Source: Arenibacter sp. F26102
Lineage (GTDB): Bacteria > Bacteroidota > Bacteroidia > Flavobacteriales > Flavobacteriaceae
DNA length: 64,000 bases
Reading direction: 5' to 3'
Assembly: GCF_023015865.1 (NCBI RefSeq)
Contig: NZ_JALKBC010000003.1
Coordinates: forward strand, 372,001-436,000
Shown here piece by piece: positions 1 to 64,000 of the stretch. Below the pieces are notes generated by a model that saw nothing but the letters and a program-made list of their open reading frames with translations, did no database searches and was not told the DNA's origin. A program made the translations under genes and the position numbers. Position 1 is the first letter of the stretch, and each line of letters opens with the position of its first letter.

Positions 1-849
1 CAGGAGCAGCAAAAATTTATAGCGGACAACCAAGCATTCATTGACCGATTTAAAGGCACCTATTCCAAGACCAATCAGGTAACGTCTAGAGAAAGGATGT
101 TGGAGAAATTACAGATCATAGAAATTGATGAAATAGATACAACAGCACTAAAGTTAAGGTTCCCTCCTTCCATACGCTCGGGTGACTACCCCGTTACCGC
201 AGAAGGACTTTCCAAAAGTTATGGCGACCATGTTGTATTTAAAGATGCCAATCTCTCCATTTCCCGTGGCGAAAAGGTTTCTTTTGTGGGCAGGAACGGT
301 GAAGGAAAATCTACCATGATCAAAGCCATTTTGGGTGAAATTGAGGTAGAAGGTGTATGTAGTTTGGGACACAATGTAAAAGTTGGTTATTTTGCGCAAA
401 ACCAGGCCTCCTTGTTAGACCCTGAACTAACTATCTTCCAAACCGTAGATGAAGTGGCAGAAGGAGACGTACGTACACAGATCAAAAATATTTTAGGTCG
501 ATTTATGTTTGGTGGAGATGACCTGGAAAAAAAGGTAAGTGTACTTTCCGGCGGAGAAAAAACCCGATTGGCAATGGTAAAATTACTTTTGGAACCCGTT
601 AATCTTTTGATCTTGGATGAGCCCACAAATCATTTAGATCTAAAATCCAAAGACGTACTTAAGGAAGCACTTCTCACTTTTGACGGCACATTAATATTGG
701 TCTCCCACGACCGGGATTTCCTACAAGGACTTTCCCAAAAAGTCTTCGAATTTAAGGACAAACGGGTCATAGAACATTTCGAGACCATTGATGCTTTCTT
801 GGTGCGTAACCGAATTGAGAGTCTAAAGGAAATAGATTTAAAGGCATAA
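1..849 (+). CDS. ABC-F family ATP-binding protein, 3' part
   Basis: The reading frame is open from base 1, so the 5' end lies outside the window. About 282 residues are visible. The first part is the charged inter-domain linker typical of ABC-F proteins. It is followed by the second nucleotide-binding domain with Walker A (GRNGEGKST), the ABC signature (LSGGEKTR) and Walker B with the ABC-F hallmark (LLILDEPTNHLD), then an H-loop (LVSHDRDF). ABC-F proteins are soluble, lack membrane domains and act on ribosomes in translation or antibiotic protection. No C-terminal coiled-coil extension is visible, because the protein ends soon after the second ATPase domain. It converges on the next gene. 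The subfamily (Uup, EttA or other) cannot be decided from this half. Confidence 0.93.
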   Translation, partial: QEQQKFIADNQAFIDRFKGTYSKTNQVTSRERMLEKLQIIEIDEIDTTALKLRFPPSIRSGDYPVTAEGLSKSYGDHVVFKDANLSISRGEKVSFVGRNGEGKSTMIKAILGEIEVEGVCSLGHNVKVGYFAQNQASLLDPELTIFQTVDEVAEGDVRTQIKNILGRFMFGGDDLEKKVSVLSGGEKTRLAMVKLLLEPVNLLILDEPTNHLDLKSKDVLKEALLTFDGTLILVSHDRDFLQGLSQKVFEFKDKRVIEHFETIDAFLVRNRIESLKEIDLKA

Positions 850-911
850 ATGTCCAATCTCAAATCCGAACCGTCAAAATAGGCAAGGGTAATAAAAATC
901 TATGGCCAGCG

Positions 912-1730
912 TCAAGATTTAAAGAAGGCATCAAAATATAATAATTGGTATTGAATGGCATTTGCCCAATAATCCCAATTATGGCTTCCCGGGCGTTCTA
1001 TATAATCATGAGGTATATTTCGTTCCATCAATTTTTGGTGCATTCTTTTATTGCCGTCATAAAAGAAATCATTTATCCCGCAATCAAATATGAGTTTCAA
1101 ATTGTCCCCTTTTAACAAATTCACCATATTGATTACGGTATTATCTTCCCAATTGCCTCGATTTACGGCATAATCGCCCAAGCGTTTGGACAGGTCCCAA
1201 TTTTCAGGAAAAGGACGTATATCCAGGCCCCCGCTCATACTTCCGGCTGCACCCCAAACATCCTGATGCCTAAAGGCTAAATAAAATGCGCCATGACCAC
1301 CCATACTCAAACCAGTAATTGCCCTCGACTCCCGCTTTGCCAAAGTACTGTATTTTGTATCTATAGCACTTATAAGCTCCCTTGAAATATAAGTCTCATA
1401 TTTCATTTCCTCGTCTATGGGGCTATCAAAATACCAACTTGTTTTGCCGCCATCCGGGCAAACAATAATTATATTATAGGTGTCGGCATAATCCTTTATA
1501 GCCGAGACTTTAGTTGCCCAATCCTTATGATTCCCTCCTGCCCCATGCAGCAAATAGAGTACCGCTAAACGTTCCTTTTTCAGTACGTAACTATCCGGTA
1601 AAAATACCAGATTGGCAATGGATTTATTCATGGATTTGCTATTGACATGTAAAGTATCCACCTGCGATGCAAATGCACCAAATACAGTAAATAGAACTAC
1701 CAGCACAGTCAAAATTCGTCTCATTTTCAT
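912..1730 (-). CDS. secreted alpha/beta-hydrolase esterase (PF00756-like)
   Basis: A 272-residue protein if it starts at the ATG at 1730, which puts a clean signal peptide (MKMRRILTVLVVLFTVFGAFASQ without its first residues) at the N-terminus; a longer frame to 1781 would spoil it. The nucleophile elbow GLSMGG has Ser142. Asp221 in CGINDFF and His250 in GSHNWDYW are plausible triad partners, and LLHGAGGN is the oxyanion region. The family includes tributyrin-type esterases, feruloyl esterases and S-formylglutathione hydrolases. Export suggests cleavage of ester substituents in the periplasm. It stands alone and converges with the ABC-F gene. The substrate is not readable from sequence. Confidence 0.85.
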   Translation of the reverse strand: MKMRRILTVLVVLFTVFGAFASQVDTLHVNSKSMNKSIANLVFLPDSYVLKKERLAVLYLLHGAGGNHKDWATKVSAIKDYADTYNIIIVCPDGGKTSWYFDSPIDEEMKYETYISRELISAIDTKYSTLAKRESRAITGLSMGGHGAFYLAFRHQDVWGAAGSMSGGLDIRPFPENWDLSKRLGDYAVNRGNWEDNTVINMVNLLKGDNLKLIFDCGINDFFYDGNKRMHQKLMERNIPHDYIERPGSHNWDYWANAIQYQLLYFDAFFKS

Positions 1731-1955
1731 GCAATTATCTTTTAAACCTATTCTAATATTTAGTTTGGTTATGTACCCCAATTTTAGGAAGAGACAGATT
1801 CTATCTCCATTAAATTGCCCTAATAGATACCATTTTCAAAACTAGGAAAAAAAGACAAAACACAGTTAACAAACCATATAAAATGAATTCAGAGTGGGGT
1901 ATATAGATTTTCCCCACAAAAACTTTGAACACACCAATTAAGTACAAATTAAAGA

Positions 1956-2564
1956 TTATGCTATAACCTTATACCCTTCAGGAAAGGGACGGTAGGCATA
2001 ATACTGAAGCACTTCCTCAATAGCGGCCTTCATGGCCTTATTGATTGGAAGAATACTATTGCCCAACCTAAAGTCGATTTGATTAAGGTTCATATAGTAG
2101 TCTGTAAAAATTGGCACGTATAGCCCATTTTTCATTGCCTCCTTGGAATTTTCATATAGTTCGGACTGGTTTTCCTTTATAATCTTACAGGTGGCCAAGC
2201 GAAGTTCTCCCAGTTTGTCCCTACTTGCCCCAAATCCAAATAGTCGGCATATTAGTCCTCTATACTTATAATCATCACATTTGCCACTATTATTATCCAA
2301 AACAGATATTGGACGATATAAATGGCAAATGGAACTTTCACTAACCTTTAATTCCTCTAAAGTAGTTTCTGCCTTCCCATTCAAAAAAAGGTTAAAAGCC
2401 CAAGGCAAAAATTCCAATGGGGAAGCATCAATATCTGGATGGGTGCAACACTTGCCACAACCAGCCTTACAGCCCAGACCCGTTTGGGATTGAAAAGTAG
2501 CGATTTCCTGATCTAAACCAGCAAATAACTCCTCAACTTCTTTTACCCTACGTTCTATAGACAT
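1956..2564 (-). CDS. YkgJ-type cysteine cluster protein
   Basis: A 202-residue cytoplasmic protein. Near residue 32 it has the family signature C-x3-C-x2-CC (CKAGCGKCC), followed by single cysteines in CHLYRP, CDDYKYRGLICRLFGFG and ATCKI, giving the spaced set of eight that defines the YkgJ/UPF0153 zinc- or iron-binding family. The biochemical function of these proteins is unsettled, and one proposal is an Fe-S or Zn ligand role. There is no signal peptide. The gene is monocistronic, with an AT-rich 137-base gap to the sulfatase gene downstream. Confidence 0.85.
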   Translation of the reverse strand: MSIERRVKEVEELFAGLDQEIATFQSQTGLGCKAGCGKCCTHPDIDASPLEFLPWAFNLFLNGKAETTLEELKVSESSICHLYRPISVLDNNSGKCDDYKYRGLICRLFGFGASRDKLGELRLATCKIIKENQSELYENSKEAMKNGLYVPIFTDYYMNLNQIDFRLGNSILPINKAMKAAIEEVLQYYAYRPFPEGYKVIA

Positions 2565-2701
2565 TATTTTTTTTTGCGCGAAGGTACACCAATAAAGGTA
2601 TGGTTCAACAAATATTGCCTAAGTTACGATAAGATAATTCATGACCTAAAGTTAATGGGAAACAGCAATTTGAAAAGGACCTTAAATAATAACAAAATTG
2701 G

Positions 2702-4462
2702 CTAATCCACTTTTTCCATTTCCATCCAAAAAGGGAATATATTCTTATTATCCACTGCATAAAAAGGTATAAGATTACCAACCATTTTAGGGAAATAGAC
2801 CTTTTTCATTTGAATAACATCTGTATTGCCATTTTTATTCTCTATCTGTCTAACCAGGGTATTGGCTTCCAAAACCATTCTTCCATTCCCCATTACCGGT
2901 TTTACAAACTTATAGGTAATATCATAATAACCTTCTTCAATCTCAACATCCCAGTTACCGTAAACTTCTTCCTGATTCCATATACCCCTTTCGCCCCCAG
3001 CATCGTTCCTATTGAGTATTATTGGGTTTTCATTTGGGGTACCTACCCTAATTCTTGGAGGGTGTACCAAATTTTCCGAGAGGATCAACTCATTGTATAT
3101 TTTGTCCATTTCCCCTTTAAGGTCCATTGCCAATGCCTTGTTTTCGTTCACCAAGTCCCATTGTTCATATGGATCTTTATTAAGGTGAAACAACTCAAAA
3201 TCTTCAATTGCGGCATTGTAATCGGTTTTCCCCACCAATTTATACCCTCCCTTCTGTATGGCCATATTATTATACAACTCTGGATAACGACGGGACCAAT
3301 AAAAAAACAATGACCGATCGGCCCAATCCACACGCTGCCCCTTTATTAACGGAAGTAAACTCCTTCCGTCGATTACCCTGTCTTTAGGCATATCTACACT
3401 ACATAGGTCCGATAAGGTAGGAAAGACATCCAAATGGGCGGTCATGGTTTCCACATCTTTGTTGCCCTTGGTAATTGCGGGATATTTCAAATAAAAAGGT
3501 ACCCGAACCCCTCCATTGTATACATCTCCCTTAAGGCCGCGCATACCTCCTACATATCTTGTTTGTTGGGGACCATTATCTGTCATGAAAATTACAAGCG
3601 TGTTTTCTGTTAGCTTCAAGTCTTTCAATTTTTTGAAGAGCTTCCCTAGATTGTCATCAATATTATTGACCATGGCATAGACCTTTCTTGCATCTTCCTT
3701 ATCTTTTTCGCTCATTTTTGAAAATGGCTTTCCGTCCTTGTCAAAACCGGAAGAAGGATCTATGTCCTTGTACTTTTGATAAAAGGAATCAGGAACTTGC
3801 AAAGGAGTATGCGGTGCATTAAATGCCAAATAACAGAAAAAAGGGGACTCCTTATTTTTATCTATAAAATTGATGGCTTGATCGGTAAAAATATCCGAGC
3901 AATACCCGTCAAAGGGTTCCTGTTGGTTATTGTGCCAAAGTACAGGGTCAAAATAACTTTTATCCCCTTGGAAATAAGTGGTAATATCTCCAACCTGTCC
4001 CATACCTCCCGATAGATGGATTACTGACTCGTCAAAACCTTGGTCACTGGGTCTACTTGGATAATTATCCCCCAAATGCCATTTACCAAAAGCCCCGGTA
4101 CTATAATTGGCCTGCTTCAACATCTCGGCTATGGTAACCTCATTGGAAGCCATAATGGCTCCGCCATTATAGGTATCCCTCATGCCTGTCCTTAGCGAAT
4201 AACGCCCTGTCATTAAACTAGACCTGGTTGGGGCACAGACAGGAGAAACATAAAAATTATTGAACCGCACACTCTCCCTGGCCAAAGCGTCTATAACCGG
4301 AGTTTTTACATGTGGGTTTCCGGTAAACCCCAGATCCCCATAGCCCTGATCATCTGTAATAATCAAAATTACATTGGGACGTTGATTCTTCTGGGCATAG
4401 CCAATAGAAGTAAGCCCCAAAATCATTAAGAGAAAAATACAATGCCAATGCTTTAAGTTCAT
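2702..4462 (-). CDS. secreted arylsulfatase (S1 family)
   Basis: A 586-residue protein with a cleavable signal peptide (ends IGYAQ). The sulfatase active-site signature begins at Cys76 (CAPTRSSLMTGRYSLRTG); this Cys is converted to formylglycine by a maturase, and the C-x-P-x-R form fits. The metal-binding Asp pair is in ITDDQGYGD (residues 36-44), and the other metal ligands lie in MTDNGPQ. Type I sulfatases remove sulfate esters from polysaccharides in the periplasm. A C-terminal extension of about 100 residues beyond the usual fold is present. It follows two sialidase-fold genes on the same strand, suggesting one sulfated-glycan module. Alginate carries no sulfate, so this is probably for a different glycan. 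Confidence 0.9.
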   Translation of the reverse strand: MNLKHWHCIFLLMILGLTSIGYAQKNQRPNVILIITDDQGYGDLGFTGNPHVKTPVIDALARESVRFNNFYVSPVCAPTRSSLMTGRYSLRTGMRDTYNGGAIMASNEVTIAEMLKQANYSTGAFGKWHLGDNYPSRPSDQGFDESVIHLSGGMGQVGDITTYFQGDKSYFDPVLWHNNQQEPFDGYCSDIFTDQAINFIDKNKESPFFCYLAFNAPHTPLQVPDSFYQKYKDIDPSSGFDKDGKPFSKMSEKDKEDARKVYAMVNNIDDNLGKLFKKLKDLKLTENTLVIFMTDNGPQQTRYVGGMRGLKGDVYNGGVRVPFYLKYPAITKGNKDVETMTAHLDVFPTLSDLCSVDMPKDRVIDGRSLLPLIKGQRVDWADRSLFFYWSRRYPELYNNMAIQKGGYKLVGKTDYNAAIEDFELFHLNKDPYEQWDLVNENKALAMDLKGEMDKIYNELILSENLVHPPRIRVGTPNENPIILNRNDAGGERGIWNQEEVYGNWDVEIEEGYYDITYKFVKPVMGNGRMVLEANTLVRQIENKNGNTDVIQMKKVYFPKMVGNLIPFYAVDNKNIFPFWMEMEKVD

Positions 4463-4573
4463 AATTGTTGGTTTCAGGTTTTGTTGATTATTTTTTTTAA
4501 TGAAATTGGAATACAGATTACCTAATTTCCAATAAATCTATGTTAAATGCCTATTTAAAAGCAAGAAATGCTA

Positions 4574-5728
4574 TTAATTATTTTCAGGTTTAACTATCCA
4601 ATCCCAATTCAGGGTGGTTAAATCGGTTACCGCCAACCCAGTACCATGTACCCTGTTACCAGCGCAGTGCCCTAATATAAGATTTCGCGGATCCGTAAAA
4701 TACAAGGCGGTATAACAATACCAACCTTCAGGGTCTGTTGCAATATTTTTAATGTTTTCCCATGTTTTTCCCTCGTCCTTGGAGATGGCAATGGTTAAAG
4801 GGGTTCTTTTACCTTTTATAGTGGTATCGGAACCATCGTTGTTGTTCCACACCATGACCCAGTCCTTAGTTCCAGGTACTTTCTCTATAGTAGCTGGCGA
4901 AAGCGGGGAATAAATAGAACTGGGCTCAATGTGACTCCAGCTTGCCCCTCGATCTTTTGAAAAAGACAGCTGCTGTACGCCACCGCTTGCCCTAATATAC
5001 ATCATTATACGGCCATCATTCAATTCTATAAGACCTGGTTCCTGGGTAATTATTTCGGTATTATTAGGTACCATTGCGCTAGAAGTCCAAGTTTCACCAT
5101 TATCATCGGAGTAATAAGAAAATAAATTGCCCCGTCCACTGAAGCCCTTTTCTGTAGTGGGGTGTTCCGCCACTGCAAACATCAAACGCCCATCCTCCAA
5201 CTGAATAACCCTGTCATTATTCAGAACAAAATATCCTTCTTTGTCTGTGATACACGGAATAGGTGAGCTCCAGCTCTTGGCTTCATCGGTAGATATCCGC
5301 ATCATGGGAATACAATCTACCGTACTATTCTTCCTCAGGTAAAATAAGGCAATAGCACCATTTTGAAGTCGTAACAAGGAAACCGACATTACGTTCATTC
5401 CGCCTTCATTGGACAACACCACCTCATCCTGCGCACTCCATGTATTTCCATTATCCTGTGAATACCTACTTGCCAAATGTGCAGGGTCATGGTCGGACCC
5501 AGTACCTTGAGTATAATGGGTATATACAAATAAAAGATTACCATTTTTTAACCTAATGAAATCGCCCTCGCTGTTGCGGGGGTTATCCGCCGAAGGCCTT
5601 AGACTCAATACTGTTTCAGGCCCTTTGGAGTGCGATATTTTGTTGTTTGCCTTATTGGTTTTGCAAGAGAAAGCAATTCCTAACAACACCCAGATAAGTA
5701 TGGTACTTGGAAGAATTTTTATATTCAT
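4574..5728 (-). CDS. sialidase-fold (BNR/Asp-box) lipoprotein
   Basis: A 384-residue lipoprotein with lipobox (GIAFSC). It has five Asp-box repeats of the type S-x-D-x-G-x-x-W: YSQDNGNTW, STDEAKSW, YSDDNGETW, SKDRGASW and SKDEGKTW. These define a six-bladed sialidase/neuraminidase-like propeller. An arginine cluster typical of GH33 is not obvious: the FRIP motif is absent and only RLKNG/LRPSADNPR lies near the start. It may therefore be a non-sialidase glycoside hydrolase or binding protein of the same fold. The end lies 111 bases from the sulfatase start and the start lies 36 bases from the end of the next sialidase-like gene, so the three probably form one operon. Confidence 0.8.
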   Translation of the reverse strand: MNIKILPSTILIWVLLGIAFSCKTNKANNKISHSKGPETVLSLRPSADNPRNSEGDFIRLKNGNLLFVYTHYTQGTGSDHDPAHLASRYSQDNGNTWSAQDEVVLSNEGGMNVMSVSLLRLQNGAIALFYLRKNSTVDCIPMMRISTDEAKSWSSPIPCITDKEGYFVLNNDRVIQLEDGRLMFAVAEHPTTEKGFSGRGNLFSYYSDDNGETWTSSAMVPNNTEIITQEPGLIELNDGRIMMYIRASGGVQQLSFSKDRGASWSHIEPSSIYSPLSPATIEKVPGTKDWVMVWNNNDGSDTTIKGKRTPLTIAISKDEGKTWENIKNIATDPEGWYCYTALYFTDPRNLILGHCAGNRVHGTGLAVTDLTTLNWDWIVKPENN

Positions 5729-5764
5729 TGTTGGATTTTAGAAGGTAAACTTATGTTATGTTAA

Positions 5765-6793
5765 TCATTTAAGTTCAACCAAGGGGATTTCAGCAAAATA
5801 AATAGAGGTTTTTTCGGTCTCGTGAGAAGAATAGTAGCTCATATAAAGGGTATCATTTTCGAAAACAAAACCGGGATAACTGCTATCGGAATTCGATGGC
5901 AATTTCAACACCTCCTTAAAATCTCCATTTTTACCAAAAGAAATCAGTCCGGTATACTCCCTATTAATTCTTCCCCCTCCAATATATTGGCCCCCGCCTA
6001 TTGCTACAAAGTCAGGACCTCCAATAAAGTATGGCGATTCCGTAAAGTTCCAGTCCGTATAAGGAGGACTACTTTTCCCCAAATACGCCAAACCATTTCC
6101 TTTTTCCCGCCTAACCAGCATTAACAACTCCCCATTGTTCAAAAAGCGGATTGTAGATTCATTGGGATTTCCTTCAATTCCCAGATCCGCAATTATTTCA
6201 TAATCCACCCCGTTGGTGGTTTTAACCAATTTTATGGTCGTCTCATTTTCTCCTGCCTCATTTTCCTTTCTGGAATACATGCCTCCATATCCCGTACCCT
6301 CATGCCAGGTAAGACTCCAGAGCCAATCGAACTTAGTTTTCATAATGGAATCATATTTAATGGGTTGTGGCGTGGAAAATTTGGTCCCTTTACTATTGGA
6401 GAAAGCTACATGGGGTATCCCCCCCAACAAGGTCTTGCCTTCATAAATAGACCCCCCCATTGTGGCCATAATGAGTCCCTCAGGCGTAACCGATAATTTG
6501 GGATCCCTTAAATCAAATCCGTTGAGGGCAATTTGATCAACTTCTTTCCAAGCCTTGCCATCTTTAGAGGCAATAATTTTTATTACTCCATCCTTTCCAT
6601 ACACATGTTTTTCACCTGATCGAAATGCACAATAAAAATCACCTTTAAACTTGATTAGGGAAGTAAAGGCGTTGTAATTATCATCGGAATAGATCTGGGA
6701 TACTTTGATTCCTTTTGGCTGGTTCTGCGAAATGCTATTAAAAGTGACAAAAAAGATTATAAATGATATGGTACCAACTATTGCTTTTTTCAT
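5765..6793 (-). CDS. secreted sialidase-fold protein
   Basis: A 342-residue protein when started at the ATG at 6793, which gives the signal peptide MKKAIVGTISFIIFFVTFN followed by SISQ; the frame continues to 6826 but would put charged residues before it. Features of a beta-propeller exo-sialidase-like fold are an early FRSG motif (CAFRSGEKH), repeated SKDGKAW-like Asp-box remnants and LVRREKGNG near residue 230, where GH33 proteins place a second arginine. This FRxG ... RRE ... pattern is common in unassigned marine Bacteroidetes hydrolases. It is the first gene of the likely three-gene sulfatase operon. No -7 box is obvious in the 400 bases upstream. Confidence 0.72.
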   Translation of the reverse strand: MKKAIVGTISFIIFFVTFNSISQNQPKGIKVSQIYSDDNYNAFTSLIKFKGDFYCAFRSGEKHVYGKDGVIKIIASKDGKAWKEVDQIALNGFDLRDPKLSVTPEGLIMATMGGSIYEGKTLLGGIPHVAFSNSKGTKFSTPQPIKYDSIMKTKFDWLWSLTWHEGTGYGGMYSRKENEAGENETTIKLVKTTNGVDYEIIADLGIEGNPNESTIRFLNNGELLMLVRREKGNGLAYLGKSSPPYTDWNFTESPYFIGGPDFVAIGGGQYIGGGRINREYTGLISFGKNGDFKEVLKLPSNSDSSYPGFVFENDTLYMSYYSSHETEKTSIYFAEIPLVELK

Positions 6794-7197
6794 TTCTATG
6801 GGCTTGGATTTGATTAATGTTGCCATTTATTAAAGGTTGGTTTGTCATAATCGCTTCCCCAAACTTTATCACTTATAAATCATAATATTTCAACGGACAA
6901 TAGCCTGTAAAAAATCTTCTGCTATGTAAACTTCCTAAATTATAAAATATATGCGTTAAAAAAAAAGAAAATACCATCCCATAATCATATGTTGGTAACA
7001 GAAAAAATAGGAACCAATTCTTAGTAATTACTTTAGTATTGAATTGATTAATTGATATAAAACCAATTGATACACGAACACAGGGTACCAGACATTATAG
7101 GAAAATAATTTTACACTTCCAGAATCGAGCTAAAACCCTGTAGAAATAGGACAGTCCTTTTGCTTAGTTACCCCTGTTCAAGAATACTATAGTTATG
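6794..7197. other. gene-free stretch, AT-rich
   Basis: About 400 bases between two minus-strand genes. It must hold the end of the RraA transcript and probably the promoter of the sialidase/sulfatase genes. I find no exact CAAAnnTA (minus-strand -7 box), no strong hairpin and no copy of the TTGGTwwACCAA operator seen elsewhere, so these downstream genes do not appear to belong directly to that regulon. Confidence 0.5.
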
Positions 7198-7920
7198 TTA
7201 TTCTTTATTTTTATTAGCACTCCAAACCTTAAACTCTTCGGCAATTTTATTATCCACCAAAGGGTACAGTCCAATAATTGATCGACCATTTTGCACATTT
7301 TCCATCACAAATTCCTCGAATAAGGTCATTTGCAAACATTCGTCGGCCACCTCATCGGCAATACCGGCAGGGATTACCATAACCCCATCATCGTCCCCAA
7401 CCAAAATATCCCCCGGAAAAACAGCTACATCGCCACATCCGATGGGTTCGTTAATAGCAATTGCCTGATGCAAGGTAAGATTGGTAGGTGCTGATGGTCT
7501 ATTGTGATATGAGGGAATATTCAACTCGGCAATTTCAGCGGAATCACGGAAACCCCCATCTGTTACAATTCCAGATACCCCTCTTACCATTAATCGCGTA
7601 ACCAATATGGATCCCGCAGAAGCGGCTCGGGCATCCTTTCTACTATCAATAACCAAAATAGCGCCTTTTGGACACTCTTCAACTGCAACCCTCTGCAAAT
7701 GTTTAGGATCTTTGAAGACTTCAATCGTATTTAAATCTTCACGGGCCGGTATATATCGTAGGGTATAGGCCTCCCCTACCATGGTAGGCTTTCCCAGTTT
7801 TAAGGGTTTAATGTCCTGAATAAATTGTTTTTTCAACCCTTTCTTAAAAAGACAAGTAGCAATGGTAGCGGTACTAACTTTTCTTAATTTCTCTTTTGTA
7901 GAATTTGTTGTGTGTTCCAT
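7198..7920 (-). CDS. RraA-like / HMG-aldolase family protein
   Basis: A 240-residue protein of the RraA/MenG-like fold. The signature VTDGGFRDS carries Arg125-Asp126, matching the Arg-Asp pair that binds substrate and metal in 4-hydroxy-4-methyl-2-oxoglutarate/oxaloacetate aldolases of this family. GDILVGDDDGVMVIP lies near residue 175. True RraA (RNase E inhibitor) lacks a full metal site, and the extended N-terminus here favours an enzyme acting on 2-oxo acids. It is 25 bases downstream of the epimerase gene and co-transcribed with it, and that operon starts at the GntR operator shared with the PL6 lyase. An uronate or keto-acid substrate is therefore likely but not shown. Confidence 0.82.
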   Translation of the reverse strand: MEHTTNSTKEKLRKVSTATIATCLFKKGLKKQFIQDIKPLKLGKPTMVGEAYTLRYIPAREDLNTIEVFKDPKHLQRVAVEECPKGAILVIDSRKDARAASAGSILVTRLMVRGVSGIVTDGGFRDSAEIAELNIPSYHNRPSAPTNLTLHQAIAINEPIGCGDVAVFPGDILVGDDDGVMVIPAGIADEVADECLQMTLFEEFVMENVQNGRSIIGLYPLVDNKIAEEFKVWSANKNKE

Positions 7921-7945
7921 TTTGTTATGCCTTTGTTGTCCCTAT

Positions 7946-8911
7946 TTATTCCGCTCTTTGCCAAGCTTCCTGAAGAAAGGTCAAATCTTTTTTCATTTGG
8001 GCAAAGACTACTTTTTTGTCTATGGTAATCTCTTTCGCTCCGTGCTCCGCACCACCCAATCCGTACTCCAGGTGTAGGGATACGGGCACGTTTATGTTGT
8101 ATTTTTTAAGCAAGGAAAAGTAGCGGTCAAAATCTACCATCCCTTCCCCTAGCGGAGTATTGATAGGCTTCCACTGCCCATTCACGGTTCCCCATTTAAA
8201 ATCTTTAATGACTATGGATTTGATATAAGGACTAATAAGTCGCAACCCGAGTTCCCAACAACTGCCCCCTTCCACAACAGCGTGTCTTATGTCATATTGG
8301 CAACCAATATTTACATTTTTGGTAGCCTGAAGAATAGGTGGCAAATCCCAAATGGGGGCCCCTACATGGTTCCCAGCATGATTTTGATAACAGCCGATAA
8401 GACCCAGATTCTTATTAAACTCCTCCAAATTTTTAAACTGTTGGCCATAGATGGCCTGACTTTCCGAAATTTCCCTATTCTCCGGATAGCTTAACCATCC
8501 TGTGCGATAATGGGAAAGTCCCAACTTACTGGCTATTTCCAATACAGTTCTTTGTTCCTTATTTTCAACATCAAGGACGTTTGTGGTCATCATCTTAGGA
8601 TTCAGACCATGTTTTTTCATGGCAGAAACTGCCTTGGGCAAATCATCAGCTACTTTCTCAGGCAACACGTGCCCTTGGGGCCTTACGGTCAAATCCAATC
8701 CATCAAAACCCATTTCCGCCGCTGCTTCCGACATATCATTATAATCTAGAAATTGCAGATGTTTAGAAAACAAATGCACTTCCAAGGAATTCTTAAAAGG
8801 CATATTAGAATTGAACATTGCTTTATCAAATGCCATTAGCGGTATGGCAGTACCGGCTATGGCGGCAAGCTTAACAAAATCTCTTCTGTCATAAATAATC
8901 TTATTCTTCAT
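7946..8911 (-). CDS. Tat-exported sugar isomerase/epimerase (TIM barrel)
   Basis: A 321-residue protein with a twin-arginine signal (YDRRDFVKLAAIAGTAIP) and an AP-endonuclease-2/xylose-isomerase-like TIM barrel. Barrel motifs visible are GFDGLDLTVRPQGHVLPE, the acidic and histidine metal sites in CYQNHAGNHVG and CQYDIRHAV, and VSLHLEYGLGG near the end. Such proteins interconvert sugars or act as 3-keto-sugar enzymes in the periplasm. It heads an operon with the RraA-like gene and is transcribed divergently from the PL6 alginate lyase across a shared operator, which links it to alginate metabolism by regulation. The exact reaction is unknown. Confidence 0.82.
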   Translation of the reverse strand: MKNKIIYDRRDFVKLAAIAGTAIPLMAFDKAMFNSNMPFKNSLEVHLFSKHLQFLDYNDMSEAAAEMGFDGLDLTVRPQGHVLPEKVADDLPKAVSAMKKHGLNPKMMTTNVLDVENKEQRTVLEIASKLGLSHYRTGWLSYPENREISESQAIYGQQFKNLEEFNKNLGLIGCYQNHAGNHVGAPIWDLPPILQATKNVNIGCQYDIRHAVVEGGSCWELGLRLISPYIKSIVIKDFKWGTVNGQWKPINTPLGEGMVDFDRYFSLLKKYNINVPVSLHLEYGLGGAEHGAKEITIDKKVVFAQMKKDLTFLQEAWQRAE

Positions 8912-8958
8912 TTTTTAGGTCACTTTATAGGTTATTACACAGTTTTTTTGTTAAAAAT

Positions 8959-8988
8959 TTGTCAGTCCAACAAATATACATATATTTG
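8959..8988 (+). promoter_or_regulatory. promoter of the PL6 lyase gene
   Basis: TTG at 8959-8961, a spacer of exactly 19 bases and TATATTTG at 8981-8988 give a near-perfect Bacteroidetes promoter. The -7 box overlaps the first operator unit. The predicted start is near 8995, about 50 bases before the ATG at 9045. Confidence 0.8.
8971..8978 (-). promoter_or_regulatory. -7 box of the epimerase-RraA operon
   Basis: Read on the minus strand this is TATATTTG, matching the Bacteroidetes -7 consensus TAnnTTTG. A TTG lies 16 bases further upstream, inside the operator, so repressor binding would cover the -33 region of this promoter. Confidence 0.6.
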
Positions 8989-9010
8989 GTAAACCAAACT
9001 GGTTAACCAA
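8986..9010. promoter_or_regulatory. GntR operator, PL6 / epimerase divergent region
   Basis: Two 12-bp units, TTGGTAAACCAA and CTGGTTAACCAA, separated by one base. Each contains the pseudo-palindrome TGGTnnACCA expected for FadR-type GntR proteins. The surrounding 36 bases (8978-9013) are identical to 16746-16781 upstream of susC. The placement covers the plus-strand -7 box and the minus-strand -33 region, so one site can control both directions. Confidence 0.82.
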
Positions 9011-9044
9011 TTTTAATTCTAAGTGCTACCTAAATGTATTAATT

Positions 9045-11354
9045 ATGACAAGACTAGTAACATTAATGTGCTTTTTGTTTCTTATCGGTGCTTGTGGGGG
9101 TAAATCCAATGTTAATACTAAAACAGTAAGCACTCCTGAAGAACTTGAAGTAGCTATAAAAAATGTACAAGCTGGTGATGACATTGTGTTGGCGAATGGT
9201 ATATGGAAGGATGTCCAAATTAAATTTTTAGGCGAAGGCACAGAAGACAAGCCAATTACAATTAAGGCTGAAACACCTGGAAAAGTTTTTATTGAAGGCG
9301 TATCCGATTTAAAATTTGGAGGAAAGTATTTAGTAGTCGATGGTCTACACTTTAGAAATGGTCATTCTCCAAGTGATGCAGTAGTAGAATTTAGGGTGGA
9401 CGAAAATACAATAGGCAATCACTGCACCATTACCAATTGCGTTATTGAGGATTTTAATAAAATGCATCGCGATGACACAGATCTCTGGGTTCTATTCTGG
9501 GGAAGACACAATACTCTGAGCAACAATTACATTGCCGGAAAAACAAATCGTGGACCAACGATTAGGGTAGACTTGGAAGGCAATGAGAGCATAAATAATT
9601 ACCATAAAATAATTAATAACCATTTTGGGCCAAGACCCCCTAAGGGAGGTGCCAGTGGCGAGACCATTCAAATTGGCAACAGTTTTTCTTCTATGTCCCC
9701 AAGTTTTACAATGGTTGCCAATAATTTATTTGAAGAGTGCAACGGTGAAGTTGAAATTATTTCCAGCAAAACCAACTTCAATGAGTTCAGAAATAATGTC
9801 TTTTATAAAAGCGAAGGTTCTTTGGTAACAAGACATGGCAATTACTGCACTATTGATGGCAATTACTTCATTGGCGATGGTAAAAACGAAAACGTAGGAG
9901 GTATCAGAATAATCAACACAGGGCATTGGGTAACCAACAATTACTTCTATAATATAAAAGGAAAGAATTTTAGAAGTGCCTTGGCCGTGATGAACGGAAT
10001 TCCAAAATCGCCCCTTAATAGATACAATCAGGTTACAGATGTAGTGGTCGCTTATAATACCTACATCAATTGCGATTCCCCCTGGCAATTCGGAGTTGGT
10101 CAAAATTTAAGTCAGGAAGATGTTCTGCCTTCCTCTGAGATTCGCTCTGCCAGACCAATAAGGACCATTATTGCAAACAATGTAATATATAATGAAAAAG
10201 GTGATACTTCACCGATTGTGGAACACGATAAGGCCGATGGTGTTACCTTTAGAAGCAATGCCATCAATAATCATGGTGTCAACATTCAAGCTTATGATGG
10301 ATTGGAGGCCGTAAGTTTTGAGGTTAAAGAAATTGCAGAAAATATCCTTATCCCTTCCTCCAAAATTGCTATTGAACCATACCACGGGTTCGAATTTGAA
10401 AAAATATCCAAAGATTTGGTCGGCAATTCCAGAGCTAAAAACAACTCCATTGGAGCCTTTGCCACTACGGATTTTAAAGACCCGAACATTTTGGACAGGT
10501 CCAAATATGGTCCAAGCTGGTATTCAACTAAAGCTGAAGCTTCTGAACCTAAAACTATAGCTGTAGGCAAAGCAGAAAATCTACAATCAAAAATCAATGA
10601 AGCGAATAATGGGGATATTATTTTGCTGGAAGAAGGAATTTATGAAATCGAGAAATCCTTGATAATCAACAAAAAGTTGACCATTCAATCTTCAGATGAG
10701 TCAAAAGTTGTGCTAAATTATTCAGGAACAGAAAATTCGCCATTATTCGAACTTCACCCTAAAGGATTCTTAAACCTAAAAAATGTAACCTTAAAAGGAA
10801 ATAATTCCCAATATGCATTCGCCAGTTTAAAAGATAATATGTTTACACATTTTGGATTAACAGTTTCCGATTGTGACATCAGCGATTTTAATTATGTATT
10901 AAAAGTCTATAAAGAGTCCTTTGCAGAGCGTATCACCTTTGAAAATACTTCAATATCAAATTGTGAAAATGGTTTGGAACTATCCGAAGAAACCAATGAT
11001 AAAGGAGATTATAACACTGAATATCTCACAATAAACAATTGCAGGTTCAACCATGTAAAAAGCAATGTGATAGATTACTATCGCGGGGGTTATGACGAAT
11101 CTACCATTGGCGGAAATCTGTTGGTCACCAATAGCACCTTCACCCAATGTGGATCAGAAGAAAAAACTGGCATTCTGATTAATTCCCACGGAATTGTAAA
11201 TGTAGATATTTCCAATAATACGTTTAACAACAATCCGGTAAAACTGGTGGCGTTACTTTGGGGAGCCAAAAACAATTCACATTCAGACAATCGGATAAAC
11301 AATTCCGGACAAATCAGGGTTGAGGAGAATTTAGAAATGAAATTAATGTATTAA
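9045..11354 (+). CDS. PL6 alginate lyase, lipoprotein
   Basis: A 769-residue lipoprotein (lipobox LIGAC) of the chondroitinase-B/PL6 family. The N-terminal parallel beta-helix has the catalytic pair Lys242 (ISSKTN) and Arg263 (VTRHGN); their spacing of 21 residues equals that of the characterised PL6 enzymes. The calcium-ligand region is EECNGEVEII. A second beta-helix occupies roughly residues 500-769, as in two-domain PL6 enzymes. The family cleaves poly-mannuronate, poly-MG or poly-G by beta-elimination. It is first in the plus-strand alginate locus and is preceded by a well-formed promoter and operator. Outer-membrane anchoring is expected from the lipobox. The exact block preference cannot be read. 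Confidence 0.92.
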   Translation: MTRLVTLMCFLFLIGACGGKSNVNTKTVSTPEELEVAIKNVQAGDDIVLANGIWKDVQIKFLGEGTEDKPITIKAETPGKVFIEGVSDLKFGGKYLVVDGLHFRNGHSPSDAVVEFRVDENTIGNHCTITNCVIEDFNKMHRDDTDLWVLFWGRHNTLSNNYIAGKTNRGPTIRVDLEGNESINNYHKIINNHFGPRPPKGGASGETIQIGNSFSSMSPSFTMVANNLFEECNGEVEIISSKTNFNEFRNNVFYKSEGSLVTRHGNYCTIDGNYFIGDGKNENVGGIRIINTGHWVTNNYFYNIKGKNFRSALAVMNGIPKSPLNRYNQVTDVVVAYNTYINCDSPWQFGVGQNLSQEDVLPSSEIRSARPIRTIIANNVIYNEKGDTSPIVEHDKADGVTFRSNAINNHGVNIQAYDGLEAVSFEVKEIAENILIPSSKIAIEPYHGFEFEKISKDLVGNSRAKNNSIGAFATTDFKDPNILDRSKYGPSWYSTKAEASEPKTIAVGKAENLQSKINEANNGDIILLEEGIYEIEKSLIINKKLTIQSSDESKVVLNYSGTENSPLFELHPKGFLNLKNVTLKGNNSQYAFASLKDNMFTHFGLTVSDCDISDFNYVLKVYKESFAERITFENTSISNCENGLELSEETNDKGDYNTEYLTINNCRFNHVKSNVIDYYRGGYDESTIGGNLLVTNSTFTQCGSEEKTGILINSHGIVNVDISNNTFNNNPVKLVALLWGAKNNSHSDNRINNSGQIRVEENLEMKLMY

Positions 11355-11357
11355 ACC

Positions 11358-11662
11358 AATCTCCCTATCATTAACGCATCTTGCATGGGTTACATCCAAT
11401 GTTTCTAATTAAAAAGAATTAAACTAAAATTATAACCTAATAAAATACTTGTTAAAGTATCTGAGCCTATGGAAATTGAGTTTTGAACCAAAAATAAAAT
11501 TGAATCCAAACCATAAAAAATTATCTCATCAGTAGCAATGTTCTTAGTCCTTTGTCTTTTCCTAATATTTAACAGCTGCAAGTATATCTGTACGTGACGA
11601 CTCCGTGTCGGATGAAGGCTATTTCACTAAAAATGACTAAATTAAATTAATTAATAAAAAAA
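11358..11662. other. intergenic stretch with a broken lipoprotein start
   Basis: About 305 bases between the PL6 gene and the SDR gene. There is no terminator or operator. Bases 11538-11639 hold the remnant described separately. The 3' half borders a gene pair with different codon usage and is a candidate junction of acquired DNA. Confidence 0.5.
11538..11639 (+). pseudogene. remnant of a lipoprotein gene (5' end only)
   Basis: From the ATG at 11538 the frame gives MFLVLCLFLIFNSCK, a textbook SPII lipoprotein signal with lipobox FNSC, then stops at TGA 11595-11597. A -1 frame change right after the lipobox continues as SISVRDDSVSDEGYFTKND to a TAA at 11637-11639, a composition typical of the region after a lipidation Cys. 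No mature protein follows. I read it as the beginning of a native lipoprotein gene that lost its body when neighbouring DNA was replaced. The identity of the lost gene is unknown. Confidence 0.45.
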
Positions 11663-12433
11663 ATGAAAAACAATAATAAATTAGCTGGCAAAAATGTTCT
11701 CATAACCGCTGGTGCTCAAGGAATTGGAGAATCGATCACCAGACACTTTATCGACAGCGGGGCTAATGTAGCCATCCACTATTTTTCCAGTGCAGATACA
11801 GCCAACCAACTGGTCGAACACGCAGCTGGCAAAGGGCAAAAAGCGCTTGCTATATCTGGTGACTTAACAAAGGAAGCCGATTCAAAGGCAATGGTCGAAA
11901 AAACAATTGAAGCATTTGGTGGCCTAGACATACTGATTAATAACGCGGGGTCACTTGTTGCACGTAAAATGCTAAGTGAAATGGAGGCTGAGTTCTGGCA
12001 CAAGGTTATGGATATTAATCTTACATCCATGATGTTTGTAACACGGGCTGCAGCTCCTTACCTAGCAAAAAATGAGAACAGTAGTATTGTTAATTTGGCA
12101 TCACTGGCTGGGCGTAAAGGTGGGCACCCAGGGTCGTTGGTTTATTCTACCAGCAAAGGTGCTATTTTAACGTTCACGCGGGCGCTGTCCGCAGAATTAG
12201 GACCTCAAGGCATACGCGTCAACGCGGTTGCCCCAGGGCTTATTTTGGGCACTTCATTTCACAACACCCACACATCCAAAGAATCAGCAGCTGCAACAAC
12301 AGCAGGCATTCCGATCCAACGAGCTGGTAATGCAGCCGACGTAGCACGAGCAGTTTTGTATCTGGCGTCCGAATACGATGGCTTTATTACAGGCGCAACA
12401 CTAGACATTAACGGTGGTGTTTACAATATGTAG
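11663..12433 (+). CDS. SDR oxidoreductase, probable DEH reductase (foreign-looking)
   Basis: A 256-residue classical short-chain dehydrogenase. The nucleotide loop is TAGAQGIG (residues 15-22, first Gly replaced by Ala), NNAG is at 93-96 and the catalytic residues are Ser147, Tyr161 and Lys165 (YSTSK). The substrate loop GTSFHNTHT resembles that of the SDR pseudogene at 15.9 kb, so both probably belong to the subfamily reducing 4-deoxy-5-hexoseulose uronate (DEH) to 2-keto-3-deoxygluconate. Seven of eight arginine codons are CGN, against none of nine in the SDR at 24.1 kb, which points to lateral transfer. It is paired with an RbsD/FucU gene 100 bases downstream. There is no GntR operator in front; it may be read from the PL6 promoter or its own. 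Confidence 0.85.
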   Translation: MKNNNKLAGKNVLITAGAQGIGESITRHFIDSGANVAIHYFSSADTANQLVEHAAGKGQKALAISGDLTKEADSKAMVEKTIEAFGGLDILINNAGSLVARKMLSEMEAEFWHKVMDINLTSMMFVTRAAAPYLAKNENSSIVNLASLAGRKGGHPGSLVYSTSKGAILTFTRALSAELGPQGIRVNAVAPGLILGTSFHNTHTSKESAAATTAGIPIQRAGNAADVARAVLYLASEYDGFITGATLDINGGVYNM

Positions 12434-12533
12434 TTCCCTATTGAATCATATATAATTGATTGTTATAAATAAAACACCAAGGTGTTATAAAGCTACTCAT
12501 GTTTTTTAATTCACCTTTTTTAAGGATAATATT

Positions 12534-12968
12534 ATGCTAAAAACACCCGTAATACACCCAACAATTATGGAGGCGCTTGCACGTTCAGGTCATTTTGCAC
12601 AAGTTGTCATTGCTGACGGAAATTTGCCAGTCGGTGCTATGAAGGGCCCTAACTCGACAACCGTACACCTCAACTTTCGTCCAGGACTATTAGATGCTCT
12701 CACAGTACTTGAAGGCATACTGGAAGTCTGCCCTGTTCAAGGTGCGATCGTTATGGAAAAGCCTGCTGAAGCAAATGCAGAAATACATGGTGCCTATAAA
12801 AAATTACTGGGTGAAGTATCGTGGATCGAGATGGAACGATGGGCTTTCTACGACAAAATCAGAGAACCTGCCACCACTTTAATTATTCAAACAGGTGAAC
12901 AGCGACGATTCGCTAATTTGATACTAACTGTCGGTGTCGTAAAAATGGCTGAAGAAAGCGAATTTTAA
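12534..12968 (+). CDS. RbsD/FucU family sugar mutarotase
   Basis: A 144-residue protein of the D-ribose pyranase / L-fucose mutarotase family. His20 and Asp28 (SGHFAQVVIADGNLP) are at the family's catalytic positions, and the C-terminal signature RRFANLILTVGV is intact. These decameric cytoplasmic enzymes speed up anomer or ring-form interconversion. Its start is preceded by AAGGA seven bases before the ATG, a Shine-Dalgarno site that is unusual in this AT-rich flavobacterial sequence. Five of six arginine codons are CGN. Together with the SDR upstream it looks like a two-gene import from a proteobacterium-like donor. A role in equilibrating cyclic and open forms of DEH or another uronate is inference. 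Confidence 0.85.
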   Translation: MLKTPVIHPTIMEALARSGHFAQVVIADGNLPVGAMKGPNSTTVHLNFRPGLLDALTVLEGILEVCPVQGAIVMEKPAEANAEIHGAYKKLLGEVSWIEMERWAFYDKIREPATTLIIQTGEQRRFANLILTVGVVKMAEESEF

Positions 12969-13126
12969 GAAGAAAGTATCTTATTTATAAATTCCTTTTT
13001 AAGTCCCCTAATACAACATTCGCCCTACGTAAAATTAACATTTGCCGAATTACTAATTTCACGGATAGAATATTATTAATTAGGGATAAAATAGGTCGAT
13101 TTAATGTTAAATATTTGGTGGTGCCA

Positions 13127-13134
13127 TAAATTTG
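13127..13134 (+). promoter_or_regulatory. -7 box of the PL7-KdgF operon
   Basis: TAAATTTG matches TAnnTTTG. The nearest TTG (13115) is too close to be a good -33 element. The predicted transcription start (about 13141) lies at the first base of the operator. Confidence 0.5.
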
Positions 13135-13141
13135 TGTATTT

Positions 13142-13166
13142 TTGGTAAACCAATCTGGTAAACCAA
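13142..13166. promoter_or_regulatory. GntR operator, PL7 operon
   Basis: Two 12-bp units, TTGGTAAACCAA and CTGGTAAACCAA, one base apart, the same architecture as the PL6 and susC sites. It sits directly downstream of the -7 box, a position suited to repression. Confidence 0.8.
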
Positions 13167-13333
13167 TTTTACAAATGTACTTTCGCTTGGTTCTTTCGTG
13201 GCTTTCGCTATGGTATAATTGCAGGTAAAACCATTTGTTAGTAGGTTTCGTTTACATAATGAAGAAATTATCCTAACAGTCAAAAAAAAACTTGACTTTA
13301 AACGGTTTTTATAGTTAACATAACCCATATAAT

Positions 13334-15388
13334 ATGAACTTTAAAATATTCCATTCGGCTACCGTACATTATTTTCTCATGATAAGTACATTTTTGCTAA
13401 TTTTTGGTTGTGCCGAGAACAAAAAACAAAAATCTACAGACAATACTGAAAACGCAGCTATAGGTCGTAGTCCAAACGACATCATTCCATTTTTTCAACA
13501 TTGGAATTTGATCCTAGGTGATGGCTCTAATGTAGGCCAGGCTCTTGACTATGAGAACAAGAATTTCTTTTATACTGCGAGTGATGATCATGGGGATTGG
13601 GTCGTATTTAAATCTCCAAATGCTGGAAATACCCATGGCACCTCCAATAATACAAGAACCGAATTGGCCCAATTAAAGAAGTGGTCACCAATGACAGAAG
13701 CTACTATGAAAGCTACCTTAAAGGTAATGAACGTGTCAACTACCGGTGATGCCCGCGTTGCTTCAACGTATTCAGTAGTAGTGGGTCAGATTCACAGCGC
13801 AGATGGGCATGAAAACGAACCACTTAAAATCTTTTATAAAAAATTTCCTGGGCATGAAAAAGGCTCTGTCTTTTGGCATTACGAAATAAATACTGCAGGT
13901 GATGATAATTCCAAAAGGTGGGATTACTCCTATCCTATATGGGGCTATGACTTTTCTGTTGTCGGTACTGATGAAAACACCTATCCACCTGAACCAGTTG
14001 ACGGAATTGCTTTAGGTGAAGAATTCACTTATGAAGTAGTTATTAAGGAAGGTATGATGTATCTAACATTCACGAGTGAAGGCCATGAGACCAAAAAATT
14101 CACAAAAAATCTTATTTCCTCTGAATATGCAAATCGTTCGGACATGCCAGAGCAAACCGAAAAATTATTTGTACCCATAGGGCAGGATGGCCTCGAGCGC
14201 AAAGAAGCGTATACCGGTGAGGGCCTATTTTTCAAATTGGGCACGTACAACCAAACCAACGGAAAAGACCCTAAAATCAATAAAGTCTGGTGTTCTGGTG
14301 CCGAAACCCATGGTGGTGATCTACAAAAACAATATGCCGATGGTAATTACGCTGAGGTATGGTTTAAATCAGCAGATATTACAATCAGCGATGATGCCAT
14401 TTCAAATGCAGGTTATTTCGAAGCAAATGATGGCCTAAGTACCAAAACGGTTTATCCCAATGAGGTGATTCCATTTATGGATAAATTTAAAATATTGCTG
14501 GGTGACGGTAAGGAGGTGGAAGATATCACGCAGTTCGAACACAAAGATTTCTTCTACACTATAATAGACGGTACAAGGCGTTGGGTAGTCTACAAAACTC
14601 CCAATTCTGGTGTCACGTCAAAAAACTCCAGTAATACAAGAACCGAGCTACACGAAAAAAGAGAATGGCTCCCTGAAGAAGGTGGCAAACTAACAGGTAC
14701 CTGCAAGGTAATGCAGGTATCCATTTCTGGCGATGCCAGAGTAGCTGCATCTTATTCCACTGTTGTGGGGCAAATTCACAGTGGTGAAGGACATGAAAAT
14801 GAACCACTTAAAATATTCTACAAGAAGTTTCCTGGTCACACCAAGGGTTCCGTTTTTTGGAATTATGAAATCAATCCAGTAGGTGATGATAATACAGGCC
14901 GGTGGGAACATTCCTATGCCGTTTGGGGGAACGATATGTCCGTCATTGGGAAAGGTAAAAACGACTTTCCTGCTGAGCCTAAAAATGGCATTGAATTAGG
15001 TGAAGAATTTAGTTATGAAGTAAATGTTTATAAAGGAATCATGTATCTAACCTTCAAAAGTGAAAATCACGAAACCAAAACATTTACCAAAAATCTAATT
15101 TCATCAGAATATGTAAAAAAGTCGGACTTCCCAGAACAGATGAAGCTTTTATTCGCCCCCATAGGGCAAGACGCCATTGAACGTGCCACTGCCTATAGTG
15201 GAGAATTGAATTATTTTAAACAAGGCGCATATAACCAGACCAATGGAAAAAGTCCAGAAACCAACATGGTTTGGTTTTCAGGTGCGGAAACCTACGGAGG
15301 CGATATCGCCAAACAATACGAAAACGGATGTTATACGGAAGTATGGTTTAGGGAAGCAACCGTAGGTCAGGGCACACCCCCAAAGTAA
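13334..15388 (+). CDS. PL7 alginate lyase with two catalytic modules, lipoprotein
   Basis: A 684-residue lipoprotein (lipobox LIFGC) made of two PL7 (alginate_lyase2) jelly-roll modules in tandem, about residues 45-345 and 370-680, offset by about 328 residues. Module 1 has the three PL7 motifs RTEL (about 106), QIH (about 151) and FKLGTYNQ (about 300). Module 2 has RTEL (about 434), QIH (about 479) and YFKQGAYNQ (about 628). Both keep all catalytic residues, and the block GHENEPLKIFYKKFPGH is identical in both, showing internal duplication. The Q-I-H form is usually linked to activity on poly-G or mixed blocks. The gene opens the PL7-KdgF-SDR unit behind a GntR operator. Confidence 0.92.
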   Translation: MNFKIFHSATVHYFLMISTFLLIFGCAENKKQKSTDNTENAAIGRSPNDIIPFFQHWNLILGDGSNVGQALDYENKNFFYTASDDHGDWVVFKSPNAGNTHGTSNNTRTELAQLKKWSPMTEATMKATLKVMNVSTTGDARVASTYSVVVGQIHSADGHENEPLKIFYKKFPGHEKGSVFWHYEINTAGDDNSKRWDYSYPIWGYDFSVVGTDENTYPPEPVDGIALGEEFTYEVVIKEGMMYLTFTSEGHETKKFTKNLISSEYANRSDMPEQTEKLFVPIGQDGLERKEAYTGEGLFFKLGTYNQTNGKDPKINKVWCSGAETHGGDLQKQYADGNYAEVWFKSADITISDDAISNAGYFEANDGLSTKTVYPNEVIPFMDKFKILLGDGKEVEDITQFEHKDFFYTIIDGTRRWVVYKTPNSGVTSKNSSNTRTELHEKREWLPEEGGKLTGTCKVMQVSISGDARVAASYSTVVGQIHSGEGHENEPLKIFYKKFPGHTKGSVFWNYEINPVGDDNTGRWEHSYAVWGNDMSVIGKGKNDFPAEPKNGIELGEEFSYEVNVYKGIMYLTFKSENHETKTFTKNLISSEYVKKSDFPEQMKLLFAPIGQDAIERATAYSGELNYFKQGAYNQTNGKSPETNMVWFSGAETYGGDIAKQYENGCYTEVWFREATVGQGTPPK

Positions 15389-15462
15389 ATCGATTTGATT
15401 CATATAAAAGAGTTGACCGTTATTAAAAAAAGAGTAAAGACTAATTAAAATCAAAAAAAAAA

Positions 15463-15840
15463 ATGCAACGATTTAGTGAAAAGTACATCACCTCAAAAGA
15501 AATGGAATGGGAAGAACTTGGAGGAGGAGTATCAAGACAGTTTTTAGGGTACGATAACCAAATTATGATGGTAAAAGTGAAGTTTGAAAAAGGAGCATTA
15601 GGTTCCCCACATAAACATTTTCATACACAAGCTACCTATTGTGCTTCAGGAAAATTTGAATTTGAAATTAATGGAGAAAAGAAAATTGTAGAAGCAGGAG
15701 ATGGAGTTTATATTGAACCTAATCTATTGCATAGTGCAGTTTGTTTGGAAGAAGGGATACTAATTGACACATTTAGTCCTGTAAGGGAGGATTTCTTAAG
15801 CGGTGGTGAGGTATCTTATTTTGGAGATAAGAAGTCATAA
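15463..15840 (+). CDS. kdgF: KdgF-type cupin, unsaturated uronate linearising enzyme
   Basis: A 125-residue single-domain cupin. The metal ligands His50, His52, Gln56 and His90 (SPHKHFHTQATY ... LLHSAV) have the spacing seen in KdgF, and the late Arg in SPVRED is conserved there too. KdgF turns 4,5-unsaturated monouronates released from pectin or alginate into the linear ketonised form (DKI/DEH), feeding SDR reduction. It lacks a signal peptide, so it acts in the cytoplasm. It lies 74 bases behind the PL7 lyase and directly before an SDR pseudogene, which fits an oligomer-to-KDG operon. Confidence 0.88.
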   Translation: MQRFSEKYITSKEMEWEELGGGVSRQFLGYDNQIMMVKVKFEKGALGSPHKHFHTQATYCASGKFEFEINGEKKIVEAGDGVYIEPNLLHSAVCLEEGILIDTFSPVREDFLSGGEVSYFGDKKS

Positions 15841-15841
15841 T

Positions 15842-15871
15842 AAAAAAGCCGCCCTTTTCGGGAAGACTTTA
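15842..15871 (+). terminator. imperfect hairpin after kdgF
   Basis: AAAAAGCCGCCC, a TTTT loop and CGGGAAGACTTT form a mismatched stem just after the kdgF stop. It is weak as a terminator because the tail has few Ts. Transcription may stop or partly read into the pseudogene. Confidence 0.35.
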
Positions 15872-15888
15872 TGTTATAAACAGCACAT

Positions 15889-16641
15889 ATGAATTTTAAA
15901 GGAAAAACAGACATTGCTACTGCTGGAACCAGGGATACAGGAAAGGCCATTTCCATAAAATTGGAATAGGAAGGCGCCAAGGTTGTAGTAAAATACAACA
16001 GTAAGGAGGCAAATGCCAAATAAACACTGAACACAATTAAATCGGCCGGTGGCGAAGCCATAATTGTCAAGGCGGATGTGACCAAGAAAGCTGAAGTTGA
16101 TAGACTGATAAAGGAAACAATTAGCAACTATGGAGAAACTATAGACGTTTTGGTAAACAACGCCGGTGGCCTAGTGACCAGTAAGACATTAGCTGAGATG
16201 GACGCAGCCTTTTTTGACAAGGTGATAAAATTAAATCTTAATACTACCTTTCTTGTAACACAAGCAGTGCTGCCCCATATGAAATCTGGGGCCTCTATAG
16301 TAAATATAGCCTCCCAGGCGGGCAGGGATGGTGGCGGCGGCGGATTCATTGCTTATGCTACATCAAAAGGAGCCATTATGGCCTTCACCAGAGGTTTGGC
16401 CAAAGAGGTAGGCCCTAGGAACATACGGGTAAATGCCCTTTGCCCTGGAATGTTCGCCACCACCTTTCACGATACGTTCACTACAGATGAGGTACAGGAG
16501 AAAGTAGCGGGAATTACCCCACTACGTCGAGAAGGCTCAGCATAAGAAATTGCAAATGCAGTGGCTTGCCTGGCTTCATCAGAAACATCATTTATTACAG
16601 GTGCAAACATCGATATTAATGGCGGACTTGTCTTTTCATAA
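15889..16641 (+). pseudogene. SDR (DEH-reductase-type) pseudogene with three stops
   Basis: A full-length SDR frame of 251 codons interrupted by TAG at 15967, TAA at 16021 and TAA at 16543, with no frameshift. The core is well kept: NNAG, the Ser in NIASQAG, Tyr and Lys in YATSK, the loop FATTFHDTFT and the end TGANIDINGGLVFS. The N-terminal glycine motif has decayed to TAGTRDTG. All three stops fall where glutamine would suit the family (LE-stop-EGAK, NAK-stop-TLN, GSA-stop-EIA), each one C-to-T change from CAR. It follows KdgF, as an ancestral DEH reductase would. Its role is presumably taken by the SDRs at 11.7 or 24.1 kb. Confidence 0.85.
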
Positions 16642-16748
16642 AATTGCTTCAATGCGAAATTGATAATATCTTTACCTTTAAATTATCACCTCCAAAAATT
16701 TAACAAACAAAAATTGCAATTAAATTTTTAATTAACAATTAAATAACA

Positions 16749-16756
16749 TATATTTG
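16749..16756 (+). promoter_or_regulatory. -7 box upstream of susC
   Basis: TATATTTG, identical in sequence and in position relative to the operator to the PL6 promoter. There is no TTG 19 bases upstream, so the -33 element is poor. Confidence 0.55.
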
Positions 16757-16791
16757 GTAAACCAAACTGGTTAACCAATTTGGTTTACCAA
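16754..16791. promoter_or_regulatory. triple GntR operator, susCD
   Basis: Three 12-bp units on a 13-bp period: TTGGTAAACCAA, CTGGTTAACCAA and TTGGTTTACCAA. The first two plus flanks are identical to the PL6 site over 36 bases. The third unit is the exact reverse complement of the first. A third unit would allow an extra dimer and tighter control of the importer. Confidence 0.82.
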
Positions 16792-16862
16792 AGGAAACTA
16801 AAAACTTTAAGAACCATGTTAAGAGAAAAACACTTAAAAATAAACCTTAGGATTTGACAAAA

Positions 16863-16890
16863 AAAAGGACGGGTGCACACCCATCCTTTT
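16863..16890 (+). terminator. hairpin in the susC leader
   Basis: AAAAGGA and TCCTTTT enclose GGGTG/CACCC with a single C-A mismatch and a two-base loop. A short T run is inside the 3' arm. It resembles an intrinsic terminator but lies between the operator-linked promoter and susC, so it could terminate upstream readthrough or act as an attenuator or stability element. Confidence 0.55.
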
Positions 16891-17112
16891 GTAAAAAATT
16901 TACTTCATTCTGAAGGGAAGTAATAACCTAGACATGTAATAATTTATTATAACACGCCTACTACAAAGATAAAAAATACATTGACTTGTATACAGATTGC
17001 GTGAATTAGTAAATAGTGGGAAAAATGTGAATGCACAAACACATTTAAAATCTGATCTCAATTGTGGAAATTGAAATCTAAAATTGACAATTCTAACTCA
17101 ATACAAACACCA

Positions 17113-20100
17113 ATGAATTTAAAAAAGAAACTCATTTTAGGAGCATTATTGCTCATGAATGTTGCACTGTTCGCCCAAGATGGCTATATACTGTCTGGAA
17201 CGGTAACGGACGCTGCAAAAGTGCCAGTACCTGGAGTGAATGTAATTATTGCCAATACAACTACAGGAACGGCAACCGACTTTGATGGAAATTACCAAAT
17301 TACGGTAAAAAACGGGGACGTACTACAGTTTTCGTCCTTGGGCTTTGTGACCCAATCCATACCTATTACAAATCAACAACAATTGAACATCACCATGCAA
17401 GAAGATGCAAGTCAACTTGATGAGGTTGTGGTAGTTGGATATGGTACTATTAAAAAATCACATCTTACCGGAGCGGTAGCGAAAGTAGGGGGAGATGAAG
17501 TTGCCGCTGTTCAAGTGGCCCGTGTGGATGATGCCCTGGCAGGAAAGTTATCTGGGGTAAGGATTCAAAATCAAAGTGGAGAACCTGGTGCGGATCCAAA
17601 GATCCAAATAAGGGCAGCTTCATCTGTTTCAGGTGACTCAGGGCCGTTAATTGTTGTTGATGGTTATCCAATTTCAGGTAATCTGGCAACCGTTAACCCA
17701 AACGATATAGAAAGTTTAGAGGTGCTAAAGGATGCCGCCTCAGCTGCTATTTATGGTTCTTTGGGTGCCAATGGTGTTATTTTGGTAACCACCAAAAAAG
17801 GAAAAGCAGGGAAAGTTAATTTTAATTACAATTCATATACAAGCACCTCAAGCAAGTATGTGAAGGACATTGAGATGCTTAAGACCGCAGGCGAATGGGC
17901 AAGTGAATTACAAACAAGTGCTTATGACCTTTCCGAAACCGACCCAGGTTTATTGGCTTACAGACTGGATGCATATGCTAATGCGCCCGATGTAGTAAGT
18001 ATAGAAGATTGGCTTTTCAAAAATGGCAGTACAACTAATCATGATTTTAGTGTAAGCGGAGGGTCTGAAAATATTAAAGCTTTTGCCTCACTTGGCTATT
18101 TGAAAACAGATGGTATAGTAAAGGGACAAGGTTATGAAAGATATAACGGTCGTATGAATCTAGATGCGAACTTGAGTTCCAAATTAAAGGCCGGATTGAG
18201 TATGAATGGTTATTATGGTAAACAAGATATTGTTCCTTGGGAAATGAGAGATCTTTTGAGATCATATAGCATTAGTCCTATATATCATACCCAAGCCTCC
18301 ATAGATTTCGTTCAACAATTGGATCGGAATAGACAGGCCTTAGCCGATTCTGGTTTTACAGGAAACAATATTGGTAGATCATTTGACCAAGATTATAGAG
18401 GTATAGGTCTAGACCCTACAAGTATTTATGATTTGCAACCAGGTGATGTTGTCCACGATTGGCAATACGGTAGAAATCAAAATGGTATTGGAGGAACAGG
18501 AGATGCAGGTGTAGCGGCTAAGTTTGACAATTCGAGAAGATGGAAAAAGACATATTTTGGAAACGTAAGTTCTTATTTGCAATATGAAATTATAGATGGG
18601 TTAAATTTAAAAACCGTTTTCGGAGCTGATTTGGAAGATACTCAGACTTACGAATATCATGGAATATTGACGGATGGCCAACAACGCTCCAATCAATCTG
18701 AGTTGGATATAGCCAATTTAAAAAAATCTACCGTCTTAAGTACGACTACCCTGAGTTATGCAAAAGTACTTGCTGAGAAGCATGACATCTCCGCCGTTGC
18801 GGGTATGGAATTTGTAAATACCTATTATAAGGGACTTACATCAAATGGATCCAACGTTCCTTTTGCCTTGCCTTTAAATTATGAGTTTTTCGATCCTGCA
18901 GACGTTATTACCAATGAGGTTGATGAGACTCAGTCCAGAAATGGTTATTTTGGAAGAATAGCTTATGCGTTTGATGATCGGTATCTATTATCGGCATCCA
19001 TTAGAAGAGATGGTGATTCCCGATTTGGAGCCAATGAAAAATACGCAGTATTCCCTGCACTATCCTTAGGCTGGAATATTCATAATGAATCTTTTTTCGG
19101 AGATGCCGATGCGTTCAGCCTATTTAAACTTAGGTTTAGTACCGGGTCATTAGGAACTGCTTCTTTCTTAGGCTCATACAACTCATTAAGCCTTTTGGGT
19201 ACCTCTCCGACCGCTTTCGGGACAGGATTTCTAACTCCTGAGGATATAGCAAACCCAGATCTAACTTGGCAAACCAATAAGGAGACAAACTATGGTGTTG
19301 ATACAGGGTTTATAAATAACCGTTTCAGATTGAGTGTGGATTATTATAACTCCGATGTCAAAGATATGTTGATAAATCAAAGTGTTTCTGAAGTTCTTGG
19401 AACACCTGCTATAAAACTTAATCGCGGTAATGTAACAAGTTCAGGATTGGAGTTTGAATTAAATGCAAAAATAGTTACCAATCAAAACTTCTCTTGGAAT
19501 GTGAATGCCAACGTATCAACAGTTGAATCAGAAATTACTAGTCTAGGTAACCTTGATGAACTACCTAGACAAGTTTATGGTGGACCAAGTGGTAGAGGTC
19601 CTGAATTTAGAAACTATGTAGGAGGTGAAATTGGTGAAATGTGGGGGTATGAAACTGCCGGTCAAGTCGAATCAATATATATGGAAGATCCAACAAGAAA
19701 TGTAGGATATCAAAGTGGTTTGTATTATGTAGTTGATCAAAACGGAGATGGCGAAATTACCTATGAAGGTGATTATATTAAATTAGGGTCCGCAACGCCA
19801 GATTTTTATTGGGGACTTTCAAGTTCCATGAACTTCAAGGATATTGATTTGTCGTTCCAGTTCCAAGGATCCCAAGGCGCAGAACTATACAATATAGACC
19901 CCATTTACTGGCAATCTCAATTTCGTGATGCTACTGGACCTAGTTTTGATGCTGATAATGATGGTATTGCTGACAATAATGGTCTACATTATGAACAGAC
20001 CAGAGAGGCACATGGTTCAATGATTCAAGACGCTTCCTATATAGCCTTGAGAAACCTAACTTTAGGGTATACCCTTAATCCGGATTTAACCGACAAAATT

Positions 20101-20295
20101 GGCTTAAGTTCCATGAGAATATACCTAGCAGCTACCAATTTGTTGTATATAATGGCCGATGATTATACCTCATTAAACCCCGAAGGTGTAGAGATCGAAA
20201 ATGATGGTTATGCGGGTCCAACCACCTACGGATACCAAGAAGGTGCGAGCCCTATTGTAAGAAGTTTTACTTTGGGTATAAATGTAAATTTTTAA
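17113..20295 (+). CDS. SusC-type TonB-dependent outer-membrane transporter
   Basis: A 1060-residue protein from the ATG at 17113, which places the signal peptide (MNLKKKLILGALLLMNVALFAQ without its last residues) at the start; the frame extends to 17062 but without signal character. Next come a carboxypeptidase-regulatory-like domain (SGTVTDAAKVPVPGVNV ... DFDGNYQITV), the TonB-box-like EVVVVGYGT, a plug with LSGVRIQNQSGEPG and SLEVLKDAASAAIYG, and the 22-strand barrel ending in a terminal Phe. SusC barrels import oligosaccharides with a SusD lid. It is 10 bases before the SusD gene and lies within alginate genes, so alginate oligosaccharides are the expected cargo. Confidence 0.94.
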   Translation: MNLKKKLILGALLLMNVALFAQDGYILSGTVTDAAKVPVPGVNVIIANTTTGTATDFDGNYQITVKNGDVLQFSSLGFVTQSIPITNQQQLNITMQEDASQLDEVVVVGYGTIKKSHLTGAVAKVGGDEVAAVQVARVDDALAGKLSGVRIQNQSGEPGADPKIQIRAASSVSGDSGPLIVVDGYPISGNLATVNPNDIESLEVLKDAASAAIYGSLGANGVILVTTKKGKAGKVNFNYNSYTSTSSKYVKDIEMLKTAGEWASELQTSAYDLSETDPGLLAYRLDAYANAPDVVSIEDWLFKNGSTTNHDFSVSGGSENIKAFASLGYLKTDGIVKGQGYERYNGRMNLDANLSSKLKAGLSMNGYYGKQDIVPWEMRDLLRSYSISPIYHTQASIDFVQQLDRNRQALADSGFTGNNIGRSFDQDYRGIGLDPTSIYDLQPGDVVHDWQYGRNQNGIGGTGDAGVAAKFDNSRRWKKTYFGNVSSYLQYEIIDGLNLKTVFGADLEDTQTYEYHGILTDGQQRSNQSELDIANLKKSTVLSTTTLSYAKVLAEKHDISAVAGMEFVNTYYKGLTSNGSNVPFALPLNYEFFDPADVITNEVDETQSRNGYFGRIAYAFDDRYLLSASIRRDGDSRFGANEKYAVFPALSLGWNIHNESFFGDADAFSLFKLRFSTGSLGTASFLGSYNSLSLLGTSPTAFGTGFLTPEDIANPDLTWQTNKETNYGVDTGFINNRFRLSVDYYNSDVKDMLINQSVSEVLGTPAIKLNRGNVTSSGLEFELNAKIVTNQNFSWNVNANVSTVESEITSLGNLDELPRQVYGGPSGRGPEFRNYVGGEIGEMWGYETAGQVESIYMEDPTRNVGYQSGLYYVVDQNGDGEITYEGDYIKLGSATPDFYWGLSSSMNFKDIDLSFQFQGSQGAELYNIDPIYWQSQFRDATGPSFDADNDGIADNNGLHYEQTREAHGSMIQDASYIALRNLTLGYTLNPDLTDKIGLSSMRIYLAATNLLYIMADDYTSLNPEGVEIENDGYAGPTTYGYQEGASPIVRSFTLGINVNF

Positions 20296-20305
20296 TTAAG
20301 AAATC

Positions 20306-21655
20306 ATGAAAAAAATGAAAACTATATATCTAGCAATAGTGTCCGTGTTGTTGATAACGGCATGTGATAACGATTTGGACCAAACGCCGCCTTTATTACT
20401 TGAATCCAGCGCTTTGGAGGAATTTGGACCCGTTTTAAATGCCGCTTATTACTACCACACAGGTGCAGTAACACCACAAGCGGTAATGGGCGACTTTAGG
20501 GCAGACAATTTAACGTTTATATTTGATGACGAACCACCATACCCAGACTTTCACACTTACAATTCAGATTTAGGAGGGTTAGCTATTTCAGAAATATATT
20601 TTCGCCCGTTCTATAGGGATTTGTACAAGTCCATATTAAGTGCGAATAATGTCATTGAAAATTCTACTGACCCTACTGAGGTAGCTGAGGCCAAATTTTT
20701 AAGGGCTTTGTCCTACTTTAAATTGGTGATGGTTTTTGGTGATGTTCCTGTAATTTTAACTCCTCAGCCAGATGTATCAGTTATTCCTGATGTTGATCTT
20801 ACAAGACAACAGGTTGCCGACGTGTACAATAACGTAATTATTCCAGACTTCCAGGCCGCAATAGCTGGTTTAGGCAATTCTGGATTGGCAAGTGGGCGCG
20901 CCTCCAAAATAGCTGCTCAGGGTTTTCTCGGAAAAGTATATATGTTCAGAGGTAATTTTAACGAGGCTGCACCAACGCTTGGAGCGGTTGTAAGCGGTGC
21001 TGCTGCTGTAGGAATAAGTTTGGAAAACGACTTTGCTAATGTTGTACTCGATCAGAGTTCAGAAATACTTTTTTCGACTAAATTGTCAAGTTCTATTCCA
21101 AACTCAAGTACAGGTACCGCGTTCGTGGGATGGTTTCAAGCCAAAGACACAAAGGCTGACCAAGATAACGTAACATTGAGCTTAATCGCAGCTTTTGATG
21201 CCAGTAGTGCCGCTGGTGGAGGTACGGATTTAAGAAAAGACTTAACTATTGATACGGCATTAAGAAGAGGTGTAAAATATACTGCAGATCAATTTGACCA
21301 GGATTTCATTGAACTGAGATTATCTGATGTCGTTCTAATGTACGCAGAAGCACTGAATGAAAATAGTGCTCCCGCAACAACTGTGCTTCCCTTGTTGGAT
21401 CCAATAAGAACGAGGGCAGGTTTAAATAGTTTAACTGGGACAGTTAGCTCACAAGCCGATGTTAGACAGGCAATTGCTGACGAAAGAAGATTGGAGTTGG
21501 CACTTGAAGGGCATAGATGGTTCGATTTGGTAAGAACGGGTACCGTAGATGCGGAAATGGGAGCAACGATTAGCAGTAATTACCATGTGTTTCCAATACC
21601 AAATTCAGAAATTCTTGCAAGCGACGGAGTTATTACTCAAAATGATGGTTACTAA
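20306..21655 (+). CDS. SusD/RagB-type glycan-binding lipoprotein
   Basis: A 449-residue lipoprotein (lipobox LITAC). The TPR-like helical core typical of SusD shows in AKFLRALSYFKLVMVFGDVPVI and GFLGKVYMFRGNFNEA. The RagB/SusD C-terminal signature DERRLELALEGHRWFDLVRTG (cut here to its core ELALEGHRWFDL) is intact. SusD caps the SusC barrel and hands over oligosaccharide. It is somewhat short for the family, as is usual for alginate PUL members. A strong hairpin follows, so the susCD unit probably ends here. Confidence 0.93.
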   Translation: MKKMKTIYLAIVSVLLITACDNDLDQTPPLLLESSALEEFGPVLNAAYYYHTGAVTPQAVMGDFRADNLTFIFDDEPPYPDFHTYNSDLGGLAISEIYFRPFYRDLYKSILSANNVIENSTDPTEVAEAKFLRALSYFKLVMVFGDVPVILTPQPDVSVIPDVDLTRQQVADVYNNVIIPDFQAAIAGLGNSGLASGRASKIAAQGFLGKVYMFRGNFNEAAPTLGAVVSGAAAVGISLENDFANVVLDQSSEILFSTKLSSSIPNSSTGTAFVGWFQAKDTKADQDNVTLSLIAAFDASSAAGGGTDLRKDLTIDTALRRGVKYTADQFDQDFIELRLSDVVLMYAEALNENSAPATTVLPLLDPIRTRAGLNSLTGTVSSQADVRQAIADERRLELALEGHRWFDLVRTGTVDAEMGATISSNYHVFPIPNSEILASDGVITQNDGY

Positions 21656-21705
21656 ACATTAGTAAGATTTTAAATACAAGTAATTAGAGTTAGTTTTTAA
21701 ATTGG

Positions 21706-21742
21706 AATTTACCGGCTCGAGGTCTGGCCGGTAAATTTCTTT
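21706..21742 (+). terminator. terminator after susD
   Basis: An 11-bp perfect stem, AATTTACCGGC paired with GCCGGTAAATT, with a 10-base loop, then TCTTTAAA. It ends the susCD transcript ahead of the regulator's own promoter. Confidence 0.75.
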
Positions 21743-21813
21743 AAACCGAAATACTAATACTTGTATTATGGAATCGTGATTTATTTATATTTCTTTTGGT
21801 TATTGATTTTATG

Positions 21814-21821
21814 TAGATTTG
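21814..21821 (+). promoter_or_regulatory. -7 box of the GntR regulator
   Basis: TAGATTTG fits TAnnTTTG. A TTG at 21796 is 15 bases upstream, shorter than ideal. The box overlaps the first operator unit. Confidence 0.5.
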
Positions 21822-21843
21822 ACAAACCAATTTGGTTAACCAA
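21819..21843. promoter_or_regulatory. GntR operator, autoregulatory
   Basis: Units TTGACAAACCAA (one degenerate arm) and TTGGTTAACCAA, one base apart, 22 bases before the regulator ATG. The same grammar as the other three sites, placed on its own promoter, indicates autoregulation. Confidence 0.75.
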
Positions 21844-21864
21844 TTTAAGCCTTACAAGATTAGC

Positions 21865-22572
21865 ATGAAAATAGACATACATCCCAAAAATGAAAACGAC
21901 ACAATACAGAAAGAGATTATATCCAAAATCAGGGATTATATTAATTACAAGAACCTGGAGCCTGGAGACAAATTACCCTCTGAAAGAAAGCTTTCGGAAA
22001 AATTTGAAGTGAGTAGAGGAAATGTAAGGGAAGCTATTCAGACCTTGGAGTCTTATGGACTACTAATATCAAAACCGCAGAGCGGTACATTTATTGCCGA
22101 TATCGGTCCCGTGGCAATGAATGGTATGATCACGGATATTTTGAGGCTGGAAAAATCAGATTTCAAATCATTGGTAGAAACAAGAATACTATTGGAATTG
22201 AAAACGGTAAGGTTGGCAGCATTGAGAAGGACCGAGGAAGATTTGAAACAAATAGAGGAGGCTTTGGAGGCCTATGCCGAAAAGGTGAAAAATGGGGAAG
22301 ATGCCGTACAGGAAGATTTATTGTTCCACCTGGCCATAGCCAAGGCATGTGGCAACAGTACCATTAACACATTTATGTTAACTATTACTCCGGAGATCAT
22401 CACCAATTTTACCAAATATCATGTATGTGATAAGAATATTGCATTTATTGGCATACAGGAACATAGGGAAATTTATGAGGCCATAAAAGAACAGGATCCT
22501 CAATTGGCCAAGGAAAAAATGAAAATTCATTTTAAAATGTTATACCAATATTGTTACAACATTAAAGATTAA
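21865..22572 (+). CDS. GntR family regulator, FadR/FCD subfamily
   Basis: A 235-residue regulator starting at the ATG at 21865; an in-frame TTG at 21832 lies inside the operator and would be an unlikely start. The N-terminal winged helix-turn-helix reads KLPSERKLSEKFEVSRGNVR, the GntR signature, and residues about 85-230 form an all-helical FCD effector domain. The metal-site residues are visible: Asp and His in EDLLFHLAIAKACGN, His in EHREIYEAI and His in KMKIHFKM. FadR-type proteins bind TGGTnnACCA-like palindromes, and exactly such units precede this gene and three other transcription units here. The likely ligand is KDG, DEH or a related acid (inference). It acts as a repressor, judging from operator positions over -7 boxes. 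Confidence 0.92.
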   Translation: MKIDIHPKNENDTIQKEIISKIRDYINYKNLEPGDKLPSERKLSEKFEVSRGNVREAIQTLESYGLLISKPQSGTFIADIGPVAMNGMITDILRLEKSDFKSLVETRILLELKTVRLAALRRTEEDLKQIEEALEAYAEKVKNGEDAVQEDLLFHLAIAKACGNSTINTFMLTITPEIITNFTKYHVCDKNIAFIGIQEHREIYEAIKEQDPQLAKEKMKIHFKMLYQYCYNIKD

Positions 22573-22660
22573 TAAAAACTTAGAAGAGGATAAAATTGCA
22601 CAGTTTTATCGCTTTCGACATATAACTGAAGGGAAATAATGCTTAGAATAATAATTTAAA

Positions 22661-22703
22661 TTTTTGTCGTATTTAAAAGACCCCATTAAATACGACATAA
22701 AAA
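22661..22703. promoter_or_regulatory. inverted repeat upstream of the MFS transporter
   Basis: GTCGTATTTAA (22666-22676) and TTAAATACGAC (22686-22696) are perfect arms around a 9-base loop, extended by near-matching T and A runs. There is no T run on either strand after the stem, so it is a poor terminator. It is unlike the GntR unit and may bind another regulator or fold in the 5' leader of the transporter mRNA. Confidence 0.5.
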
Positions 22704-22811
22704 TTATAGTTATAATTCAAGTATTTGGATAAGCACAGGCAACTCGTTTACCTACTTTTTATTGCCAATACACAACATAGCAACAATAATAACAAACCAA
22801 AGCAAAATACT

Positions 22812-24095
22812 ATGAAAATTAAAGGATTACGTTGGTTCATTATAGGTCTTATCTTTTTAGCAACTGTTATTAATTACATAGACCGAAGTGCTCTTTCCAT
22901 TATGTGGGGTAATGAAAATGTTGAAGGATCCATATCGCATTCATTGGGCCTAACCAAAGAACACTATAGTTATATACTGAACATTTTCATGGTGGCATAT
23001 GCCTTGGGACAATTATTCTCCGGCAAATTGTTCGATAAAGTTGGCACTAGAATTGGGTATGTAATAAGCATTGGTATTTGGAGTTTGTCCACCTTATTGC
23101 ACTCAACCGTTAGAGGTTTTTTATCCTTGGCATTTTTTAGAACAACATTAGGTTTATCTGAAGCTGGAAACTGGCCAGGTGCCGTAAAAAGTAATGCAGA
23201 ATGGTTTCCGATCAAAGAACGTGCCATAGCCCAAGGGTTGTTTAATGCCGGGGCTTCAATTGGGTCGGTTATAGCACCACCCCTTATAGCCCTTCTTTTT
23301 GTGGCCTATGGTTGGGAAGTTACGTTTATAATAGTGGGGGCCATTGGGCTTTTGTGGATTATTCCTTGGCTTTTAATTAACAAGGCAGGACCTAAAAAGC
23401 ATCCTTGGATAACCGAGGAAGAGCAAAAATTTATTTCGGAAGGTCAAAGTATAGCCGATCAAAATGCCACTGAAGACCAAAAAGGACTAAGCCTTAAAGA
23501 ATTACTTTCCCATAAAGAATCATGGTCCATTGTTGCGAGTAGATTTTTTTTAGAACCTATCTGGTGGCTATTTGTAGGCTGGATGCCCATATATTTATTT
23601 GATGTGTATGGCTTTAATGTAAAAGAGGTGGGAATGTTTGCCTGGGTTCCCTATGTAGGTGCAGCCATTGGAAGTATTGCAGGTGGCTACGTATCCGGTG
23701 TTATAATTGCCAAAACCAATTCAATAAATAAAGGTAGGAAAACCACTATTTTCATAGGTGGCATCCTTATGGTGTTAGGTCTTATTGCCACAATATTATT
23801 TGCGGACACACCAGAAAAATTTGTAGCGATTGTATTCATAGTTTTATTCGGATTTCAATTTGCCATAGGAAATATCCAAACACTCCCGAGCGACTTTTTC
23901 AGTGGTAAATCTGTAGGATCATTGGCTGGTTTAGGCGGGATGGTAGGAGTATTTTCTGTAATTATTATGAACTTTTTAGTTCCCATAATTGCAAAAGTGT
24001 CATACACACCTGTATTTATAGCCATAGCCATTTTTGTTCCGCTAGGAATAGGATCTATCTATTATTTCGCAAAAGATATAAAGTCAGTAGAATAA
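22812..24095 (+). CDS. MFS transporter, hexuronate-type (ACS family)
   Basis: A 427-residue membrane protein of about 12 helices, started at the ATG at 22812 so that MKIKGLRWFIIGLIFLATVI opens helix 1; the frame extends upstream to 22725. The motif NYIDRSALS after helix 1, the loop 2-3 motif GKLFDKVGTRIG and SEAGNWPGAVK are characteristic of the anion:cation symporter group containing ExuT. It would carry monomeric unsaturated uronate or DEH across the inner membrane. It is 30 bases ahead of the intact SDR and co-transcribed with it. Confidence 0.9.
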   Translation: MKIKGLRWFIIGLIFLATVINYIDRSALSIMWGNENVEGSISHSLGLTKEHYSYILNIFMVAYALGQLFSGKLFDKVGTRIGYVISIGIWSLSTLLHSTVRGFLSLAFFRTTLGLSEAGNWPGAVKSNAEWFPIKERAIAQGLFNAGASIGSVIAPPLIALLFVAYGWEVTFIIVGAIGLLWIIPWLLINKAGPKKHPWITEEEQKFISEGQSIADQNATEDQKGLSLKELLSHKESWSIVASRFFLEPIWWLFVGWMPIYLFDVYGFNVKEVGMFAWVPYVGAAIGSIAGGYVSGVIIAKTNSINKGRKTTIFIGGILMVLGLIATILFADTPEKFVAIVFIVLFGFQFAIGNIQTLPSDFFSGKSVGSLAGLGGMVGVFSVIIMNFLVPIIAKVSYTPVFIAIAIFVPLGIGSIYYFAKDIKSVE

Positions 24096-24125
24096 TTTAA
24101 TTAAAATATAATAACAATTAGAGAT

Positions 24126-24890
24126 ATGAGTAATTTAAACGGAAAAGTAGCAGTAATAACCGGAGCTACCGGTGGAATTGGTTTCGAAGTAGCAAAAAGA
24201 TTGGGTAAAGACGGATATACCGTGGTATTAAACGGTATTGATAATGAAGCAGGAGTTCAAAGAATTAAAGAGCTTACTACGGAAGGCATCACCGCTGAAT
24301 ATTATGGATTTGACGTTACAAAAGAAGAAGAAGTAACAGCAAACATTAATAAAATTGGCAAGAAATACGGAAAGATTGATGTTCTTGTAAATAATGCTGG
24401 TGGACTTGGCGGAAGATCTAGGTTTGAAGAAATGACAACAGATTTTTACAGATTTGTAATGGCTTTAAATCTGGATTCAGTGTTTTTCGCTTCAAGAGCT
24501 GCCATACCTTATCTTAAAAAGGGAGATCTTCCTACCATAATTAACTATACATCCATTGCCGGTTGGAATGCCGGAGGACCTGGAGCTGGAATTTATGGAA
24601 CGTCCAAAGCGGGTGTTCATGCAATAACCAGGGCATTGGCTAAAGACCTTGCCGAATACGGAATTAGAGTAAACGCCGTATCTCCAGGTACTATAGACAC
24701 GCCTTTCCATACTGAAATTAAATCTACCAAACCTGAAGTTTTCGCTTCTTGGAAAAACAATATTTTATTGGGAAGATTGGGGCAACCTGAAGAAGTAGCT
24801 TCTGTAATTTCATTTTTGGCAGGAAAAGATGCTGCTTTCCTTACAGCCGAAACTATCCAAATTGGTGGAGGACAAGGTTTAGGAATCTAA
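24126..24890 (+). CDS. SDR oxidoreductase, probable DEH/uronate reductase
   Basis: A 254-residue SDR with an intact glycine motif (TGATGGIG), NNAGG, Ser in NYTSIAG, Tyr and Lys in YGTSK, PGTIDTPFH after the active site and a C-terminal IGGGQGLGI. All nine arginine codons are AGA or AGG, typical of the host. Together with the MFS gene upstream and the kinase and aldolase downstream, it is the best native candidate for reducing DEH to 2-keto-3-deoxygluconate. KduD-like 2-dehydro-3-deoxygluconate dehydrogenase is the alternative. Immediately behind it lies the decayed tail of another SDR. Confidence 0.88.
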   Translation: MSNLNGKVAVITGATGGIGFEVAKRLGKDGYTVVLNGIDNEAGVQRIKELTTEGITAEYYGFDVTKEEEVTANINKIGKKYGKIDVLVNNAGGLGGRSRFEEMTTDFYRFVMALNLDSVFFASRAAIPYLKKGDLPTIINYTSIAGWNAGGPGAGIYGTSKAGVHAITRALAKDLAEYGIRVNAVSPGTIDTPFHTEIKSTKPEVFASWKNNILLGRLGQPEEVASVISFLAGKDAAFLTAETIQIGGGQGLGI

Positions 24891-24904
24891 AAACATAGAG
24901 AACA

Positions 24905-25088
24905 GAAAAGATTGCCTCCAGGTTTCACGATGATTTAACAAACATCAAAGTGGCTTCCGGAACACCCCTAATAAGATTAAGGTAGTGCAACGGAAGTTGT
25001 GGACTTGGTGGCATAGCTTGATTCCGTTGAGATTTCATTCCTTGTGGTAAGCAAGGTTAATAATAATGATGCGTTGGTATTTAGCTAA
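24905..25088 (+). pseudogene. decayed C-terminal fragment of another SDR
   Basis: Although no long frame exists, translation shows FHDDLTNIKVASGTPLIRLR, then after a stop and a frame change EVVDLVA-stop-LDSVEISFL and finally NNNDALVFS with a stop. These align in order with the end of the SDR pseudogene at 15.9 kb (FHDTFT ... AGITPLRR ... EIANAV ... SETSFITG ... INGGLVFS). So about the last 60 residues of a second DEH-reductase-type gene remain, with at least one frameshift and two stops. The N-terminal two thirds are gone or were replaced by the intact SDR gene. Confidence 0.6.
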
Positions 25089-25189
25089 CACTTAATTCAT
25101 TAAACAAATTAAAAAGGGTAGTATCAATTTCAAAAAAATTGTAGGGTGGCAATAGCTCTGTAATTGAAGTGATGTTCCAAAAAACAAAA

Positions 25190-26413
25190 ATGTCCAAAAA
25201 AAAATCCATATTAATTATTTGCGGAGGAGGTCCTGCGCCCGGTATCAATGCCGTAATAGGCACTGTGGCAAAGATTTTTCTAAAGGATGGTTATAGGGTA
25301 ATTGGATTACATGAGGGCTTTAAAGGCATCTTTTCAGAACATCCCAAAATAAAAGAATTCGATTTCCCCCATGCCGATCGAATTTTTAGCAGAGGAGGGT
25401 CCACCTTGATCATGAGTCGATTCAAACCCGGCAATGAAAAATTGAATACTACCCTTTTTTCTGAAAATAATGTAAAACTATTGGTGAGTATTGGTGGTGA
25501 TGACACAGCCTCTACTGCCAATAGAATTACGGGTTATTTGAAGGAAGAAAACATTGTCATATCCAATATTCATGTTCCCAAGACCATAGACAACGATCTT
25601 CCATTACCGGACAGGAATCCAACTTTTGGCTTTCATTCCGCAAAGGACGAGGGAGTGCGAATTGGCACTACTACCTATGAAGACGCTCGTACCAGTGAAA
25701 ACTGGTTCGTTATGTCCACCATGGGAAGGTCTGCAGGACATTTGGCTCTTGGAATTGCAGCTAGCTGTCATTTTCCAATGATGATTATTCCTGAAATGTT
25801 CAATAAGACCAATATTACTTTCGATAAGGTAGTCCGAATGATCATCTCCTCGATGGTCAAAAGAAAAATAGAAAATATAAATTATGGCGTTGCCCTAGTA
25901 AGTGAAGGCATATTCCATATAATGCCAGATTCTGAAATTAAACATTGCGGAATAAATTTTACATACGACGATCACGGTCATCCCGAATTGGGCAATGTTA
26001 GTAAATCCCACATTTTTAACATGCTGGTGCAGCGGAGATTGAAAGAACTGGATATCCAAATTAAAAGTAGGCCCGTTGAACTGGGCTATGAACTCCGATG
26101 TTGCCGTCCCATTGGTTTTGACCTAACATTATGTACCCTTTTGGGTCTGGGAGTCAAGAAATTATTCGATGAAGGCCTTAGTGGATGTATTGTTACCGCC
26201 AATTCGAGAGGAGAAGTATCACCACTTTTTTTGAAAGACCTTCAGGATAAGGATGGAAAGATAGCACCTAGATTGGTGGATATCGATTCGGAATTTATCC
26301 GACTTTGTTTTCAAAATCTACACTATTTGGAGGAAAAAGATTATGACCGCGCAAAGGTTTATTTGGATAATCCCTCGGATTATGATTTCAACAAGATATT
26401 AAACAAAGTATAA
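25190..26413 (+). CDS. PFK-A family kinase with pyrophosphate-type motifs
   Basis: A 407-residue phosphofructokinase-fold protein from the ATG at 25190 (two in-frame ATGs 15-21 bases earlier are possible). GGGPAPGIN is at 12-20, GGDD at 102-105, PKTIDND at 130-136 and MSTMGRSAGHLALG near 186. In the family, Asp after GGD and Lys before TIDND mark pyrophosphate-dependent enzymes, while ATP-PFKs have Gly at both. It lies 7 bases before the KDPG aldolase gene, the place where a PfkB-type KDG kinase is normally found; none is present in the window. It may phosphorylate KDG or another keto sugar. Ordinary glycolytic PFK is the alternative. Confidence 0.85.
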   Translation: MSKKKSILIICGGGPAPGINAVIGTVAKIFLKDGYRVIGLHEGFKGIFSEHPKIKEFDFPHADRIFSRGGSTLIMSRFKPGNEKLNTTLFSENNVKLLVSIGGDDTASTANRITGYLKEENIVISNIHVPKTIDNDLPLPDRNPTFGFHSAKDEGVRIGTTTYEDARTSENWFVMSTMGRSAGHLALGIAASCHFPMMIIPEMFNKTNITFDKVVRMIISSMVKRKIENINYGVALVSEGIFHIMPDSEIKHCGINFTYDDHGHPELGNVSKSHIFNMLVQRRLKELDIQIKSRPVELGYELRCCRPIGFDLTLCTLLGLGVKKLFDEGLSGCIVTANSRGEVSPLFLKDLQDKDGKIAPRLVDIDSEFIRLCFQNLHYLEEKDYDRAKVYLDNPSDYDFNKILNKV

Positions 26414-26420
26414 AAAGCGA

Positions 26421-27089
26421 ATGGCACAATATTCAAGATTAGAAGTAGCAACGGCAATGAAGGAATCAGGTATGGTGCCCTTATTCTACGATCCAGATAT
26501 AGAACTTGGCAAAAAAGTGTTGCAAGCCTGCTACGACGGTGGTGCCAGGTTGATGGAATTTACCGCACGTGGCGACTTCGCATACGAAGTCTTTTCTGAA
26601 ATGAACAAATTTGCCATTAAAGAACTGCCGGGCATGATTATGGGAGTTGGTTCAATAACAGATGCTGCCGCGGCATCACTATATATGCAAATGGGTGCCA
26701 ATTTTATTGTAACCCCTTCCCTAAGGGAGGATATTGCCATTGCCTGCAACCGAAGAAAAGTACTTTGGTCACCGGGCTGCGGTTCACTGACCGAAATTAA
26801 TACAGCCGAGGAAATGGGTTGCGAAATCGTAAAATTATTTCCTGGATCCACCTACGGCCCCTCTTTTGTAAAGGCCATTAAAGGACCACAACCTTGGACA
26901 AGTATTATGCCTACTGGAGGAGTAACTACAGAAGTTTCCAACCTAAAGGGCTGGTTTGATGCCGGCGTAACCTGCGTAGGACTGGGTTCCCAACTTATCA
27001 GCAAGGATATATTGAACAAAAAAGATTTTGTAGGATTGGAGAATACCGTTCGCCTCACCTTAGGGTCCATCATAAAATTAAGAAACTAA
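26421..27089 (+). CDS. kdgA: KDPG/KHG aldolase
   Basis: A 222-residue class I aldolase. Glu46 and Arg50 (MEFTAR), the Schiff-base Lys138 in EIVKLFPG and the phosphate-binding PTGGV near 164 are all in place. It splits 2-keto-3-deoxy-6-phosphogluconate into pyruvate and glyceraldehyde 3-phosphate, the last dedicated step of alginate catabolism. It is 7 bases from the kinase gene and 4 bases from the transporter gene, so the three are translated from one message. The N-terminal region (VPLFYDPD instead of VPV-like) is slightly unusual. Confidence 0.9.
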   Translation: MAQYSRLEVATAMKESGMVPLFYDPDIELGKKVLQACYDGGARLMEFTARGDFAYEVFSEMNKFAIKELPGMIMGVGSITDAAAASLYMQMGANFIVTPSLREDIAIACNRRKVLWSPGCGSLTEINTAEEMGCEIVKLFPGSTYGPSFVKAIKGPQPWTSIMPTGGVTTEVSNLKGWFDAGVTCVGLGSQLISKDILNKKDFVGLENTVRLTLGSIIKLRN

Positions 27090-27093
27090 AGCT

Positions 27094-28368
27094 ATGCCAA
27101 CTTCGACCAAAAAGAAATCATTACTAAAAAAGATTTTAGCTTTAGTATTGGCCTTTGGTCCTGGAATATTCGCCATTGGATATACTATTGGTACGGGGAG
27201 TGTAACCTCAATGATCGTTGCAGGAAGCACTTACGGTATGCAATTGTTATGGGTTTTGCTATTAAGTTGTGTGTTCTCAGGAATCTTGATGTTTGCATAT
27301 GGCAATTTTGCACTGGTTACCGGGGAAACAGCCTTGTACGCTTTTAAGAAGCACCTGAAATGGGGCAAGATTATTGCCATAATGATTATTATAGGAATCT
27401 CTTTTGGACAATGGAATTCCTTAATGGGTATTTTAGGGATTTCTGCGAACATTATCTTTGAGATATTCCTAATCTATTTTCCCAATTTACAAGGCTATCA
27501 ATATGAGGCAGTTTTATTAATTGCTATTGTGGTCATTATAGTCATGTATGGATTCCTCTTAGTGGGAAAATATGCCTTCTTTGAAAAGATATTGGTGATT
27601 TTCGTTACCATTATGGGACTTTCCTTTTTTATATCACTTTTTATGGTCTACCCCTTGCCTATTGAGGTTGCTAAAGGGTTAATACCGTCCATCCCCGAGG
27701 TGGAAGGTGGTAAAATGATGGTAGCCGCCTTTGTGGGTACCACCATGGCCGCTGCTACTTTTTTATCCAGACCGTTATTTGTTAAGGGTAAAGGATGGAA
27801 TATCAACAACCTTAAGCAACAAAAAAAGGATTCGATAATAGCCGCCTGTCTGGTCTTCGTCATTAGTGCATCGGTTATGGCCGTAGCCAGTGGCGCCCTA
27901 TTTCATCAAGGTCAACCGGTCACTAAAGTATTGGATATGGTAAATACCTTGGAACCCGTCGCAGGAAAATTCGCGTTGACACTGTTTTTCTTCGGAACCT
28001 TAAGTGCTGGTCTGTCCTCTATATTTCCCTGCCTATTGATCGCCCCCATCCTATTGGCCGATTACCAGTCCGGGGAATTGGACACCAGTTCCAAACAATT
28101 TAAGATAATTACGGCCGTTGCATGTCTTTTTGCCCTAATTGTCCCTGTTTTTGGAGCCAATCCAATAGAAATGCAGATTTTATCCCAAGTATTTAATGTA
28201 TTTGTACTGCCCTTGGTAATACTAGGGATTATTTTACTGATCAATAACAAAAAGCTAATGGGCCAATACAAAGCCAATAACTTCTTAAATATAGGATTAT
28301 ATGCTGCTTTTCTTTTTTCAATTATAATTTCCTACAATGGAATTGTAGCCCTTTTGGACTTCTTTTAG
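27094..28368 (+). CDS. Nramp-superfamily transporter lacking the metal motifs
   Basis: A 424-residue membrane protein of about 11 helices, clearly of the SLC11/Nramp fold: FGPGIFAIGY, AGSTYGMQLLWVLLLS and VTGETALYAF align with family landmarks. The metal-binding DPGN of helix 1 is GTGS (33-36) and the helix 6 Met-Pro-His motif is replaced (GTTMAAATFL, 215-224). Canonical Nramps use those Asp, Asn and Met residues to bind Mn or Fe, so transport of divalent metal is unlikely. Its operon with the PFK-like kinase and KDPG aldolase suggests a sugar acid or other organic substrate. It converges with the SIS gene. Confidence 0.85.
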   Translation: MPTSTKKKSLLKKILALVLAFGPGIFAIGYTIGTGSVTSMIVAGSTYGMQLLWVLLLSCVFSGILMFAYGNFALVTGETALYAFKKHLKWGKIIAIMIIIGISFGQWNSLMGILGISANIIFEIFLIYFPNLQGYQYEAVLLIAIVVIIVMYGFLLVGKYAFFEKILVIFVTIMGLSFFISLFMVYPLPIEVAKGLIPSIPEVEGGKMMVAAFVGTTMAAATFLSRPLFVKGKGWNINNLKQQKKDSIIAACLVFVISASVMAVASGALFHQGQPVTKVLDMVNTLEPVAGKFALTLFFFGTLSAGLSSIFPCLLIAPILLADYQSGELDTSSKQFKIITAVACLFALIVPVFGANPIEMQILSQVFNVFVLPLVILGIILLINNKKLMGQYKANNFLNIGLYAAFLFSIIISYNGIVALLDFF

Positions 28369-28384
28369 AAACCCCAATTGAATG

Positions 28385-29101
28385 TTAAAGGTGTTTAACC
28401 CGAGATTCATATTTTTGATAGAGTGCTTCATTGTCCGCCTCATCTATGTTCTGACTTTGAAAAACAGCGACATCCACACCTTTGTCCAGATTAATTTTTA
28501 TGGCTTCGGTTGAAATAATATTGACAATGATCATTCCAAGTACGGATGAAGCCGGACCGATCAGAAGATCTTTAGTTGAAATAACCCCATCCCCTGACGG
28601 AACACAATTATCAATAACCAAATCTGCGATCTGATACAGTTTCTTTCCACTTTCATGCCTAGAAGCATACTTTCTAGATTGTTCCAAAGAAGTGATCGCT
28701 ATCGTCCTTAAACCTTTCTTCTTGGCCTTCATGGCCATCTCCAATGGCAGTGCATTTCTACCAGAGTTTGATACAACGATCAATACGTCTCCCCTATTAA
28801 ATTGATATTTGTTCCAAAGAATTTGGGCAAGACCACTTACTTGCTCCATTTCTGCAGATCTCCTTGCCCCGCTTGCCATAAGTACCATGTCGTCCATAAT
28901 GGCATTTACATTGGCCAGATTGGACGCTCTACCGAACATTTCCATGCCAATCATTTGGGAATGACCAGTACCGATAGTGTGAATTATGCCATCGTTCTCA
29001 ATAACCTTCGCTACCATTTTTGAGGCAGTGACCAATTGATTCTGTTGATCAACAGACATTTTGTCTATCAGTAATTTTATTTTATCCAAATATTCAAACA
29101 T
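28385..29101 (-). CDS. SIS-domain sugar-phosphate-binding protein (UPF0309-like)
   Basis: A 238-residue protein with one SIS domain: IHTIGTGHSQMIGME near residue 40 and the phosphate-binding SNSGRN near 115, followed by GLRTIAITS and IDNCVPSGDG. It matches the sugar-isomerase-like group known as UPF0309. SIS proteins isomerise or bind phosphosugars. It faces the Nramp-like gene tail to tail with only 16 bases between, so it is separately transcribed but may serve the same pathway. No catalytic assignment is possible from sequence alone. Confidence 0.82.
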   Translation of the reverse strand: MFEYLDKIKLLIDKMSVDQQNQLVTASKMVAKVIENDGIIHTIGTGHSQMIGMEMFGRASNLANVNAIMDDMVLMASGARRSAEMEQVSGLAQILWNKYQFNRGDVLIVVSNSGRNALPLEMAMKAKKKGLRTIAITSLEQSRKYASRHESGKKLYQIADLVIDNCVPSGDGVISTKDLLIGPASSVLGMIIVNIISTEAIKINLDKGVDVAVFQSQNIDEADNEALYQKYESRVKHL

Positions 29102-29513
29102 AGGAACAATTACATTTAGTTAATAAAGGAAACCAAACGTATTAATATTGGGATGTGCCAGTACGTCTACCAATGTTTCCAAAATCCAATATAAAGAATA
29201 AAAACATAGCCACCCGAAGGTATAAAGGATATAGTCACATCAGCACATCGCGGAGCAACAATTTCCAACTTCATAACTTAATAAATGGCATTAAAACCTA
29301 AACCCAATACTGGACTCCTATAAGGGACGTACCCGAAGCTCGGCGCATTAAACCGTCAAGATCTGGGTATTAAACCGAAAACCACGTCAAAAGGCGGGGT
29401 TCGTTCGACTATCCTATTCCAATGCGCCTGCGGCTTTTGAAATACGGGTCTCACGAATAAAAAAAGCCTATCGTCTGATAGGCTTTGGGTCTTAAGAAAT
29501 GAAAAAGTATTTA
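29102..29513. other. gene-free stretch
   Basis: 412 bases between the SIS start and the cold-shock gene end. Apart from the hairpin at 29463 I see no gene, operator or repeat. Bases 29300-29450 are richer in GC than their surroundings but have no convincing frame. Confidence 0.45.
29459..29486 (-). terminator. terminator of the cold-shock gene
   Basis: AAAGCCTATC and GATAGGCTTT form a perfect 10-bp stem with a GTCT loop. On the minus strand it is followed by a T run, as expected 28 bases after the cold-shock stop codon. Confidence 0.85.
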
Positions 29514-29705
29514 TTAAATAACTTTAACGTTTACTGCGTTTAATCCTTTTTTTCCTTCTTTAAGTTCAAACTCAACTTCGTCGCCTTCGCGAACTTCGTC
29601 GATTAAACCAGAGATGTGTACAAAATGTTCTTTGTTAGAACCTTCTTCCGTGATGAACCCAAATCCTTTGGCATCGTTGAAAAATTTTACTGTTCCTCTA
29701 CTCAT
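29514..29705 (-). CDS. cold-shock domain protein (CspA family)
   Basis: A 63-residue protein that is one cold-shock domain. RNP1 is KGFGFI and RNP2 is HFVHI; the N-terminus MSRGTVKFFND is typical. It binds single-stranded RNA or DNA and acts as an RNA chaperone. It has its own promoter and terminator and is transcribed alone. The long AT-rich leader fits cold-shock mRNA control, though no conserved element is recognisable. Confidence 0.95.
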   Translation of the reverse strand: MSRGTVKFFNDAKGFGFITEEGSNKEHFVHISGLIDEVREGDEVEFELKEGKKGLNAVNVKVI

Positions 29706-29738
29706 TACTAAAATTTAAATTAATTACTAATTATAAAT

Positions 29739-29746
29739 CAAATATA
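29739..29746 (-). promoter_or_regulatory. -7 box of the cold-shock gene
   Basis: On the minus strand TATATTTG, a match to TAnnTTTG, 33 bases upstream of the start codon. No well-placed TTG is seen at -33. Confidence 0.5.
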
Positions 29747-29832
29747 GTTCCAAAAGTTTGAACCACAATCATTTAAAGCCAAGAATTTTAACAAGAAACT
29801 AAAAAAAATTCGCCCACCCTTTAAAATACTCA

Positions 29833-30912
29833 CTATTCAAGGGTTTTGGAGATTATAAATTCCACCCTCCTATTTTGCGCCCTTCCCCCCTCATCAACAT
29901 TATTTCCAAGTGGTCTGGCAGCTCCAAAACCTTTCCAAGTAATTCTTTTGCTTGCCAAACCCAACTGGATCAACCTATTGGCAACAGCAGTTGCACGTTT
30001 ATTGGAAAGTTCCATATTGTAGGAATTGGTGCCCAAACTATCAGTATATCCATTGATAACGATCTGCAAAGTACTATCGGATTGCAAATAATTGAATACG
30101 CGCTTTATCTCCTGTGCGCCATTATTCCCGAGTTCAAACTCATCAAAATTGAAAAATACGTTCTCAAAAACATGGGCCTCGTCCAAGGCATAGGACTGGA
30201 TGCCCTCGCCAACATATATCATATCCAAGTAATAATAGGCCCCCTTCACATTTTTTTCCTTCACCAATTTCTGTCGCCTTGTAGAGGCATTGTCCTTAAA
30301 ATTACCAACCGTAATAAACTGCTCACCACCATTGGCAACAAAGGTAGTGGACACTTTGGTCCAAGAAATCTCATCGATAATGAATTGGTCGCCCAAAATC
30401 TCAATAAAGGTAAAATTGTTGCCCTCAATTTTAGAAAGTTGCCATTTGGAGAGTCCCTTCTTTATTTTGATCTCCAATGGTTTGGCAGACAATAAAATAT
30501 CAAAATCACGTACGGCATAGTCAGAATTCTCGGCCAAATTAATATAAAAGGAAAGCGTATAGGTAAGATCTTTTTGCAAAGGATGCCTTAGTTCACCTTG
30601 TATATATTCCCGATAATCTTCAGGGGCGTACATATAAAAGCCCAAATAACCCTCCCCAAATTTTCCCATCTGTTTTCCCATGAAATTGTTGGGTACCCCC
30701 ATACTAAGACTACAGGCATTAAAATAATCGGTGCTACCGAGAGTGGGTACGGACCAATATTTAAGGTCTTGCCCAAAATTCCCTAAACGATCTGGGCATT
30801 CCAAAAAAGATTCAAAACTGGGGTTTTCCACCAAATTTTGGGACATAAGAATCAGGGCGCAGCCCATGCACACAACATTTAAAAATCGTTTTATGGTAAT
30901 GGCGAGAACCAT
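29833..30912 (-). CDS. OmpA-family outer-membrane protein
   Basis: A 359-residue exported protein. An N-terminal hydrophobic stretch (FLNVVCMGCALILMSQ) precedes NLVENPSFE, the start of a galactose-binding-like domain seen in many flavobacterial OmpA proteins (about residues 27-230). The C-terminal OmpA domain includes INGYTDSLGT, LSNKRATAVANRL and GRAQNRRVEF, the peptidoglycan-binding signature. It probably ties the outer membrane to the wall. The start is uncertain because several residues precede the hydrophobic core. It is transcribed alone. Confidence 0.85.
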   Translation of the reverse strand: MVLAITIKRFLNVVCMGCALILMSQNLVENPSFESFLECPDRLGNFGQDLKYWSVPTLGSTDYFNACSLSMGVPNNFMGKQMGKFGEGYLGFYMYAPEDYREYIQGELRHPLQKDLTYTLSFYINLAENSDYAVRDFDILLSAKPLEIKIKKGLSKWQLSKIEGNNFTFIEILGDQFIIDEISWTKVSTTFVANGGEQFITVGNFKDNASTRRQKLVKEKNVKGAYYYLDMIYVGEGIQSYALDEAHVFENVFFNFDEFELGNNGAQEIKRVFNYLQSDSTLQIVINGYTDSLGTNSYNMELSNKRATAVANRLIQLGLASKRITWKGFGAARPLGNNVDEGGRAQNRRVEFIISKTLE

Positions 30913-31029
30913 TAAATATGTTTAAGTACCTCTAAAGTAGCAAATAAAGGGAATGCAACATTAAACAAGACCTGCCAATTCGTTGTAGTACAATAAATAT
31001 TGACTAGGCTATACTGATAATAAAAATAC

Positions 31030-31076
31030 CTTACTGCCTTTTACCTTCCCAAAAAGGAGGCAGAAAGGCAGAAGGT
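31030..31076 (-). terminator. probable terminator of the TPR/barrel operon
   Basis: CTGCCTTT and AAAGGCAG arms with an inner CCTTCC/GGAGG pairing, followed on the minus strand by TAAGGTATTTTT. It lies about 85 bases behind the barrel gene. The stem has mismatches, so the call is tentative. Confidence 0.45.
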
Positions 31077-31155
31077 ACATTTACGGCGACCACAATATAC
31101 CACGGGGTTTTTGGCAAATCATGACCAACCGCTAATTCCAAGTATCATTTTTATA

Positions 31156-32907
31156 CTAAAGATCAAACTTGTACGTGGCTCCGGCCAATACCTGAAAACC
31201 TTGTACCCGATAATTGTTCCAACGCATATAGTTCTGGTTGGCTATATTATTGGCCTTTGCAAACACGGATAATTGATTATTTACCCGATAGCCTATATGT
31301 GCATTGGCATCAAAATAGCTGTCCAAAGTCTTCGCCTCCATGGTAAAATTTTCTGGCAGGGTTCCAGGAGACGCCACAGTGTATAGATCATCGCGTTCCC
31401 CTACGTAAAATAGATTGGCACCCAAGAACCACTTCTCCCCTATTTGATAATCCATAAAAGTGGAAGCGGTAAGACCGGGCAGGTTCCATGCTGGATTATC
31501 GGTTTCTGTATCGTAATCGTTCACTTGCACATTAATACCCAAGCTAAAATTACGATTTACATCTACATTTAATTCCCCAAAAACTCCCAATGTTTTAACA
31601 TCATCATAAAACACCTGAAAACTATTTCCATAGAAATAGCCTTTATCATCGGTCCTGGAGGTATTTTCAGGATTTAGTATAAAGAGTGGTTTTCTATTCT
31701 CGGCCGTATAAGACCCTTTTAAGTTATAGCTAAGGTTGGGCAATAATTGTCCCTTTAAACCTATGTAAGCATCGTACTGTTGGTCCGTGGGCTGAATGTC
31801 CAAGGTAGGGGAAACATATGGGTTCTCTTCCACAAAGCCATAGAACGAGTTTTGCTTCAACTCCCCTTCTACCCCTCCATAGGCAATGGCCACCTCATCC
31901 AATAAACGATAGGATGCCGTTATAGTAGGATAAATATAAAAATTACCCTCACTATTTTCCAAATCCATACCATACACCAAATTCACACCAAGATTAAGCG
32001 AAAGATCATCCCCTAAGATATTTATATTGGGATTTATCCCCGCCTGTAAATGGGAATAATCTATGCCAGGAATATTGGAATCATTGGCAACCTGTCCATT
32101 TTTAAACTTGCCGCCCAAATAATCCACTTTAGCCTTGAGGGTCAATAATTCATCTCCCAAAGGAAATTCGAAGGCCGGCTTTAAAACTGCTCTGTTTTCA
32201 CCTGATTTGGTTGCATCCCAAAACCGTCTCACCACTAAATTGACGCTCTTAAAAAAAGAATCTTCCACTTCCACAAAACCACCTGCAAATACATTAAAAT
32301 AGTTCTGCTTTTCATCAATGCCGTTCACCGTTTCCTCTGTGTAATATCCATTGGGAATTCCGTACCAATTATATAATTGATGCTGCGCCCCAATATTGGC
32401 TCCCCAACTTAAGTCCCTATCCTTTTTGGTGTAGTTGGCATCCAATTTGGTATTGTAAAATACATTATCCAAAGCAGTACCGGCAATTTCCCCCCTAGAG
32501 GAATGGTGATTAAGGCTTAGATCCAATCGCTCATCCCTATTCAGGGCACTACTGGTATAAAAATCCACCAAGGCATTATTAAAATTGCCCAAGCCTACGG
32601 ATGCATAGGAATTATATATTTTTTCCGGTGGAGTCTTTTTTACCCCTGAAGCCTTACCCTTGGCAGGCGTAAAGGTAGATACCACTGGGACTGAAAATAT
32701 ACTGTAATTAATAGGTTTCTTTTGTAGAACGATGGAATCGTTCAAGGTGGGCATCGATTTCACCTTAAAAGCATCTGAAATGGTAGGCGCATAGGCCTTT
32801 ACCACTGTCACCGTTTCCGTACCTATGTCTTTTTTATCGTCCTGTGCCAATCCGATTTGAAATAAACCAGTAATGGCAACTATGGAAATTTTTATGTGCT
32901 TGTGCAT
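31156..32907 (-). CDS. TonB-receptor-like outer-membrane beta-barrel protein
   Basis: A 583-residue protein from the ATG at 32907, giving signal peptide MHKHIKISIVAITGLFQIGLAQ minus its last two residues. A short conserved N-terminal segment (TVTVVKAYAPTISDAFKVKS) resembles a TonB-box/plug remnant; the rest is alternating beta-strands of a barrel ending YKFDL with aromatic content typical of TonB receptors. There is no full plug domain, so it may be a plugless barrel working with a partner. It begins 25 bases after the TPR gene ends and forms an operon with it, a pairing conserved in flavobacteria as far as I recall. Confidence 0.75.
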   Translation of the reverse strand: MHKHIKISIVAITGLFQIGLAQDDKKDIGTETVTVVKAYAPTISDAFKVKSMPTLNDSIVLQKKPINYSIFSVPVVSTFTPAKGKASGVKKTPPEKIYNSYASVGLGNFNNALVDFYTSSALNRDERLDLSLNHHSSRGEIAGTALDNVFYNTKLDANYTKKDRDLSWGANIGAQHQLYNWYGIPNGYYTEETVNGIDEKQNYFNVFAGGFVEVEDSFFKSVNLVVRRFWDATKSGENRAVLKPAFEFPLGDELLTLKAKVDYLGGKFKNGQVANDSNIPGIDYSHLQAGINPNINILGDDLSLNLGVNLVYGMDLENSEGNFYIYPTITASYRLLDEVAIAYGGVEGELKQNSFYGFVEENPYVSPTLDIQPTDQQYDAYIGLKGQLLPNLSYNLKGSYTAENRKPLFILNPENTSRTDDKGYFYGNSFQVFYDDVKTLGVFGELNVDVNRNFSLGINVQVNDYDTETDNPAWNLPGLTASTFMDYQIGEKWFLGANLFYVGERDDLYTVASPGTLPENFTMEAKTLDSYFDANAHIGYRVNNQLSVFAKANNIANQNYMRWNNYRVQGFQVLAGATYKFDL

Positions 32908-32932
32908 ATATTGTTCTTTTTGCAAGGAATTT

Positions 32933-35900
32933 TTAATTTCCATCTGTACTAATGGAGGAATTACTTTGGGCTTCTTTGGCCTTAATTATGGATGACTCTT
33001 GTTTGGCTTGGGCCACAATAGTTGGAAAATCACCAAAATTGGCAATAACGCTATCCAAAATATAGGTTGCTTGGAATGCATCTCCCAAGGCGTAGAAATT
33101 TTTGGCCATAACGATCAATCCCCTTGCGCTCCATTCCTTATATCCGGCATAATCCTTTGCCAATTTTTGAACTGAAGCATTGGATGCCTCGTAATTTTGG
33201 GCCTTATTCTTAAAATAGGCATCATAATAAAGTGCTTCTGCCGCCAAATCTCCCGTAGCAATCTTCAACACTTCCGCATACGCCTTTTCCGCCCTGTTTT
33301 CATCATTGGTCTTAATGGACGATCTTGCTATCATTATTTGCGCATCACTTTTTATACGGTTGTCTATTTTGGAATTAGACAACACTTTTCCGGCATACGC
33401 AATGGTCTTGCCATAGTCTGACTGCTCATAATAGCCTTTCATTAAATTGGACTGGGCAAAAGTGATGTTCTGCTGAATTTCAGCCTTGGACTCCAATTGT
33501 TCCAAATAAGGAATGGCAGTAACATAATCATTCTTGCCTACATAAATCTCACACACCCTTGTAAGGGCCTGTTCGGCATATTCATTGATTCCTCTACTTG
33601 CTACATTTTTAAAATAGGGCAAGGCTTTATCCTTTTGGCCCTTTCCAAAATACAATTGTGCCAAATTAAAATTGGCCTTCAATGTATTTAAACCGTTTGG
33701 AAATTGTTTAATATAGGTTTCATAACCCTTAATGGCAGCATCCTGGTTACCTTCTATATATTGTTTGTCCGCAGATTCAAAAGTGGCATTGTCCAATTCG
33801 GTATCCGTCACCTCCACAAAGTCAAGCCCTTTTACCCACTGGGCATATTCATTTACCCTTCCTAAATCCACATAAATAAGTTTAGCGGTAGTTACGGCCT
33901 GAAGCGCTTCCTGTGTATTGGGATGGTCCCTGACAACCGTTTTAAACTTGGACAAAGCCTGTTCGTTTCTATTGGCATTATAATGCACCAACCCCTGACG
34001 TAACATAGCTTGCGGTACCAAAGAACTTCCTCTGTAATCCCCTATCAATTGATCGTAAAGTTGCAACCCTCTTTCCGTGTTATTGGCTCTCACATAGGAA
34101 TTGGCCAACTCAAACAGAGCATCATCCTTAAGGGTCGAGTTGGGATATCTGGATACAAAATTGGAAAGTTCCTCAATCTTCGTGGCACTCCTGTCCACAA
34201 ATCCATAGCTTAATGCTTTTTGGTATGCGGCATAGTCACTCTCCGGTATATTCCTGGCTATTGCCTTATTATAAGTTTCTATAGCAGGCCAATACTTACT
34301 GCTAACAAAATAACTATCCCCTAAACGCAGGTAGGTATCATTCAATTTTACCCCATCGTTGCTGGTCTCCGCATAACTGGAAAATGCTGCTATGGCATTG
34401 GAATAATTTCTTAACTTGAAATAGGTATATGCCAAATTATAATCTAAATCCTTGTATTCAGGGGTAGATTTGGCACTTGGAATGGATTTAAATTGAAGGT
34501 ATCCCGCCAAGGCATCATCAAAATGATTCATATTATAGTCAGATTCGGCCTTCCAGTAGCTTGACCTGGCCTTGAAGTATTGGTCTTCCGCATTGTCCAA
34601 AGATTTTTTGAATACGACGGAAGCTTGCTCAAAGTTCAGCTCCAAAAATAATTCCACTCCCCTATAAAACGCCACCTTTTGATACGTAGCCTTACTGGCA
34701 AAATTTTTGTTTTTTTCCAAAAGGTCCATCGCCCCGGCAAAATTCTTTGAGGTAATATAAGAATCTACCAACAGCTCCTGCATTTCTGCTTTATGGGCAT
34801 CATTGGGATATTTTTCCAGATAAGTAGTTAAAACTTTTGGAACGGGCTCATAAGCATTCCCAATTTCATAGCTCAATCGGGCATAATTTAGGTAGGCATC
34901 CTTTTGAATTTCAGGGTTAAAATCCATTTGGGATGCATTTCTAAAGGCATTCAAAGCTTCCTGTTTCTTATCCAATTTTAGATAACATTCCGCCAAATGA
35001 TAATATGCATTTTGCGAAACATCATTACTCCCATCAATTATCTTATTGAATTGTTGTATCCCATTTGCATAGTCGCCTTGCATATAATAGGAATAGCCAA
35101 GCAGATAATAATCTGTATTGCTCCATTTTCCTCTTTTACCTTTGTATTCGTTTAAATAAGGTATGGCATTGGCGTATTGTTTTAGATTGAAATAACTCTC
35201 GCCAATAATTTTATTAAGCTCGGAGACCTCATAACGATCAGATTTTGGCAATTGTTTTTTTGCCAGGGCGATAGCCTCTTCAAACTTGCCCAATTTAAAA
35301 TTCATATCTGCCTGATAATAGGACAGTTTCTCTTCCAACAATTCTTGATCCGCTATCTGATCAAAACGTTGATTGGCCTGTGCATAATCGTCTTGTTGAT
35401 ATGCAATATATCCCAAGTAATATTTTGCTTGGGAACCATATGTGGGCGAGGTGGTGACCTGATTTAGATAACGCTCGGCATCTTTAGGTTTGTTGGATGA
35501 AAATAAGGCATATCCATTATTAAAATTGAAGCGTTCCTTATCCTTTCTGGACATGGAACTCTGATCTACCTTGGCATACCATTTTAAGGCATAGGGATAT
35601 TTACTGGTTTCAAAATAATAATCCGCCACATCCAGGTAGGCGGAATTGCGCTTGGTGGAGGTAGGGTACTTTTCTACAAAATCCTCCATTAACCTGTCGG
35701 CCCCCAACTGATTTAGGCGAATAGCCGCTGTAGCGGCATAATAAGCACTGTTGGCCTGGGTTTCTTCATCCCTGGTATTGTTTTTTACCTTGTCAAAGAT
35801 TGTCTGAGCTGCTTGATACTGTTTGTTGTTATACAAGGCCAAAGCTTCTTGGTAGTCCTTCTGGTCAAAAGTATAAATTTTAGATTCTTGGGCATTTGCA

Positions 35901-35953
35901 TAAAACAAAGACCCAAAAAAACACAGTATTACAGCGGTTTTTTTTCTTAGCAT
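32933..35953 (-). CDS. large exported TPR-repeat protein
   Basis: A 1006-residue protein with a signal peptide (ends FYANAQ) and at least fifteen tetratricopeptide-type helical repeats along its whole length, for example KYYLGYIAYQQDDYAQANQRF, here given only as YYLGYIAYQQDDYAQANQ, and YNLAYTYFKLRNYSNAIAAF. TPR solenoids mediate protein-protein contacts, here in the periplasm. It is the first gene of the operon with the outer-membrane barrel. A role in assembling or feeding that barrel, or in gliding or secretion, is possible but not shown. Confidence 0.88.
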   Translation of the reverse strand: MLRKKTAVILCFFGSLFYANAQESKIYTFDQKDYQEALALYNNKQYQAAQTIFDKVKNNTRDEETQANSAYYAATAAIRLNQLGADRLMEDFVEKYPTSTKRNSAYLDVADYYFETSKYPYALKWYAKVDQSSMSRKDKERFNFNNGYALFSSNKPKDAERYLNQVTTSPTYGSQAKYYLGYIAYQQDDYAQANQRFDQIADQELLEEKLSYYQADMNFKLGKFEEAIALAKKQLPKSDRYEVSELNKIIGESYFNLKQYANAIPYLNEYKGKRGKWSNTDYYLLGYSYYMQGDYANGIQQFNKIIDGSNDVSQNAYYHLAECYLKLDKKQEALNAFRNASQMDFNPEIQKDAYLNYARLSYEIGNAYEPVPKVLTTYLEKYPNDAHKAEMQELLVDSYITSKNFAGAMDLLEKNKNFASKATYQKVAFYRGVELFLELNFEQASVVFKKSLDNAEDQYFKARSSYWKAESDYNMNHFDDALAGYLQFKSIPSAKSTPEYKDLDYNLAYTYFKLRNYSNAIAAFSSYAETSNDGVKLNDTYLRLGDSYFVSSKYWPAIETYNKAIARNIPESDYAAYQKALSYGFVDRSATKIEELSNFVSRYPNSTLKDDALFELANSYVRANNTERGLQLYDQLIGDYRGSSLVPQAMLRQGLVHYNANRNEQALSKFKTVVRDHPNTQEALQAVTTAKLIYVDLGRVNEYAQWVKGLDFVEVTDTELDNATFESADKQYIEGNQDAAIKGYETYIKQFPNGLNTLKANFNLAQLYFGKGQKDKALPYFKNVASRGINEYAEQALTRVCEIYVGKNDYVTAIPYLEQLESKAEIQQNITFAQSNLMKGYYEQSDYGKTIAYAGKVLSNSKIDNRIKSDAQIMIARSSIKTNDENRAEKAYAEVLKIATGDLAAEALYYDAYFKNKAQNYEASNASVQKLAKDYAGYKEWSARGLIVMAKNFYALGDAFQATYILDSVIANFGDFPTIVAQAKQESSIIKAKEAQSNSSISTDGN

Positions 35954-36100
35954 AATGTTCTCTAGAAGTTAAGAATTACCGTAATTAAATTATATAACGA
36001 TAAATATTGTCCTCAAGTATATGATAAAGAAAAAGATTTTTTAAGAAGATTTGATTTATTTCCATAGGAACTTATTACATTTATATCAACATTAAAAACT

Positions 36101-36784
36101 ATGAGCGAAAGCATATTGCAGCTGAAGGATGTAGCCGTATTTCAGGGAGAAAATTTAGTATTGAACGATATAAGCCTCGAAATAAAAAAAGGAGAGTTCG
36201 TGTACCTTATCGGGAAAACGGGCAGTGGAAAAAGTAGCTTTATGAAAACCTTATATGGCGACCTCCCGTTAAAACAGGGAACAGGCCACATTGTAGATTT
36301 CGACCTTACCACTTTAAAGGAAAAGGAGATTCCGTATTTGAGAAGAAAACTAGGCGTTGTTTTCCAGGATTTTAAATTATTACCTGACCGTAATGTCAAC
36401 AACAACCTTCTTTTTGTGCTAAAAGCAACTGGTTGGAAAGACCGTAGCGAAATGAACGCCAAGATCGAAGATGTCTTGGATAAGGTTGGCATGAAAACCA
36501 AAGGCTTTAAATTTCCCCATGAACTTTCTGGCGGGGAACAACAGCGTATTGCCATTGCACGAGCCCTGTTGAATGATCCTGATCTAATACTGGCGGACGA
36601 GCCTACAGGAAATCTAGACCCTCAGACGAGCGTAGAAGTTATGAAAGTGCTGCAGGACATCAACAAAACAGGAAGGACCATCCTTATGGCCACCCACGAC
36701 TACGCCCTTATTCTTAAATATCCATCAAAGACATTAAAGTGCGATGGCAATAAGGTTTTTGAAGTCATACAACGGGCAGTGTAA
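36101..36784 (+). CDS. ftsE: FtsE-like ABC transporter ATPase
   Basis: A 227-residue ATP-binding cassette: Walker [11 protein letters not shown]-loop [13 protein letters not shown], signature LSGGEQQRI, Walker [13 protein letters not shown] and the H-loop MATHDY. FQDFKLL(P/L)DR is characteristic of FtsE, the cell-division partner of FtsX that governs peptidoglycan hydrolases. No ftsX is adjacent here, which is usual in Bacteroidetes. It is transcribed alone from an AT-rich upstream region. A lipoprotein-release (LolD) type cassette is the alternative. Confidence 0.85.
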
Positions 36785-37016
36785 ATATTAAAAAAGAAAA
36801 TCCCCTAGTCTAGCTAGACCCACCATATCCTTCATCAAGCTGACCTTAAACAACTGGCCACCTTATTGGCTTAACTAGTTGCGCATAAGCCATACTACAC
36901 CAATTTTATTACTTTATTTTCCAAATCCCGTTCGTTTCAGTTAAATCCAAAGTCGCTTCACCCACCATTTTGTCCACTTCACTTAATATCCACCTAAAAG
37001 TCACTAATACGCCCAT

Positions 37017-37024
37017 TATCTTTG
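37017..37024 (+). promoter_or_regulatory. -7 box of the small repeat protein gene
   Basis: TATCTTTG matches TAnnTTTG exactly, 44 bases before the start codon. No TTG is found at a suitable -33 distance. The 230 bases before it, back to ftsE, show nothing else. Confidence 0.55.
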
Positions 37025-37067
37025 TACCAGAAATAAAATGCAAATCAAAATATTAAAATTATATATC

Positions 37068-37550
37068 ATGAAAAACACAGCTTTACTATTAAGTACCATA
37101 CTAGTATCTCTTTCATTATTCTCATTTTCAGGGAAGGACAAATGTCTAAAATCTGATGACATTAACTGTTATATTGAATCCCACAACCCTTTTGCCGAAG
37201 GATTGCTTATGGATGAAGAAGTAAGAAATTTAAGCTTGGATCAAATTAACCTTATTGAAAATGAGGAAGAAATTAATTTAGGATTCAATACGGCAACCTA
37301 CCTCCCCATTGGATTCGATGCTTACGCTGGAATGGAATTGGACCTTGACAGTATTATTGTTGAGGAATTGGAGGAAGAAGTTGTTTTGGATTTTGATCCG
37401 GCAAAATATCTTCCCATTGGCTTTAATGCATATGACGGTATGGAACTGAACCTAAACGACATTGTAATAGAAGAAATGGAAGAGGAAATTAATCTTGGTT
37501 TTGAGGTTATGAACTATCTTCCTAAAGGATTTAACCCCTTCTCTAAATAA
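37068..37550 (+). CDS. small exported protein with three acidic repeats
   Basis: A 160-residue protein from the ATG at 37068 with a signal peptide (ALLLSTILVSLSLFSFS). The mature part has three imperfect repeats of about 36 residues: EEEINLGFNTATYLPIGFDA, EEEVVLDFDPAKYLPIGFNA and EEEINLGFEVMNYLPKGFNP. The consensus is an acidic run, a strand, then YLPxGF. The two linkers between them (YAGMELDLDSIIVEE, YDGMELNLNDIVIEE) are also repeats. I do not know its function; proteins of this pattern are common in Flavobacteriaceae as hypothetical exported proteins. It is transcribed alone with its own promoter and terminator. Confidence 0.82.
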   Translation: MKNTALLLSTILVSLSLFSFSGKDKCLKSDDINCYIESHNPFAEGLLMDEEVRNLSLDQINLIENEEEINLGFNTATYLPIGFDAYAGMELDLDSIIVEELEEEVVLDFDPAKYLPIGFNAYDGMELNLNDIVIEEMEEEINLGFEVMNYLPKGFNPFSK

Positions 37551-37577
37551 AGAACAGCTTAATAAATCGACTATATC

Positions 37578-37612
37578 TAAGCCCTTGGCATTTCCAAGGG
37601 CTTATTTTTTAT
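37578..37612 (+). terminator. terminator after the repeat protein
   Basis: TAAGCCCTTGG and CCAAGGGCTTA form a perfect 11-bp stem with a five-base loop and a following T run (TTTTTT). Confidence 0.9.
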
Positions 37613-37697
37613 AAGATTGTTAGATCAATCAAATTCCATATACGGAACTATGATAGAGATAAATAAAGAACTATATTTAAAAATTAACTAGGTTAAA

Positions 37698-38735
37698 ATG
37701 GATAGTCCAAAACAGGTAAAGCAGCTCGAAATAATAAAAATCGCCCTACTGATTGCCGTTTTAGTGACCCTTCCACTCACCATATCACTTTTCAGGTCAA
37801 CCGGTTTTAATAAAGAGATTTTTTCCAGTGAGTTGTTCGTAGATCTAGACTTAAAATTCTGGTTTTTCTTCCTTTTTTCGTGGTCTGCACTGCAGTTCAA
37901 TACTAATTTTATTTATCGCATCCCTAGAAAGAACCGCTTGGTGGATTGGGGATTGAGGCTCGTGGGCAATATTGGAATTCTAGTGGCCACTATTGCTATC
38001 CTAAATTTAGTATACCCTATTTTTATTGAAAAGGACGTTTCTAACAGGGAAGAGGATTTTCAAGATTTTATATTCATCGTTGTCCTCATCATCATACTTT
38101 TTATCTCCAGAATTTTAAGGCTAAAAATTATTCAGGGTGAAAGTATTCTGGAAAATGAACACTTAAAACAACAAAACCTACAAAATGAACTTTCTGCCCT
38201 AAAGAATCAAATCAACCCTCATTTTCTTTTCAACTCCCTAAATACACTCAATTCCCTTATACGAGACAATAAGGAGGCTACCATGTTTGTTAAAAAGCTT
38301 TCCTTTATGTACCGTTATATATTGCAAAGCGGGGATAGAGATCTGGTCTTTTTAAAAGAGGAACTTAAATTCCTGGAAAGCTATACCTATTTAATAAAAA
38401 CAAGATACAGGAACCGTTTTCAAATTGATATCGCCATTGACGAAAAATATCTTGACAGAAAAATCCCACCATTGGCATTACAGTTATTGGTAGAAAATGC
38501 GGTAAAACATAACGAGATTTCAGAAACACATCCATTAAAAGTTCAAATTTACTCACAGGGCGAATGCATTTATGTGGAAAACAAAGTACGTGCGCGGACT
38601 ACATTGGCAGAAGGTACCGGTACCGGACTTTTAAATCTGTACAAACGTTATTACATGATAAGAAAGCAGCAAATTATTGTTGATAAACAAAATGACATAT
38701 TCCGTGTAATGTTACCTTTGAACAAAATGACATGA
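37698..38735 (+). CDS. LytS/YehU-type sensor histidine kinase
   Basis: A 345-residue inner-membrane kinase. Four hydrophobic segments (about residues 13-33, 54-74, 88-113 and 121-140) are followed by a short coiled coil and the His_kinase domain with phospho-acceptor motif NQINPHFLFNSLNTLNSL. The ATPase part has LQLLVENAVKHN (N box) and GTGTGLLNL. There is no periplasmic sensor domain of any size, so the signal is likely sensed in the membrane. The stop overlaps the start of the response regulator by ATGA, making a two-gene unit. Confidence 0.92.
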   Translation: MDSPKQVKQLEIIKIALLIAVLVTLPLTISLFRSTGFNKEIFSSELFVDLDLKFWFFFLFSWSALQFNTNFIYRIPRKNRLVDWGLRLVGNIGILVATIAILNLVYPIFIEKDVSNREEDFQDFIFIVVLIIILFISRILRLKIIQGESILENEHLKQQNLQNELSALKNQINPHFLFNSLNTLNSLIRDNKEATMFVKKLSFMYRYILQSGDRDLVFLKEELKFLESYTYLIKTRYRNRFQIDIAIDEKYLDRKIPPLALQLLVENAVKHNEISETHPLKVQIYSQGECIYVENKVRARTTLAEGTGTGLLNLYKRYYMIRKQQIIVDKQNDIFRVMLPLNKMT

Positions 38736-39493
38736 AAGTAGTTATTGTAGAAGATGAATTGGCGGCAAGTGAAAATCTTGTCTATATGCTAAAAAACTTG
38801 GAGGATACCATTGAGGTATTGGCAGTTCTTGACTCGGTAAAAACCTCAGTCGATTATTTTTCCCGAAATCAGGGGGCCGACCTAGTTTTTATGGATATAC
38901 ACCTGGCCGATGGGTTGTCATTTGAAATTTTTGACGCCATTAAAATTGATGCTCCCATAATCTTTACTACCGCTTATGACCAATATGCCTTAAAAGCTTT
39001 CAAACTTAATAGCATCGATTATTTATTGAAACCCATAGATGAGGATGAGTTGGAAGAAAGTCTAATTCAATTTAAAGAGCAGAAAAAAGGTAAGGGCCTT
39101 ATTTCTAATCAAGTCGAGGGATTACTGCATTTATTAAAAGACCAGAAAAAAGGCTACAAATCAATGTATTTGGTCCATCACAGAGATGAATTGATACCAT
39201 TAAAGACAGACAAAATTGCCTACCTATATATTGATAATGGCATCGTTAAAGCGGTTACCAAGGATAAACAAACGTATATCATAGAACAAAAATTAGAAGA
39301 TATTGAAAATGACCTTGACCCTGACATTTTTTACCGCCTTAACCGCCAATTTATTGTTCAAAGAGATGCTATTTCTGGCATAAAGCAATATTTCAATGGA
39401 AAACTTATCGTAAACGTAATGCCAGTGCATGGAGAGCGAGTAGTAGTCAGCAAGGCCAAAGCCGCCGAATTTAAAAACTGGATGAATAACTGA
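38732..39493 (+). CDS. LytTR-type response regulator
   Basis: A 253-residue regulator: receiver domain with acidic pair in IVEDE, phospho-acceptor Asp in LVFMDIHLADG (about 55), Thr in FTTAYDQYAL and Lys in YLLKPID, then a LytTR DNA-binding domain from about residue 145 (DELIPLKTDKIAYLYIDNG, FYRLNRQFIVQRDAI). It is the cognate partner of the kinase upstream, with a 4-base overlap. Target genes are not evident here. Confidence 0.93.
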   Translation: MKVVIVEDELAASENLVYMLKNLEDTIEVLAVLDSVKTSVDYFSRNQGADLVFMDIHLADGLSFEIFDAIKIDAPIIFTTAYDQYALKAFKLNSIDYLLKPIDEDELEESLIQFKEQKKGKGLISNQVEGLLHLLKDQKKGYKSMYLVHHRDELIPLKTDKIAYLYIDNGIVKAVTKDKQTYIIEQKLEDIENDLDPDIFYRLNRQFIVQRDAISGIKQYFNGKLIVNVMPVHGERVVVSKAKAAEFKNWMNN

Positions 39494-39681
39494 CCCGAAA
39501 GATAAAATGGCAATTATGACTCATTATTCGGACCCATTTACCCATTAAAGGCTTTAGATATCAACCTGGAGGATCGTAAAAAAAATCAATCCACCAGATA
39601 GCATCCAATTTCACAAAACTTACCCTTTAGGGTTGCCACTTTTACAACTATCCCAATAAGGTAATTCACCAAAAAAAACCT

Positions 39682-42600
39682 TTACTTGGTTCCTTCATTG
39701 TCAGCATTGGCGTCTCTTTGCAATACTACCGATTTAGACCCCGTTAACGGTTTAACATTGTTTTCCCCATTATCTGTATAACTGGCCGTAATCACCATTA
39801 CGGTAGCGCCCTTAGTAGGATTTGGAATTATGCTTCCCGCTGCAGGCAAGGATTTCTTTTTAACGGCCGTACTTGCTAGAGACTGGATATACAGACCTAT
39901 CTGTCTTGATTCATCCTTTGTCATGTTGGGATGTGCAGGCATGGTTACTTCTCCCCAAACACCACTACCTCCTGCAATAATTTTGCCCTGCAGATAGCTT
40001 AGCCCCTTTTTATCATTTTTATACTTTTCAGCGATATCGCGGTACATGGGTCCAACTGATTTTTCCTTTTCCTTATGGCAGGTTTTACAGTCCAATGCCA
40101 ATGTTAAGGCTTTTCCGGTAACGGCCGCCGAAACTTCTTGATGTCCCAAAGAAAGCGAGGCCTCATCCATGCCTTCCAGATAATCTATAGAAACAAAAAT
40201 ATTGTCCCCATCAATCACGGAACCATCTGGATCGGTCACGGAAACTTTATAGTTCAAAGCCACCCCTGGCATAAAAAAAGATGAATTTCCTCCATTGATT
40301 TCTATAGACACTTCCGGTCTGGAATTACCGGCCACTATGTTAAGCACTTGGCTTTTAGCCGAAGCCTCCTTGATATCCAAAACAGTGGCGGACATAATAT
40401 AATCCCCTACATTTTCATAGGTGTAGGTAATATCTGGGGTAGTAGTTTCCTTGGTTTCACCATTCCCAAAATCCCACACATAGGTCATGTTATCCTGCTC
40501 CCTATCCCTTGCCTCTACTTTTGCAGTAATGGTCAAAGGAAGTTTTCCAGATGTTTTATCAACAGTAATATTTTCTATCAACGGAGGCCTATTGCCCGCA
40601 TTGTATTCTATATAACTCAAAGCAGAATCATCATTTTTAGAAAACCAACCGCTACCGTACTCCAATAGATACACCCTACCATCAGGACCAACTTCCATAT
40701 CTATAAGGTTATTTACATTAATATGATCCGCAAATGGTTCCATCTTATTGAATTCCCCATTGGGAAATAAGCTAACGGCCATCATCCAGCCACGTATCCA
40801 ATCATAAACCAACACTTTACCATCGTAATACTCTGGTAGGGCATTAGGACCATTATAGAGATCAGAATAATACACAGGTCCCGCCATAGCGTTTCTGCCT
40901 CCAGTACCTGTTTGCGGGAATTCCTGAGATGCTACATATGGATAAAAACCGTATGCCGGTATAGCCTTAGGAAGTTCCCTTAGCCCTGTATTATTTTTTG
41001 AATCGTTGATAGGCTTTTCGGGATCAAAGGCTTCACCACTTTCCCCGGTAGCATAATCATAGTCGCGATAGGGCTTATTGTCTGCAACGAATAACGGCCA
41101 ACCAAAATTTCCAGCTTCCCTGGCCTGATTCATTTCATCATAACCTCTGGGACCTCTAGTATCCAAACTATCTGCCCTAGCGTCTGGCCCCACATCTCCC
41201 CAATATACATAACCTCTTTTGGGATCTACCGAAATCCTATATGGATTACGATGACCCATAGTAAATATTTCAGGTCTGGTCTTGGCAGTTCCTTCAGGGA
41301 ATAAATTACCTTCAGGAATACTATAACTTCCATGCTCTTTTACCTTAATCCGCAATATTTTTCCTCTCAGATCATTGGTATTTCCAGAAGATCGACGGGC
41401 ATCGTATTGTTCTTTTCCTGGTAAGTCGTTTAAAGGAGCAAAACCACTATTCACGTATTTCACCCCTTTTTCACTGAATGGAGTGGAATTATCCCCTGTA
41501 GACAAATACAACATGTTATCAGGACCAAAAGCTATGGACCCACCTGTATGGCAACATATTTCACGCTGACTATCCACCTCAAGAATGATTTGTTCGGTAG
41601 TGGTATCCAAAACATCGTTCTCAAATTTAAACCTGGACAAACGGTTCACCCACTTATCGCCTGTTGGACTGTAGTACAAATAAATCCAATGGTTGGCCTC
41701 AAAATCTGGATCTTTCTGTAAGCCCATTAGTCCTTCCTCCGCATTTGCATTTGCACTCAATGTTTTGTTATAAACATCCAAAAATCCCACCTGGGACAAT
41801 TCTTTTGTAGCTGCTTTGTACAACATTATCTCGCCCCTTCGTTGGGAGATCAAAATATCATTATTGGGTAAAACGGCCATTTCCGTAGGCTCAAAAAAGT
41901 CGCCATATTTCAAAGAAACTTTGGTAAAGCGATCGGTATCCGGAGGAATCTGAGTAGTAACCTTTGTATAATCCAGGATTTCATTCTTCCCTATGGCATA
42001 TTGAATACCTCCCAATAGATGTTTTAAATACAACTCTTCGGAAAAACTTTCCTCAGTGTGGCCCAAGGCGGTATAAAAGGAACGACCGCCGTCGTATTCG
42101 TGATACCAGCTCATAGGGTGATGATCTCCGTTAATACCCCCTTCATAGCTCTTTTCGTCAACGGTCATCAAAACCTTTACCTCAGGGTTTATTTTCTTAA
42201 AATTATAGAGTTCATCACTACGGTGCCAGATAGAATCGGTAAACATGCTGGTAGCACCAAAAGTGTTGTCCTTAATAATAAAATCCGCAGCCGGTGTACC
42301 TGCAGGATGACTGGCAAAGTAGGCCCCTACCAATCTTCCATACCAATTCCAATCATATTCGGTATCAGTTGCGGCATGTACCCCAACAAAACCTCCACCT
42401 GCCTGAATATACCTTTCAAAAGCGGCCTCTTGTTTGGCATCCAATATATTGCCTGTGGTACTCAAAAATACTATTGAAGAATATTTTTTTAAGTCGTCAT
42501 CATTAAAGACATCGGCATTTTTCGTCGTATCTACACCAATATTGTTTTCCTTTCCCAACTTTTGAATTGCTTCCAATCCTTTGGGTATGGAAGCATGCTT

Positions 42601-42720
42601 AAAGCCCATAGTCTTAGAAAAGACCAAAATTCGGGGTTCGCCTTCCCTTTTTTTGCTATCACAAGAATTCAAGAATATTATAAAAACGCCAAGGACAAGG
42701 GCAATGTAATTTTTCATCAA
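39682..42720 (-). CDS. four-domain lipoprotein: ThuA, sugar dehydrogenase, PKD, cytochrome c
   Basis: A 1012-residue lipoprotein (lipobox LNSC). Domains in order: ThuA-like (about 30-245; ILVFSKTMGFKH, GGGFVGVHAATD, GHTEES), a glucose/sorbosone-dehydrogenase-like beta-propeller (about 260-690; EPTEMAVLPNNDILISQRRG, YLSTGDNS, FTMGHRNPYRIS), a PKD domain (about 705-790; YVWDFGNGE) and a class I cytochrome c (about 860-950) with haem motif CKTCH near residue 877 and a likely axial Met in VTMPAHP. It would oxidise a sugar and pass electrons to the attached haem in the periplasm. ThuA domains belong to trehalose/3-keto-sugar metabolism. It stands alone; the substrate is unknown. Confidence 0.9.
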   Translation of the reverse strand: MMKNYIALVLGVFIIFLNSCDSKKREGEPRILVFSKTMGFKHASIPKGLEAIQKLGKENNIGVDTTKNADVFNDDDLKKYSSIVFLSTTGNILDAKQEAAFERYIQAGGGFVGVHAATDTEYDWNWYGRLVGAYFASHPAGTPAADFIIKDNTFGATSMFTDSIWHRSDELYNFKKINPEVKVLMTVDEKSYEGGINGDHHPMSWYHEYDGGRSFYTALGHTEESFSEELYLKHLLGGIQYAIGKNEILDYTKVTTQIPPDTDRFTKVSLKYGDFFEPTEMAVLPNNDILISQRRGEIMLYKAATKELSQVGFLDVYNKTLSANANAEEGLMGLQKDPDFEANHWIYLYYSPTGDKWVNRLSRFKFENDVLDTTTEQIILEVDSQREICCHTGGSIAFGPDNMLYLSTGDNSTPFSEKGVKYVNSGFAPLNDLPGKEQYDARRSSGNTNDLRGKILRIKVKEHGSYSIPEGNLFPEGTAKTRPEIFTMGHRNPYRISVDPKRGYVYWGDVGPDARADSLDTRGPRGYDEMNQAREAGNFGWPLFVADNKPYRDYDYATGESGEAFDPEKPINDSKNNTGLRELPKAIPAYGFYPYVASQEFPQTGTGGRNAMAGPVYYSDLYNGPNALPEYYDGKVLVYDWIRGWMMAVSLFPNGEFNKMEPFADHINVNNLIDMEVGPDGRVYLLEYGSGWFSKNDDSALSYIEYNAGNRPPLIENITVDKTSGKLPLTITAKVEARDREQDNMTYVWDFGNGETKETTTPDITYTYENVGDYIMSATVLDIKEASAKSQVLNIVAGNSRPEVSIEINGGNSSFFMPGVALNYKVSVTDPDGSVIDGDNIFVSIDYLEGMDEASLSLGHQEVSAAVTGKALTLALDCKTCHKEKEKSVGPMYRDIAEKYKNDKKGLSYLQGKIIAGGSGVWGEVTMPAHPNMTKDESRQIGLYIQSLASTAVKKKSLPAAGSIIPNPTKGATVMVITASYTDNGENNVKPLTGSKSVVLQRDANADNEGTK

Positions 42721-43002
42721 TAAGTTATTAAAATGATTATTTGGATCTAACGGAGAAGCTTAAATTATACATAACAGGATTAGAAGTCGAAATATAAAAA
42801 GGACATAGCTCTTTTTTTAAATAATAAACAATTGGTCATGCCCTAATTTTTGAATTTCTCAAATATAGCATTTATTTAATATTATTGCATCTACACTTTT
42901 AATTATTGAAATGATTTCATTTTCCCCATTCCCAATATCACTTTCAAAACTCCTCCCCTCCACAAAAATTATTTTATACCTTTAAGCAACCAACTAAGGC
43001 CA
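42721..43002. other. AT-rich intergenic region
   Basis: 282 bases between divergent genes. The only promoter-like element is a partial -7 box (TACCTTTA near 42975) ahead of the membrane-Nudix gene. No hairpin or operator repeat is apparent. Confidence 0.4.
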
Positions 43003-43818
43003 ATGATTTTAAAAAAACAAGTCTATAAGGTAGACAAAAAGGTGAATCCGTTGATTGGGATCCTCCTGTTCTTCATCTCTATATTTTTACTCATTTTCAC
43101 CCTCCCTTTGGGTTTTATTTATGGTGTTTTTCATGGACTAATCCAAAAAGGCATAGTGGGACTGGGAGAGTATCTTCTAAAAATTGCCATATCCATAGAT
43201 CAATTGGGAAATGTTGGGATGCAGCATCTTTTAAACCTGGTCTGGATCAAGAAGGACGGTTATAAGTTTGGCAATCGGGACGAGACCATTTCCAGTGCCC
43301 TTGGCCGAAACCACAAGTTAGGGACACTCACCAAATTTGGGACAGCCATAGATCAACTTTTGGATTCTATTGATAAGAATCACTCCCTAAATTCCATTGA
43401 TTACTATATTGAGCCTTCGTCCGAAATCATAGATCAATTGGCATGGATCTTTATCGTGGACCAAAAGCTATTGGCCATTAGGCCTAAAGGAAAAAACAAC
43501 TATATGCTTCCGGTGGTACAAAAAGAACTAAAAGAGTCGGACGTAATGACTTTGTCCCGGGAAATCAAAAATGAACTGGGAATAATTTTAGAAATCTCTT
43601 CCTTTGAACATTTGGGGATTTTTGAAGCACGGGCCGACGGCAGGAAACCCAATATATTGGTCAGATCAACCTGTTATTCCTCCGAATATACAGGAGAACT
43701 TAACTTTGACCCGGAAGTAGGTGAAATTTTTTGGCTGAATTACAAGGACAGGGAAAGCGTATCCGAGGTTGATAAATTAATTTTTGATTTCCTTAAAGAT
43801 TCAGGCCGGTTGGCTTAA
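43003..43818 (+). CDS. membrane protein fused to a degenerate Nudix domain
   Basis: A 271-residue protein. Residues about 17-50 are a hydrophobic hairpin, followed by an amphipathic region DQLGNVGMQHLLN and GNRDETISSALGRN that resembles short membrane-associated proteins of unknown function in phages and plasmids (recollection, unverified). Residues about 135-265 look like a Nudix hydrolase fold; the Nudix box keeps REIKNELGI but lacks the leading Gly-x5-Glu and has Asn for one metal-binding Glu. Catalysis is therefore doubtful. I do not know the role. Confidence 0.6.
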   Translation: MILKKQVYKVDKKVNPLIGILLFFISIFLLIFTLPLGFIYGVFHGLIQKGIVGLGEYLLKIAISIDQLGNVGMQHLLNLVWIKKDGYKFGNRDETISSALGRNHKLGTLTKFGTAIDQLLDSIDKNHSLNSIDYYIEPSSEIIDQLAWIFIVDQKLLAIRPKGKNNYMLPVVQKELKESDVMTLSREIKNELGIILEISSFEHLGIFEARADGRKPNILVRSTCYSSEYTGELNFDPEVGEIFWLNYKDRESVSEVDKLIFDFLKDSGRLA

Positions 43819-43873
43819 TATTGTTCCAGTCCATAAATTTGAAGCTATTTTAACCCTATAATATAATTTACCC

Positions 43874-45361
43874 ATGCCAACCCTTTTTAAAAAACCATTT
43901 GTCCTACTGGCAATTCTAGTATTCCTGGGAAGTAATCTGCAATGCAAGCAAGCACAAAATCCACCCAATGTTCTGTTTATTGCCGTTGATGATCTACGAA
44001 CAGAATTGGGTGCTTATGGCCATCGGATTGTTCAATCGCCAAATATGGATGCTTTGGCGTCCGAAGGATCTGTTTTCATGAATCACTTTGTACAGGTCCC
44101 TACCTGCGGGGCGTCTAGATATGCGCTATTAACCGGTATGCGCCCAAGCAAGCCATTACATTTGAAGAACAGTGCTATTGAAATGGAAATATCCAATGCA
44201 AAGGAAAGTAATGTTCCGGAGACCTTTATCCATCACCTTAAACGGAATGGCTACTACACAGTTGGTATAGGCAAAATTAGTCACTCTTCCGACGGTTTGG
44301 TCTACGGTTATGAAGAACCGGTTTCCACAAAAAAAGAGCTGCCACATAGCTGGGACGAACTCTTGTTCAATCCAGGTAAATGGGGCACGGGTTGGAACGC
44401 CTTCTTTGCCTACGCAAACGGAGAAAATCGCCAAAGCCTAAAGAAACAGGTAAAGCCATATGAAGCAGGGGAAGTGAACGACAAGGGTTATCCAGATGGA
44501 CTTACCACCGAACTGGCCATTGCAAAACTCAGGGAACTAAAGGATAAGAAAAGCCCCTTTTTTATGGGAGTAGGATTTTTTAAGCCACATCTTCCGTTTA
44601 ATGCACCCAAAAAGTACTGGGACCTTTATGACAGGGAACAGATACCTGTTTCCCCAAATCCCAATATTCCAGAAAACATAAGCTTGAAAAGTTTACATGA
44701 AAGCGGCGAATTTAATGGATACGCCCTTGGCGATGAACATCCAAACCTATCAGAACCAGTTTCCATTGATTATGCAAAAAAGTTGGGACATGCCTATTTA
44801 GCTTCCATAAGTTATATAGATGCGCAAATAGGGATGATATGGGATGAACTAAAAGTATTGGGATTGGATAAAAATACCATTATCGTGATATGGGGGGACC
44901 ACGGTTGGCATCTGGGAGATCAGCGGGTTTGGGGAAAACATACCCTGTTTGAAAATGCCTTGAATAGTGCCTTGATCATAAGATCACCCTTTGAGGAACA
45001 TCAGAATAAAAAGGTAAAAACCATCTTAGAGACCGTGGACATTTATCCAACCATAATGGAAATGTGCCATATAGATATGAAACATAAAATAGACGGGGAA
45101 AGCTTTAGGGATAGTTTTATTGCCGATAAATCCAATACCGATCAGACAGCTTATAGTTATTTCAGAAATGGAATTTCGTTGAGAACGGATAGATACAGAT
45201 TAACCAAATACTTTAGAGAAGAGGAACCCACCGTGGAACTTTACGATCATGCTTCGGACCCTTACGAAACCAAAAATATATCCCATATTAACCAGGACAT
45301 CGTCCAGTCTCTTATGCCTTTGTTGGAAAAGGGAAATACGGGCCTATATAAAGGGAACTAA
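43874..45361 (+). CDS. sulfatase lipoprotein, iduronate-2-sulfatase-like
   Basis: A 495-residue lipoprotein (lipobox NLQC). The metal-binding start FIAVDDLRTELGAYG is typical of the iduronate-2-sulfatase group (S1_7-like). The active-site Cys78 is in CGASRYALLTG; Ala in the third position is tolerated by formylglycine-generating enzyme. GDHGWHLGDQ carries further metal and substrate ligands. It would act on sulfated uronic or fucose-type glycans in the periplasm. It lies 55 bases after the Nudix fusion gene and 144 before the glucokinase gene, without SusCD nearby. Confidence 0.9.
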   Translation: MPTLFKKPFVLLAILVFLGSNLQCKQAQNPPNVLFIAVDDLRTELGAYGHRIVQSPNMDALASEGSVFMNHFVQVPTCGASRYALLTGMRPSKPLHLKNSAIEMEISNAKESNVPETFIHHLKRNGYYTVGIGKISHSSDGLVYGYEEPVSTKKELPHSWDELLFNPGKWGTGWNAFFAYANGENRQSLKKQVKPYEAGEVNDKGYPDGLTTELAIAKLRELKDKKSPFFMGVGFFKPHLPFNAPKKYWDLYDREQIPVSPNPNIPENISLKSLHESGEFNGYALGDEHPNLSEPVSIDYAKKLGHAYLASISYIDAQIGMIWDELKVLGLDKNTIIVIWGDHGWHLGDQRVWGKHTLFENALNSALIIRSPFEEHQNKKVKTILETVDIYPTIMEMCHIDMKHKIDGESFRDSFIADKSNTDQTAYSYFRNGISLRTDRYRLTKYFREEEPTVELYDHASDPYETKNISHINQDIVQSLMPLLEKGNTGLYKGN

Positions 45362-45505
45362 AGAATTAATAAGAACCAAGATGACCAAAGTTGCAATTGT
45401 GTTAGCAAAGCTCATCAGGACTACAAAAGTCTGTCCGAGAGGTATGCATACTACAACTCCCAAAAGTTTTTTGTTACTTTGTTTACAAATATTTTAATAT
45501 AATAC

Positions 45506-46258
45506 ATGGAAATCCTAGGAATAGATGTCGGTGGCTCGGGCATAAAAGGAGCTTTAGTGAATATGGAAACTGGTGAAATGATAACGGAGCGGTTTAGGAT
45601 ACCCACTCCAAAATCTAGAAAACCAAAACCCATGGCCGAAGTTGTAGCCAAAATCGTAAAACATTTTGACTATAGCGGACCTATAGGCTGTGGATTTCCT
45701 ACCGTTATAAAAAATGGCATCTGCAAAACTCCGGGAAATTTACATAAAAAATGGGCCGGTGTTAATGTTAATGAATTGTTCAGCGAAGCTACAGGATTGC
45801 CTGTTACCGTGGTAAACGATGCCGATGCCGCAGGATACGCATCCATGAATTTTGGTGTAGGCCGGGGCAAGGATGGCCTTGTACTGATGATCACTATAGG
45901 AACAGGATTGGGTAGCGGTGCCTTTTACAACGGAGAGTTGATCCCAAATTTTGAATTGGGACAGATTCCGTATAAAAAATATGATAAAATAGAACTATGG
46001 GCCGCAGCTTCCGCCAAGGAAAGGGAAGAACTCAGCTATAAGAAATGGGGCAAGCGATTTAACGTCTTTTTGGAGTTGGTTGAATTGATCGTGTCTCCCG
46101 ATCTAATTATTTTAGGTGGAGGAACCTCCAAAGACTGGGACGAATTTAAGGACTACATAAGTATTGAAACTCCTGTGATTCCAGCTGAATTACAAAATCA
46201 CGCCGGCATTATTGGTGCAGCAGCGGCGGCCTATAATAAAAAGGGAGTTTTACATTAA
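45506..46258 (+). CDS. ppgK: polyphosphate glucokinase (ROK family)
   Basis: A 250-residue sugar kinase. IDVGGSGIKGALV is the phosphate-1 loop, NDADAAGYA holds the catalytic Asp, and TIGTGLGSGAF is phosphate-2. The short length, GCGFPTVI and NLHKKW match the polyphosphate/ATP glucokinases (PPGK) rather than longer ROK repressors. The ROK cysteine zinc motif is absent, as expected for PPGK. It phosphorylates glucose to glucose 6-phosphate in the cytoplasm. It ends in a strong shared terminator. Confidence 0.87.
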   Translation: MEILGIDVGGSGIKGALVNMETGEMITERFRIPTPKSRKPKPMAEVVAKIVKHFDYSGPIGCGFPTVIKNGICKTPGNLHKKWAGVNVNELFSEATGLPVTVVNDADAAGYASMNFGVGRGKDGLVLMITIGTGLGSGAFYNGELIPNFELGQIPYKKYDKIELWAAASAKEREELSYKKWGKRFNVFLELVELIVSPDLIILGGGTSKDWDEFKDYISIETPVIPAELQNHAGIIGAAAAAYNKKGVLH

Positions 46259-46338
46259 AGAAAGCTAGCTGTACTTCATAATATCTTTACCAGCCAACAA
46301 AACCAGGGCACAATGTAATGTCCGAACATAAGCAAAAC

Positions 46339-46377
46339 AAAAGAGGTGATTTTCCAACTTTGAAAATCACCTCTTTT
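46339..46377. terminator. bidirectional terminator
   Basis: A perfect 16-bp stem, AAAAGAGGTGATTTTC paired with its complement, around a 7-base loop, with T-rich sequence on both sides. It serves the converging glucokinase and lipoprotein genes. Confidence 0.92.
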
Positions 46378-46389
46378 ATATTATATTCA

Positions 46390-47298
46390 TTACAGACCTT
46401 CCAAGAGCATTCCTCCTTCTGGACGTTCAAAAAAACCTTCCTCCAACTGACTTTGGTACTCTATATCGCTCAATTCAATAGTGGTGATAGGCTCACCTTT
46501 TGGTTGACCATCCTCCGTAGACCAATAAGTATTGAATTTTAAAGGAAAATTTATACCGTTAACCGTAGTTCGACTAACCAAATCCATAATTTTTTCAGGA
46601 TTATTTCCTCCATCTGGAAAATACCCTGGATAGGAAACTATGTACCGAAGTGCTGATAAAAGGTGCGTTTTGGCATCCAAATACAATATATAATAATCGT
46701 CCGGAGCATCACCAGTCCCTGAATCGAATGTTACCTTCACCACATCCTGTAGTGTATCCTTATAGTTTACTTGAGGCAACAACTCCAAATTAACACCTTC
46801 CCCGTCCAACACCAAAGGCTGTGCGGCAAGATACAAAGGGGTCAAGGCCCAAAAGCGCAAATTATATTTAAAAGTGGTACTGTCCTTGGAAGTTACCCAA
46901 GCATTTTCTCCATCCCATCCATAAATTGCGGTACTGTCCGTAACACTGTGGTGTCTGGCTTTATTGCTCCATGTATCAATAGTCTGATACGTATCCCTGG
47001 GCACAGAGCCATCCAAGGGTTGATAATTGAATCTAAAGGACAAATAGCCATTGCTATACCATTTATTTAATCCTCCCATGGCTTCCATGGCATCCCAAAC
47101 CACTTTTCCCGCTTCTGACCCATCAAGTCTCTTTTTTGCCTTTTCAACCCTATTATTTACCCAAGAAATTGGAATAGAACCAGAATTGGTTTCTCCAACC
47201 ACTTCGGTCCCGGCAACCTCCTGCTTTGGCTTTGTGGTTTCCTTACAAGATATCAAGGAGCTACATATTACTACTGCATAAATAAGCGTATACTTCAT
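46390..47298 (-). CDS. flavobacterial lipoprotein, DUF6503-like
   Basis: A 302-residue lipoprotein (lipobox SLISC). The mature part starts with a low-complexity linker, then AKKRLDGSEAGKVVWDAMEAMGGLNKW style sequence (key parts: AMEAMGGLNKWY, DTYQTIDTWSNKARH) and beta-rich segments such as YLDAKTHLLSALRYIVSYPG. This is the pattern of the LolA/LppX-like lipoproteins annotated as DUF6503 in flavobacteria; the family name is from memory. A role in carrying a lipid or reporting on a substrate is possible. It is transcribed alone and shares a terminator with ppgK. Confidence 0.65.
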   Translation of the reverse strand: MKYTLIYAVVICSSLISCKETTKPKQEVAGTEVVGETNSGSIPISWVNNRVEKAKKRLDGSEAGKVVWDAMEAMGGLNKWYSNGYLSFRFNYQPLDGSVPRDTYQTIDTWSNKARHHSVTDSTAIYGWDGENAWVTSKDSTTFKYNLRFWALTPLYLAAQPLVLDGEGVNLELLPQVNYKDTLQDVVKVTFDSGTGDAPDDYYILYLDAKTHLLSALRYIVSYPGYFPDGGNNPEKIMDLVSRTTVNGINFPLKFNTYWSTEDGQPKGEPITTIELSDIEYQSQLEEGFFERPEGGMLLEGL

Positions 47299-47337
47299 AT
47301 TTAAAATTGTGTTTTACTATTACTAATCCCGTAAGGA

Positions 47338-48126
47338 TTAAACGGCCTTATGGCCTATACTTGCTTTTTTTCGGTCCTCATAATTCTTTGCCACTATTTT
47401 ATCAAATTCTTGAGGGGCTTCAAAATTCATGATATTTTCCTTCAGTCGCTCCTCACCTCCAAAAATTACATGTAATTCCTTATTTAATAATCCTTCTATT
47501 GTGCGCTGGGCCACAAATTCTGGAGAATCCATTGTTCTACCTTTAAATTTCTCCATCATATCCGTATCCGTGGCGGTTGGAAAAGAGCAGGTAACACTTA
47601 TGTTAAACGGAGCAAGTTCCCTTCGCATGGCGTCCGAAAATTGGCGTACGGCCGCCTTAGTACTTCCATAGGCCGCATAGAACGGCATGCCCAAGAGACC
47701 CAAACCTGAAGATATATTTAAAATAGCAGCTTCTTGGGATGCTTTTAAAAGTGGTATGCAATATTTAGTAAGCAAAAGCACCGCAGTAATATTTACCGCT
47801 ACTTGATCATAAAGGTCTTCATCCTGTATATCCTCCAAAGGACCAGCAGATACTATACCGGCATTATTGATTAGGATATCCAAATGCCCCCATTTGTCTT
47901 CTATATTCGCCGCAGCCTCCCGTAAAACTTCTATGTCTCCCACATCGCCAACAATGCGTATAAACTTGACGTCTTCAAATTCTTGGGATAATTGTTTCAA
48001 ATTTTGTTTATCACGCGCTATTACGGCAATATGGCGTACACCACCTTTTACCAATTCCTGTACAATACACTTCCCAATACCTCTAGTACCGCCTGTGATG
48101 AGTACATTTTTTCCTTCTAGTTGCAT
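47338..48126 (-). CDS. SDR family oxidoreductase
   Basis: A 262-residue classical SDR with TGGTRGIGK (residues 11-19), NNAGIVSAG, Ser in NISSGLGLLG and Tyr-Lys in YGSTK. It is not close to the alginate SDRs: the C-terminal region (FGGEERLKENIMN) differs and the FHDT loop is missing. It is nearer to the general DltE/acyl-chain-type dehydrogenases. It lies 39 bases upstream of the DUF6503-like gene on the same strand and could be co-transcribed. The substrate is unknown. Confidence 0.87.
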   Translation of the reverse strand: MQLEGKNVLITGGTRGIGKCIVQELVKGGVRHIAVIARDKQNLKQLSQEFEDVKFIRIVGDVGDIEVLREAAANIEDKWGHLDILINNAGIVSAGPLEDIQDEDLYDQVAVNITAVLLLTKYCIPLLKASQEAAILNISSGLGLLGMPFYAAYGSTKAAVRQFSDAMRRELAPFNISVTCSFPTATDTDMMEKFKGRTMDSPEFVAQRTIEGLLNKELHVIFGGEERLKENIMNFEAPQEFDKIVAKNYEDRKKASIGHKAV

Positions 48127-48351
48127 ATTTTATATATTTGGTTAGGCCGAATTATGTTGTAATTCAACTTTAAATTAGCCAAAATTCACAACCGAAGCGA
48201 AGAAAAATAGACTTAGTTCAAATTATTAAGAAAGTAGGAAAATGAAGCCCAAATTTTTAGCGATTTCTTAATCCATAAGGTTAAATTGACAATTTTCCTG
48301 ACCGGTTTTACCAAGCCTCACTAGTTTGAATGGAGCTAAAAAATCTATGGC

Positions 48352-48378
48352 AAAAAAAAGCCACCTACAAAGGTGGCT
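48352..48378 (-). terminator. second terminator behind typA
   Basis: AGCCACCT and AGGTGGCT arms with a short loop; on the minus strand the stem is followed by a run of eight T. Confidence 0.8.
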
Positions 48379-48398
48379 CATGGATATTTTAATAGAAC

Positions 48399-48427
48399 AA
48401 AAAAGCCCCTTTAAAAGGGACTTTTAT
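48399..48427 (-). terminator. first terminator behind typA
   Basis: AAAAG-CCCCTTT and AAAGGG-CTTTT style arms directly after the typA stop; on the minus strand it ends in TTTTTT. Together with the next hairpin it forms a tandem terminator. Confidence 0.75.
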
Positions 48428-48429
48428 AT

Positions 48430-50229
48430 TTATGCTATTTTATTACGCTTACGATCGTTTTCCGTTAAATGTATTTTCCTTAAACGGATATGTTTTGGAG
48501 TTACCTCCACATATTCATCTTTTTGAATATATTCCAAAGCTTCCTCCAATGAAAACTTAATGGCCGGAACAATTTTGGCTTTATCATCCGCCCCTGAGGA
48601 ACGAACGTTGGACAATTTCTTGGTTTTGGTAATGTTAACGGTCATATCGTCACCTCTGGAGTTTTCTCCAATTACCTGACCTTCGTAGATATCCTCTCCC
48701 GGATCAACAAAAAACTTACCTCTATCCTGTAATTTATCTATTGAGTAAGGAATAGACTTTCCTGTTTCCATAGACACCAAGGAACCATTTTGTCTTTGTG
48801 GTATATCCCCTTTCATGGGCTGATATTCCAAAAATCGGTGAGACATTATGGCCTCACCCGCAGTAGCTGTCAATAATTGGTTTCTTAGGCCAATAATACC
48901 ACGTGAAGGGATTAAAAATTCACAAATCATTCTATTTCCCTTGGCCTCCATGCTGGTCATCTCCCCTTTTCGGATAGAAACCATTTCTACTGCCCTACCT
49001 GAAACTTCTTCAGGTAAATCTATGGTCAATTGCTCAATAGGCTCACATTTCACCCCATCAACCTCCTTAATGATTACCTGTGGCTGCCCAATTTGTAATT
49101 CATAGCCTTCCCTTCTCATAGTTTCAATTAAAACTGAAAGGTGCAATACTCCACGACCAAAAACTAAAAACTTATCGGCACTATCGGTTTCATTTACCCT
49201 TAATGCCAAATTCTTTTCCAATTCCCTTTTTAGACGGTCATTGATATGTCTGGAAGTTACAAATTTACCATCCTTTCCAAAAAATGGACTATCGTTAATG
49301 GTAAACAACATACTCATAGTTGGTTCATCTATAGCAATAGTCTTTAATTGCTCAGGGTTTTCAATATCAGCAACAGTGTCACCAATTTCGAAGCCTTCTA
49401 TACCTACCAAAGCACAAATGTCTCCGGTGGCAACCTCTTGAACCTTTAATCGGCCCATTCCTTCGAAGGTATATAGTTCTTTAATTTTCGACTTTACAAT
49501 ACTTCCGTTCCTTTTTACCAAAGAGACTTGTTGACCTTCTTTCAAGGTTCCTCTTTGCAATCTACCAATAGCGATCCTACCGGTAAAAGAAGAGAAATCC
49601 AAAGAAGTGATCAACATTTGCGTATTCCCTTCCTTAGGTTCAAAAGTAGGAATATGCTCAATAACCATATCCAACAACGGCTCAATGTTCTCGGTCTGGT
49701 TTTTCCAATCATCACTCATCCAATTGTTCTTTGCAGAACCGTATACGGTTGGAAAGTCCAATTGCCATTCTTCTGCTCCAAGTTCGAACATTAGATCAAA
49801 AACTTTCTCATGTACTTCCTCTGGAGTACAGTTTTCCTTGTCTACCTTGTTAATAACAACACAGGGCTTTAGACCTAGATCTATTGCCTTTTGAAGTACA
49901 AAACGAGTTTGCGGCATAGGACCTTCAAAGGCATCCACCAACAAAAGAACACCATCAGCCATGTTAAGAACACGCTCCACTTCACCACCGAAATCGGCGT
50001 GACCAGGGGTATCGATAATGTTGATCTTGGTATCCTTGTAAACTACGGAAACGTTCTTTGAGGTAATAGTAATACCTCTTTCACGCTCCAAGTCATTATT
50101 GTCCAAAATTAGGTCACCAGTATTCTGATTTTCCCTAAATAGTTGACAGTGATACATTATTTTATCTACCAAGGTGGTTTTACCGTGGTCAACGTGGGCT
50201 ATAATAGCTATGTTTTTTGTTACTCCCAT
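48430..50229 (-). CDS. typA: translational GTPase TypA/BipA
   Basis: A 599-residue ribosome-associated GTPase of full family length. G1 [10 protein letters not shown]2 region RERGITI, G3 [12 protein letters not shown] and G4 NKVD are intact. The EF-G-like domains follow, and the BipA-specific C-terminal domain ([18 protein letters not shown] shortened here, and RSSGADDK) is present. It assists ribosome assembly and stress adaptation. It has a good promoter (50271 region) and tandem terminators. Confidence 0.97.
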
Positions 50230-50270
50230 AATATGATTTTATACGCATCTAAGCACCCTAAATGCGGGCG

Positions 50271-50303
50271 CAAAGATACTCATTTTTTTTACGCTAACTA
50301 CAA
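50271..50303 (-). promoter_or_regulatory. typA promoter
   Basis: On the minus strand TTG (50303-50301), a 22-base spacer and TATCTTTG (50278-50271), a good Bacteroidetes promoter about 42 bases upstream of the start codon. Confidence 0.75.
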
Positions 50304-50428
50304 AAGCCCAATTTTTCTTATCTTATTGATATTGAAGTAGTTTTACAAAGCTTGGGATAATCCTCTTTAAATTCGGAAAAGTCGTACTAACCCTCCAAAT
50401 TGAAACCCTACTTTTTTTCTATATTGAT

Positions 50429-50914
50429 TTATTGCTCATCTGCAGAAGGTCCATAAGTAGCAGGAACCGACTGATTCAACAACCGAAGGCATACACCCAA
50501 TTGAGCCCTATGATGTGGAAATTGATTTAATACCATCCCCCTTAGCACTTGGTACTTGGGCATTTCCATCACAGTCTGCCCTCCTTGAATCATTTTCCAT
50601 TTCCTATCATATTCACTATTGGCTACTTTTAGCGAATCTGCCGCTTCCTTTGCAGCCGATTTCAGGGTTTCAACCATTTCGTCCACATTGTCATTAATTG
50701 GAGGTTTGTATTCATCCATTATCATCTCATCTTGCGACATAGTACCTACCACCCAACTAGGCAATTCGGCCAAATGACTGCCCAATTGCTTAATGGACAT
50801 GGATTTAGGGTGTGGGCGCCAGTCCAATTTATCCTTAGGAATGCGTCTTAAGAACTTCTCTGTAAGGGCTACTTCGTGTTCCAATTCCGGAATAAGTAAT
50901 TTTTGAATTTCCAT
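50429..50914 (-). CDS. DinB-family protein
   Basis: A 161-residue four-helix protein of the DinB/YfiT fold. The metal-binding histidines are in LGSHLAELPSW (near 46) and PHHRAQLG (near 134), and RPHPKSMS is conserved in the group. Members include thiol S-transferases with bacillithiol or mycothiol. The substrate is unknown. It is transcribed divergently from kdsA. Confidence 0.88.
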   Translation of the reverse strand: MEIQKLLIPELEHEVALTEKFLRRIPKDKLDWRPHPKSMSIKQLGSHLAELPSWVVGTMSQDEMIMDEYKPPINDNVDEMVETLKSAAKEAADSLKVANSEYDRKWKMIQGGQTVMEMPKYQVLRGMVLNQFPHHRAQLGVCLRLLNQSVPATYGPSADEQ

Positions 50915-51068
50915 GATGTCCTGTTTTTTGATTAACCCTTTAATTTACAACAATTATCCCGTTATATTGTCATCCAAGTTCCTAGATAACCTAGAATTAT
51001 CACAAATTTAACCTACTTCCAAAACACCTTTAGAATGGTCAATGAATAATTTGCTGCCTTCAAATTCC

Positions 51069-51076
51069 TATCTTTG
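51069..51076 (+). promoter_or_regulatory. -7 box of kdsA
   Basis: TATCTTTG fits TAnnTTTG, 18 bases before the ATG; a TTG at 51051 is 15 bases upstream. It implies a very short leader. Confidence 0.55.
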
Positions 51077-51093
51077 CCCCAAAATTAAGATCG

Positions 51094-51912
51094 ATGAATC
51101 TAGAACTGATACCTCAACTTAAATATACCAAAAGCAATAACTTTTTTCTACTCTGTGGCCCCTGTGCCATTGAAGGGGAAGAAATGGCAATGCGAATTGC
51201 GGAAAAAGTAGTTTCCATTACCGATAAATTGAATATTCCCTACGTTTTTAAGGGAAGTTTTAAAAAGGCCAACCGCAGCCGTGTGGACTCCTTTACCGGT
51301 ATTGGGGATGAAAAGGCCCTAAAAATTCTTAGAAAAGTATCCGAAACTTTTAAGGTACCTACCATTACGGATATTCATGAAATTTCTGATGCCCATATGG
51401 CCGCAGAATATGTAGATATCCTGCAAATACCTGCATTTTTGGTTCGTCAGACCGACTTAGTTGTTGCGGCAGCGGAAACCGGAAAAGTGATCAATCTAAA
51501 AAAGGGACAGTTCATGAGCCCGGAAAGCATGAAGCACGCAGTACAAAAAGTACTTGATTCCAATAACGAACAAGTTATGGTAACCGATAGAGGCACTATG
51601 TTTGGCTACCAGGATATGATTGTGGATTTCCGTGGCATCCCGACTATGAAGCAGTATGCACCAGTGGTATTGGATGTAACCCACTCCCTACAACAACCCA
51701 ATCAGTCTTCCGGAGTTACGGGCGGAAGACCTGATATGATAGAGACCATATCACGAGCAGGTATTGTTACTGGTGCCGACGGTATTTTTATGGAGACCCA
51801 TTTTGACCCTGCCAATGCCAAAAGTGACGGTGCCAATATGCTGCATCTGGATCATCTTGAAAAATTATTGACCAATTTGGTAGCGATACGCAAAACGGTA
51901 AATTCCCTTTAA
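51094..51912 (+). CDS. kdsA: 3-deoxy-8-phosphooctulonate (KDO-8-P) synthase
   Basis: A 272-residue DAHP-synthase-I-fold enzyme. GPCAIEGEE, FKGSFKKANRSR and TDIHEISD are the phosphoenolpyruvate and arabinose-5-phosphate binding motifs, and QPNQSSGVTGG is the KdsA-type loop. It joins arabinose 5-phosphate and phosphoenolpyruvate on the way to Kdo of lipopolysaccharide. Asn in KKANRSR marks the metal-independent class. It is transcribed alone. Confidence 0.96.
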   Translation: MNLELIPQLKYTKSNNFFLLCGPCAIEGEEMAMRIAEKVVSITDKLNIPYVFKGSFKKANRSRVDSFTGIGDEKALKILRKVSETFKVPTITDIHEISDAHMAAEYVDILQIPAFLVRQTDLVVAAAETGKVINLKKGQFMSPESMKHAVQKVLDSNNEQVMVTDRGTMFGYQDMIVDFRGIPTMKQYAPVVLDVTHSLQQPNQSSGVTGGRPDMIETISRAGIVTGADGIFMETHFDPANAKSDGANMLHLDHLEKLLTNLVAIRKTVNSL

Positions 51913-52211
51913 CTACAATAAGACTCTTTAAAGGTTTTATCGGAATATTTATTGAATGCAGCAGGAGAATATCCGGCATTTTTTTTATAGATCTGATGTA
52001 ATATAGAAAAGGCAACTTAAAGATTTTAAACAAAAAATATATCTCCTTTCCATAATCCATACTAATCAACTAGGGGCTCCTGAACATATATTTTATATTC
52101 TTACAGGGCATTTAGTTGGCATTTGTGCGTTAAAAACATAAATTTGACCCAACTGTAATGTCAATAAAAAATTTATACAGGCATAATTAATGTTCACCCT
52201 AACCCATACTT
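51913..52211. other. intergenic region with sulfatase promoter
   Basis: About 300 bases. The last 100 hold the promoter described next; the first 200 are AT-rich with no hairpin strong enough to call as the kdsA terminator. Confidence 0.45.
52116..52146 (+). promoter_or_regulatory. promoter of the third sulfatase gene
   Basis: TTG at 52116, a 20-base spacer and TAAATTTG at 52139-52146 form a strong Bacteroidetes promoter about 65 bases upstream of the ATG. Confidence 0.7.
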
Positions 52212-53819
52212 ATGAATCGCATACTATTTTATATCATTTTCGGAGGATTCTTTTTATTAATGACCTCTTGTAAGGAGAAAGTAGAACAACAAAATTCCAA
52301 AAAACCGAATATAGTATTCATCATGTCCGATGACCATGCTTATCAGGCCATTAGCGCCTATGATGACAAGCTCATTAAGACCCCTAATATAGACAGGATT
52401 GCCAAGGAAGGCATGCTCTTTACCAATGCCAGTGTTACCAATTCCATTTGTGCCCCGTCGCGTGCCGTAATCCTGACCGGAAAGCATAGTCACATTAACG
52501 GTAAGATAGATAACATTTCCCCTTTTGACACTACCAATGTAACTTTCCCACAGTTGTTGCAGAAAGCAGGCTACCAAACGGCCATGTTCGGGAAGCTCCA
52601 TTTTGGCAACAACCCCAAGGGTTTCGATGAATTTAAGATTCTGCCAGGACAGGGAGACTATTACAACCCCCGTTTTATTACGGCTACTGGGGATACCACT
52701 GTTACAGGTTATGTGACAGATATTACCACCGACCTCACTTTGGATTGGCTACAAAACCGTAGGGATGCCAAAAAACCCTTTATGTTGATGTATTTGCACA
52801 AGGCACCACACAGGTCCTGGATGCCCGCACCAAGGCATTACAAAGAATTTACAAAAAACACCTATCCCTTACCGGCTACTTTGTTCGATGATTATGCTAC
52901 ACGTGAAACTACGGCCGGATCTGCTGAAATGAACATTCTTAAGCATATGACGTTGCGCTATGACCTTAAAATAGCGGATGAGGTACTGGACGAATTAAGT
53001 ATTAAGGAACATTTAGGTGCTGGAGGTGTAAATAAATTTAATCCAAAACAGAAAGCGGAATGGGACCAAGTATACGGGCCCATTAACGATGCATTTAAGA
53101 AGGAATACGGCAATATGAACGATTCCACCCTAATGGTTTGGAAATACCAACGGTATATGCAGGATTATTTAGGGACCATTGCCGCTGTAGATGAAAACGT
53201 AGGTAGGGTCTTGGATTATTTAGATAACGAGGGACTTGCGGAGAACACCTTGGTCGTGTACACCTCAGATCAAGGTTTTTACTTAGGGGAGCACGGCTGG
53301 TTCGACAAAAGGTTTATGTACAATGAATCCTTTAAAACCCCACTACTTATAAAATGGCCAAATTTAATTTCTCCAGGCACTACAGAGGATGAAATGGTAC
53401 AGAACTTGGATTTTGCCCAGACCTTTTTGGAAGTTGCCGGGGTAATAGCTCCTGAAGATATGCAGGGAAAAAGTCTGGTACCCTTGCTGAAAGGGGAAAA
53501 GGAAAAATGGGATAGGGATGCCGTTTATTACCACTATTACGAATATCCAGCAGAACATGCCGTAAAACGTCACTATGGCATTGCCACTAAGGAGTTTAAA
53601 TTAATACACTTTTATTACGATGTAGATGTATGGGAACTCTATGATCAGGAAACAGACCCACAAGAACTAAACAATGTATTTAGCGATCCGGACTATGCCC
53701 AAGTAGTATCCGAATTGAAGGAGAAACTTAATGGACTAAGGAAAAAATACAAGGATTCAGATTCGTTGAGCAACCAGTATATTAAGCTATATAAGGACAA
53801 GGGATTGATTAAGGAGTAG
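52212..53819 (+). CDS. sulfatase lipoprotein (GlcNAc-6-sulfatase-like)
   Basis: A 535-residue lipoprotein (lipobox LMTSC). The active-site Cys80 is in CAPSRAVILTGKHSHING, the perfect C-x-P-S-R form for formylglycine conversion. FIMSDDHAYQAISAYD at 35-50 binds the metal, and SDQGFYLGEHGWFDKR carries later ligands. The DDHAYQA form is typical of the S1_11-like group that desulfates 6-sulfated hexosamines or related sugars. It acts in the periplasm. It stands alone with its own promoter. Confidence 0.9.
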   Translation: MNRILFYIIFGGFFLLMTSCKEKVEQQNSKKPNIVFIMSDDHAYQAISAYDDKLIKTPNIDRIAKEGMLFTNASVTNSICAPSRAVILTGKHSHINGKIDNISPFDTTNVTFPQLLQKAGYQTAMFGKLHFGNNPKGFDEFKILPGQGDYYNPRFITATGDTTVTGYVTDITTDLTLDWLQNRRDAKKPFMLMYLHKAPHRSWMPAPRHYKEFTKNTYPLPATLFDDYATRETTAGSAEMNILKHMTLRYDLKIADEVLDELSIKEHLGAGGVNKFNPKQKAEWDQVYGPINDAFKKEYGNMNDSTLMVWKYQRYMQDYLGTIAAVDENVGRVLDYLDNEGLAENTLVVYTSDQGFYLGEHGWFDKRFMYNESFKTPLLIKWPNLISPGTTEDEMVQNLDFAQTFLEVAGVIAPEDMQGKSLVPLLKGEKEKWDRDAVYYHYYEYPAEHAVKRHYGIATKEFKLIHFYYDVDVWELYDQETDPQELNNVFSDPDYAQVVSELKEKLNGLRKKYKDSDSLSNQYIKLYKDKGLIKE

Positions 53820-53914
53820 CCATTGGCTAGTGGTCAGTGGTCAGTAAGATTTATTAATACTTGTAGAAATTTGGGTTAATATCTCACGACCAATTATTAT
53901 TTTGTTGGTTGATT

Positions 53915-54274
53915 TTACTTCCAAAACTTTCTATCCTTAACGCTATAGGCATCCTCCAGGACTTCCTTTAGAACGTTAGTATCAATGTCTTCCAGGGATT
54001 TGTAACGAAGGGATTTCATCATTTTTCGTCCTTCTGTGTTCATTTGCTCCAAATGCACAGTTAAATGGGCCGCATTCCAGAACCCTAGATCAACATAATC
54101 CTTGCTTTGGTTTAAATAACAGTAGGGCCTGCCGTTGATGTAGTAAAAAGGGATCTTATATTTAAATTTCAACTCCACACCTGGAATTGTACCTTCAATG
54201 ACGGATTGAAGGTACAGAAGGATACCTCTGTAGGGTTCTGACTGATTAAGGATAAATTCTTCAGCTGGATTCAT
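53915..54274 (-). CDS. DUF1801 domain protein
   Basis: A 119-residue cytoplasmic protein that is a single DUF1801 (YdhG-like) domain: KFKYKIPFYYINGRPYCYLN and DYVDLGFW are the conserved core, and RSLRYKSLEDID-like sequence (KSLRYKSLEDID) ends it. The fold resembles frataxin-like iron-binding proteins but the function is unknown. A short repeated TGGTCAG pair lies downstream at 53830-53845. It is transcribed divergently from the PHP gene. Confidence 0.87.
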   Translation of the reverse strand: MNPAEEFILNQSEPYRGILLYLQSVIEGTIPGVELKFKYKIPFYYINGRPYCYLNQSKDYVDLGFWNAAHLTVHLEQMNTEGRKMMKSLRYKSLEDIDTNVLKEVLEDAYSVKDRKFWK

Positions 54275-54367
54275 GATGGACTTAATTTACCTTTTCTTAA
54301 CCAAATGAACATATTTTTCTTTATTTTCAAGGTATCCTATCCATTATTTTTGAAAAAAACAACCAAA

Positions 54368-55474
54368 ATGAAAACTACCATTGGAGCCTTGGCATTGCTA
54401 TTAACTTTCTTAGGCTTAAACGCCCAAAACCATTCACATTCCGGGGCACAGGCCCTGTCCTACCCCAACATAGATGGATATGTTACCTTGAAGACCGATT
54501 TACACATGCACAGTGTATTTTCCGATGGTAAGGTTTGGCCAACAATACGAGTGGAGGAAGCACTACGGGAAAACTTGGATGCCATATCCCTTACAGAACA
54601 TTTGGAGTACCAGCCCCATAAAGAAGATATACCACATCCGGATCGTAATCGCGCCTACCATTTGGCCATGGAAGAAGCCAAGGAACACGATCTTTTAATA
54701 ATCCCAGGTTCTGAAATAACACGTTCTGCTCCTGTTGGACATAACAATGCCGTTTTTATTACTGATGCCAACGAATTATTGCATGAAGATGCCAAGGATG
54801 CCTTTAGCACTGCAAAGAAACAAAATGCCTTTGTATTTTGGAACCATCCCGCCTGGTATGCCCAAAGTCCGGCCGGAACCCCTATACTCAGTGATTTCCA
54901 AAAAGAGCGCATTAAAAAAGGTGAATTGCACGGTATTGAAGTCATTAATACTGTGGATTATTCCGAAGAAGCACTTGCCCTCGCCCTTGAAAACAATTTA
55001 ACCATTATGGGAACCAGTGACATTCACGGACTAATAGATTGGAGCTACACCCAAAAAGGAAACCATAGGCCCATTACCTTGGTATTTGCCAAAGAAAAAA
55101 ACATTGAAGGATTAAAGGAGGCACTTTTTGCAGGTAGAACGGTTGCCGTTTATAACGAACTGTTGGTTGGAAAGGCCGAGTACTTAAAGCCATTTTTGCA
55201 GACCAGTATTGAAATTGTGAAAGCAGCGTATATTGGAAAAACACAGGTTTTGGAAGTGGAACTCAAGAATATATCAAGTAGCGATCTATTGTTTGAGAAT
55301 GCAATGGGCTACACCTTTTATGACAGCTCTCCCGTTTTTCGGATTTCCGCCGGAGACACGAAAATCTTAAAAATCAAATCCTTGGAAAAGCTGAATACCT
55401 TAATACTAAAACTTGAGGCCTTAGGGGCTTACACTGCACCAAAAAATACATCCAACGATAGAGTGGAATGTTAA
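54368..55474 (+). CDS. secreted PHP-domain phosphodiesterase (Sb-PDE type)
   Basis: A 368-residue protein from the ATG at 54368, which gives signal peptide MKTTIGALALLLTFLGLNAQ; an upstream in-frame ATG at 54305 would add 21 residues. The PHP metal site is complete: DLHMHSVFSDG (His-x-His), LTEHLEY, IIPGSEIT, FWNHPAW and TSDIHG. Exported PHP proteins of the Sb-PDE group cleave phosphodiesters. The C-terminal third is a beta-rich domain. It is transcribed divergently from the DUF1801 gene. Confidence 0.88.
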   Translation: MKTTIGALALLLTFLGLNAQNHSHSGAQALSYPNIDGYVTLKTDLHMHSVFSDGKVWPTIRVEEALRENLDAISLTEHLEYQPHKEDIPHPDRNRAYHLAMEEAKEHDLLIIPGSEITRSAPVGHNNAVFITDANELLHEDAKDAFSTAKKQNAFVFWNHPAWYAQSPAGTPILSDFQKERIKKGELHGIEVINTVDYSEEALALALENNLTIMGTSDIHGLIDWSYTQKGNHRPITLVFAKEKNIEGLKEALFAGRTVAVYNELLVGKAEYLKPFLQTSIEIVKAAYIGKTQVLEVELKNISSSDLLFENAMGYTFYDSSPVFRISAGDTKILKIKSLEKLNTLILKLEALGAYTAPKNTSNDRVEC

Positions 55475-55547
55475 AGTGGAATAGAAAATAGTCCAATTTA
55501 ATCCACAAATAGTTTAATTACCGATTTTAACAGCTTACCGCAACTGT

Positions 55548-56771
55548 TCACGGATTACTGTTTACTACCCTTTCACCGTCCACATAATCCTGCAAATAGG
55601 CGAATCTTTTGGTAAGCTTTCCGTTCTTCGTCATTCTTGCGCGTTCCAAAACTCCGTCTGCATCCCCGTTAAAAAATGCAGGGATTACATATTTAACAAA
55701 AGCATCGCCAAAACCTATACTGGCATCCCTGGGCAACTCGCAAGGTAAATTATCAACGGCCATAACGGCAATGGCATGGGGATCCATAAAATCCACTTCC
55801 GTTTCGGTGAGAGGGTCATAGCCATAAATGGGATCTGCTATGGTACTGGGCCTAATGGTAGAGGCTACGGGCCCATCTATATCGCAACTAACATCTGCCA
55901 CGACCTTTATATTAAATTGTGGATGCTTGGCATCTTCCCGTGTAAAAAGGTAAGGTGCACCGTCTCCGTAAAAATGACCAGCGATATAAAAATCAGTCAC
56001 TTTGGCAAAACGAAAAAAATTGGATTTATAATCCCCGGGATGAGCAAATAAATCCGCCTTATTACCTCTTACACCATCCTTGCGCCTGTTATATTCCGAA
56101 GCATCAATCTGGCAATAGACCGGTTCTTTAAAGGTTTTATTCAGATAATCGGAAACCCCAACTTTTTTGATTTCCATGGCATCAAGCATTTCTTTGGAGC
56201 CATTTCCTACCCTTCCCCTACCCGTAAGGAGAATTTTAATATTTGGCAATTTCACCTTTCTAAGTTCCGAAATCAAAGCTTGCTGGTCCGCCAAAGTCTC
56301 CGCTTTTGGCAACTGAAACAAACCGAATTTAAGTCCGTACGCCCTTAAACCATTATAGGCACCTACAATTCCCGCATACCTCCCAAATGCCACCAATCGC
56401 TGTCCTTTAGTACCTGTGATGACTTCATGATCGTACAATTCAATATTCTTTTCCAATATCGCCCTAAGTAAATTTCTATTATAGGGCTGCTTTTTAATAG
56501 TATGGGAAAAGAAGAAATATTTTTTATTGGGAATCAAATCCGCTATGGGCACTTCCTTTACCCCGATCAGCACATCGCAATTTTCCATTTCGGACTTTAC
56601 TTGAAGGCCTTTTACCCCATATTCCAGTTCCGAAAAAACCCTTATAGGGGAAGGCTCGACCATAATTTCCGCTTCCGGGAATTTGTCGAGTATTTTTGTG
56701 CAAGCATCCGGTGTTAGGACCACTCTACGATCAGGTGGATTTTTTCGTTCCCTTATAATCCCAAATTTCAT
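55548..56771 (-). CDS. alanine/saccharopine-dehydrogenase-like NAD(P) oxidoreductase
   Basis: A 407-residue enzyme from the ATG at 56771 (an in-frame start at 56822 would add a tyrosine-rich leader). The N-terminal AlaDH/PNT domain reads FGIIRERKNPPDRRVVLTP, with the Rossmann domain after LLTGRGRVGNG. The same family includes Lys1-type saccharopine dehydrogenase (lysine-forming) and alanine dehydrogenase. The loop RKDGVRGNKADLF is nearer to the saccharopine branch. The substrate is not settled. It is transcribed away from the structured region and tmRNA. Confidence 0.82.
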   Translation of the reverse strand: MKFGIIRERKNPPDRRVVLTPDACTKILDKFPEAEIMVEPSPIRVFSELEYGVKGLQVKSEMENCDVLIGVKEVPIADLIPNKKYFFFSHTIKKQPYNRNLLRAILEKNIELYDHEVITGTKGQRLVAFGRYAGIVGAYNGLRAYGLKFGLFQLPKAETLADQQALISELRKVKLPNIKILLTGRGRVGNGSKEMLDAMEIKKVGVSDYLNKTFKEPVYCQIDASEYNRRKDGVRGNKADLFAHPGDYKSNFFRFAKVTDFYIAGHFYGDGAPYLFTREDAKHPQFNIKVVADVSCDIDGPVASTIRPSTIADPIYGYDPLTETEVDFMDPHAIAVMAVDNLPCELPRDASIGFGDAFVKYVIPAFFNGDADGVLERARMTKNGKLTKRFAYLQDYVDGERVVNSNP

Positions 56772-56879
56772 ATATGTAATTTTGTAACTATATATATTAG
56801 TAAAGTTATAAATATAACACATGACAAGTTGACTAGCAAAACTTTTTTTGGAATAGTTTTTGGAGTACCTTTGCCGACC

Positions 56880-56978
56880 GCGTTAGGGATAGAGGCGGCA
56901 TCTTTTTTGATTTTCCCCTGTACTTTGCAGTACGGGAACGAAATCAAAAAAATATAGCCGATAGCCCGACCCTTTTTT
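56880..56978 (+). other. folded flavobacterial intergenic element
   Basis: GCGTTAGGGATAGAGGCGGC, then TTTTTTGATTT and AAATCAAAAAA arms enclosing a GTACTTTGCAGTAC hairpin, then ATAGCCGATAGCCCGACCC and seven T. I recall closely similar GCGTTAGGGAT...AGCCCGACCC sequences in many flavobacterial intergenic regions, but did not check. The nested stem and the closing T run suggest a structured RNA or terminator read on the plus strand. It could relate to the Flavo-1 motif; this is a guess. Confidence 0.45.
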
Positions 56979-56983
56979 TGACA

Positions 56984-57010
56984 CCTACAAGGTTTTGAAA
57001 ACCTTGCAGG
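56984..57010. repeat. imperfect palindrome, CCTACAAGG type
   Basis: CCTACAAGGTTTT, one base, then AAAACCTTGCAGG: arms of 13 with one mismatch. It is nested inside flanking CCCTTTTTTT and AAAAAAAAAGGG, so the stem can extend outward. A common type of intergenic repeat in Bacteroidetes. Confidence 0.7.
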
Positions 57011-57080
57011 AGAAAAAAAAAGGGAACGCCCAAGAAAAGATTGCATAGTTCATTGAAAAAAAAGATGAGAGAATATTTCT

Positions 57081-57163
57081 GCCGATGGCGGGATTCAACC
57101 TGGCTTTATCCTAGGATTAGGCAGGTTGGATATAATATCCCGCCGATGGCGGGATTCAACCTG
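57081..57163. repeat. 22-bp direct repeat, two copies 61 bases apart
   Basis: GCCGATGGCGGGATTCAACC plus TG at 57081-57102 and again at 57142-57163, perfect. Between them lies CAACCTGGC ... GCAGGTTG, a partial inverted repeat. Confidence 0.85.
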
Positions 57164-57182
57164 CCTGCCGGCAGGCAGGTTC
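57159..57182. repeat. 24-bp perfect palindrome (CCTGCCGGCAGG)
   Basis: AACCTGCCTGCC followed directly by its reverse complement. The core CCTGCCGGCAGG, which translates as LPAGR, is a well-known dispersed element of Bacteroidetes genomes. It ends 35 bases before the tmRNA. Confidence 0.85.
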
Positions 57183-57217
57183 GATAACGGCATGCTGTGC
57201 ATGCCTATCTCATTGAA

Positions 57218-57613
57218 GGGGCCGACTGGTTTTGACAGCGAGACCAATTGGAATGTAAGCATGCCGAGCGCTGGGCTACAGCTCGTTAATCTCATTTTCC
57301 ACACTTTTTAATTGGCGAAAACAATTACGCTCTTGCCGCTTAATCCGAATCATAGTAGGATTTAGCCTCGTCCCTACAAGGTAGGGAAGCGAGATGTTTC
57401 TGGGAAGCCCTTGTTGACGGCGTCCCTATCAGAAGCACCATCAAAGTCACCATAAGGGTAGTGAAGCTTCGGCACTACCACCAAAACTTAAGAAGATAAG
57501 TGTGTATTAGGCTGTTTCTAGTCAGGTGCACATCGAAAATCAATTAGAAACTAAGCATGTAGAAGGCATTGTAATTGCTTGTTTGGACGGGAGTTCGATT
57601 CTCCCCGGCTCCA
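57218..57613 (+). ncRNA. ssrA: transfer-messenger RNA (tmRNA)
   Basis: A 396-base tmRNA. The 5' end GGGGCCGACTGGTTTTGACAG pairs, as GGGGCCG, with CGGCTCC before the terminal A at 57613, including the G-U pair that makes it an alanine acceptor. GGTTTTGACAG and the T-loop GAGTTCGATTCTC are typical. The tag frame at 57314-57343 reads GENNYALAA and a stop, the ALAA end being recognised by ClpXP. The middle contains paired pseudoknot arms, for example GTAGTG...CACTAC. The CCA end is not encoded (CGA follows), so it must be added. It rescues stalled ribosomes. Confidence 0.97.
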
Positions 57614-57649
57614 CGATTAATCACAGTTATTCTGTGGATCAAAACTTTA

Positions 57650-57689
57650 AAAACCCAACAAGTTTACTTGATTGGGTTTTGTTGTTTTT
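57650..57689 (+). terminator. tmRNA terminator
   Basis: AAAACCCAA and TTGGGTTTT arms with an inner CAAG/CTTG pair and then TTGTTTTT, 36 bases behind the tmRNA 3' end. Confidence 0.88.
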
Positions 57690-57755
57690 AGATATCTGGC
57701 CTGTAAGGACAGATAACTGTATTTACAGGACGTAGAGGGGGCGAACACCGCAGGT

Positions 57756-57772
57756 ATTCTCCCCGATTCCAC
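57756..57772 (+). repeat. partial second copy of the tmRNA 3' end
   Basis: ATTCTCCCCGATTCCAC differs at two positions from ATTCTCCCCGGCTCCAC at 57598-57614. No other part of a tmRNA or tRNA is present here. It could be an attachment-site scar. Confidence 0.5.
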
Positions 57773-57774
57773 TT

Positions 57775-57804
57775 AAAAAAGGCTACCCGATAGGTGGCCT
57801 TTTT
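57775..57804 (+). terminator. terminator-like hairpin
   Basis: AAAAAGGCTACC and GGTGGCCTTTTT arms around CGATA, with one mismatch, ending in a T run. Confidence 0.6.
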
Positions 57805-57941
57805 GCGTTCGGCCCGTCGAATCGAAGCCAGCGCGCCAGCTCGCTTCTTCTCCAAAATATACACTCTAACAATATACACTCTAACTTTTTCCGTGAGCTG
57901 CACCGATTCATTTTCAAAAATCGGAAAACTAGAAATAATGG

Positions 57942-57949
57942 TATCTTTG
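57942..57949 (+). promoter_or_regulatory. -7 box of the DUF2188 gene
   Basis: TATCTTTG fits TAnnTTTG and lies 18 bases before the start codon. No TTG is found at -33. Confidence 0.5.
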
Positions 57950-57967
57950 GAACAACAATAATCGAAT

Positions 57968-58252
57968 ATGTCGAACGTCAAATCTTGGATACGAACCCTT
58001 GTTGAGCTTTTGGAAGTCTTTTTTAACAGCTCGCAACAAAGCAAACGAGGCAGAACTTGGCACCACCATGTGGTTCCCTATGAGGAAGGCTGGGCCGTGC
58101 GTCGCGAAGGCAACCAACGTATAACCAGTAAACATCGAAAACAGAGCACGGCCATACGTAAGGCCAAAAGTTTGGCTAGAAAATACAAGGCCGATGTCAT
58201 TATTCACCGAGAGAGTGGCGGTATACGAGACCGGATAAGCTATGATGATTAA
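57968..58252 (+). CDS. DUF2188 domain protein
   Basis: A 94-residue basic protein. Residues about 30-90 are a DUF2188 domain: HHHVVPYEEGWAVRREGN, then STAIRKAKSLARKYKADVII and HRESGGIRDRISY. The domain is a small alpha/beta fold found in many bacteria, with unknown function. The first 25 residues are helical and outside the domain. It is transcribed alone with a leader of only about ten bases. Confidence 0.85.
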   Translation: MSNVKSWIRTLVELLEVFFNSSQQSKRGRTWHHHVVPYEEGWAVRREGNQRITSKHRKQSTAIRKAKSLARKYKADVIIHRESGGIRDRISYDD

Positions 58253-58666
58253 GAATTAAATTCCATTTAGGAAAGCATTGGAATTTTAAAAGAAGAACTA
58301 TCAGGGTTGTAAATAAGAGGAATTTTTTACATACCCTTATTAAAATTTAACATTTTAAAAATTAAAATGTTTACACAAAAGTCGGCTGGCCATTTATATA
58401 AAATCATCAACCTGTTCCCTGAAAATTTATATGATTTTTAAAATTCTTGGCCCAAAATAGCATATCCCCAATTCTCGAGTTTTTATTTGCCATGAGGTTG
58501 AATTAAACGCTTGACTTTGTCTCTAGAACATTGAGTTTTGTTCGATTCTTATTCAAAAAACCCACCAATAAATCCTTATATTGGATTCCCATAAAGGGAA
58601 TTTTAAGGCAAAATATTGCCCTTACCCATTTTCAAACTTAATAGGGAACCTAAAACATAATTAATA
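58253..58666. other. gene-free AT-rich stretch
   Basis: 414 bases. A perfect 10-bp AT-rich inverted repeat (AACATTTTAA, three bases, TTAAAATGTT) lies at 58349-58371, and AAAATCAT/ATGATTTT arms at 58400-58440. They may end the DUF2188 transcript. No TAnnTTTG box is seen before the M81 gene. Confidence 0.45.
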
Positions 58667-60238
58667 TTGAAACCACTTTACAACTGCTATATCCTTCTCT
58701 TGGTCCTAATGGCTTCATGCCAACAAGGCAAAAATGAAAAATCAACAAAAGAACTGCCTAAAATTGCCATTGCAGGTCTGGGAATAGAAAGCAGTACCTT
58801 TTCACCTGCCTTAACCCATGAAGAAGCCTTTCACGCCAAAATAGGTGACTCTATTTTTGCCAAGTACCCGTTTCTTCAGATAGATTCTTTAAATAGGCAT
58901 AGGGCACAATGGGTGCCTACCTTGGTCGGGAAATCATTGCCAGGCGGAACTGTAACCCGTGAGGCATACGAATCCTTGGTAACAAAAGCCTTAAAATTAT
59001 TAAAGGAAAATGGTCCCTATGACGGACTTTTCTTTGATTTACACGGTGCCATGAGTGTGGTTGGATTGGACGACCCTGAGGGCGACTTCATAGAAAGAAT
59101 TAGAGACGTGACAGGAACCAATGTACTTATATCCACCTCTATGGACCTCCATGGAAACGTGTCCGAAAAATTGGCCAAACATACAGATTTGATAACCTGT
59201 TATAGAATGGCACCCCACGAGGATGCCATCCAATCCAAAAAAAGGGCGGTCACCAATCTTCTGGAACGACTTGAAAACGGCAAAGGAAAGCCTCAGTACA
59301 AGGCTTGGATCCCTGTACCCATATTATTACCAGGTGAAAAAACCAGTACCCGAATTGAACCAGGTAAAAGCCTTTATGCAAAAGTTCCCGATGTAGCCAA
59401 TGAAGAAGGTATTATTGACGCGGCCATTTGGATTGGATATGCCTGGGCAGATGAACCGCGCAACCATGCCGTAGTCATGGTTACCGGCGATGATAAGGAA
59501 AAAGTTGAAAAAGGTGCCGAAGCATTGGCGCAAAGCTTTTGGGATGTGCGAAAACAATTCGAATTTGTAGCCCCAACTACAACATTGGAAGAAAGTTTAA
59601 AAATGGCGCTGTCCAGCGAAAAACATCCATTTATGATCAGTGATATGGGTGACAACCCAACTGCTGGCGGTTCAGGAGACGTTACTTGGACATTGCAACA
59701 ATTGTTGGCCAGGCCGGAATTTAAATCGGACAAAGGTCCTTCCTTGATTTATGCCTCTATTCCTGGGCCGGAATTTGTTGAAAAAGCCCTTGAAATAGGT
59801 GTAGGTGGAAAAATTAAGGCCATGGCCGGTGCAGCAGTGGATGACCGATTTGCAGGTCCTTTGGAACTGGAAGGAACCATTGAAGCGATCAAGGCCGGTG
59901 ATGTAAACGCAGAAGTAGAGGTCGTTGTTAAAATTGGAAGTATACAGATAATCGTTACCAAAAAAAGAAAGCCGTACCATTATTTAAGCGACTTCACCAA
60001 TTTAGGATTGAATCCAAAAGAAACGGATATCATTGTAGTCAAGATAGGTTACTTGGTACCAGAACTGTACGATATGCGTGGCGATTGGGTTATGGCATTG
60101 ACCCCAGGCGGTGTAGATCAAGACCTTAATAGATTGGGTTATAAACGTATTAAAAGACCAATGTTTCCATTGGACAGTACTATGGCCCAACCGGATTTGA
60201 AAGCCCATTTTATTCCGGCTTCCAATTCAACCGAATAA
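58667..60238 (+). CDS. M81/MlrC-family metalloprotein, lipoprotein
   Basis: A 523-residue protein of the MlrC (microcystinase C, M81) family. The N-terminal lobe has the metal-site motifs FFDLHGAMSV, STSMDLHGNVSE and CYRMAPHEDA, and the C-terminal lobe has SDMGDNPTAGGSGDVTW. The first residues form a lipoprotein signal with lipobox LMASC. The start must be TTG at 58667: an in-frame TAA lies 9 bases upstream and no ATG precedes the signal. Family members hydrolyse small peptides or amides. Most are cytoplasmic, so export is unusual. Confidence 0.88.
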   Translation: MKPLYNCYILLLVLMASCQQGKNEKSTKELPKIAIAGLGIESSTFSPALTHEEAFHAKIGDSIFAKYPFLQIDSLNRHRAQWVPTLVGKSLPGGTVTREAYESLVTKALKLLKENGPYDGLFFDLHGAMSVVGLDDPEGDFIERIRDVTGTNVLISTSMDLHGNVSEKLAKHTDLITCYRMAPHEDAIQSKKRAVTNLLERLENGKGKPQYKAWIPVPILLPGEKTSTRIEPGKSLYAKVPDVANEEGIIDAAIWIGYAWADEPRNHAVVMVTGDDKEKVEKGAEALAQSFWDVRKQFEFVAPTTTLEESLKMALSSEKHPFMISDMGDNPTAGGSGDVTWTLQQLLARPEFKSDKGPSLIYASIPGPEFVEKALEIGVGGKIKAMAGAAVDDRFAGPLELEGTIEAIKAGDVNAEVEVVVKIGSIQIIVTKKRKPYHYLSDFTNLGLNPKETDIIVVKIGYLVPELYDMRGDWVMALTPGGVDQDLNRLGYKRIKRPMFPLDSTMAQPDLKAHFIPASNSTE

Positions 60239-60538
60239 TTATGGATAAGCTTAGTTAAAAGGGTTATTACAGGTTACATTTAATATCCTCTTCCGTTTAT
60301 CATCTGAAAGTAGTATGTTCCGATAGCTAACAGTTTACCCAAATTACTGCTACAGCAAACGCAGCAAAAAATCAATACTAACGCAATCGGTATTGGCTAA
60401 ACCCAAACCCATTTCCTTAAGACATTATTAACAATTAAGATTTTGTTAATACAGTAATAGCGCTAAAAAAAGTATTTTAGGGAAAACCTAAACATAACCC
60501 TACCATTGCAGACTAAAAGCACTACCATAGGATTAAAA
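60239..60538. other. upstream region of the RND operon
   Basis: 300 bases with one clear element, the inverted repeat at 60426. No full -7 box was found. No terminator of the M81 gene was recognised. Confidence 0.45.
60426..60451. promoter_or_regulatory. inverted repeat upstream of the efflux operon
   Basis: TATTAACAA and TTGTTAATA, perfect 9-bp arms 8 bases apart, 88 bases before the TolC-type start. Size and symmetry fit a TetR-type operator, a common regulator of efflux pumps, but no regulator gene is next to it. Confidence 0.5.
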
Positions 60539-61936
60539 ATGCAATTCAAACTAAAAGGTTTACAAAAGGCCTTTCCATTTAGTTTTTTGATCTTCGTTTT
60601 GCTCTTCTTTGGCTGTTCCCCTAAATTTTCAAATGTAGCCTTACCCATTGATGACTTAAAGGAATTCTCATACAATGGTTCAAGTGTTTTGGCAGACAAA
60701 TGGTGGACCGTCTTTAACGATGAGCAACTTAATATCCTCATCGATTCCGCATTACAGTCTAACATGAATCTAGCGGCTACTTGGCAACAATTTTTGGCAG
60801 CAAAAGCCATTGTAGCACGTGAGGGCGCGGATAAATGGCCACAAATTGGAGCTAGCGCACAATCTGCAATTAATTTACCCGAACCCGATTTTGTGGGTGG
60901 GGAAAATACACAATTGGGTCTGACCGCCAATTATGAATTGGATTTATGGGGAAGGATACGTACTTCGGTACAGGCCGAAAAATTTAGGTCGGAGGCCAGT
61001 CTGTATGATTACCAAACTGCAGCAATATCTCTTTCAGCTGAAATTGCAACAACTTGGTACCAACTAATAGCGGCAAAAAAACAACTACAAATTTCGTTGG
61101 ATCAAATTTCCACCAATGAGGATATTATTAAACTTATAAGAACGAGGTTCGTGGGAGGTCAGATTAGGGCAGTAGACATCCTAAGACAGGCCCAGTTATT
61201 GGAAAGTACCAAGGAGCAACAGATAATTTTTGAAACCAATGTAGCCCTTTTGGAAAATCAATTGGCAGTACTTTTGGGTAAACAGCCACAAATAAATTTG
61301 GCTTTTGAATCTACCGACCTGCCAACACTACCAGAACTACCCGATGCAGGTATGCCCTTGGAACTTATTAGACGTAGACCGGACATACAGCAATCCTACG
61401 CCCTATTATTGGCTTCGGATAGGGATATGGCGTCTGCAGTGCGTAGTAAATATCCAAGAATATCCGTAAGTGGTAGGGGACAACTGCGTTCCAACAGCTT
61501 TCAAAATCTCTTTGACAATTGGGCCTATACCTTAGCCGGAAATATATTGGCCCCCCTCTTCTATGGGGGACAGCTAAGTGCTGAAGTGGATCGCAACCAG
61601 GCCATTAAACAACAACGCCTTTTGGAATATGGACAGACCACTTTGGAGGCATTTCAAGAAGTGGAGAACAGCCTGACACAGGAATTAATGCAAAAACTAA
61701 GGGTAGAAAATATAGATAGACAGTTGGAATTGGCACAAAAAAGCAACAGACAACTAAGGGTGGAGTTCCTTAATGGATTTAGCCCCTATCTGGATGTACT
61801 TATAGGTTTGGACGCCGAGCAACAACTCCGCAGGGATTATATAGTGTCCCAACGGCAACTAATTCTCATACGAATTGCATTGTATAGGGCATTGGCGGGT
61901 GGATTTGAAACGGGTAGAGAAATAGACAATCAATAG
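60539..61936 (+). CDS. outer-membrane efflux lipoprotein (NodT/TolC family)
   Basis: A 465-residue lipoprotein from the ATG at 60539, giving lipobox LFFGC; an in-frame TTG at 60506 would add 11 residues before it. Two OEP repeats follow, marked by WWTVFNDEQLN, YELDLWGRIR and, in the second half, RRRPDIQQSYALL and PLFYGGQL. It forms the trimeric outer-membrane channel of a tripartite RND pump. It is 12 bases before the adaptor gene. Confidence 0.93.
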   Translation: MQFKLKGLQKAFPFSFLIFVLLFFGCSPKFSNVALPIDDLKEFSYNGSSVLADKWWTVFNDEQLNILIDSALQSNMNLAATWQQFLAAKAIVAREGADKWPQIGASAQSAINLPEPDFVGGENTQLGLTANYELDLWGRIRTSVQAEKFRSEASLYDYQTAAISLSAEIATTWYQLIAAKKQLQISLDQISTNEDIIKLIRTRFVGGQIRAVDILRQAQLLESTKEQQIIFETNVALLENQLAVLLGKQPQINLAFESTDLPTLPELPDAGMPLELIRRRPDIQQSYALLLASDRDMASAVRSKYPRISVSGRGQLRSNSFQNLFDNWAYTLAGNILAPLFYGGQLSAEVDRNQAIKQQRLLEYGQTTLEAFQEVENSLTQELMQKLRVENIDRQLELAQKSNRQLRVEFLNGFSPYLDVLIGLDAEQQLRRDYIVSQRQLILIRIALYRALAGGFETGREIDNQ

Positions 61937-61948
61937 AATTTTAACTTT

Positions 61949-63157
61949 ATGAGCAATAAAAAAATACTGTGGATATGTTTAGCTATACTCATTGCAGGGA
62001 TTGCTATCACCACCCTTATATTTTCTACGGAACCAGAAGCAAAGACCGAAGGGGCTAGTATAGAAACGGCCATGTTGGTAGATGTGATAACTGTAAAAGG
62101 AGGCTCATTTGAACCTACTGTAGCAGCAACGGGAACAGTGCAACCTGTAGAGGATATTACCTTAAGTCCGTTGGTTTCGGGACAGATAATACGTAGGGAT
62201 CCCGCATTTACTCCCGGAGGTTTTGTAAAAAAGAATCAACCCCTGCTGCAGATAGACCCTTCCGATTATAAAAACACCCTAGAACTCAGAAAGAGTGAAT
62301 TACTTCAGTCCAAGACTACCCTGGATACCGAAATGGGACGACAGCAGATAGCTGAACAAGATTTAGAGCTTATTACCAATGATTCCCTTTTTAAAGACAA
62401 TCCACTTTCCGCAGAAGAGAGACAACTAGTATTACGGCAGCCCCAGCTTAATGCCGTTAAGGCTACCATCGTGGGTGCCAAAGCCTCTGTGGACCAAGCG
62501 CTATTAAATTTGGAAAGAACTACTATCCGTGCTCCTTTTGATGCACATATTCTTAGCCAGAACGTCACTACAGGTTCCCAAGTTGGTCCTGGGGATGATT
62601 TAGGTCGTCTAGTTGGCACGGAGTTTTACTGGGTTACTGCAACCGTACCGGTTTCCAAACTGCAATGGCTACGCTTCCCTGAAAATGATAAGGACAGGGG
62701 TGCTACAGTAATTATCAAGAATTCTACGGCCTGGCCGGAAGAGCAGTATCGTGAAGGTTATCTAGACAGACAGATTGGTGCCTTGGACGGGCAAACCCGT
62801 TTGGCAAGGGTGCTGGTAAAAGTTATAGATCCACTAGCTAAAAATATCGAATTGAAAGGAAAGCCTAAACTAATGATAGGCACCTTTGTTGAAGTGGATA
62901 TTCAGGCCAATAAATTGGACGATGTTATACGTCTAAGCAGGGATTATATTAGAAGTAACGAAACGGTTTGGGTGATGAAGGAGGACAAATTGGAGATTCG
63001 CAAAGTTGATATCGTGCTGACGGATAACGAGTACGCCTACATTCGTAAAGGCTTACAAGAGGGAGAACATGTAGTTATCTCAGATTTAAGTACGGTAAGC
63101 AATGGTATTGGACTAAGAACACGGTCAGAAGGCTCCGAAAAAGAACCGACACAATAG
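61949..63157 (+). CDS. RND efflux periplasmic adaptor (HlyD/MFP family)
   Basis: A 402-residue membrane-fusion protein: an N-terminal anchor helix (LWICLAILIAGIAITTLIF), a lipoyl half-motif at VDVITVKGGSFEPTVAATG and LSPLVSGQI, a helical hairpin (about 115-185), the second lipoyl half TTIRAPFDAHILSQNV and a beta-barrel. It links the outer-membrane channel to the inner-membrane pump. It lies between the TolC-type and RND genes, with 12 and 7 bases between them. Confidence 0.93.
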   Translation: MSNKKILWICLAILIAGIAITTLIFSTEPEAKTEGASIETAMLVDVITVKGGSFEPTVAATGTVQPVEDITLSPLVSGQIIRRDPAFTPGGFVKKNQPLLQIDPSDYKNTLELRKSELLQSKTTLDTEMGRQQIAEQDLELITNDSLFKDNPLSAEERQLVLRQPQLNAVKATIVGAKASVDQALLNLERTTIRAPFDAHILSQNVTTGSQVGPGDDLGRLVGTEFYWVTATVPVSKLQWLRFPENDKDRGATVIIKNSTAWPEEQYREGYLDRQIGALDGQTRLARVLVKVIDPLAKNIELKGKPKLMIGTFVEVDIQANKLDDVIRLSRDYIRSNETVWVMKEDKLEIRKVDIVLTDNEYAYIRKGLQEGEHVVISDLSTVSNGIGLRTRSEGSEKEPTQ

Positions 63158-63164
63158 CTAGACC

Positions 63165-64000
63165 ATGGACAAAAAGGAAAGGAAAGAAAATAAAACACCG
63201 AGGAAAGAAGGTGCTATTGCCTATATGGCCAAGAACTCCATTGCCACCAACCTACTTATGTTGGTGCTTCTCGGCGGTGGAATTTTTACCATGTTCAAAA
63301 TACAAAAGGAAGTATTTCCAGAATTTCAGTTAGATTTTGTTGAAGTTTCGGTGGCCTATCCTGGTGCTTCACCGGCAGAAGTGGAGCAAGGTATACTACA
63401 ACCCGTAGAGGAAGCCGTTAGGGCAGTTCAGGGAATCAAGGAAATTGCTTCCGAAGCCAATGAAGGCTCGGGAGAGATTCTTATAGAACTTGTTGCAGGA
63501 TCTGAACGAATGAAAGCTTTTCAAGATATTGATCAGGCCATTAATCGTATACGTACCTTTCCGGATGATATTGAACAGCCCATTGTAAGTCTGCAATCCC
63601 GTCAACGGGATGTGCTTCAAATTGGATTATACGGCAAGGCAGATATTTGGACATTGCGTCAATTAGCCGAACGCCTGCGCAATATCCTTCTCAGTAATCC
63701 CAAGATTACACAGGTGGAACTAGGTAATGTGCCCGATTATGAAACCCGGATCGAGATTCCCCGCCATAACCTACAAAAATACAACCTGACCCTAGGACAG
63801 GTCGCAGATATTATTGAACAAAGCAGCAATGATGTACCTGCAGGGGCTGTACAAACCCAAAGTGGTGAAATATTACTACGGATGCAGGAGCGAAAACAAT
63901 GGGCCAAAGAATATGGAAATATTACTGTGGTCTCTTCTGCCTCTGGGGCCAAGGTAACCTTGGAAGATATTGCCACCATCACCGATGGATTTGAGGAAAC
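63165..64000 (+). CDS. RND efflux transporter (AcrB/HAE family), 5' part
   Basis: The ATG at 63165 opens a frame that runs off the window end after 278 codons. A cytoplasmic start is followed by helix 1 ([18 protein letters not shown]), KEVFPEF, the porter region with [30 protein letters not shown] and the DIDQAINRI segment. This is the inner-membrane pump of the operon. The ExVFPEFxLD form belongs to the bacterial HAE/HME-like subgroup; substrates cannot be told. Confidence 0.93.

Follow-up and report, generated by a model that had tools for sequence, protein, structure and literature searches.

An AusR-type alginate regulon in marine Flavobacteriaceae with a predicted antisense RNA opposite susC and a co-varying partner behind ausR: a possible decoy circuit

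Genes and operators of the Arenibacter locus

The stretch of Arenibacter DNA analysed here (the window, 64,000 nucleotides) carries a GntR-family regulator gene within a set of genes for the breakdown and uptake of alginate, a polymer whose consumption by marine Flavobacteriaceae is important to carbon turnover in the ocean. The genes are:

9045..11354, plus strand: lyase with the Pfam domain Chondroitinas_B, which we take to be PL6
13334..15388, plus strand: alginate lyase with two PF08787 (PL7) domains
15463..15840, plus strand: cupin, likely of the KdgF type
17113..20295, plus strand: SusC-type importer (ATG at 17113, open frame from 17062)
20306..21655, plus strand: SusD-type lipoprotein
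21865..22572, plus strand: GntR/FCD regulator, AusR-type (ATG at 21865; Pfam GntR 8.6e-20, FCD 5.7e-27)
22812..24095, plus strand: MFS transporter (ATG at 22812; the spacer element treated below lies upstream of it)
24126..27089, plus strand: genes for an SDR, a PFK-family kinase and a KDPG aldolase, following the MFS gene

An earlier note on this DNA had described four intergenic sites, at 8986, 13142, 16754 and 21819, each made of two or three 12-bp units close to TTGGTwwACCAA placed every 13 bp and meeting a -7 box of the TAnnTTTG type. The sites lie at exactly these positions (unit starts 8986/8999, 13142/13155, 16754/16767/16780 and 21819/21832), number and spacing of the units hold at all four, and in every case three bases are common to the box and the first unit:

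8981..9010, plus strand: PL6 promoter, -7 box 8981-8988 and double operator 8986-9010
13137..13166, plus strand: PL7 promoter, -7 box 13137-13144 and double operator 13142-13166
16749..16791, plus strand: susC promoter, -7 box 16749-16756 and triple operator 16754-16791
21814..21843, plus strand: regulator promoter, -7 box 21814-21821, degraded unit 21819-21830 and full unit 21832-21843

In the regulator promoter it is the left half of the first unit that is degraded (TTGACAAACCAA). The PL6 and PL7 promoters have a TTG at -33 with a spacer of 19 bp, which is absent from those of susC and the regulator. The overlap of operators and -7 boxes is consistent with a repressor, the binding of which is predicted from the sequence.

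The 25-bp two-unit pattern, with up to three mismatches, gave 10 rows in the window (the four sites, both strands) and none in 100 shuffles. Extended to the whole Arenibacter genome (5,443,177 bases, 84 contigs), a scan fixed beforehand as the refuting test, it returned the same four sites and zero matches elsewhere, while the pattern read backward as a control matched once per strand. The lone 12-mer, with up to two mismatches, is near chance (29 matches, 20.1 expected; not significant by itself) and was dropped as evidence for the sites. Exact single units occur 11 times in the genome, five at the four sites and six elsewhere, all six within predicted open reading frames. Scanning the genome for single units linked to a promoter (TANNTTTGGTWWACCAA, two mismatches at most) gave 93 forward and 74 reverse matches as compared with 82 and 96 in the control, so that further single-copy targets cannot be called from it. 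No operator was found at the MFS promoter by the two-unit scan of the window.

The regulator and its regulon across genomes

Pfam finds both a GntR winged helix and an FCD domain in the locus regulator, which places it in the FadR/FCD subfamily. Four FCD residues (Asp and three His), presumably the metal ligands of this domain, are invariant in all 48 aligned orthologues (of 68 named loci). Operators of the GntR family are described as GT/AC palindromes with 2-3 nt between the half-sites (PMC4494728), and the units here are of this kind with a gap of 2 nt, as TTGGT-N2-ACCAA has 102 exact matches over the 68 loci and the N3 form only one. Closely spaced repeats occupied by several dimers are reported for NanR of E. 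coli, also a FadR-type GntR repressor, with GGTATA repeats and a 32-residue N-terminal extension (PMC8012715); at the loci studied here the palindromes are complete and recur every 13 bp, and the locus regulator has about 15 residues ahead of its GntR domain.

The pairing of motif and regulator was compared directly in 299 Flavobacteriaceae genomes: 72 have the motif and a GntR orthologue, one the motif alone, one the regulator alone and 225 neither (Fisher p 2e-67, uncorrected for relatedness). In a sample of the class outside the family (286 genomes), the single motif bearer also has the regulator, at 55% identity. Together with the lack of two-unit matches away from the four sites, this supports the reading already offered in the earlier note that locus regulator and motif form one regulon, and it makes the operator motif alone a clean genome-wide predictor of the alginate regulon in this family. 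The architecture is equally constant. Over 68 loci, 97 unit pairs are 13 bp apart, 40 are 26 bp apart and one falls at any other distance in 12-59 bp, and the -7 box keeps a single register in 115 of 126 arrays. The left half TTGGT of unit 1 is intact in at least 51 of 61 susC arrays and in just 3 of 32 ausR arrays.

The system had also been called self-contained, with a sole regulator bearing the motif on its own promoter. That operator is there, and the PL7 gene is the only copy in the genome, and family PF05426 has no match there; the regulator, by contrast, is not unique, as a 70%-identical paralogue is encoded elsewhere in the Arenibacter genome (G000:C11:515061-515762). The four sites might then belong to another regulator such as this paralogue. 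We consider this very improbable, since the paralogue has at its promoter a related 13-bp-spaced site of its own whose unit differs (TTGGTCTACCAG type), just one regulator match is found in 64 of the 73 genomes that carry the regulator, and the array stands on the locus regulator's own promoter in 31 of the 68 named loci.

By their sequence, the four sites form an AusR-type alginate regulon, a kind already known from Zobellia. The AusR alginate regulon of Zobellia galactanivorans was reportedly described by Dudek et al. in 2020. There, alginate genes are repressed by AusR, a member of the GntR family whose operators come in single, double or triple form, and alginate breakdown products release it (PMC7874173, PMC8286568, PMC8073546). 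The Arenibacter locus shares with it a GntR-family regulator among alginate genes, here lyase and KDPG aldolase genes, and operators in several copies (two to three units per site). The spacing of 13 bp, the register of the -7 box and the weakening of the regulator's own operator are measured here over 68 loci, and an RNA layer of the kind treated next goes unmentioned in the passages of those three papers that deal with AusR.

A predicted antisense RNA and its partner in the ausR-MFS spacer

The earlier note dealt with the operators and missed the RNA elements beside them, one opposite the susC leader and the other in the ausR-MFS spacer:

16857..16959, minus strand: predicted antisense small RNA of about 100 nt, opposite the susC leader
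16964..16971, minus strand: -7 box for the antisense RNA, reading TATCTTTG on this strand
16900..16923, minus strand: hairpin SL2 of the antisense RNA, with a C-rich loop
16863..16890, minus strand: terminator hairpin of the same RNA (SL3), with TGTGCA as its apical loop
22588..22611, plus strand: hairpin in the ausR-MFS spacer, its loop TGCACA complementary to the SL3 loop
22626..22640, plus strand: spacer site CTGAAGGGAAATAAT, complementary to SL2 with one mismatch in a 13-nt seed

The predicted RNA gene has a promoter box, a C-rich hairpin and a terminator, and the transcript itself is a prediction drawn from a 38-sequence alignment, a consensus fold, a strand test and a model, R1. Its 5' end is placed 5 nt past the -7 box, following the reported position of this box at -12 to -5 relative to the transcript start (PMC9723704). 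Comparison of the loci shows the strand and structure. The pattern is found in 48 of 61 susC leaders, and 38 of these 48 have a minus-strand -7 box 55-80 nt before the hairpin, as opposed to 5% of base shuffles; most species have no clear -33 TTG in this promoter. The consensus fold reaches -19.8 kcal/mol on the minus strand and -6.8 on the plus strand, and the minus-strand fold contains 44 G-U and 4 A-C cells. The leader hairpin was also considered as a sense-strand attenuator, a reading set aside because the minus-strand structure is better. The 13 leaders without the pattern include six second-copy ausR loci (L079, L080, L082, L085-L087) and two others, L042 and L063, with weak model hits.

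Strong model hits occur in 54 of the 299 genomes, every one among the 73 genomes with AusR, 19 of which lack such a hit. There is one strong hit each in 52 of the 54 and two each in G236 and G248, and wherever both positions are listed (14 genomes), the hit lies 11-81 bp from an operator. A search of Rfam with 16790-17115 gave nothing at gathering score, its two chance-level hits (E 0.22 and 0.55) falling far under the cut-offs, and the titles and abstracts surveyed in an open-licence library mention no such RNA in flavobacteria.

Comparable RNAs are described from gut Bacteroides. The DonS family comprises cis-antisense RNAs of 78-128 nt opposite susC homologues (PMC7366714), and the RNA described here, about 100 nt from box to U run by its predicted ends and on the strand opposite susC, resembles it in size and position, on which the likeness is based; it differs in being tied to a GntR regulon in Flavobacteriaceae and in having conserved loops and a co-varying partner in trans. 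In Bacteroides thetaiotaomicron the small RNAs FopS and GibS, with RbpB, are reported to act on SusC-type importers, FopS being a family of 14 copies whose 5' seed is single-stranded (PMC11697453), as opposed to the single strong hit in 52 of 54 genomes and the predicted contacts in hairpin loops here.

Both loops of the RNA complement the element in the ausR-MFS spacer, and their co-variation was again compared directly. A spacer contains the complement of its own loop in 34 of 39 loci (L061, L066 and L074, though MFS-adjacent, were left out because their spacers are too short for the element) and in 17 of 880 swapped pairs (2%); none of 5000 permutations reached the observed value. Neither the permutations nor the swaps take relatedness into account, and among the 34 loci are close relatives, 10 of them from Arenibacter, as well as the nearly identical L040 and L041. 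The matching loci fall into 4 loop types with 8 changes on a quick AusR tree, and an independent-pairs test of loop class and target presence gave 3 concordant and 0 discordant pairs, which is very few. SL2 and the spacer site are of the same class in 33 of the 34 loci, the remaining one pairing by G-U. The duplex of RNA and spacer is predicted at -20.1 kcal/mol for own, -15.8 for swapped and -9.1 for shuffled pairs. Among 22 held-out genomes, none of them more than 84% identical in DNA to any discovery locus, 20 match their own spacer partner; because 19 of these are of one loop type and one of another, they show conservation more than new co-variation.

These data bear on the simplest explanation, in which an ordinary AusR regulon works through its operators only, the leader hairpin is the terminator of background antisense transcription, and the similarity of the spacer is a coincidence or a duplicated element. 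Antisense RNAs are indeed common in a flavobacterium, with 287 antisense regions reported in F. psychrophilum, and AusR by itself could account for induction. However, coincidence would not be expected to produce the difference between own and swapped pairs, the stems of the SL3-side and spacer hairpins differ, so that copying fails to explain the matching loops, and altered loops are found in 8 of the 14 RNA-bearing loci without a match. We therefore hold this explanation to be unlikely. Two of the five non-matching spacers among the 39 (L052 and L064) do go with a normal C-rich loop, and six loci of Maribacter retain both the RNA and its C-rich loop, but no spacer target was found in the stretches examined, namely these six loci, nine second-copy ausR loci and five extra stretches from two genomes.

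A model with two layers of control

To our knowledge, ChiX of enteric bacteria is not encoded antisense to its importer gene. In the ChiX-chiP-chb system, a small RNA silences an outer-membrane sugar importer and is captured by the mRNA of an inducible sugar operon (PMC4098024). The RNA predicted here likewise complements an importer leader, that of susC, by its position, and a second mRNA by the spacer match described above; it differs from what is reported of ChiX in that the putative decoy lies behind the repressor gene and the circuit is a prediction from sequence.

Probably, two layers are stacked at this locus, an AusR-type repressor and an antisense RNA on susC that is captured by a decoy in the ausR-MFS mRNA. 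The first layer, of a known kind, is well supported. The AusR-type GntR/FCD repressor would occupy the 13-bp-spaced units over the -7 boxes of PL6, PL7, susC and its own gene until an alginate breakdown product frees it, and the weak first unit conserved in its own operator would allow tuned autoregulation. The second layer is new. Downstream of the triple operator, an RNA of about 100 nt would be transcribed against the susC leader, with which its terminator loop and C-rich loop could pair in cis; the same two loops may contact the spacer, a mimic of the susC leader, through a kissing loop and a second contact. The most likely logic is that the antisense RNA silences stray susC mRNA when alginate is absent. 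On induction, which for the ausR-MFS mRNA would follow from the operator at the ausR promoter, the rising transcript would capture the antisense RNA while susC transcription interferes with its synthesis, so that in the proposed model the importer is fully released. That the conserved susC antisense RNA and its co-evolving inducible mimic form a ChiX-like decoy circuit of independent origin in the Bacteroidota is a reading we offer tentatively, its chances lying a little short of even.

Control of alginate use in the surveyed literature is transcriptional, through AusR only. A pair of RNA partners that co-vary loop by loop would add a testable post-transcriptional layer, with the compensatory variants already supplied by nature, and if correct it would carry RNA-based regulation of SusC importers beyond gut Bacteroides to their marine relatives, together with a decoy.

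The direction of the decoy is an assumption of this model, and the spacer mimic could equally be a regulated target. In that case the RNA, made while susC is silent, would repress or destabilise the ausR-MFS mRNA, and importer and monomer catabolism would switch together. The same loop co-variation fits such a mechanism, and the MFS, SDR, kinase and aldolase genes directly follow the spacer. Two observations speak against it, neither of them decisive. The element reproduces the two contacts of the susC leader, which is what one expects of a mimic, and it lies close to the ausR stop: the spacer site is found 38-62 nt past this stop and the MFS start 139-243 nt past it in most loci, which usually leaves about 100 nt or more between element and MFS start. 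On balance, this alternative is plausible though somewhat doubtful. The 13-nt seed, with up to two mismatches, has 24 of its 48 matches over the RNA-bearing loci in the ausR-MFS spacer. The other 24 are scattered or lie within coding sequence.

The AusR regulon and its operators

In Zobellia, alginate genes are described as being repressed by AusR, a GntR-type regulator (PMC7874173, PMC8286568, PMC8073546); one of these papers reports operators in single, double or triple copies and metabolic intermediates that prevent binding, and another names oligosaccharides as effectors. The regulator encoded here has the same kinds of domains and the same place. The reading of the earlier note, a GntR-controlled alginate regulon, is supported and was already known in kind; the part worth following is the RNA pair. 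The features concerned are:

21865-22572, plus strand: ausR, the GntR/FCD-type regulator gene
16857-16959, minus strand: predicted antisense small RNA of about 100 nt, opposite the susC leader
16720-16756: susC promoter, with a -7 box and no TTG at -33 (the consensus of 61 susC arrays has no clear -33 TTG either)

The regulator is 94% identical to its Arenibacter arenosicollis homologue and 89-91% to those of eight other Arenibacter. The four operator sites that had been placed at 8986, 13142, 16754 and 21819 were all borne out: with up to 3 mismatches, the two-unit motif matches these sites only, both in the window (shuffles 0/100) and genome-wide. Six exact single units lie elsewhere in the genome, each within a predicted reading frame. 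A regulator paralogue, 70% identical, is found at G000:C11:515061-515762 of the same genome (locus L020, 10053-10760), and its promoter carries TTGGTCTACCAG-type units spaced 13 bp, of which none occurs elsewhere in this genome with up to 3 mismatches.

Motif (at most 1 mismatch to TTGGTNNACCARNYTGGTNNACCAR) and regulator (E at most 1e-60) co-occur closely. Among 299 Flavobacteriaceae genomes each is present in 73 and both in 72; in the one motif-only genome, G061, the regulator is absent even at E 1e-20. Of 295 genomes sampled across the class, 286 belong to other families, and 1/286 has the motif, with the regulator present there too. A metagenome-assembled contig labelled Saprospiraceae (L062) holds a regulator 75% identical and a related double site, which suggests transfer or misbinning.

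The operator grammar was derived from 68 related loci (L027-L094), excluding two distant Terrilactibacillus loci (L095 and L096) in which no operator array was found. Unit pairs with at most 1 mismatch per unit lie 13 bp (n=97), 26 bp (n=40) or 45 bp (n=1) apart, at no other distance within 12-59 bp, and are absent after block shuffling. The half-sites are separated by 2 bases and not 3 (exact matches 102 vs 1). For the FadR subfamily, 3 nt and in some groups 2 nt are reported between GT and AC, along with additional, weaker half-sites whose distance from the palindrome centre is 7-12 nt (PMC4494728), which 13-bp arrays would yield; several NanR dimers are reported to be able to occupy closely spaced repeats (PMC8012715).

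Allowing at most 4/20 mismatches, a scan identified 126 arrays, of which 76 are double, 49 triple and 1 quadruple; four of the 126 lie within susD genes and are probably spurious. A TAnnTT(T/A)G box starts exactly 5 bp 5' of unit 1 in 113 plus-strand and 2 minus-strand arrays, and 11/126 have no such box. The next gene is susC for 61 arrays (38 triple, 22 double, 1 quadruple), the regulator for 32 (in 31 loci; the scan found none at the regulator in the other 37), PL7 for 9 and PL6 for 4, the last two often lying outside the fetched flank; the remaining 20 are elsewhere or without an assigned next gene. In the arrays before the regulator, unit 1 has an intact left half in 3/32 and an intact right half in 32/32, so a weak own operator of the regulator is conserved.

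A predicted antisense RNA in the susC leader

About 320 bp separate the triple operator from susC, and this leader contains a hairpin that is nearly invariant across ten Arenibacter sequences and recurs in 48/61 susC leaders examined in the family, the window counted. One stem pair is U-G on the minus strand in 30/38 species and a C-A mismatch on the plus strand; the longer U run after the hairpin is on the minus strand; and a minus-strand -7 box lies 55-80 nt upstream of the hairpin in 38/48 leaders, vs 5% of base shuffles, a TTG at the -33 place being rare. Between this box and the terminator hairpin lies a second hairpin, SL2, with an invariant TACTTC and a loop that is usually CCCTYC. The RNAalifold consensus fold reaches -19.8 kcal/mol on the minus strand and -6.8 on the plus strand; in the fold of the minus strand, G-U cells number 44 and A-C cells 4.

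A covariance model built on 38 sequences gave strong matches (E at most 3e-7) in 54/299 genomes, all within the 73 AusR genomes and none in the 226 others (best E 1.6e-5). With weaker matches included (E <0.001) the number rises to 104 genomes, AusR and non-AusR alike, and some weaker matches adjoin an operator in AusR genomes (G087, G184, G246). In the 14 strong-match genomes with a listed operator position, RNA and operator are 11-81 bp apart. The genome studied here has a single match, and the RNA matched no Rfam family.

A candidate partner element downstream of ausR

Lying opposite the susC leader, the predicted RNA is complementary to it. A second complementarity, in trans, lies in the spacer after ausR: in 30/48 RNA-bearing loci at least 10/13 nt around the C-rich loop of SL2 find a complement, 38-62 nt past the ausR stop among the loci listed. 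Upstream of this site is a hairpin of variable stem whose loop is complementary to the terminator loop of the RNA; in 24/30 the sense strand of ausR gives the more stable form of this hairpin. An MFS transporter is the next gene in 42/48 of these loci, of which three with spacers <32 nt were dropped. In 34/39 spacers the first 80 nt after the ausR stop contain an exact complement of the locus's own terminator loop, whereas swaps between loop types match in 17/880 (background windows 1.4%) and 0/5000 permutations reached 34 (mean 13, maximum 21). Counted among the 34 matching loci only, the terminator loop changed 8 times on a quick AusR tree. In 33/34 the C-rich loop and spacer site are of the same class, the remaining one being paired via G-U.

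Loops of the RNA and their complements in the spacer
Terminator loop CGTGCA/TGCACG: 20 loci
Terminator loop TGTGCA/TGCACA: 7 loci
Terminator loop TGTGCG/CGCACA: 6 loci
Terminator loop CGTGTA/TACACG: 1 locus
C-rich loop CCTCC/GGAGG: 17 loci
C-rich loop CCTTC/GAAGG: 14 loci
C-rich loop CCTCT/AGAGG: 2 loci

By SL2 duplex energy, the first 100 nt of the spacer rank first among 100-nt windows of their own locus in 26/39. Pairs swapped between the two main C-rich classes are less stable: one swap gives -11.2 kcal/mol, and the reverse swap is only a little weaker (-17.6 vs -19.5 or -20.5 kcal/mol), as G-U pairing permits.

For a held-out sample, ausR ends were taken from 34/54 strong-match genomes, of which 10 were species used before and 24 were new, with 69-83% DNA identity to their closest discovery locus. 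In the 22 of these 24 that could be parsed, a terminator-loop complement lies within 110 nt in 20 (chance about 1%) and a loop-pentamer complement within 130 nt in 18 (chance about 11%); G104 and the Maribacter-like G075 lack the former. The commonest loop type accounts for 19/20 and TGTGCA/TGCACA for 1/20, and G225 and G258 have the rarer CCTCT/AGAGG pair.

The 14/48 RNA-bearing loci without a loop match comprise six Maribacter loci and eight with altered loops. The former (L038, L043, L044, L046, L051, L094) have normal C-rich loops, the terminator loop CGAGCA and a non-MFS gene after ausR; the spacer partner was not found in the stretches examined, and they are perhaps a natural loss case. 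By the class definition used, the latter have lost the CCCTYC loop in six and kept it in L052 and L064, L064 also retaining the SL2 site. A test on independent pairs gave 3 for and 0 against, too few for significance.

Both contact loops of the susC leader recur in the spacer element on an unrelated stem, as would be expected of a mimic of that leader. A close rival is that the element is instead a regulated target of the predicted RNA. The favoured reading is a decoy circuit, in which the predicted RNA and the spacer mimic would be nested within the AusR regulon, since the same logic is described for ChiX, an RNA that silences a sugar porin, with the inducible mRNA of a sugar operon titrating this RNA (PMC4098024), and since Bacteroides is reported to have DonS-type antisense RNAs against susC genes (PMC7366714) and FopS RNAs acting on SusC importers (PMC11697453).

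Other genes of the locus

Between the cupin gene and susC, an SDR gene (15889-16641) is interrupted by three stop codons in frame; the alginate locus has two further SDR genes, both intact. KDG is reported to be the effector of AusR in Zobellia. KDG kinase is usually assigned to the PfkB family; the gene adjoining the KDPG aldolase gene (25169-26413) belongs to the PFK (phosphofructokinase) family and not to PfkB. At 56868-56975 and 57218-57616, a Flavo-1 RNA (48.6 bits) stands just before the tmRNA gene.
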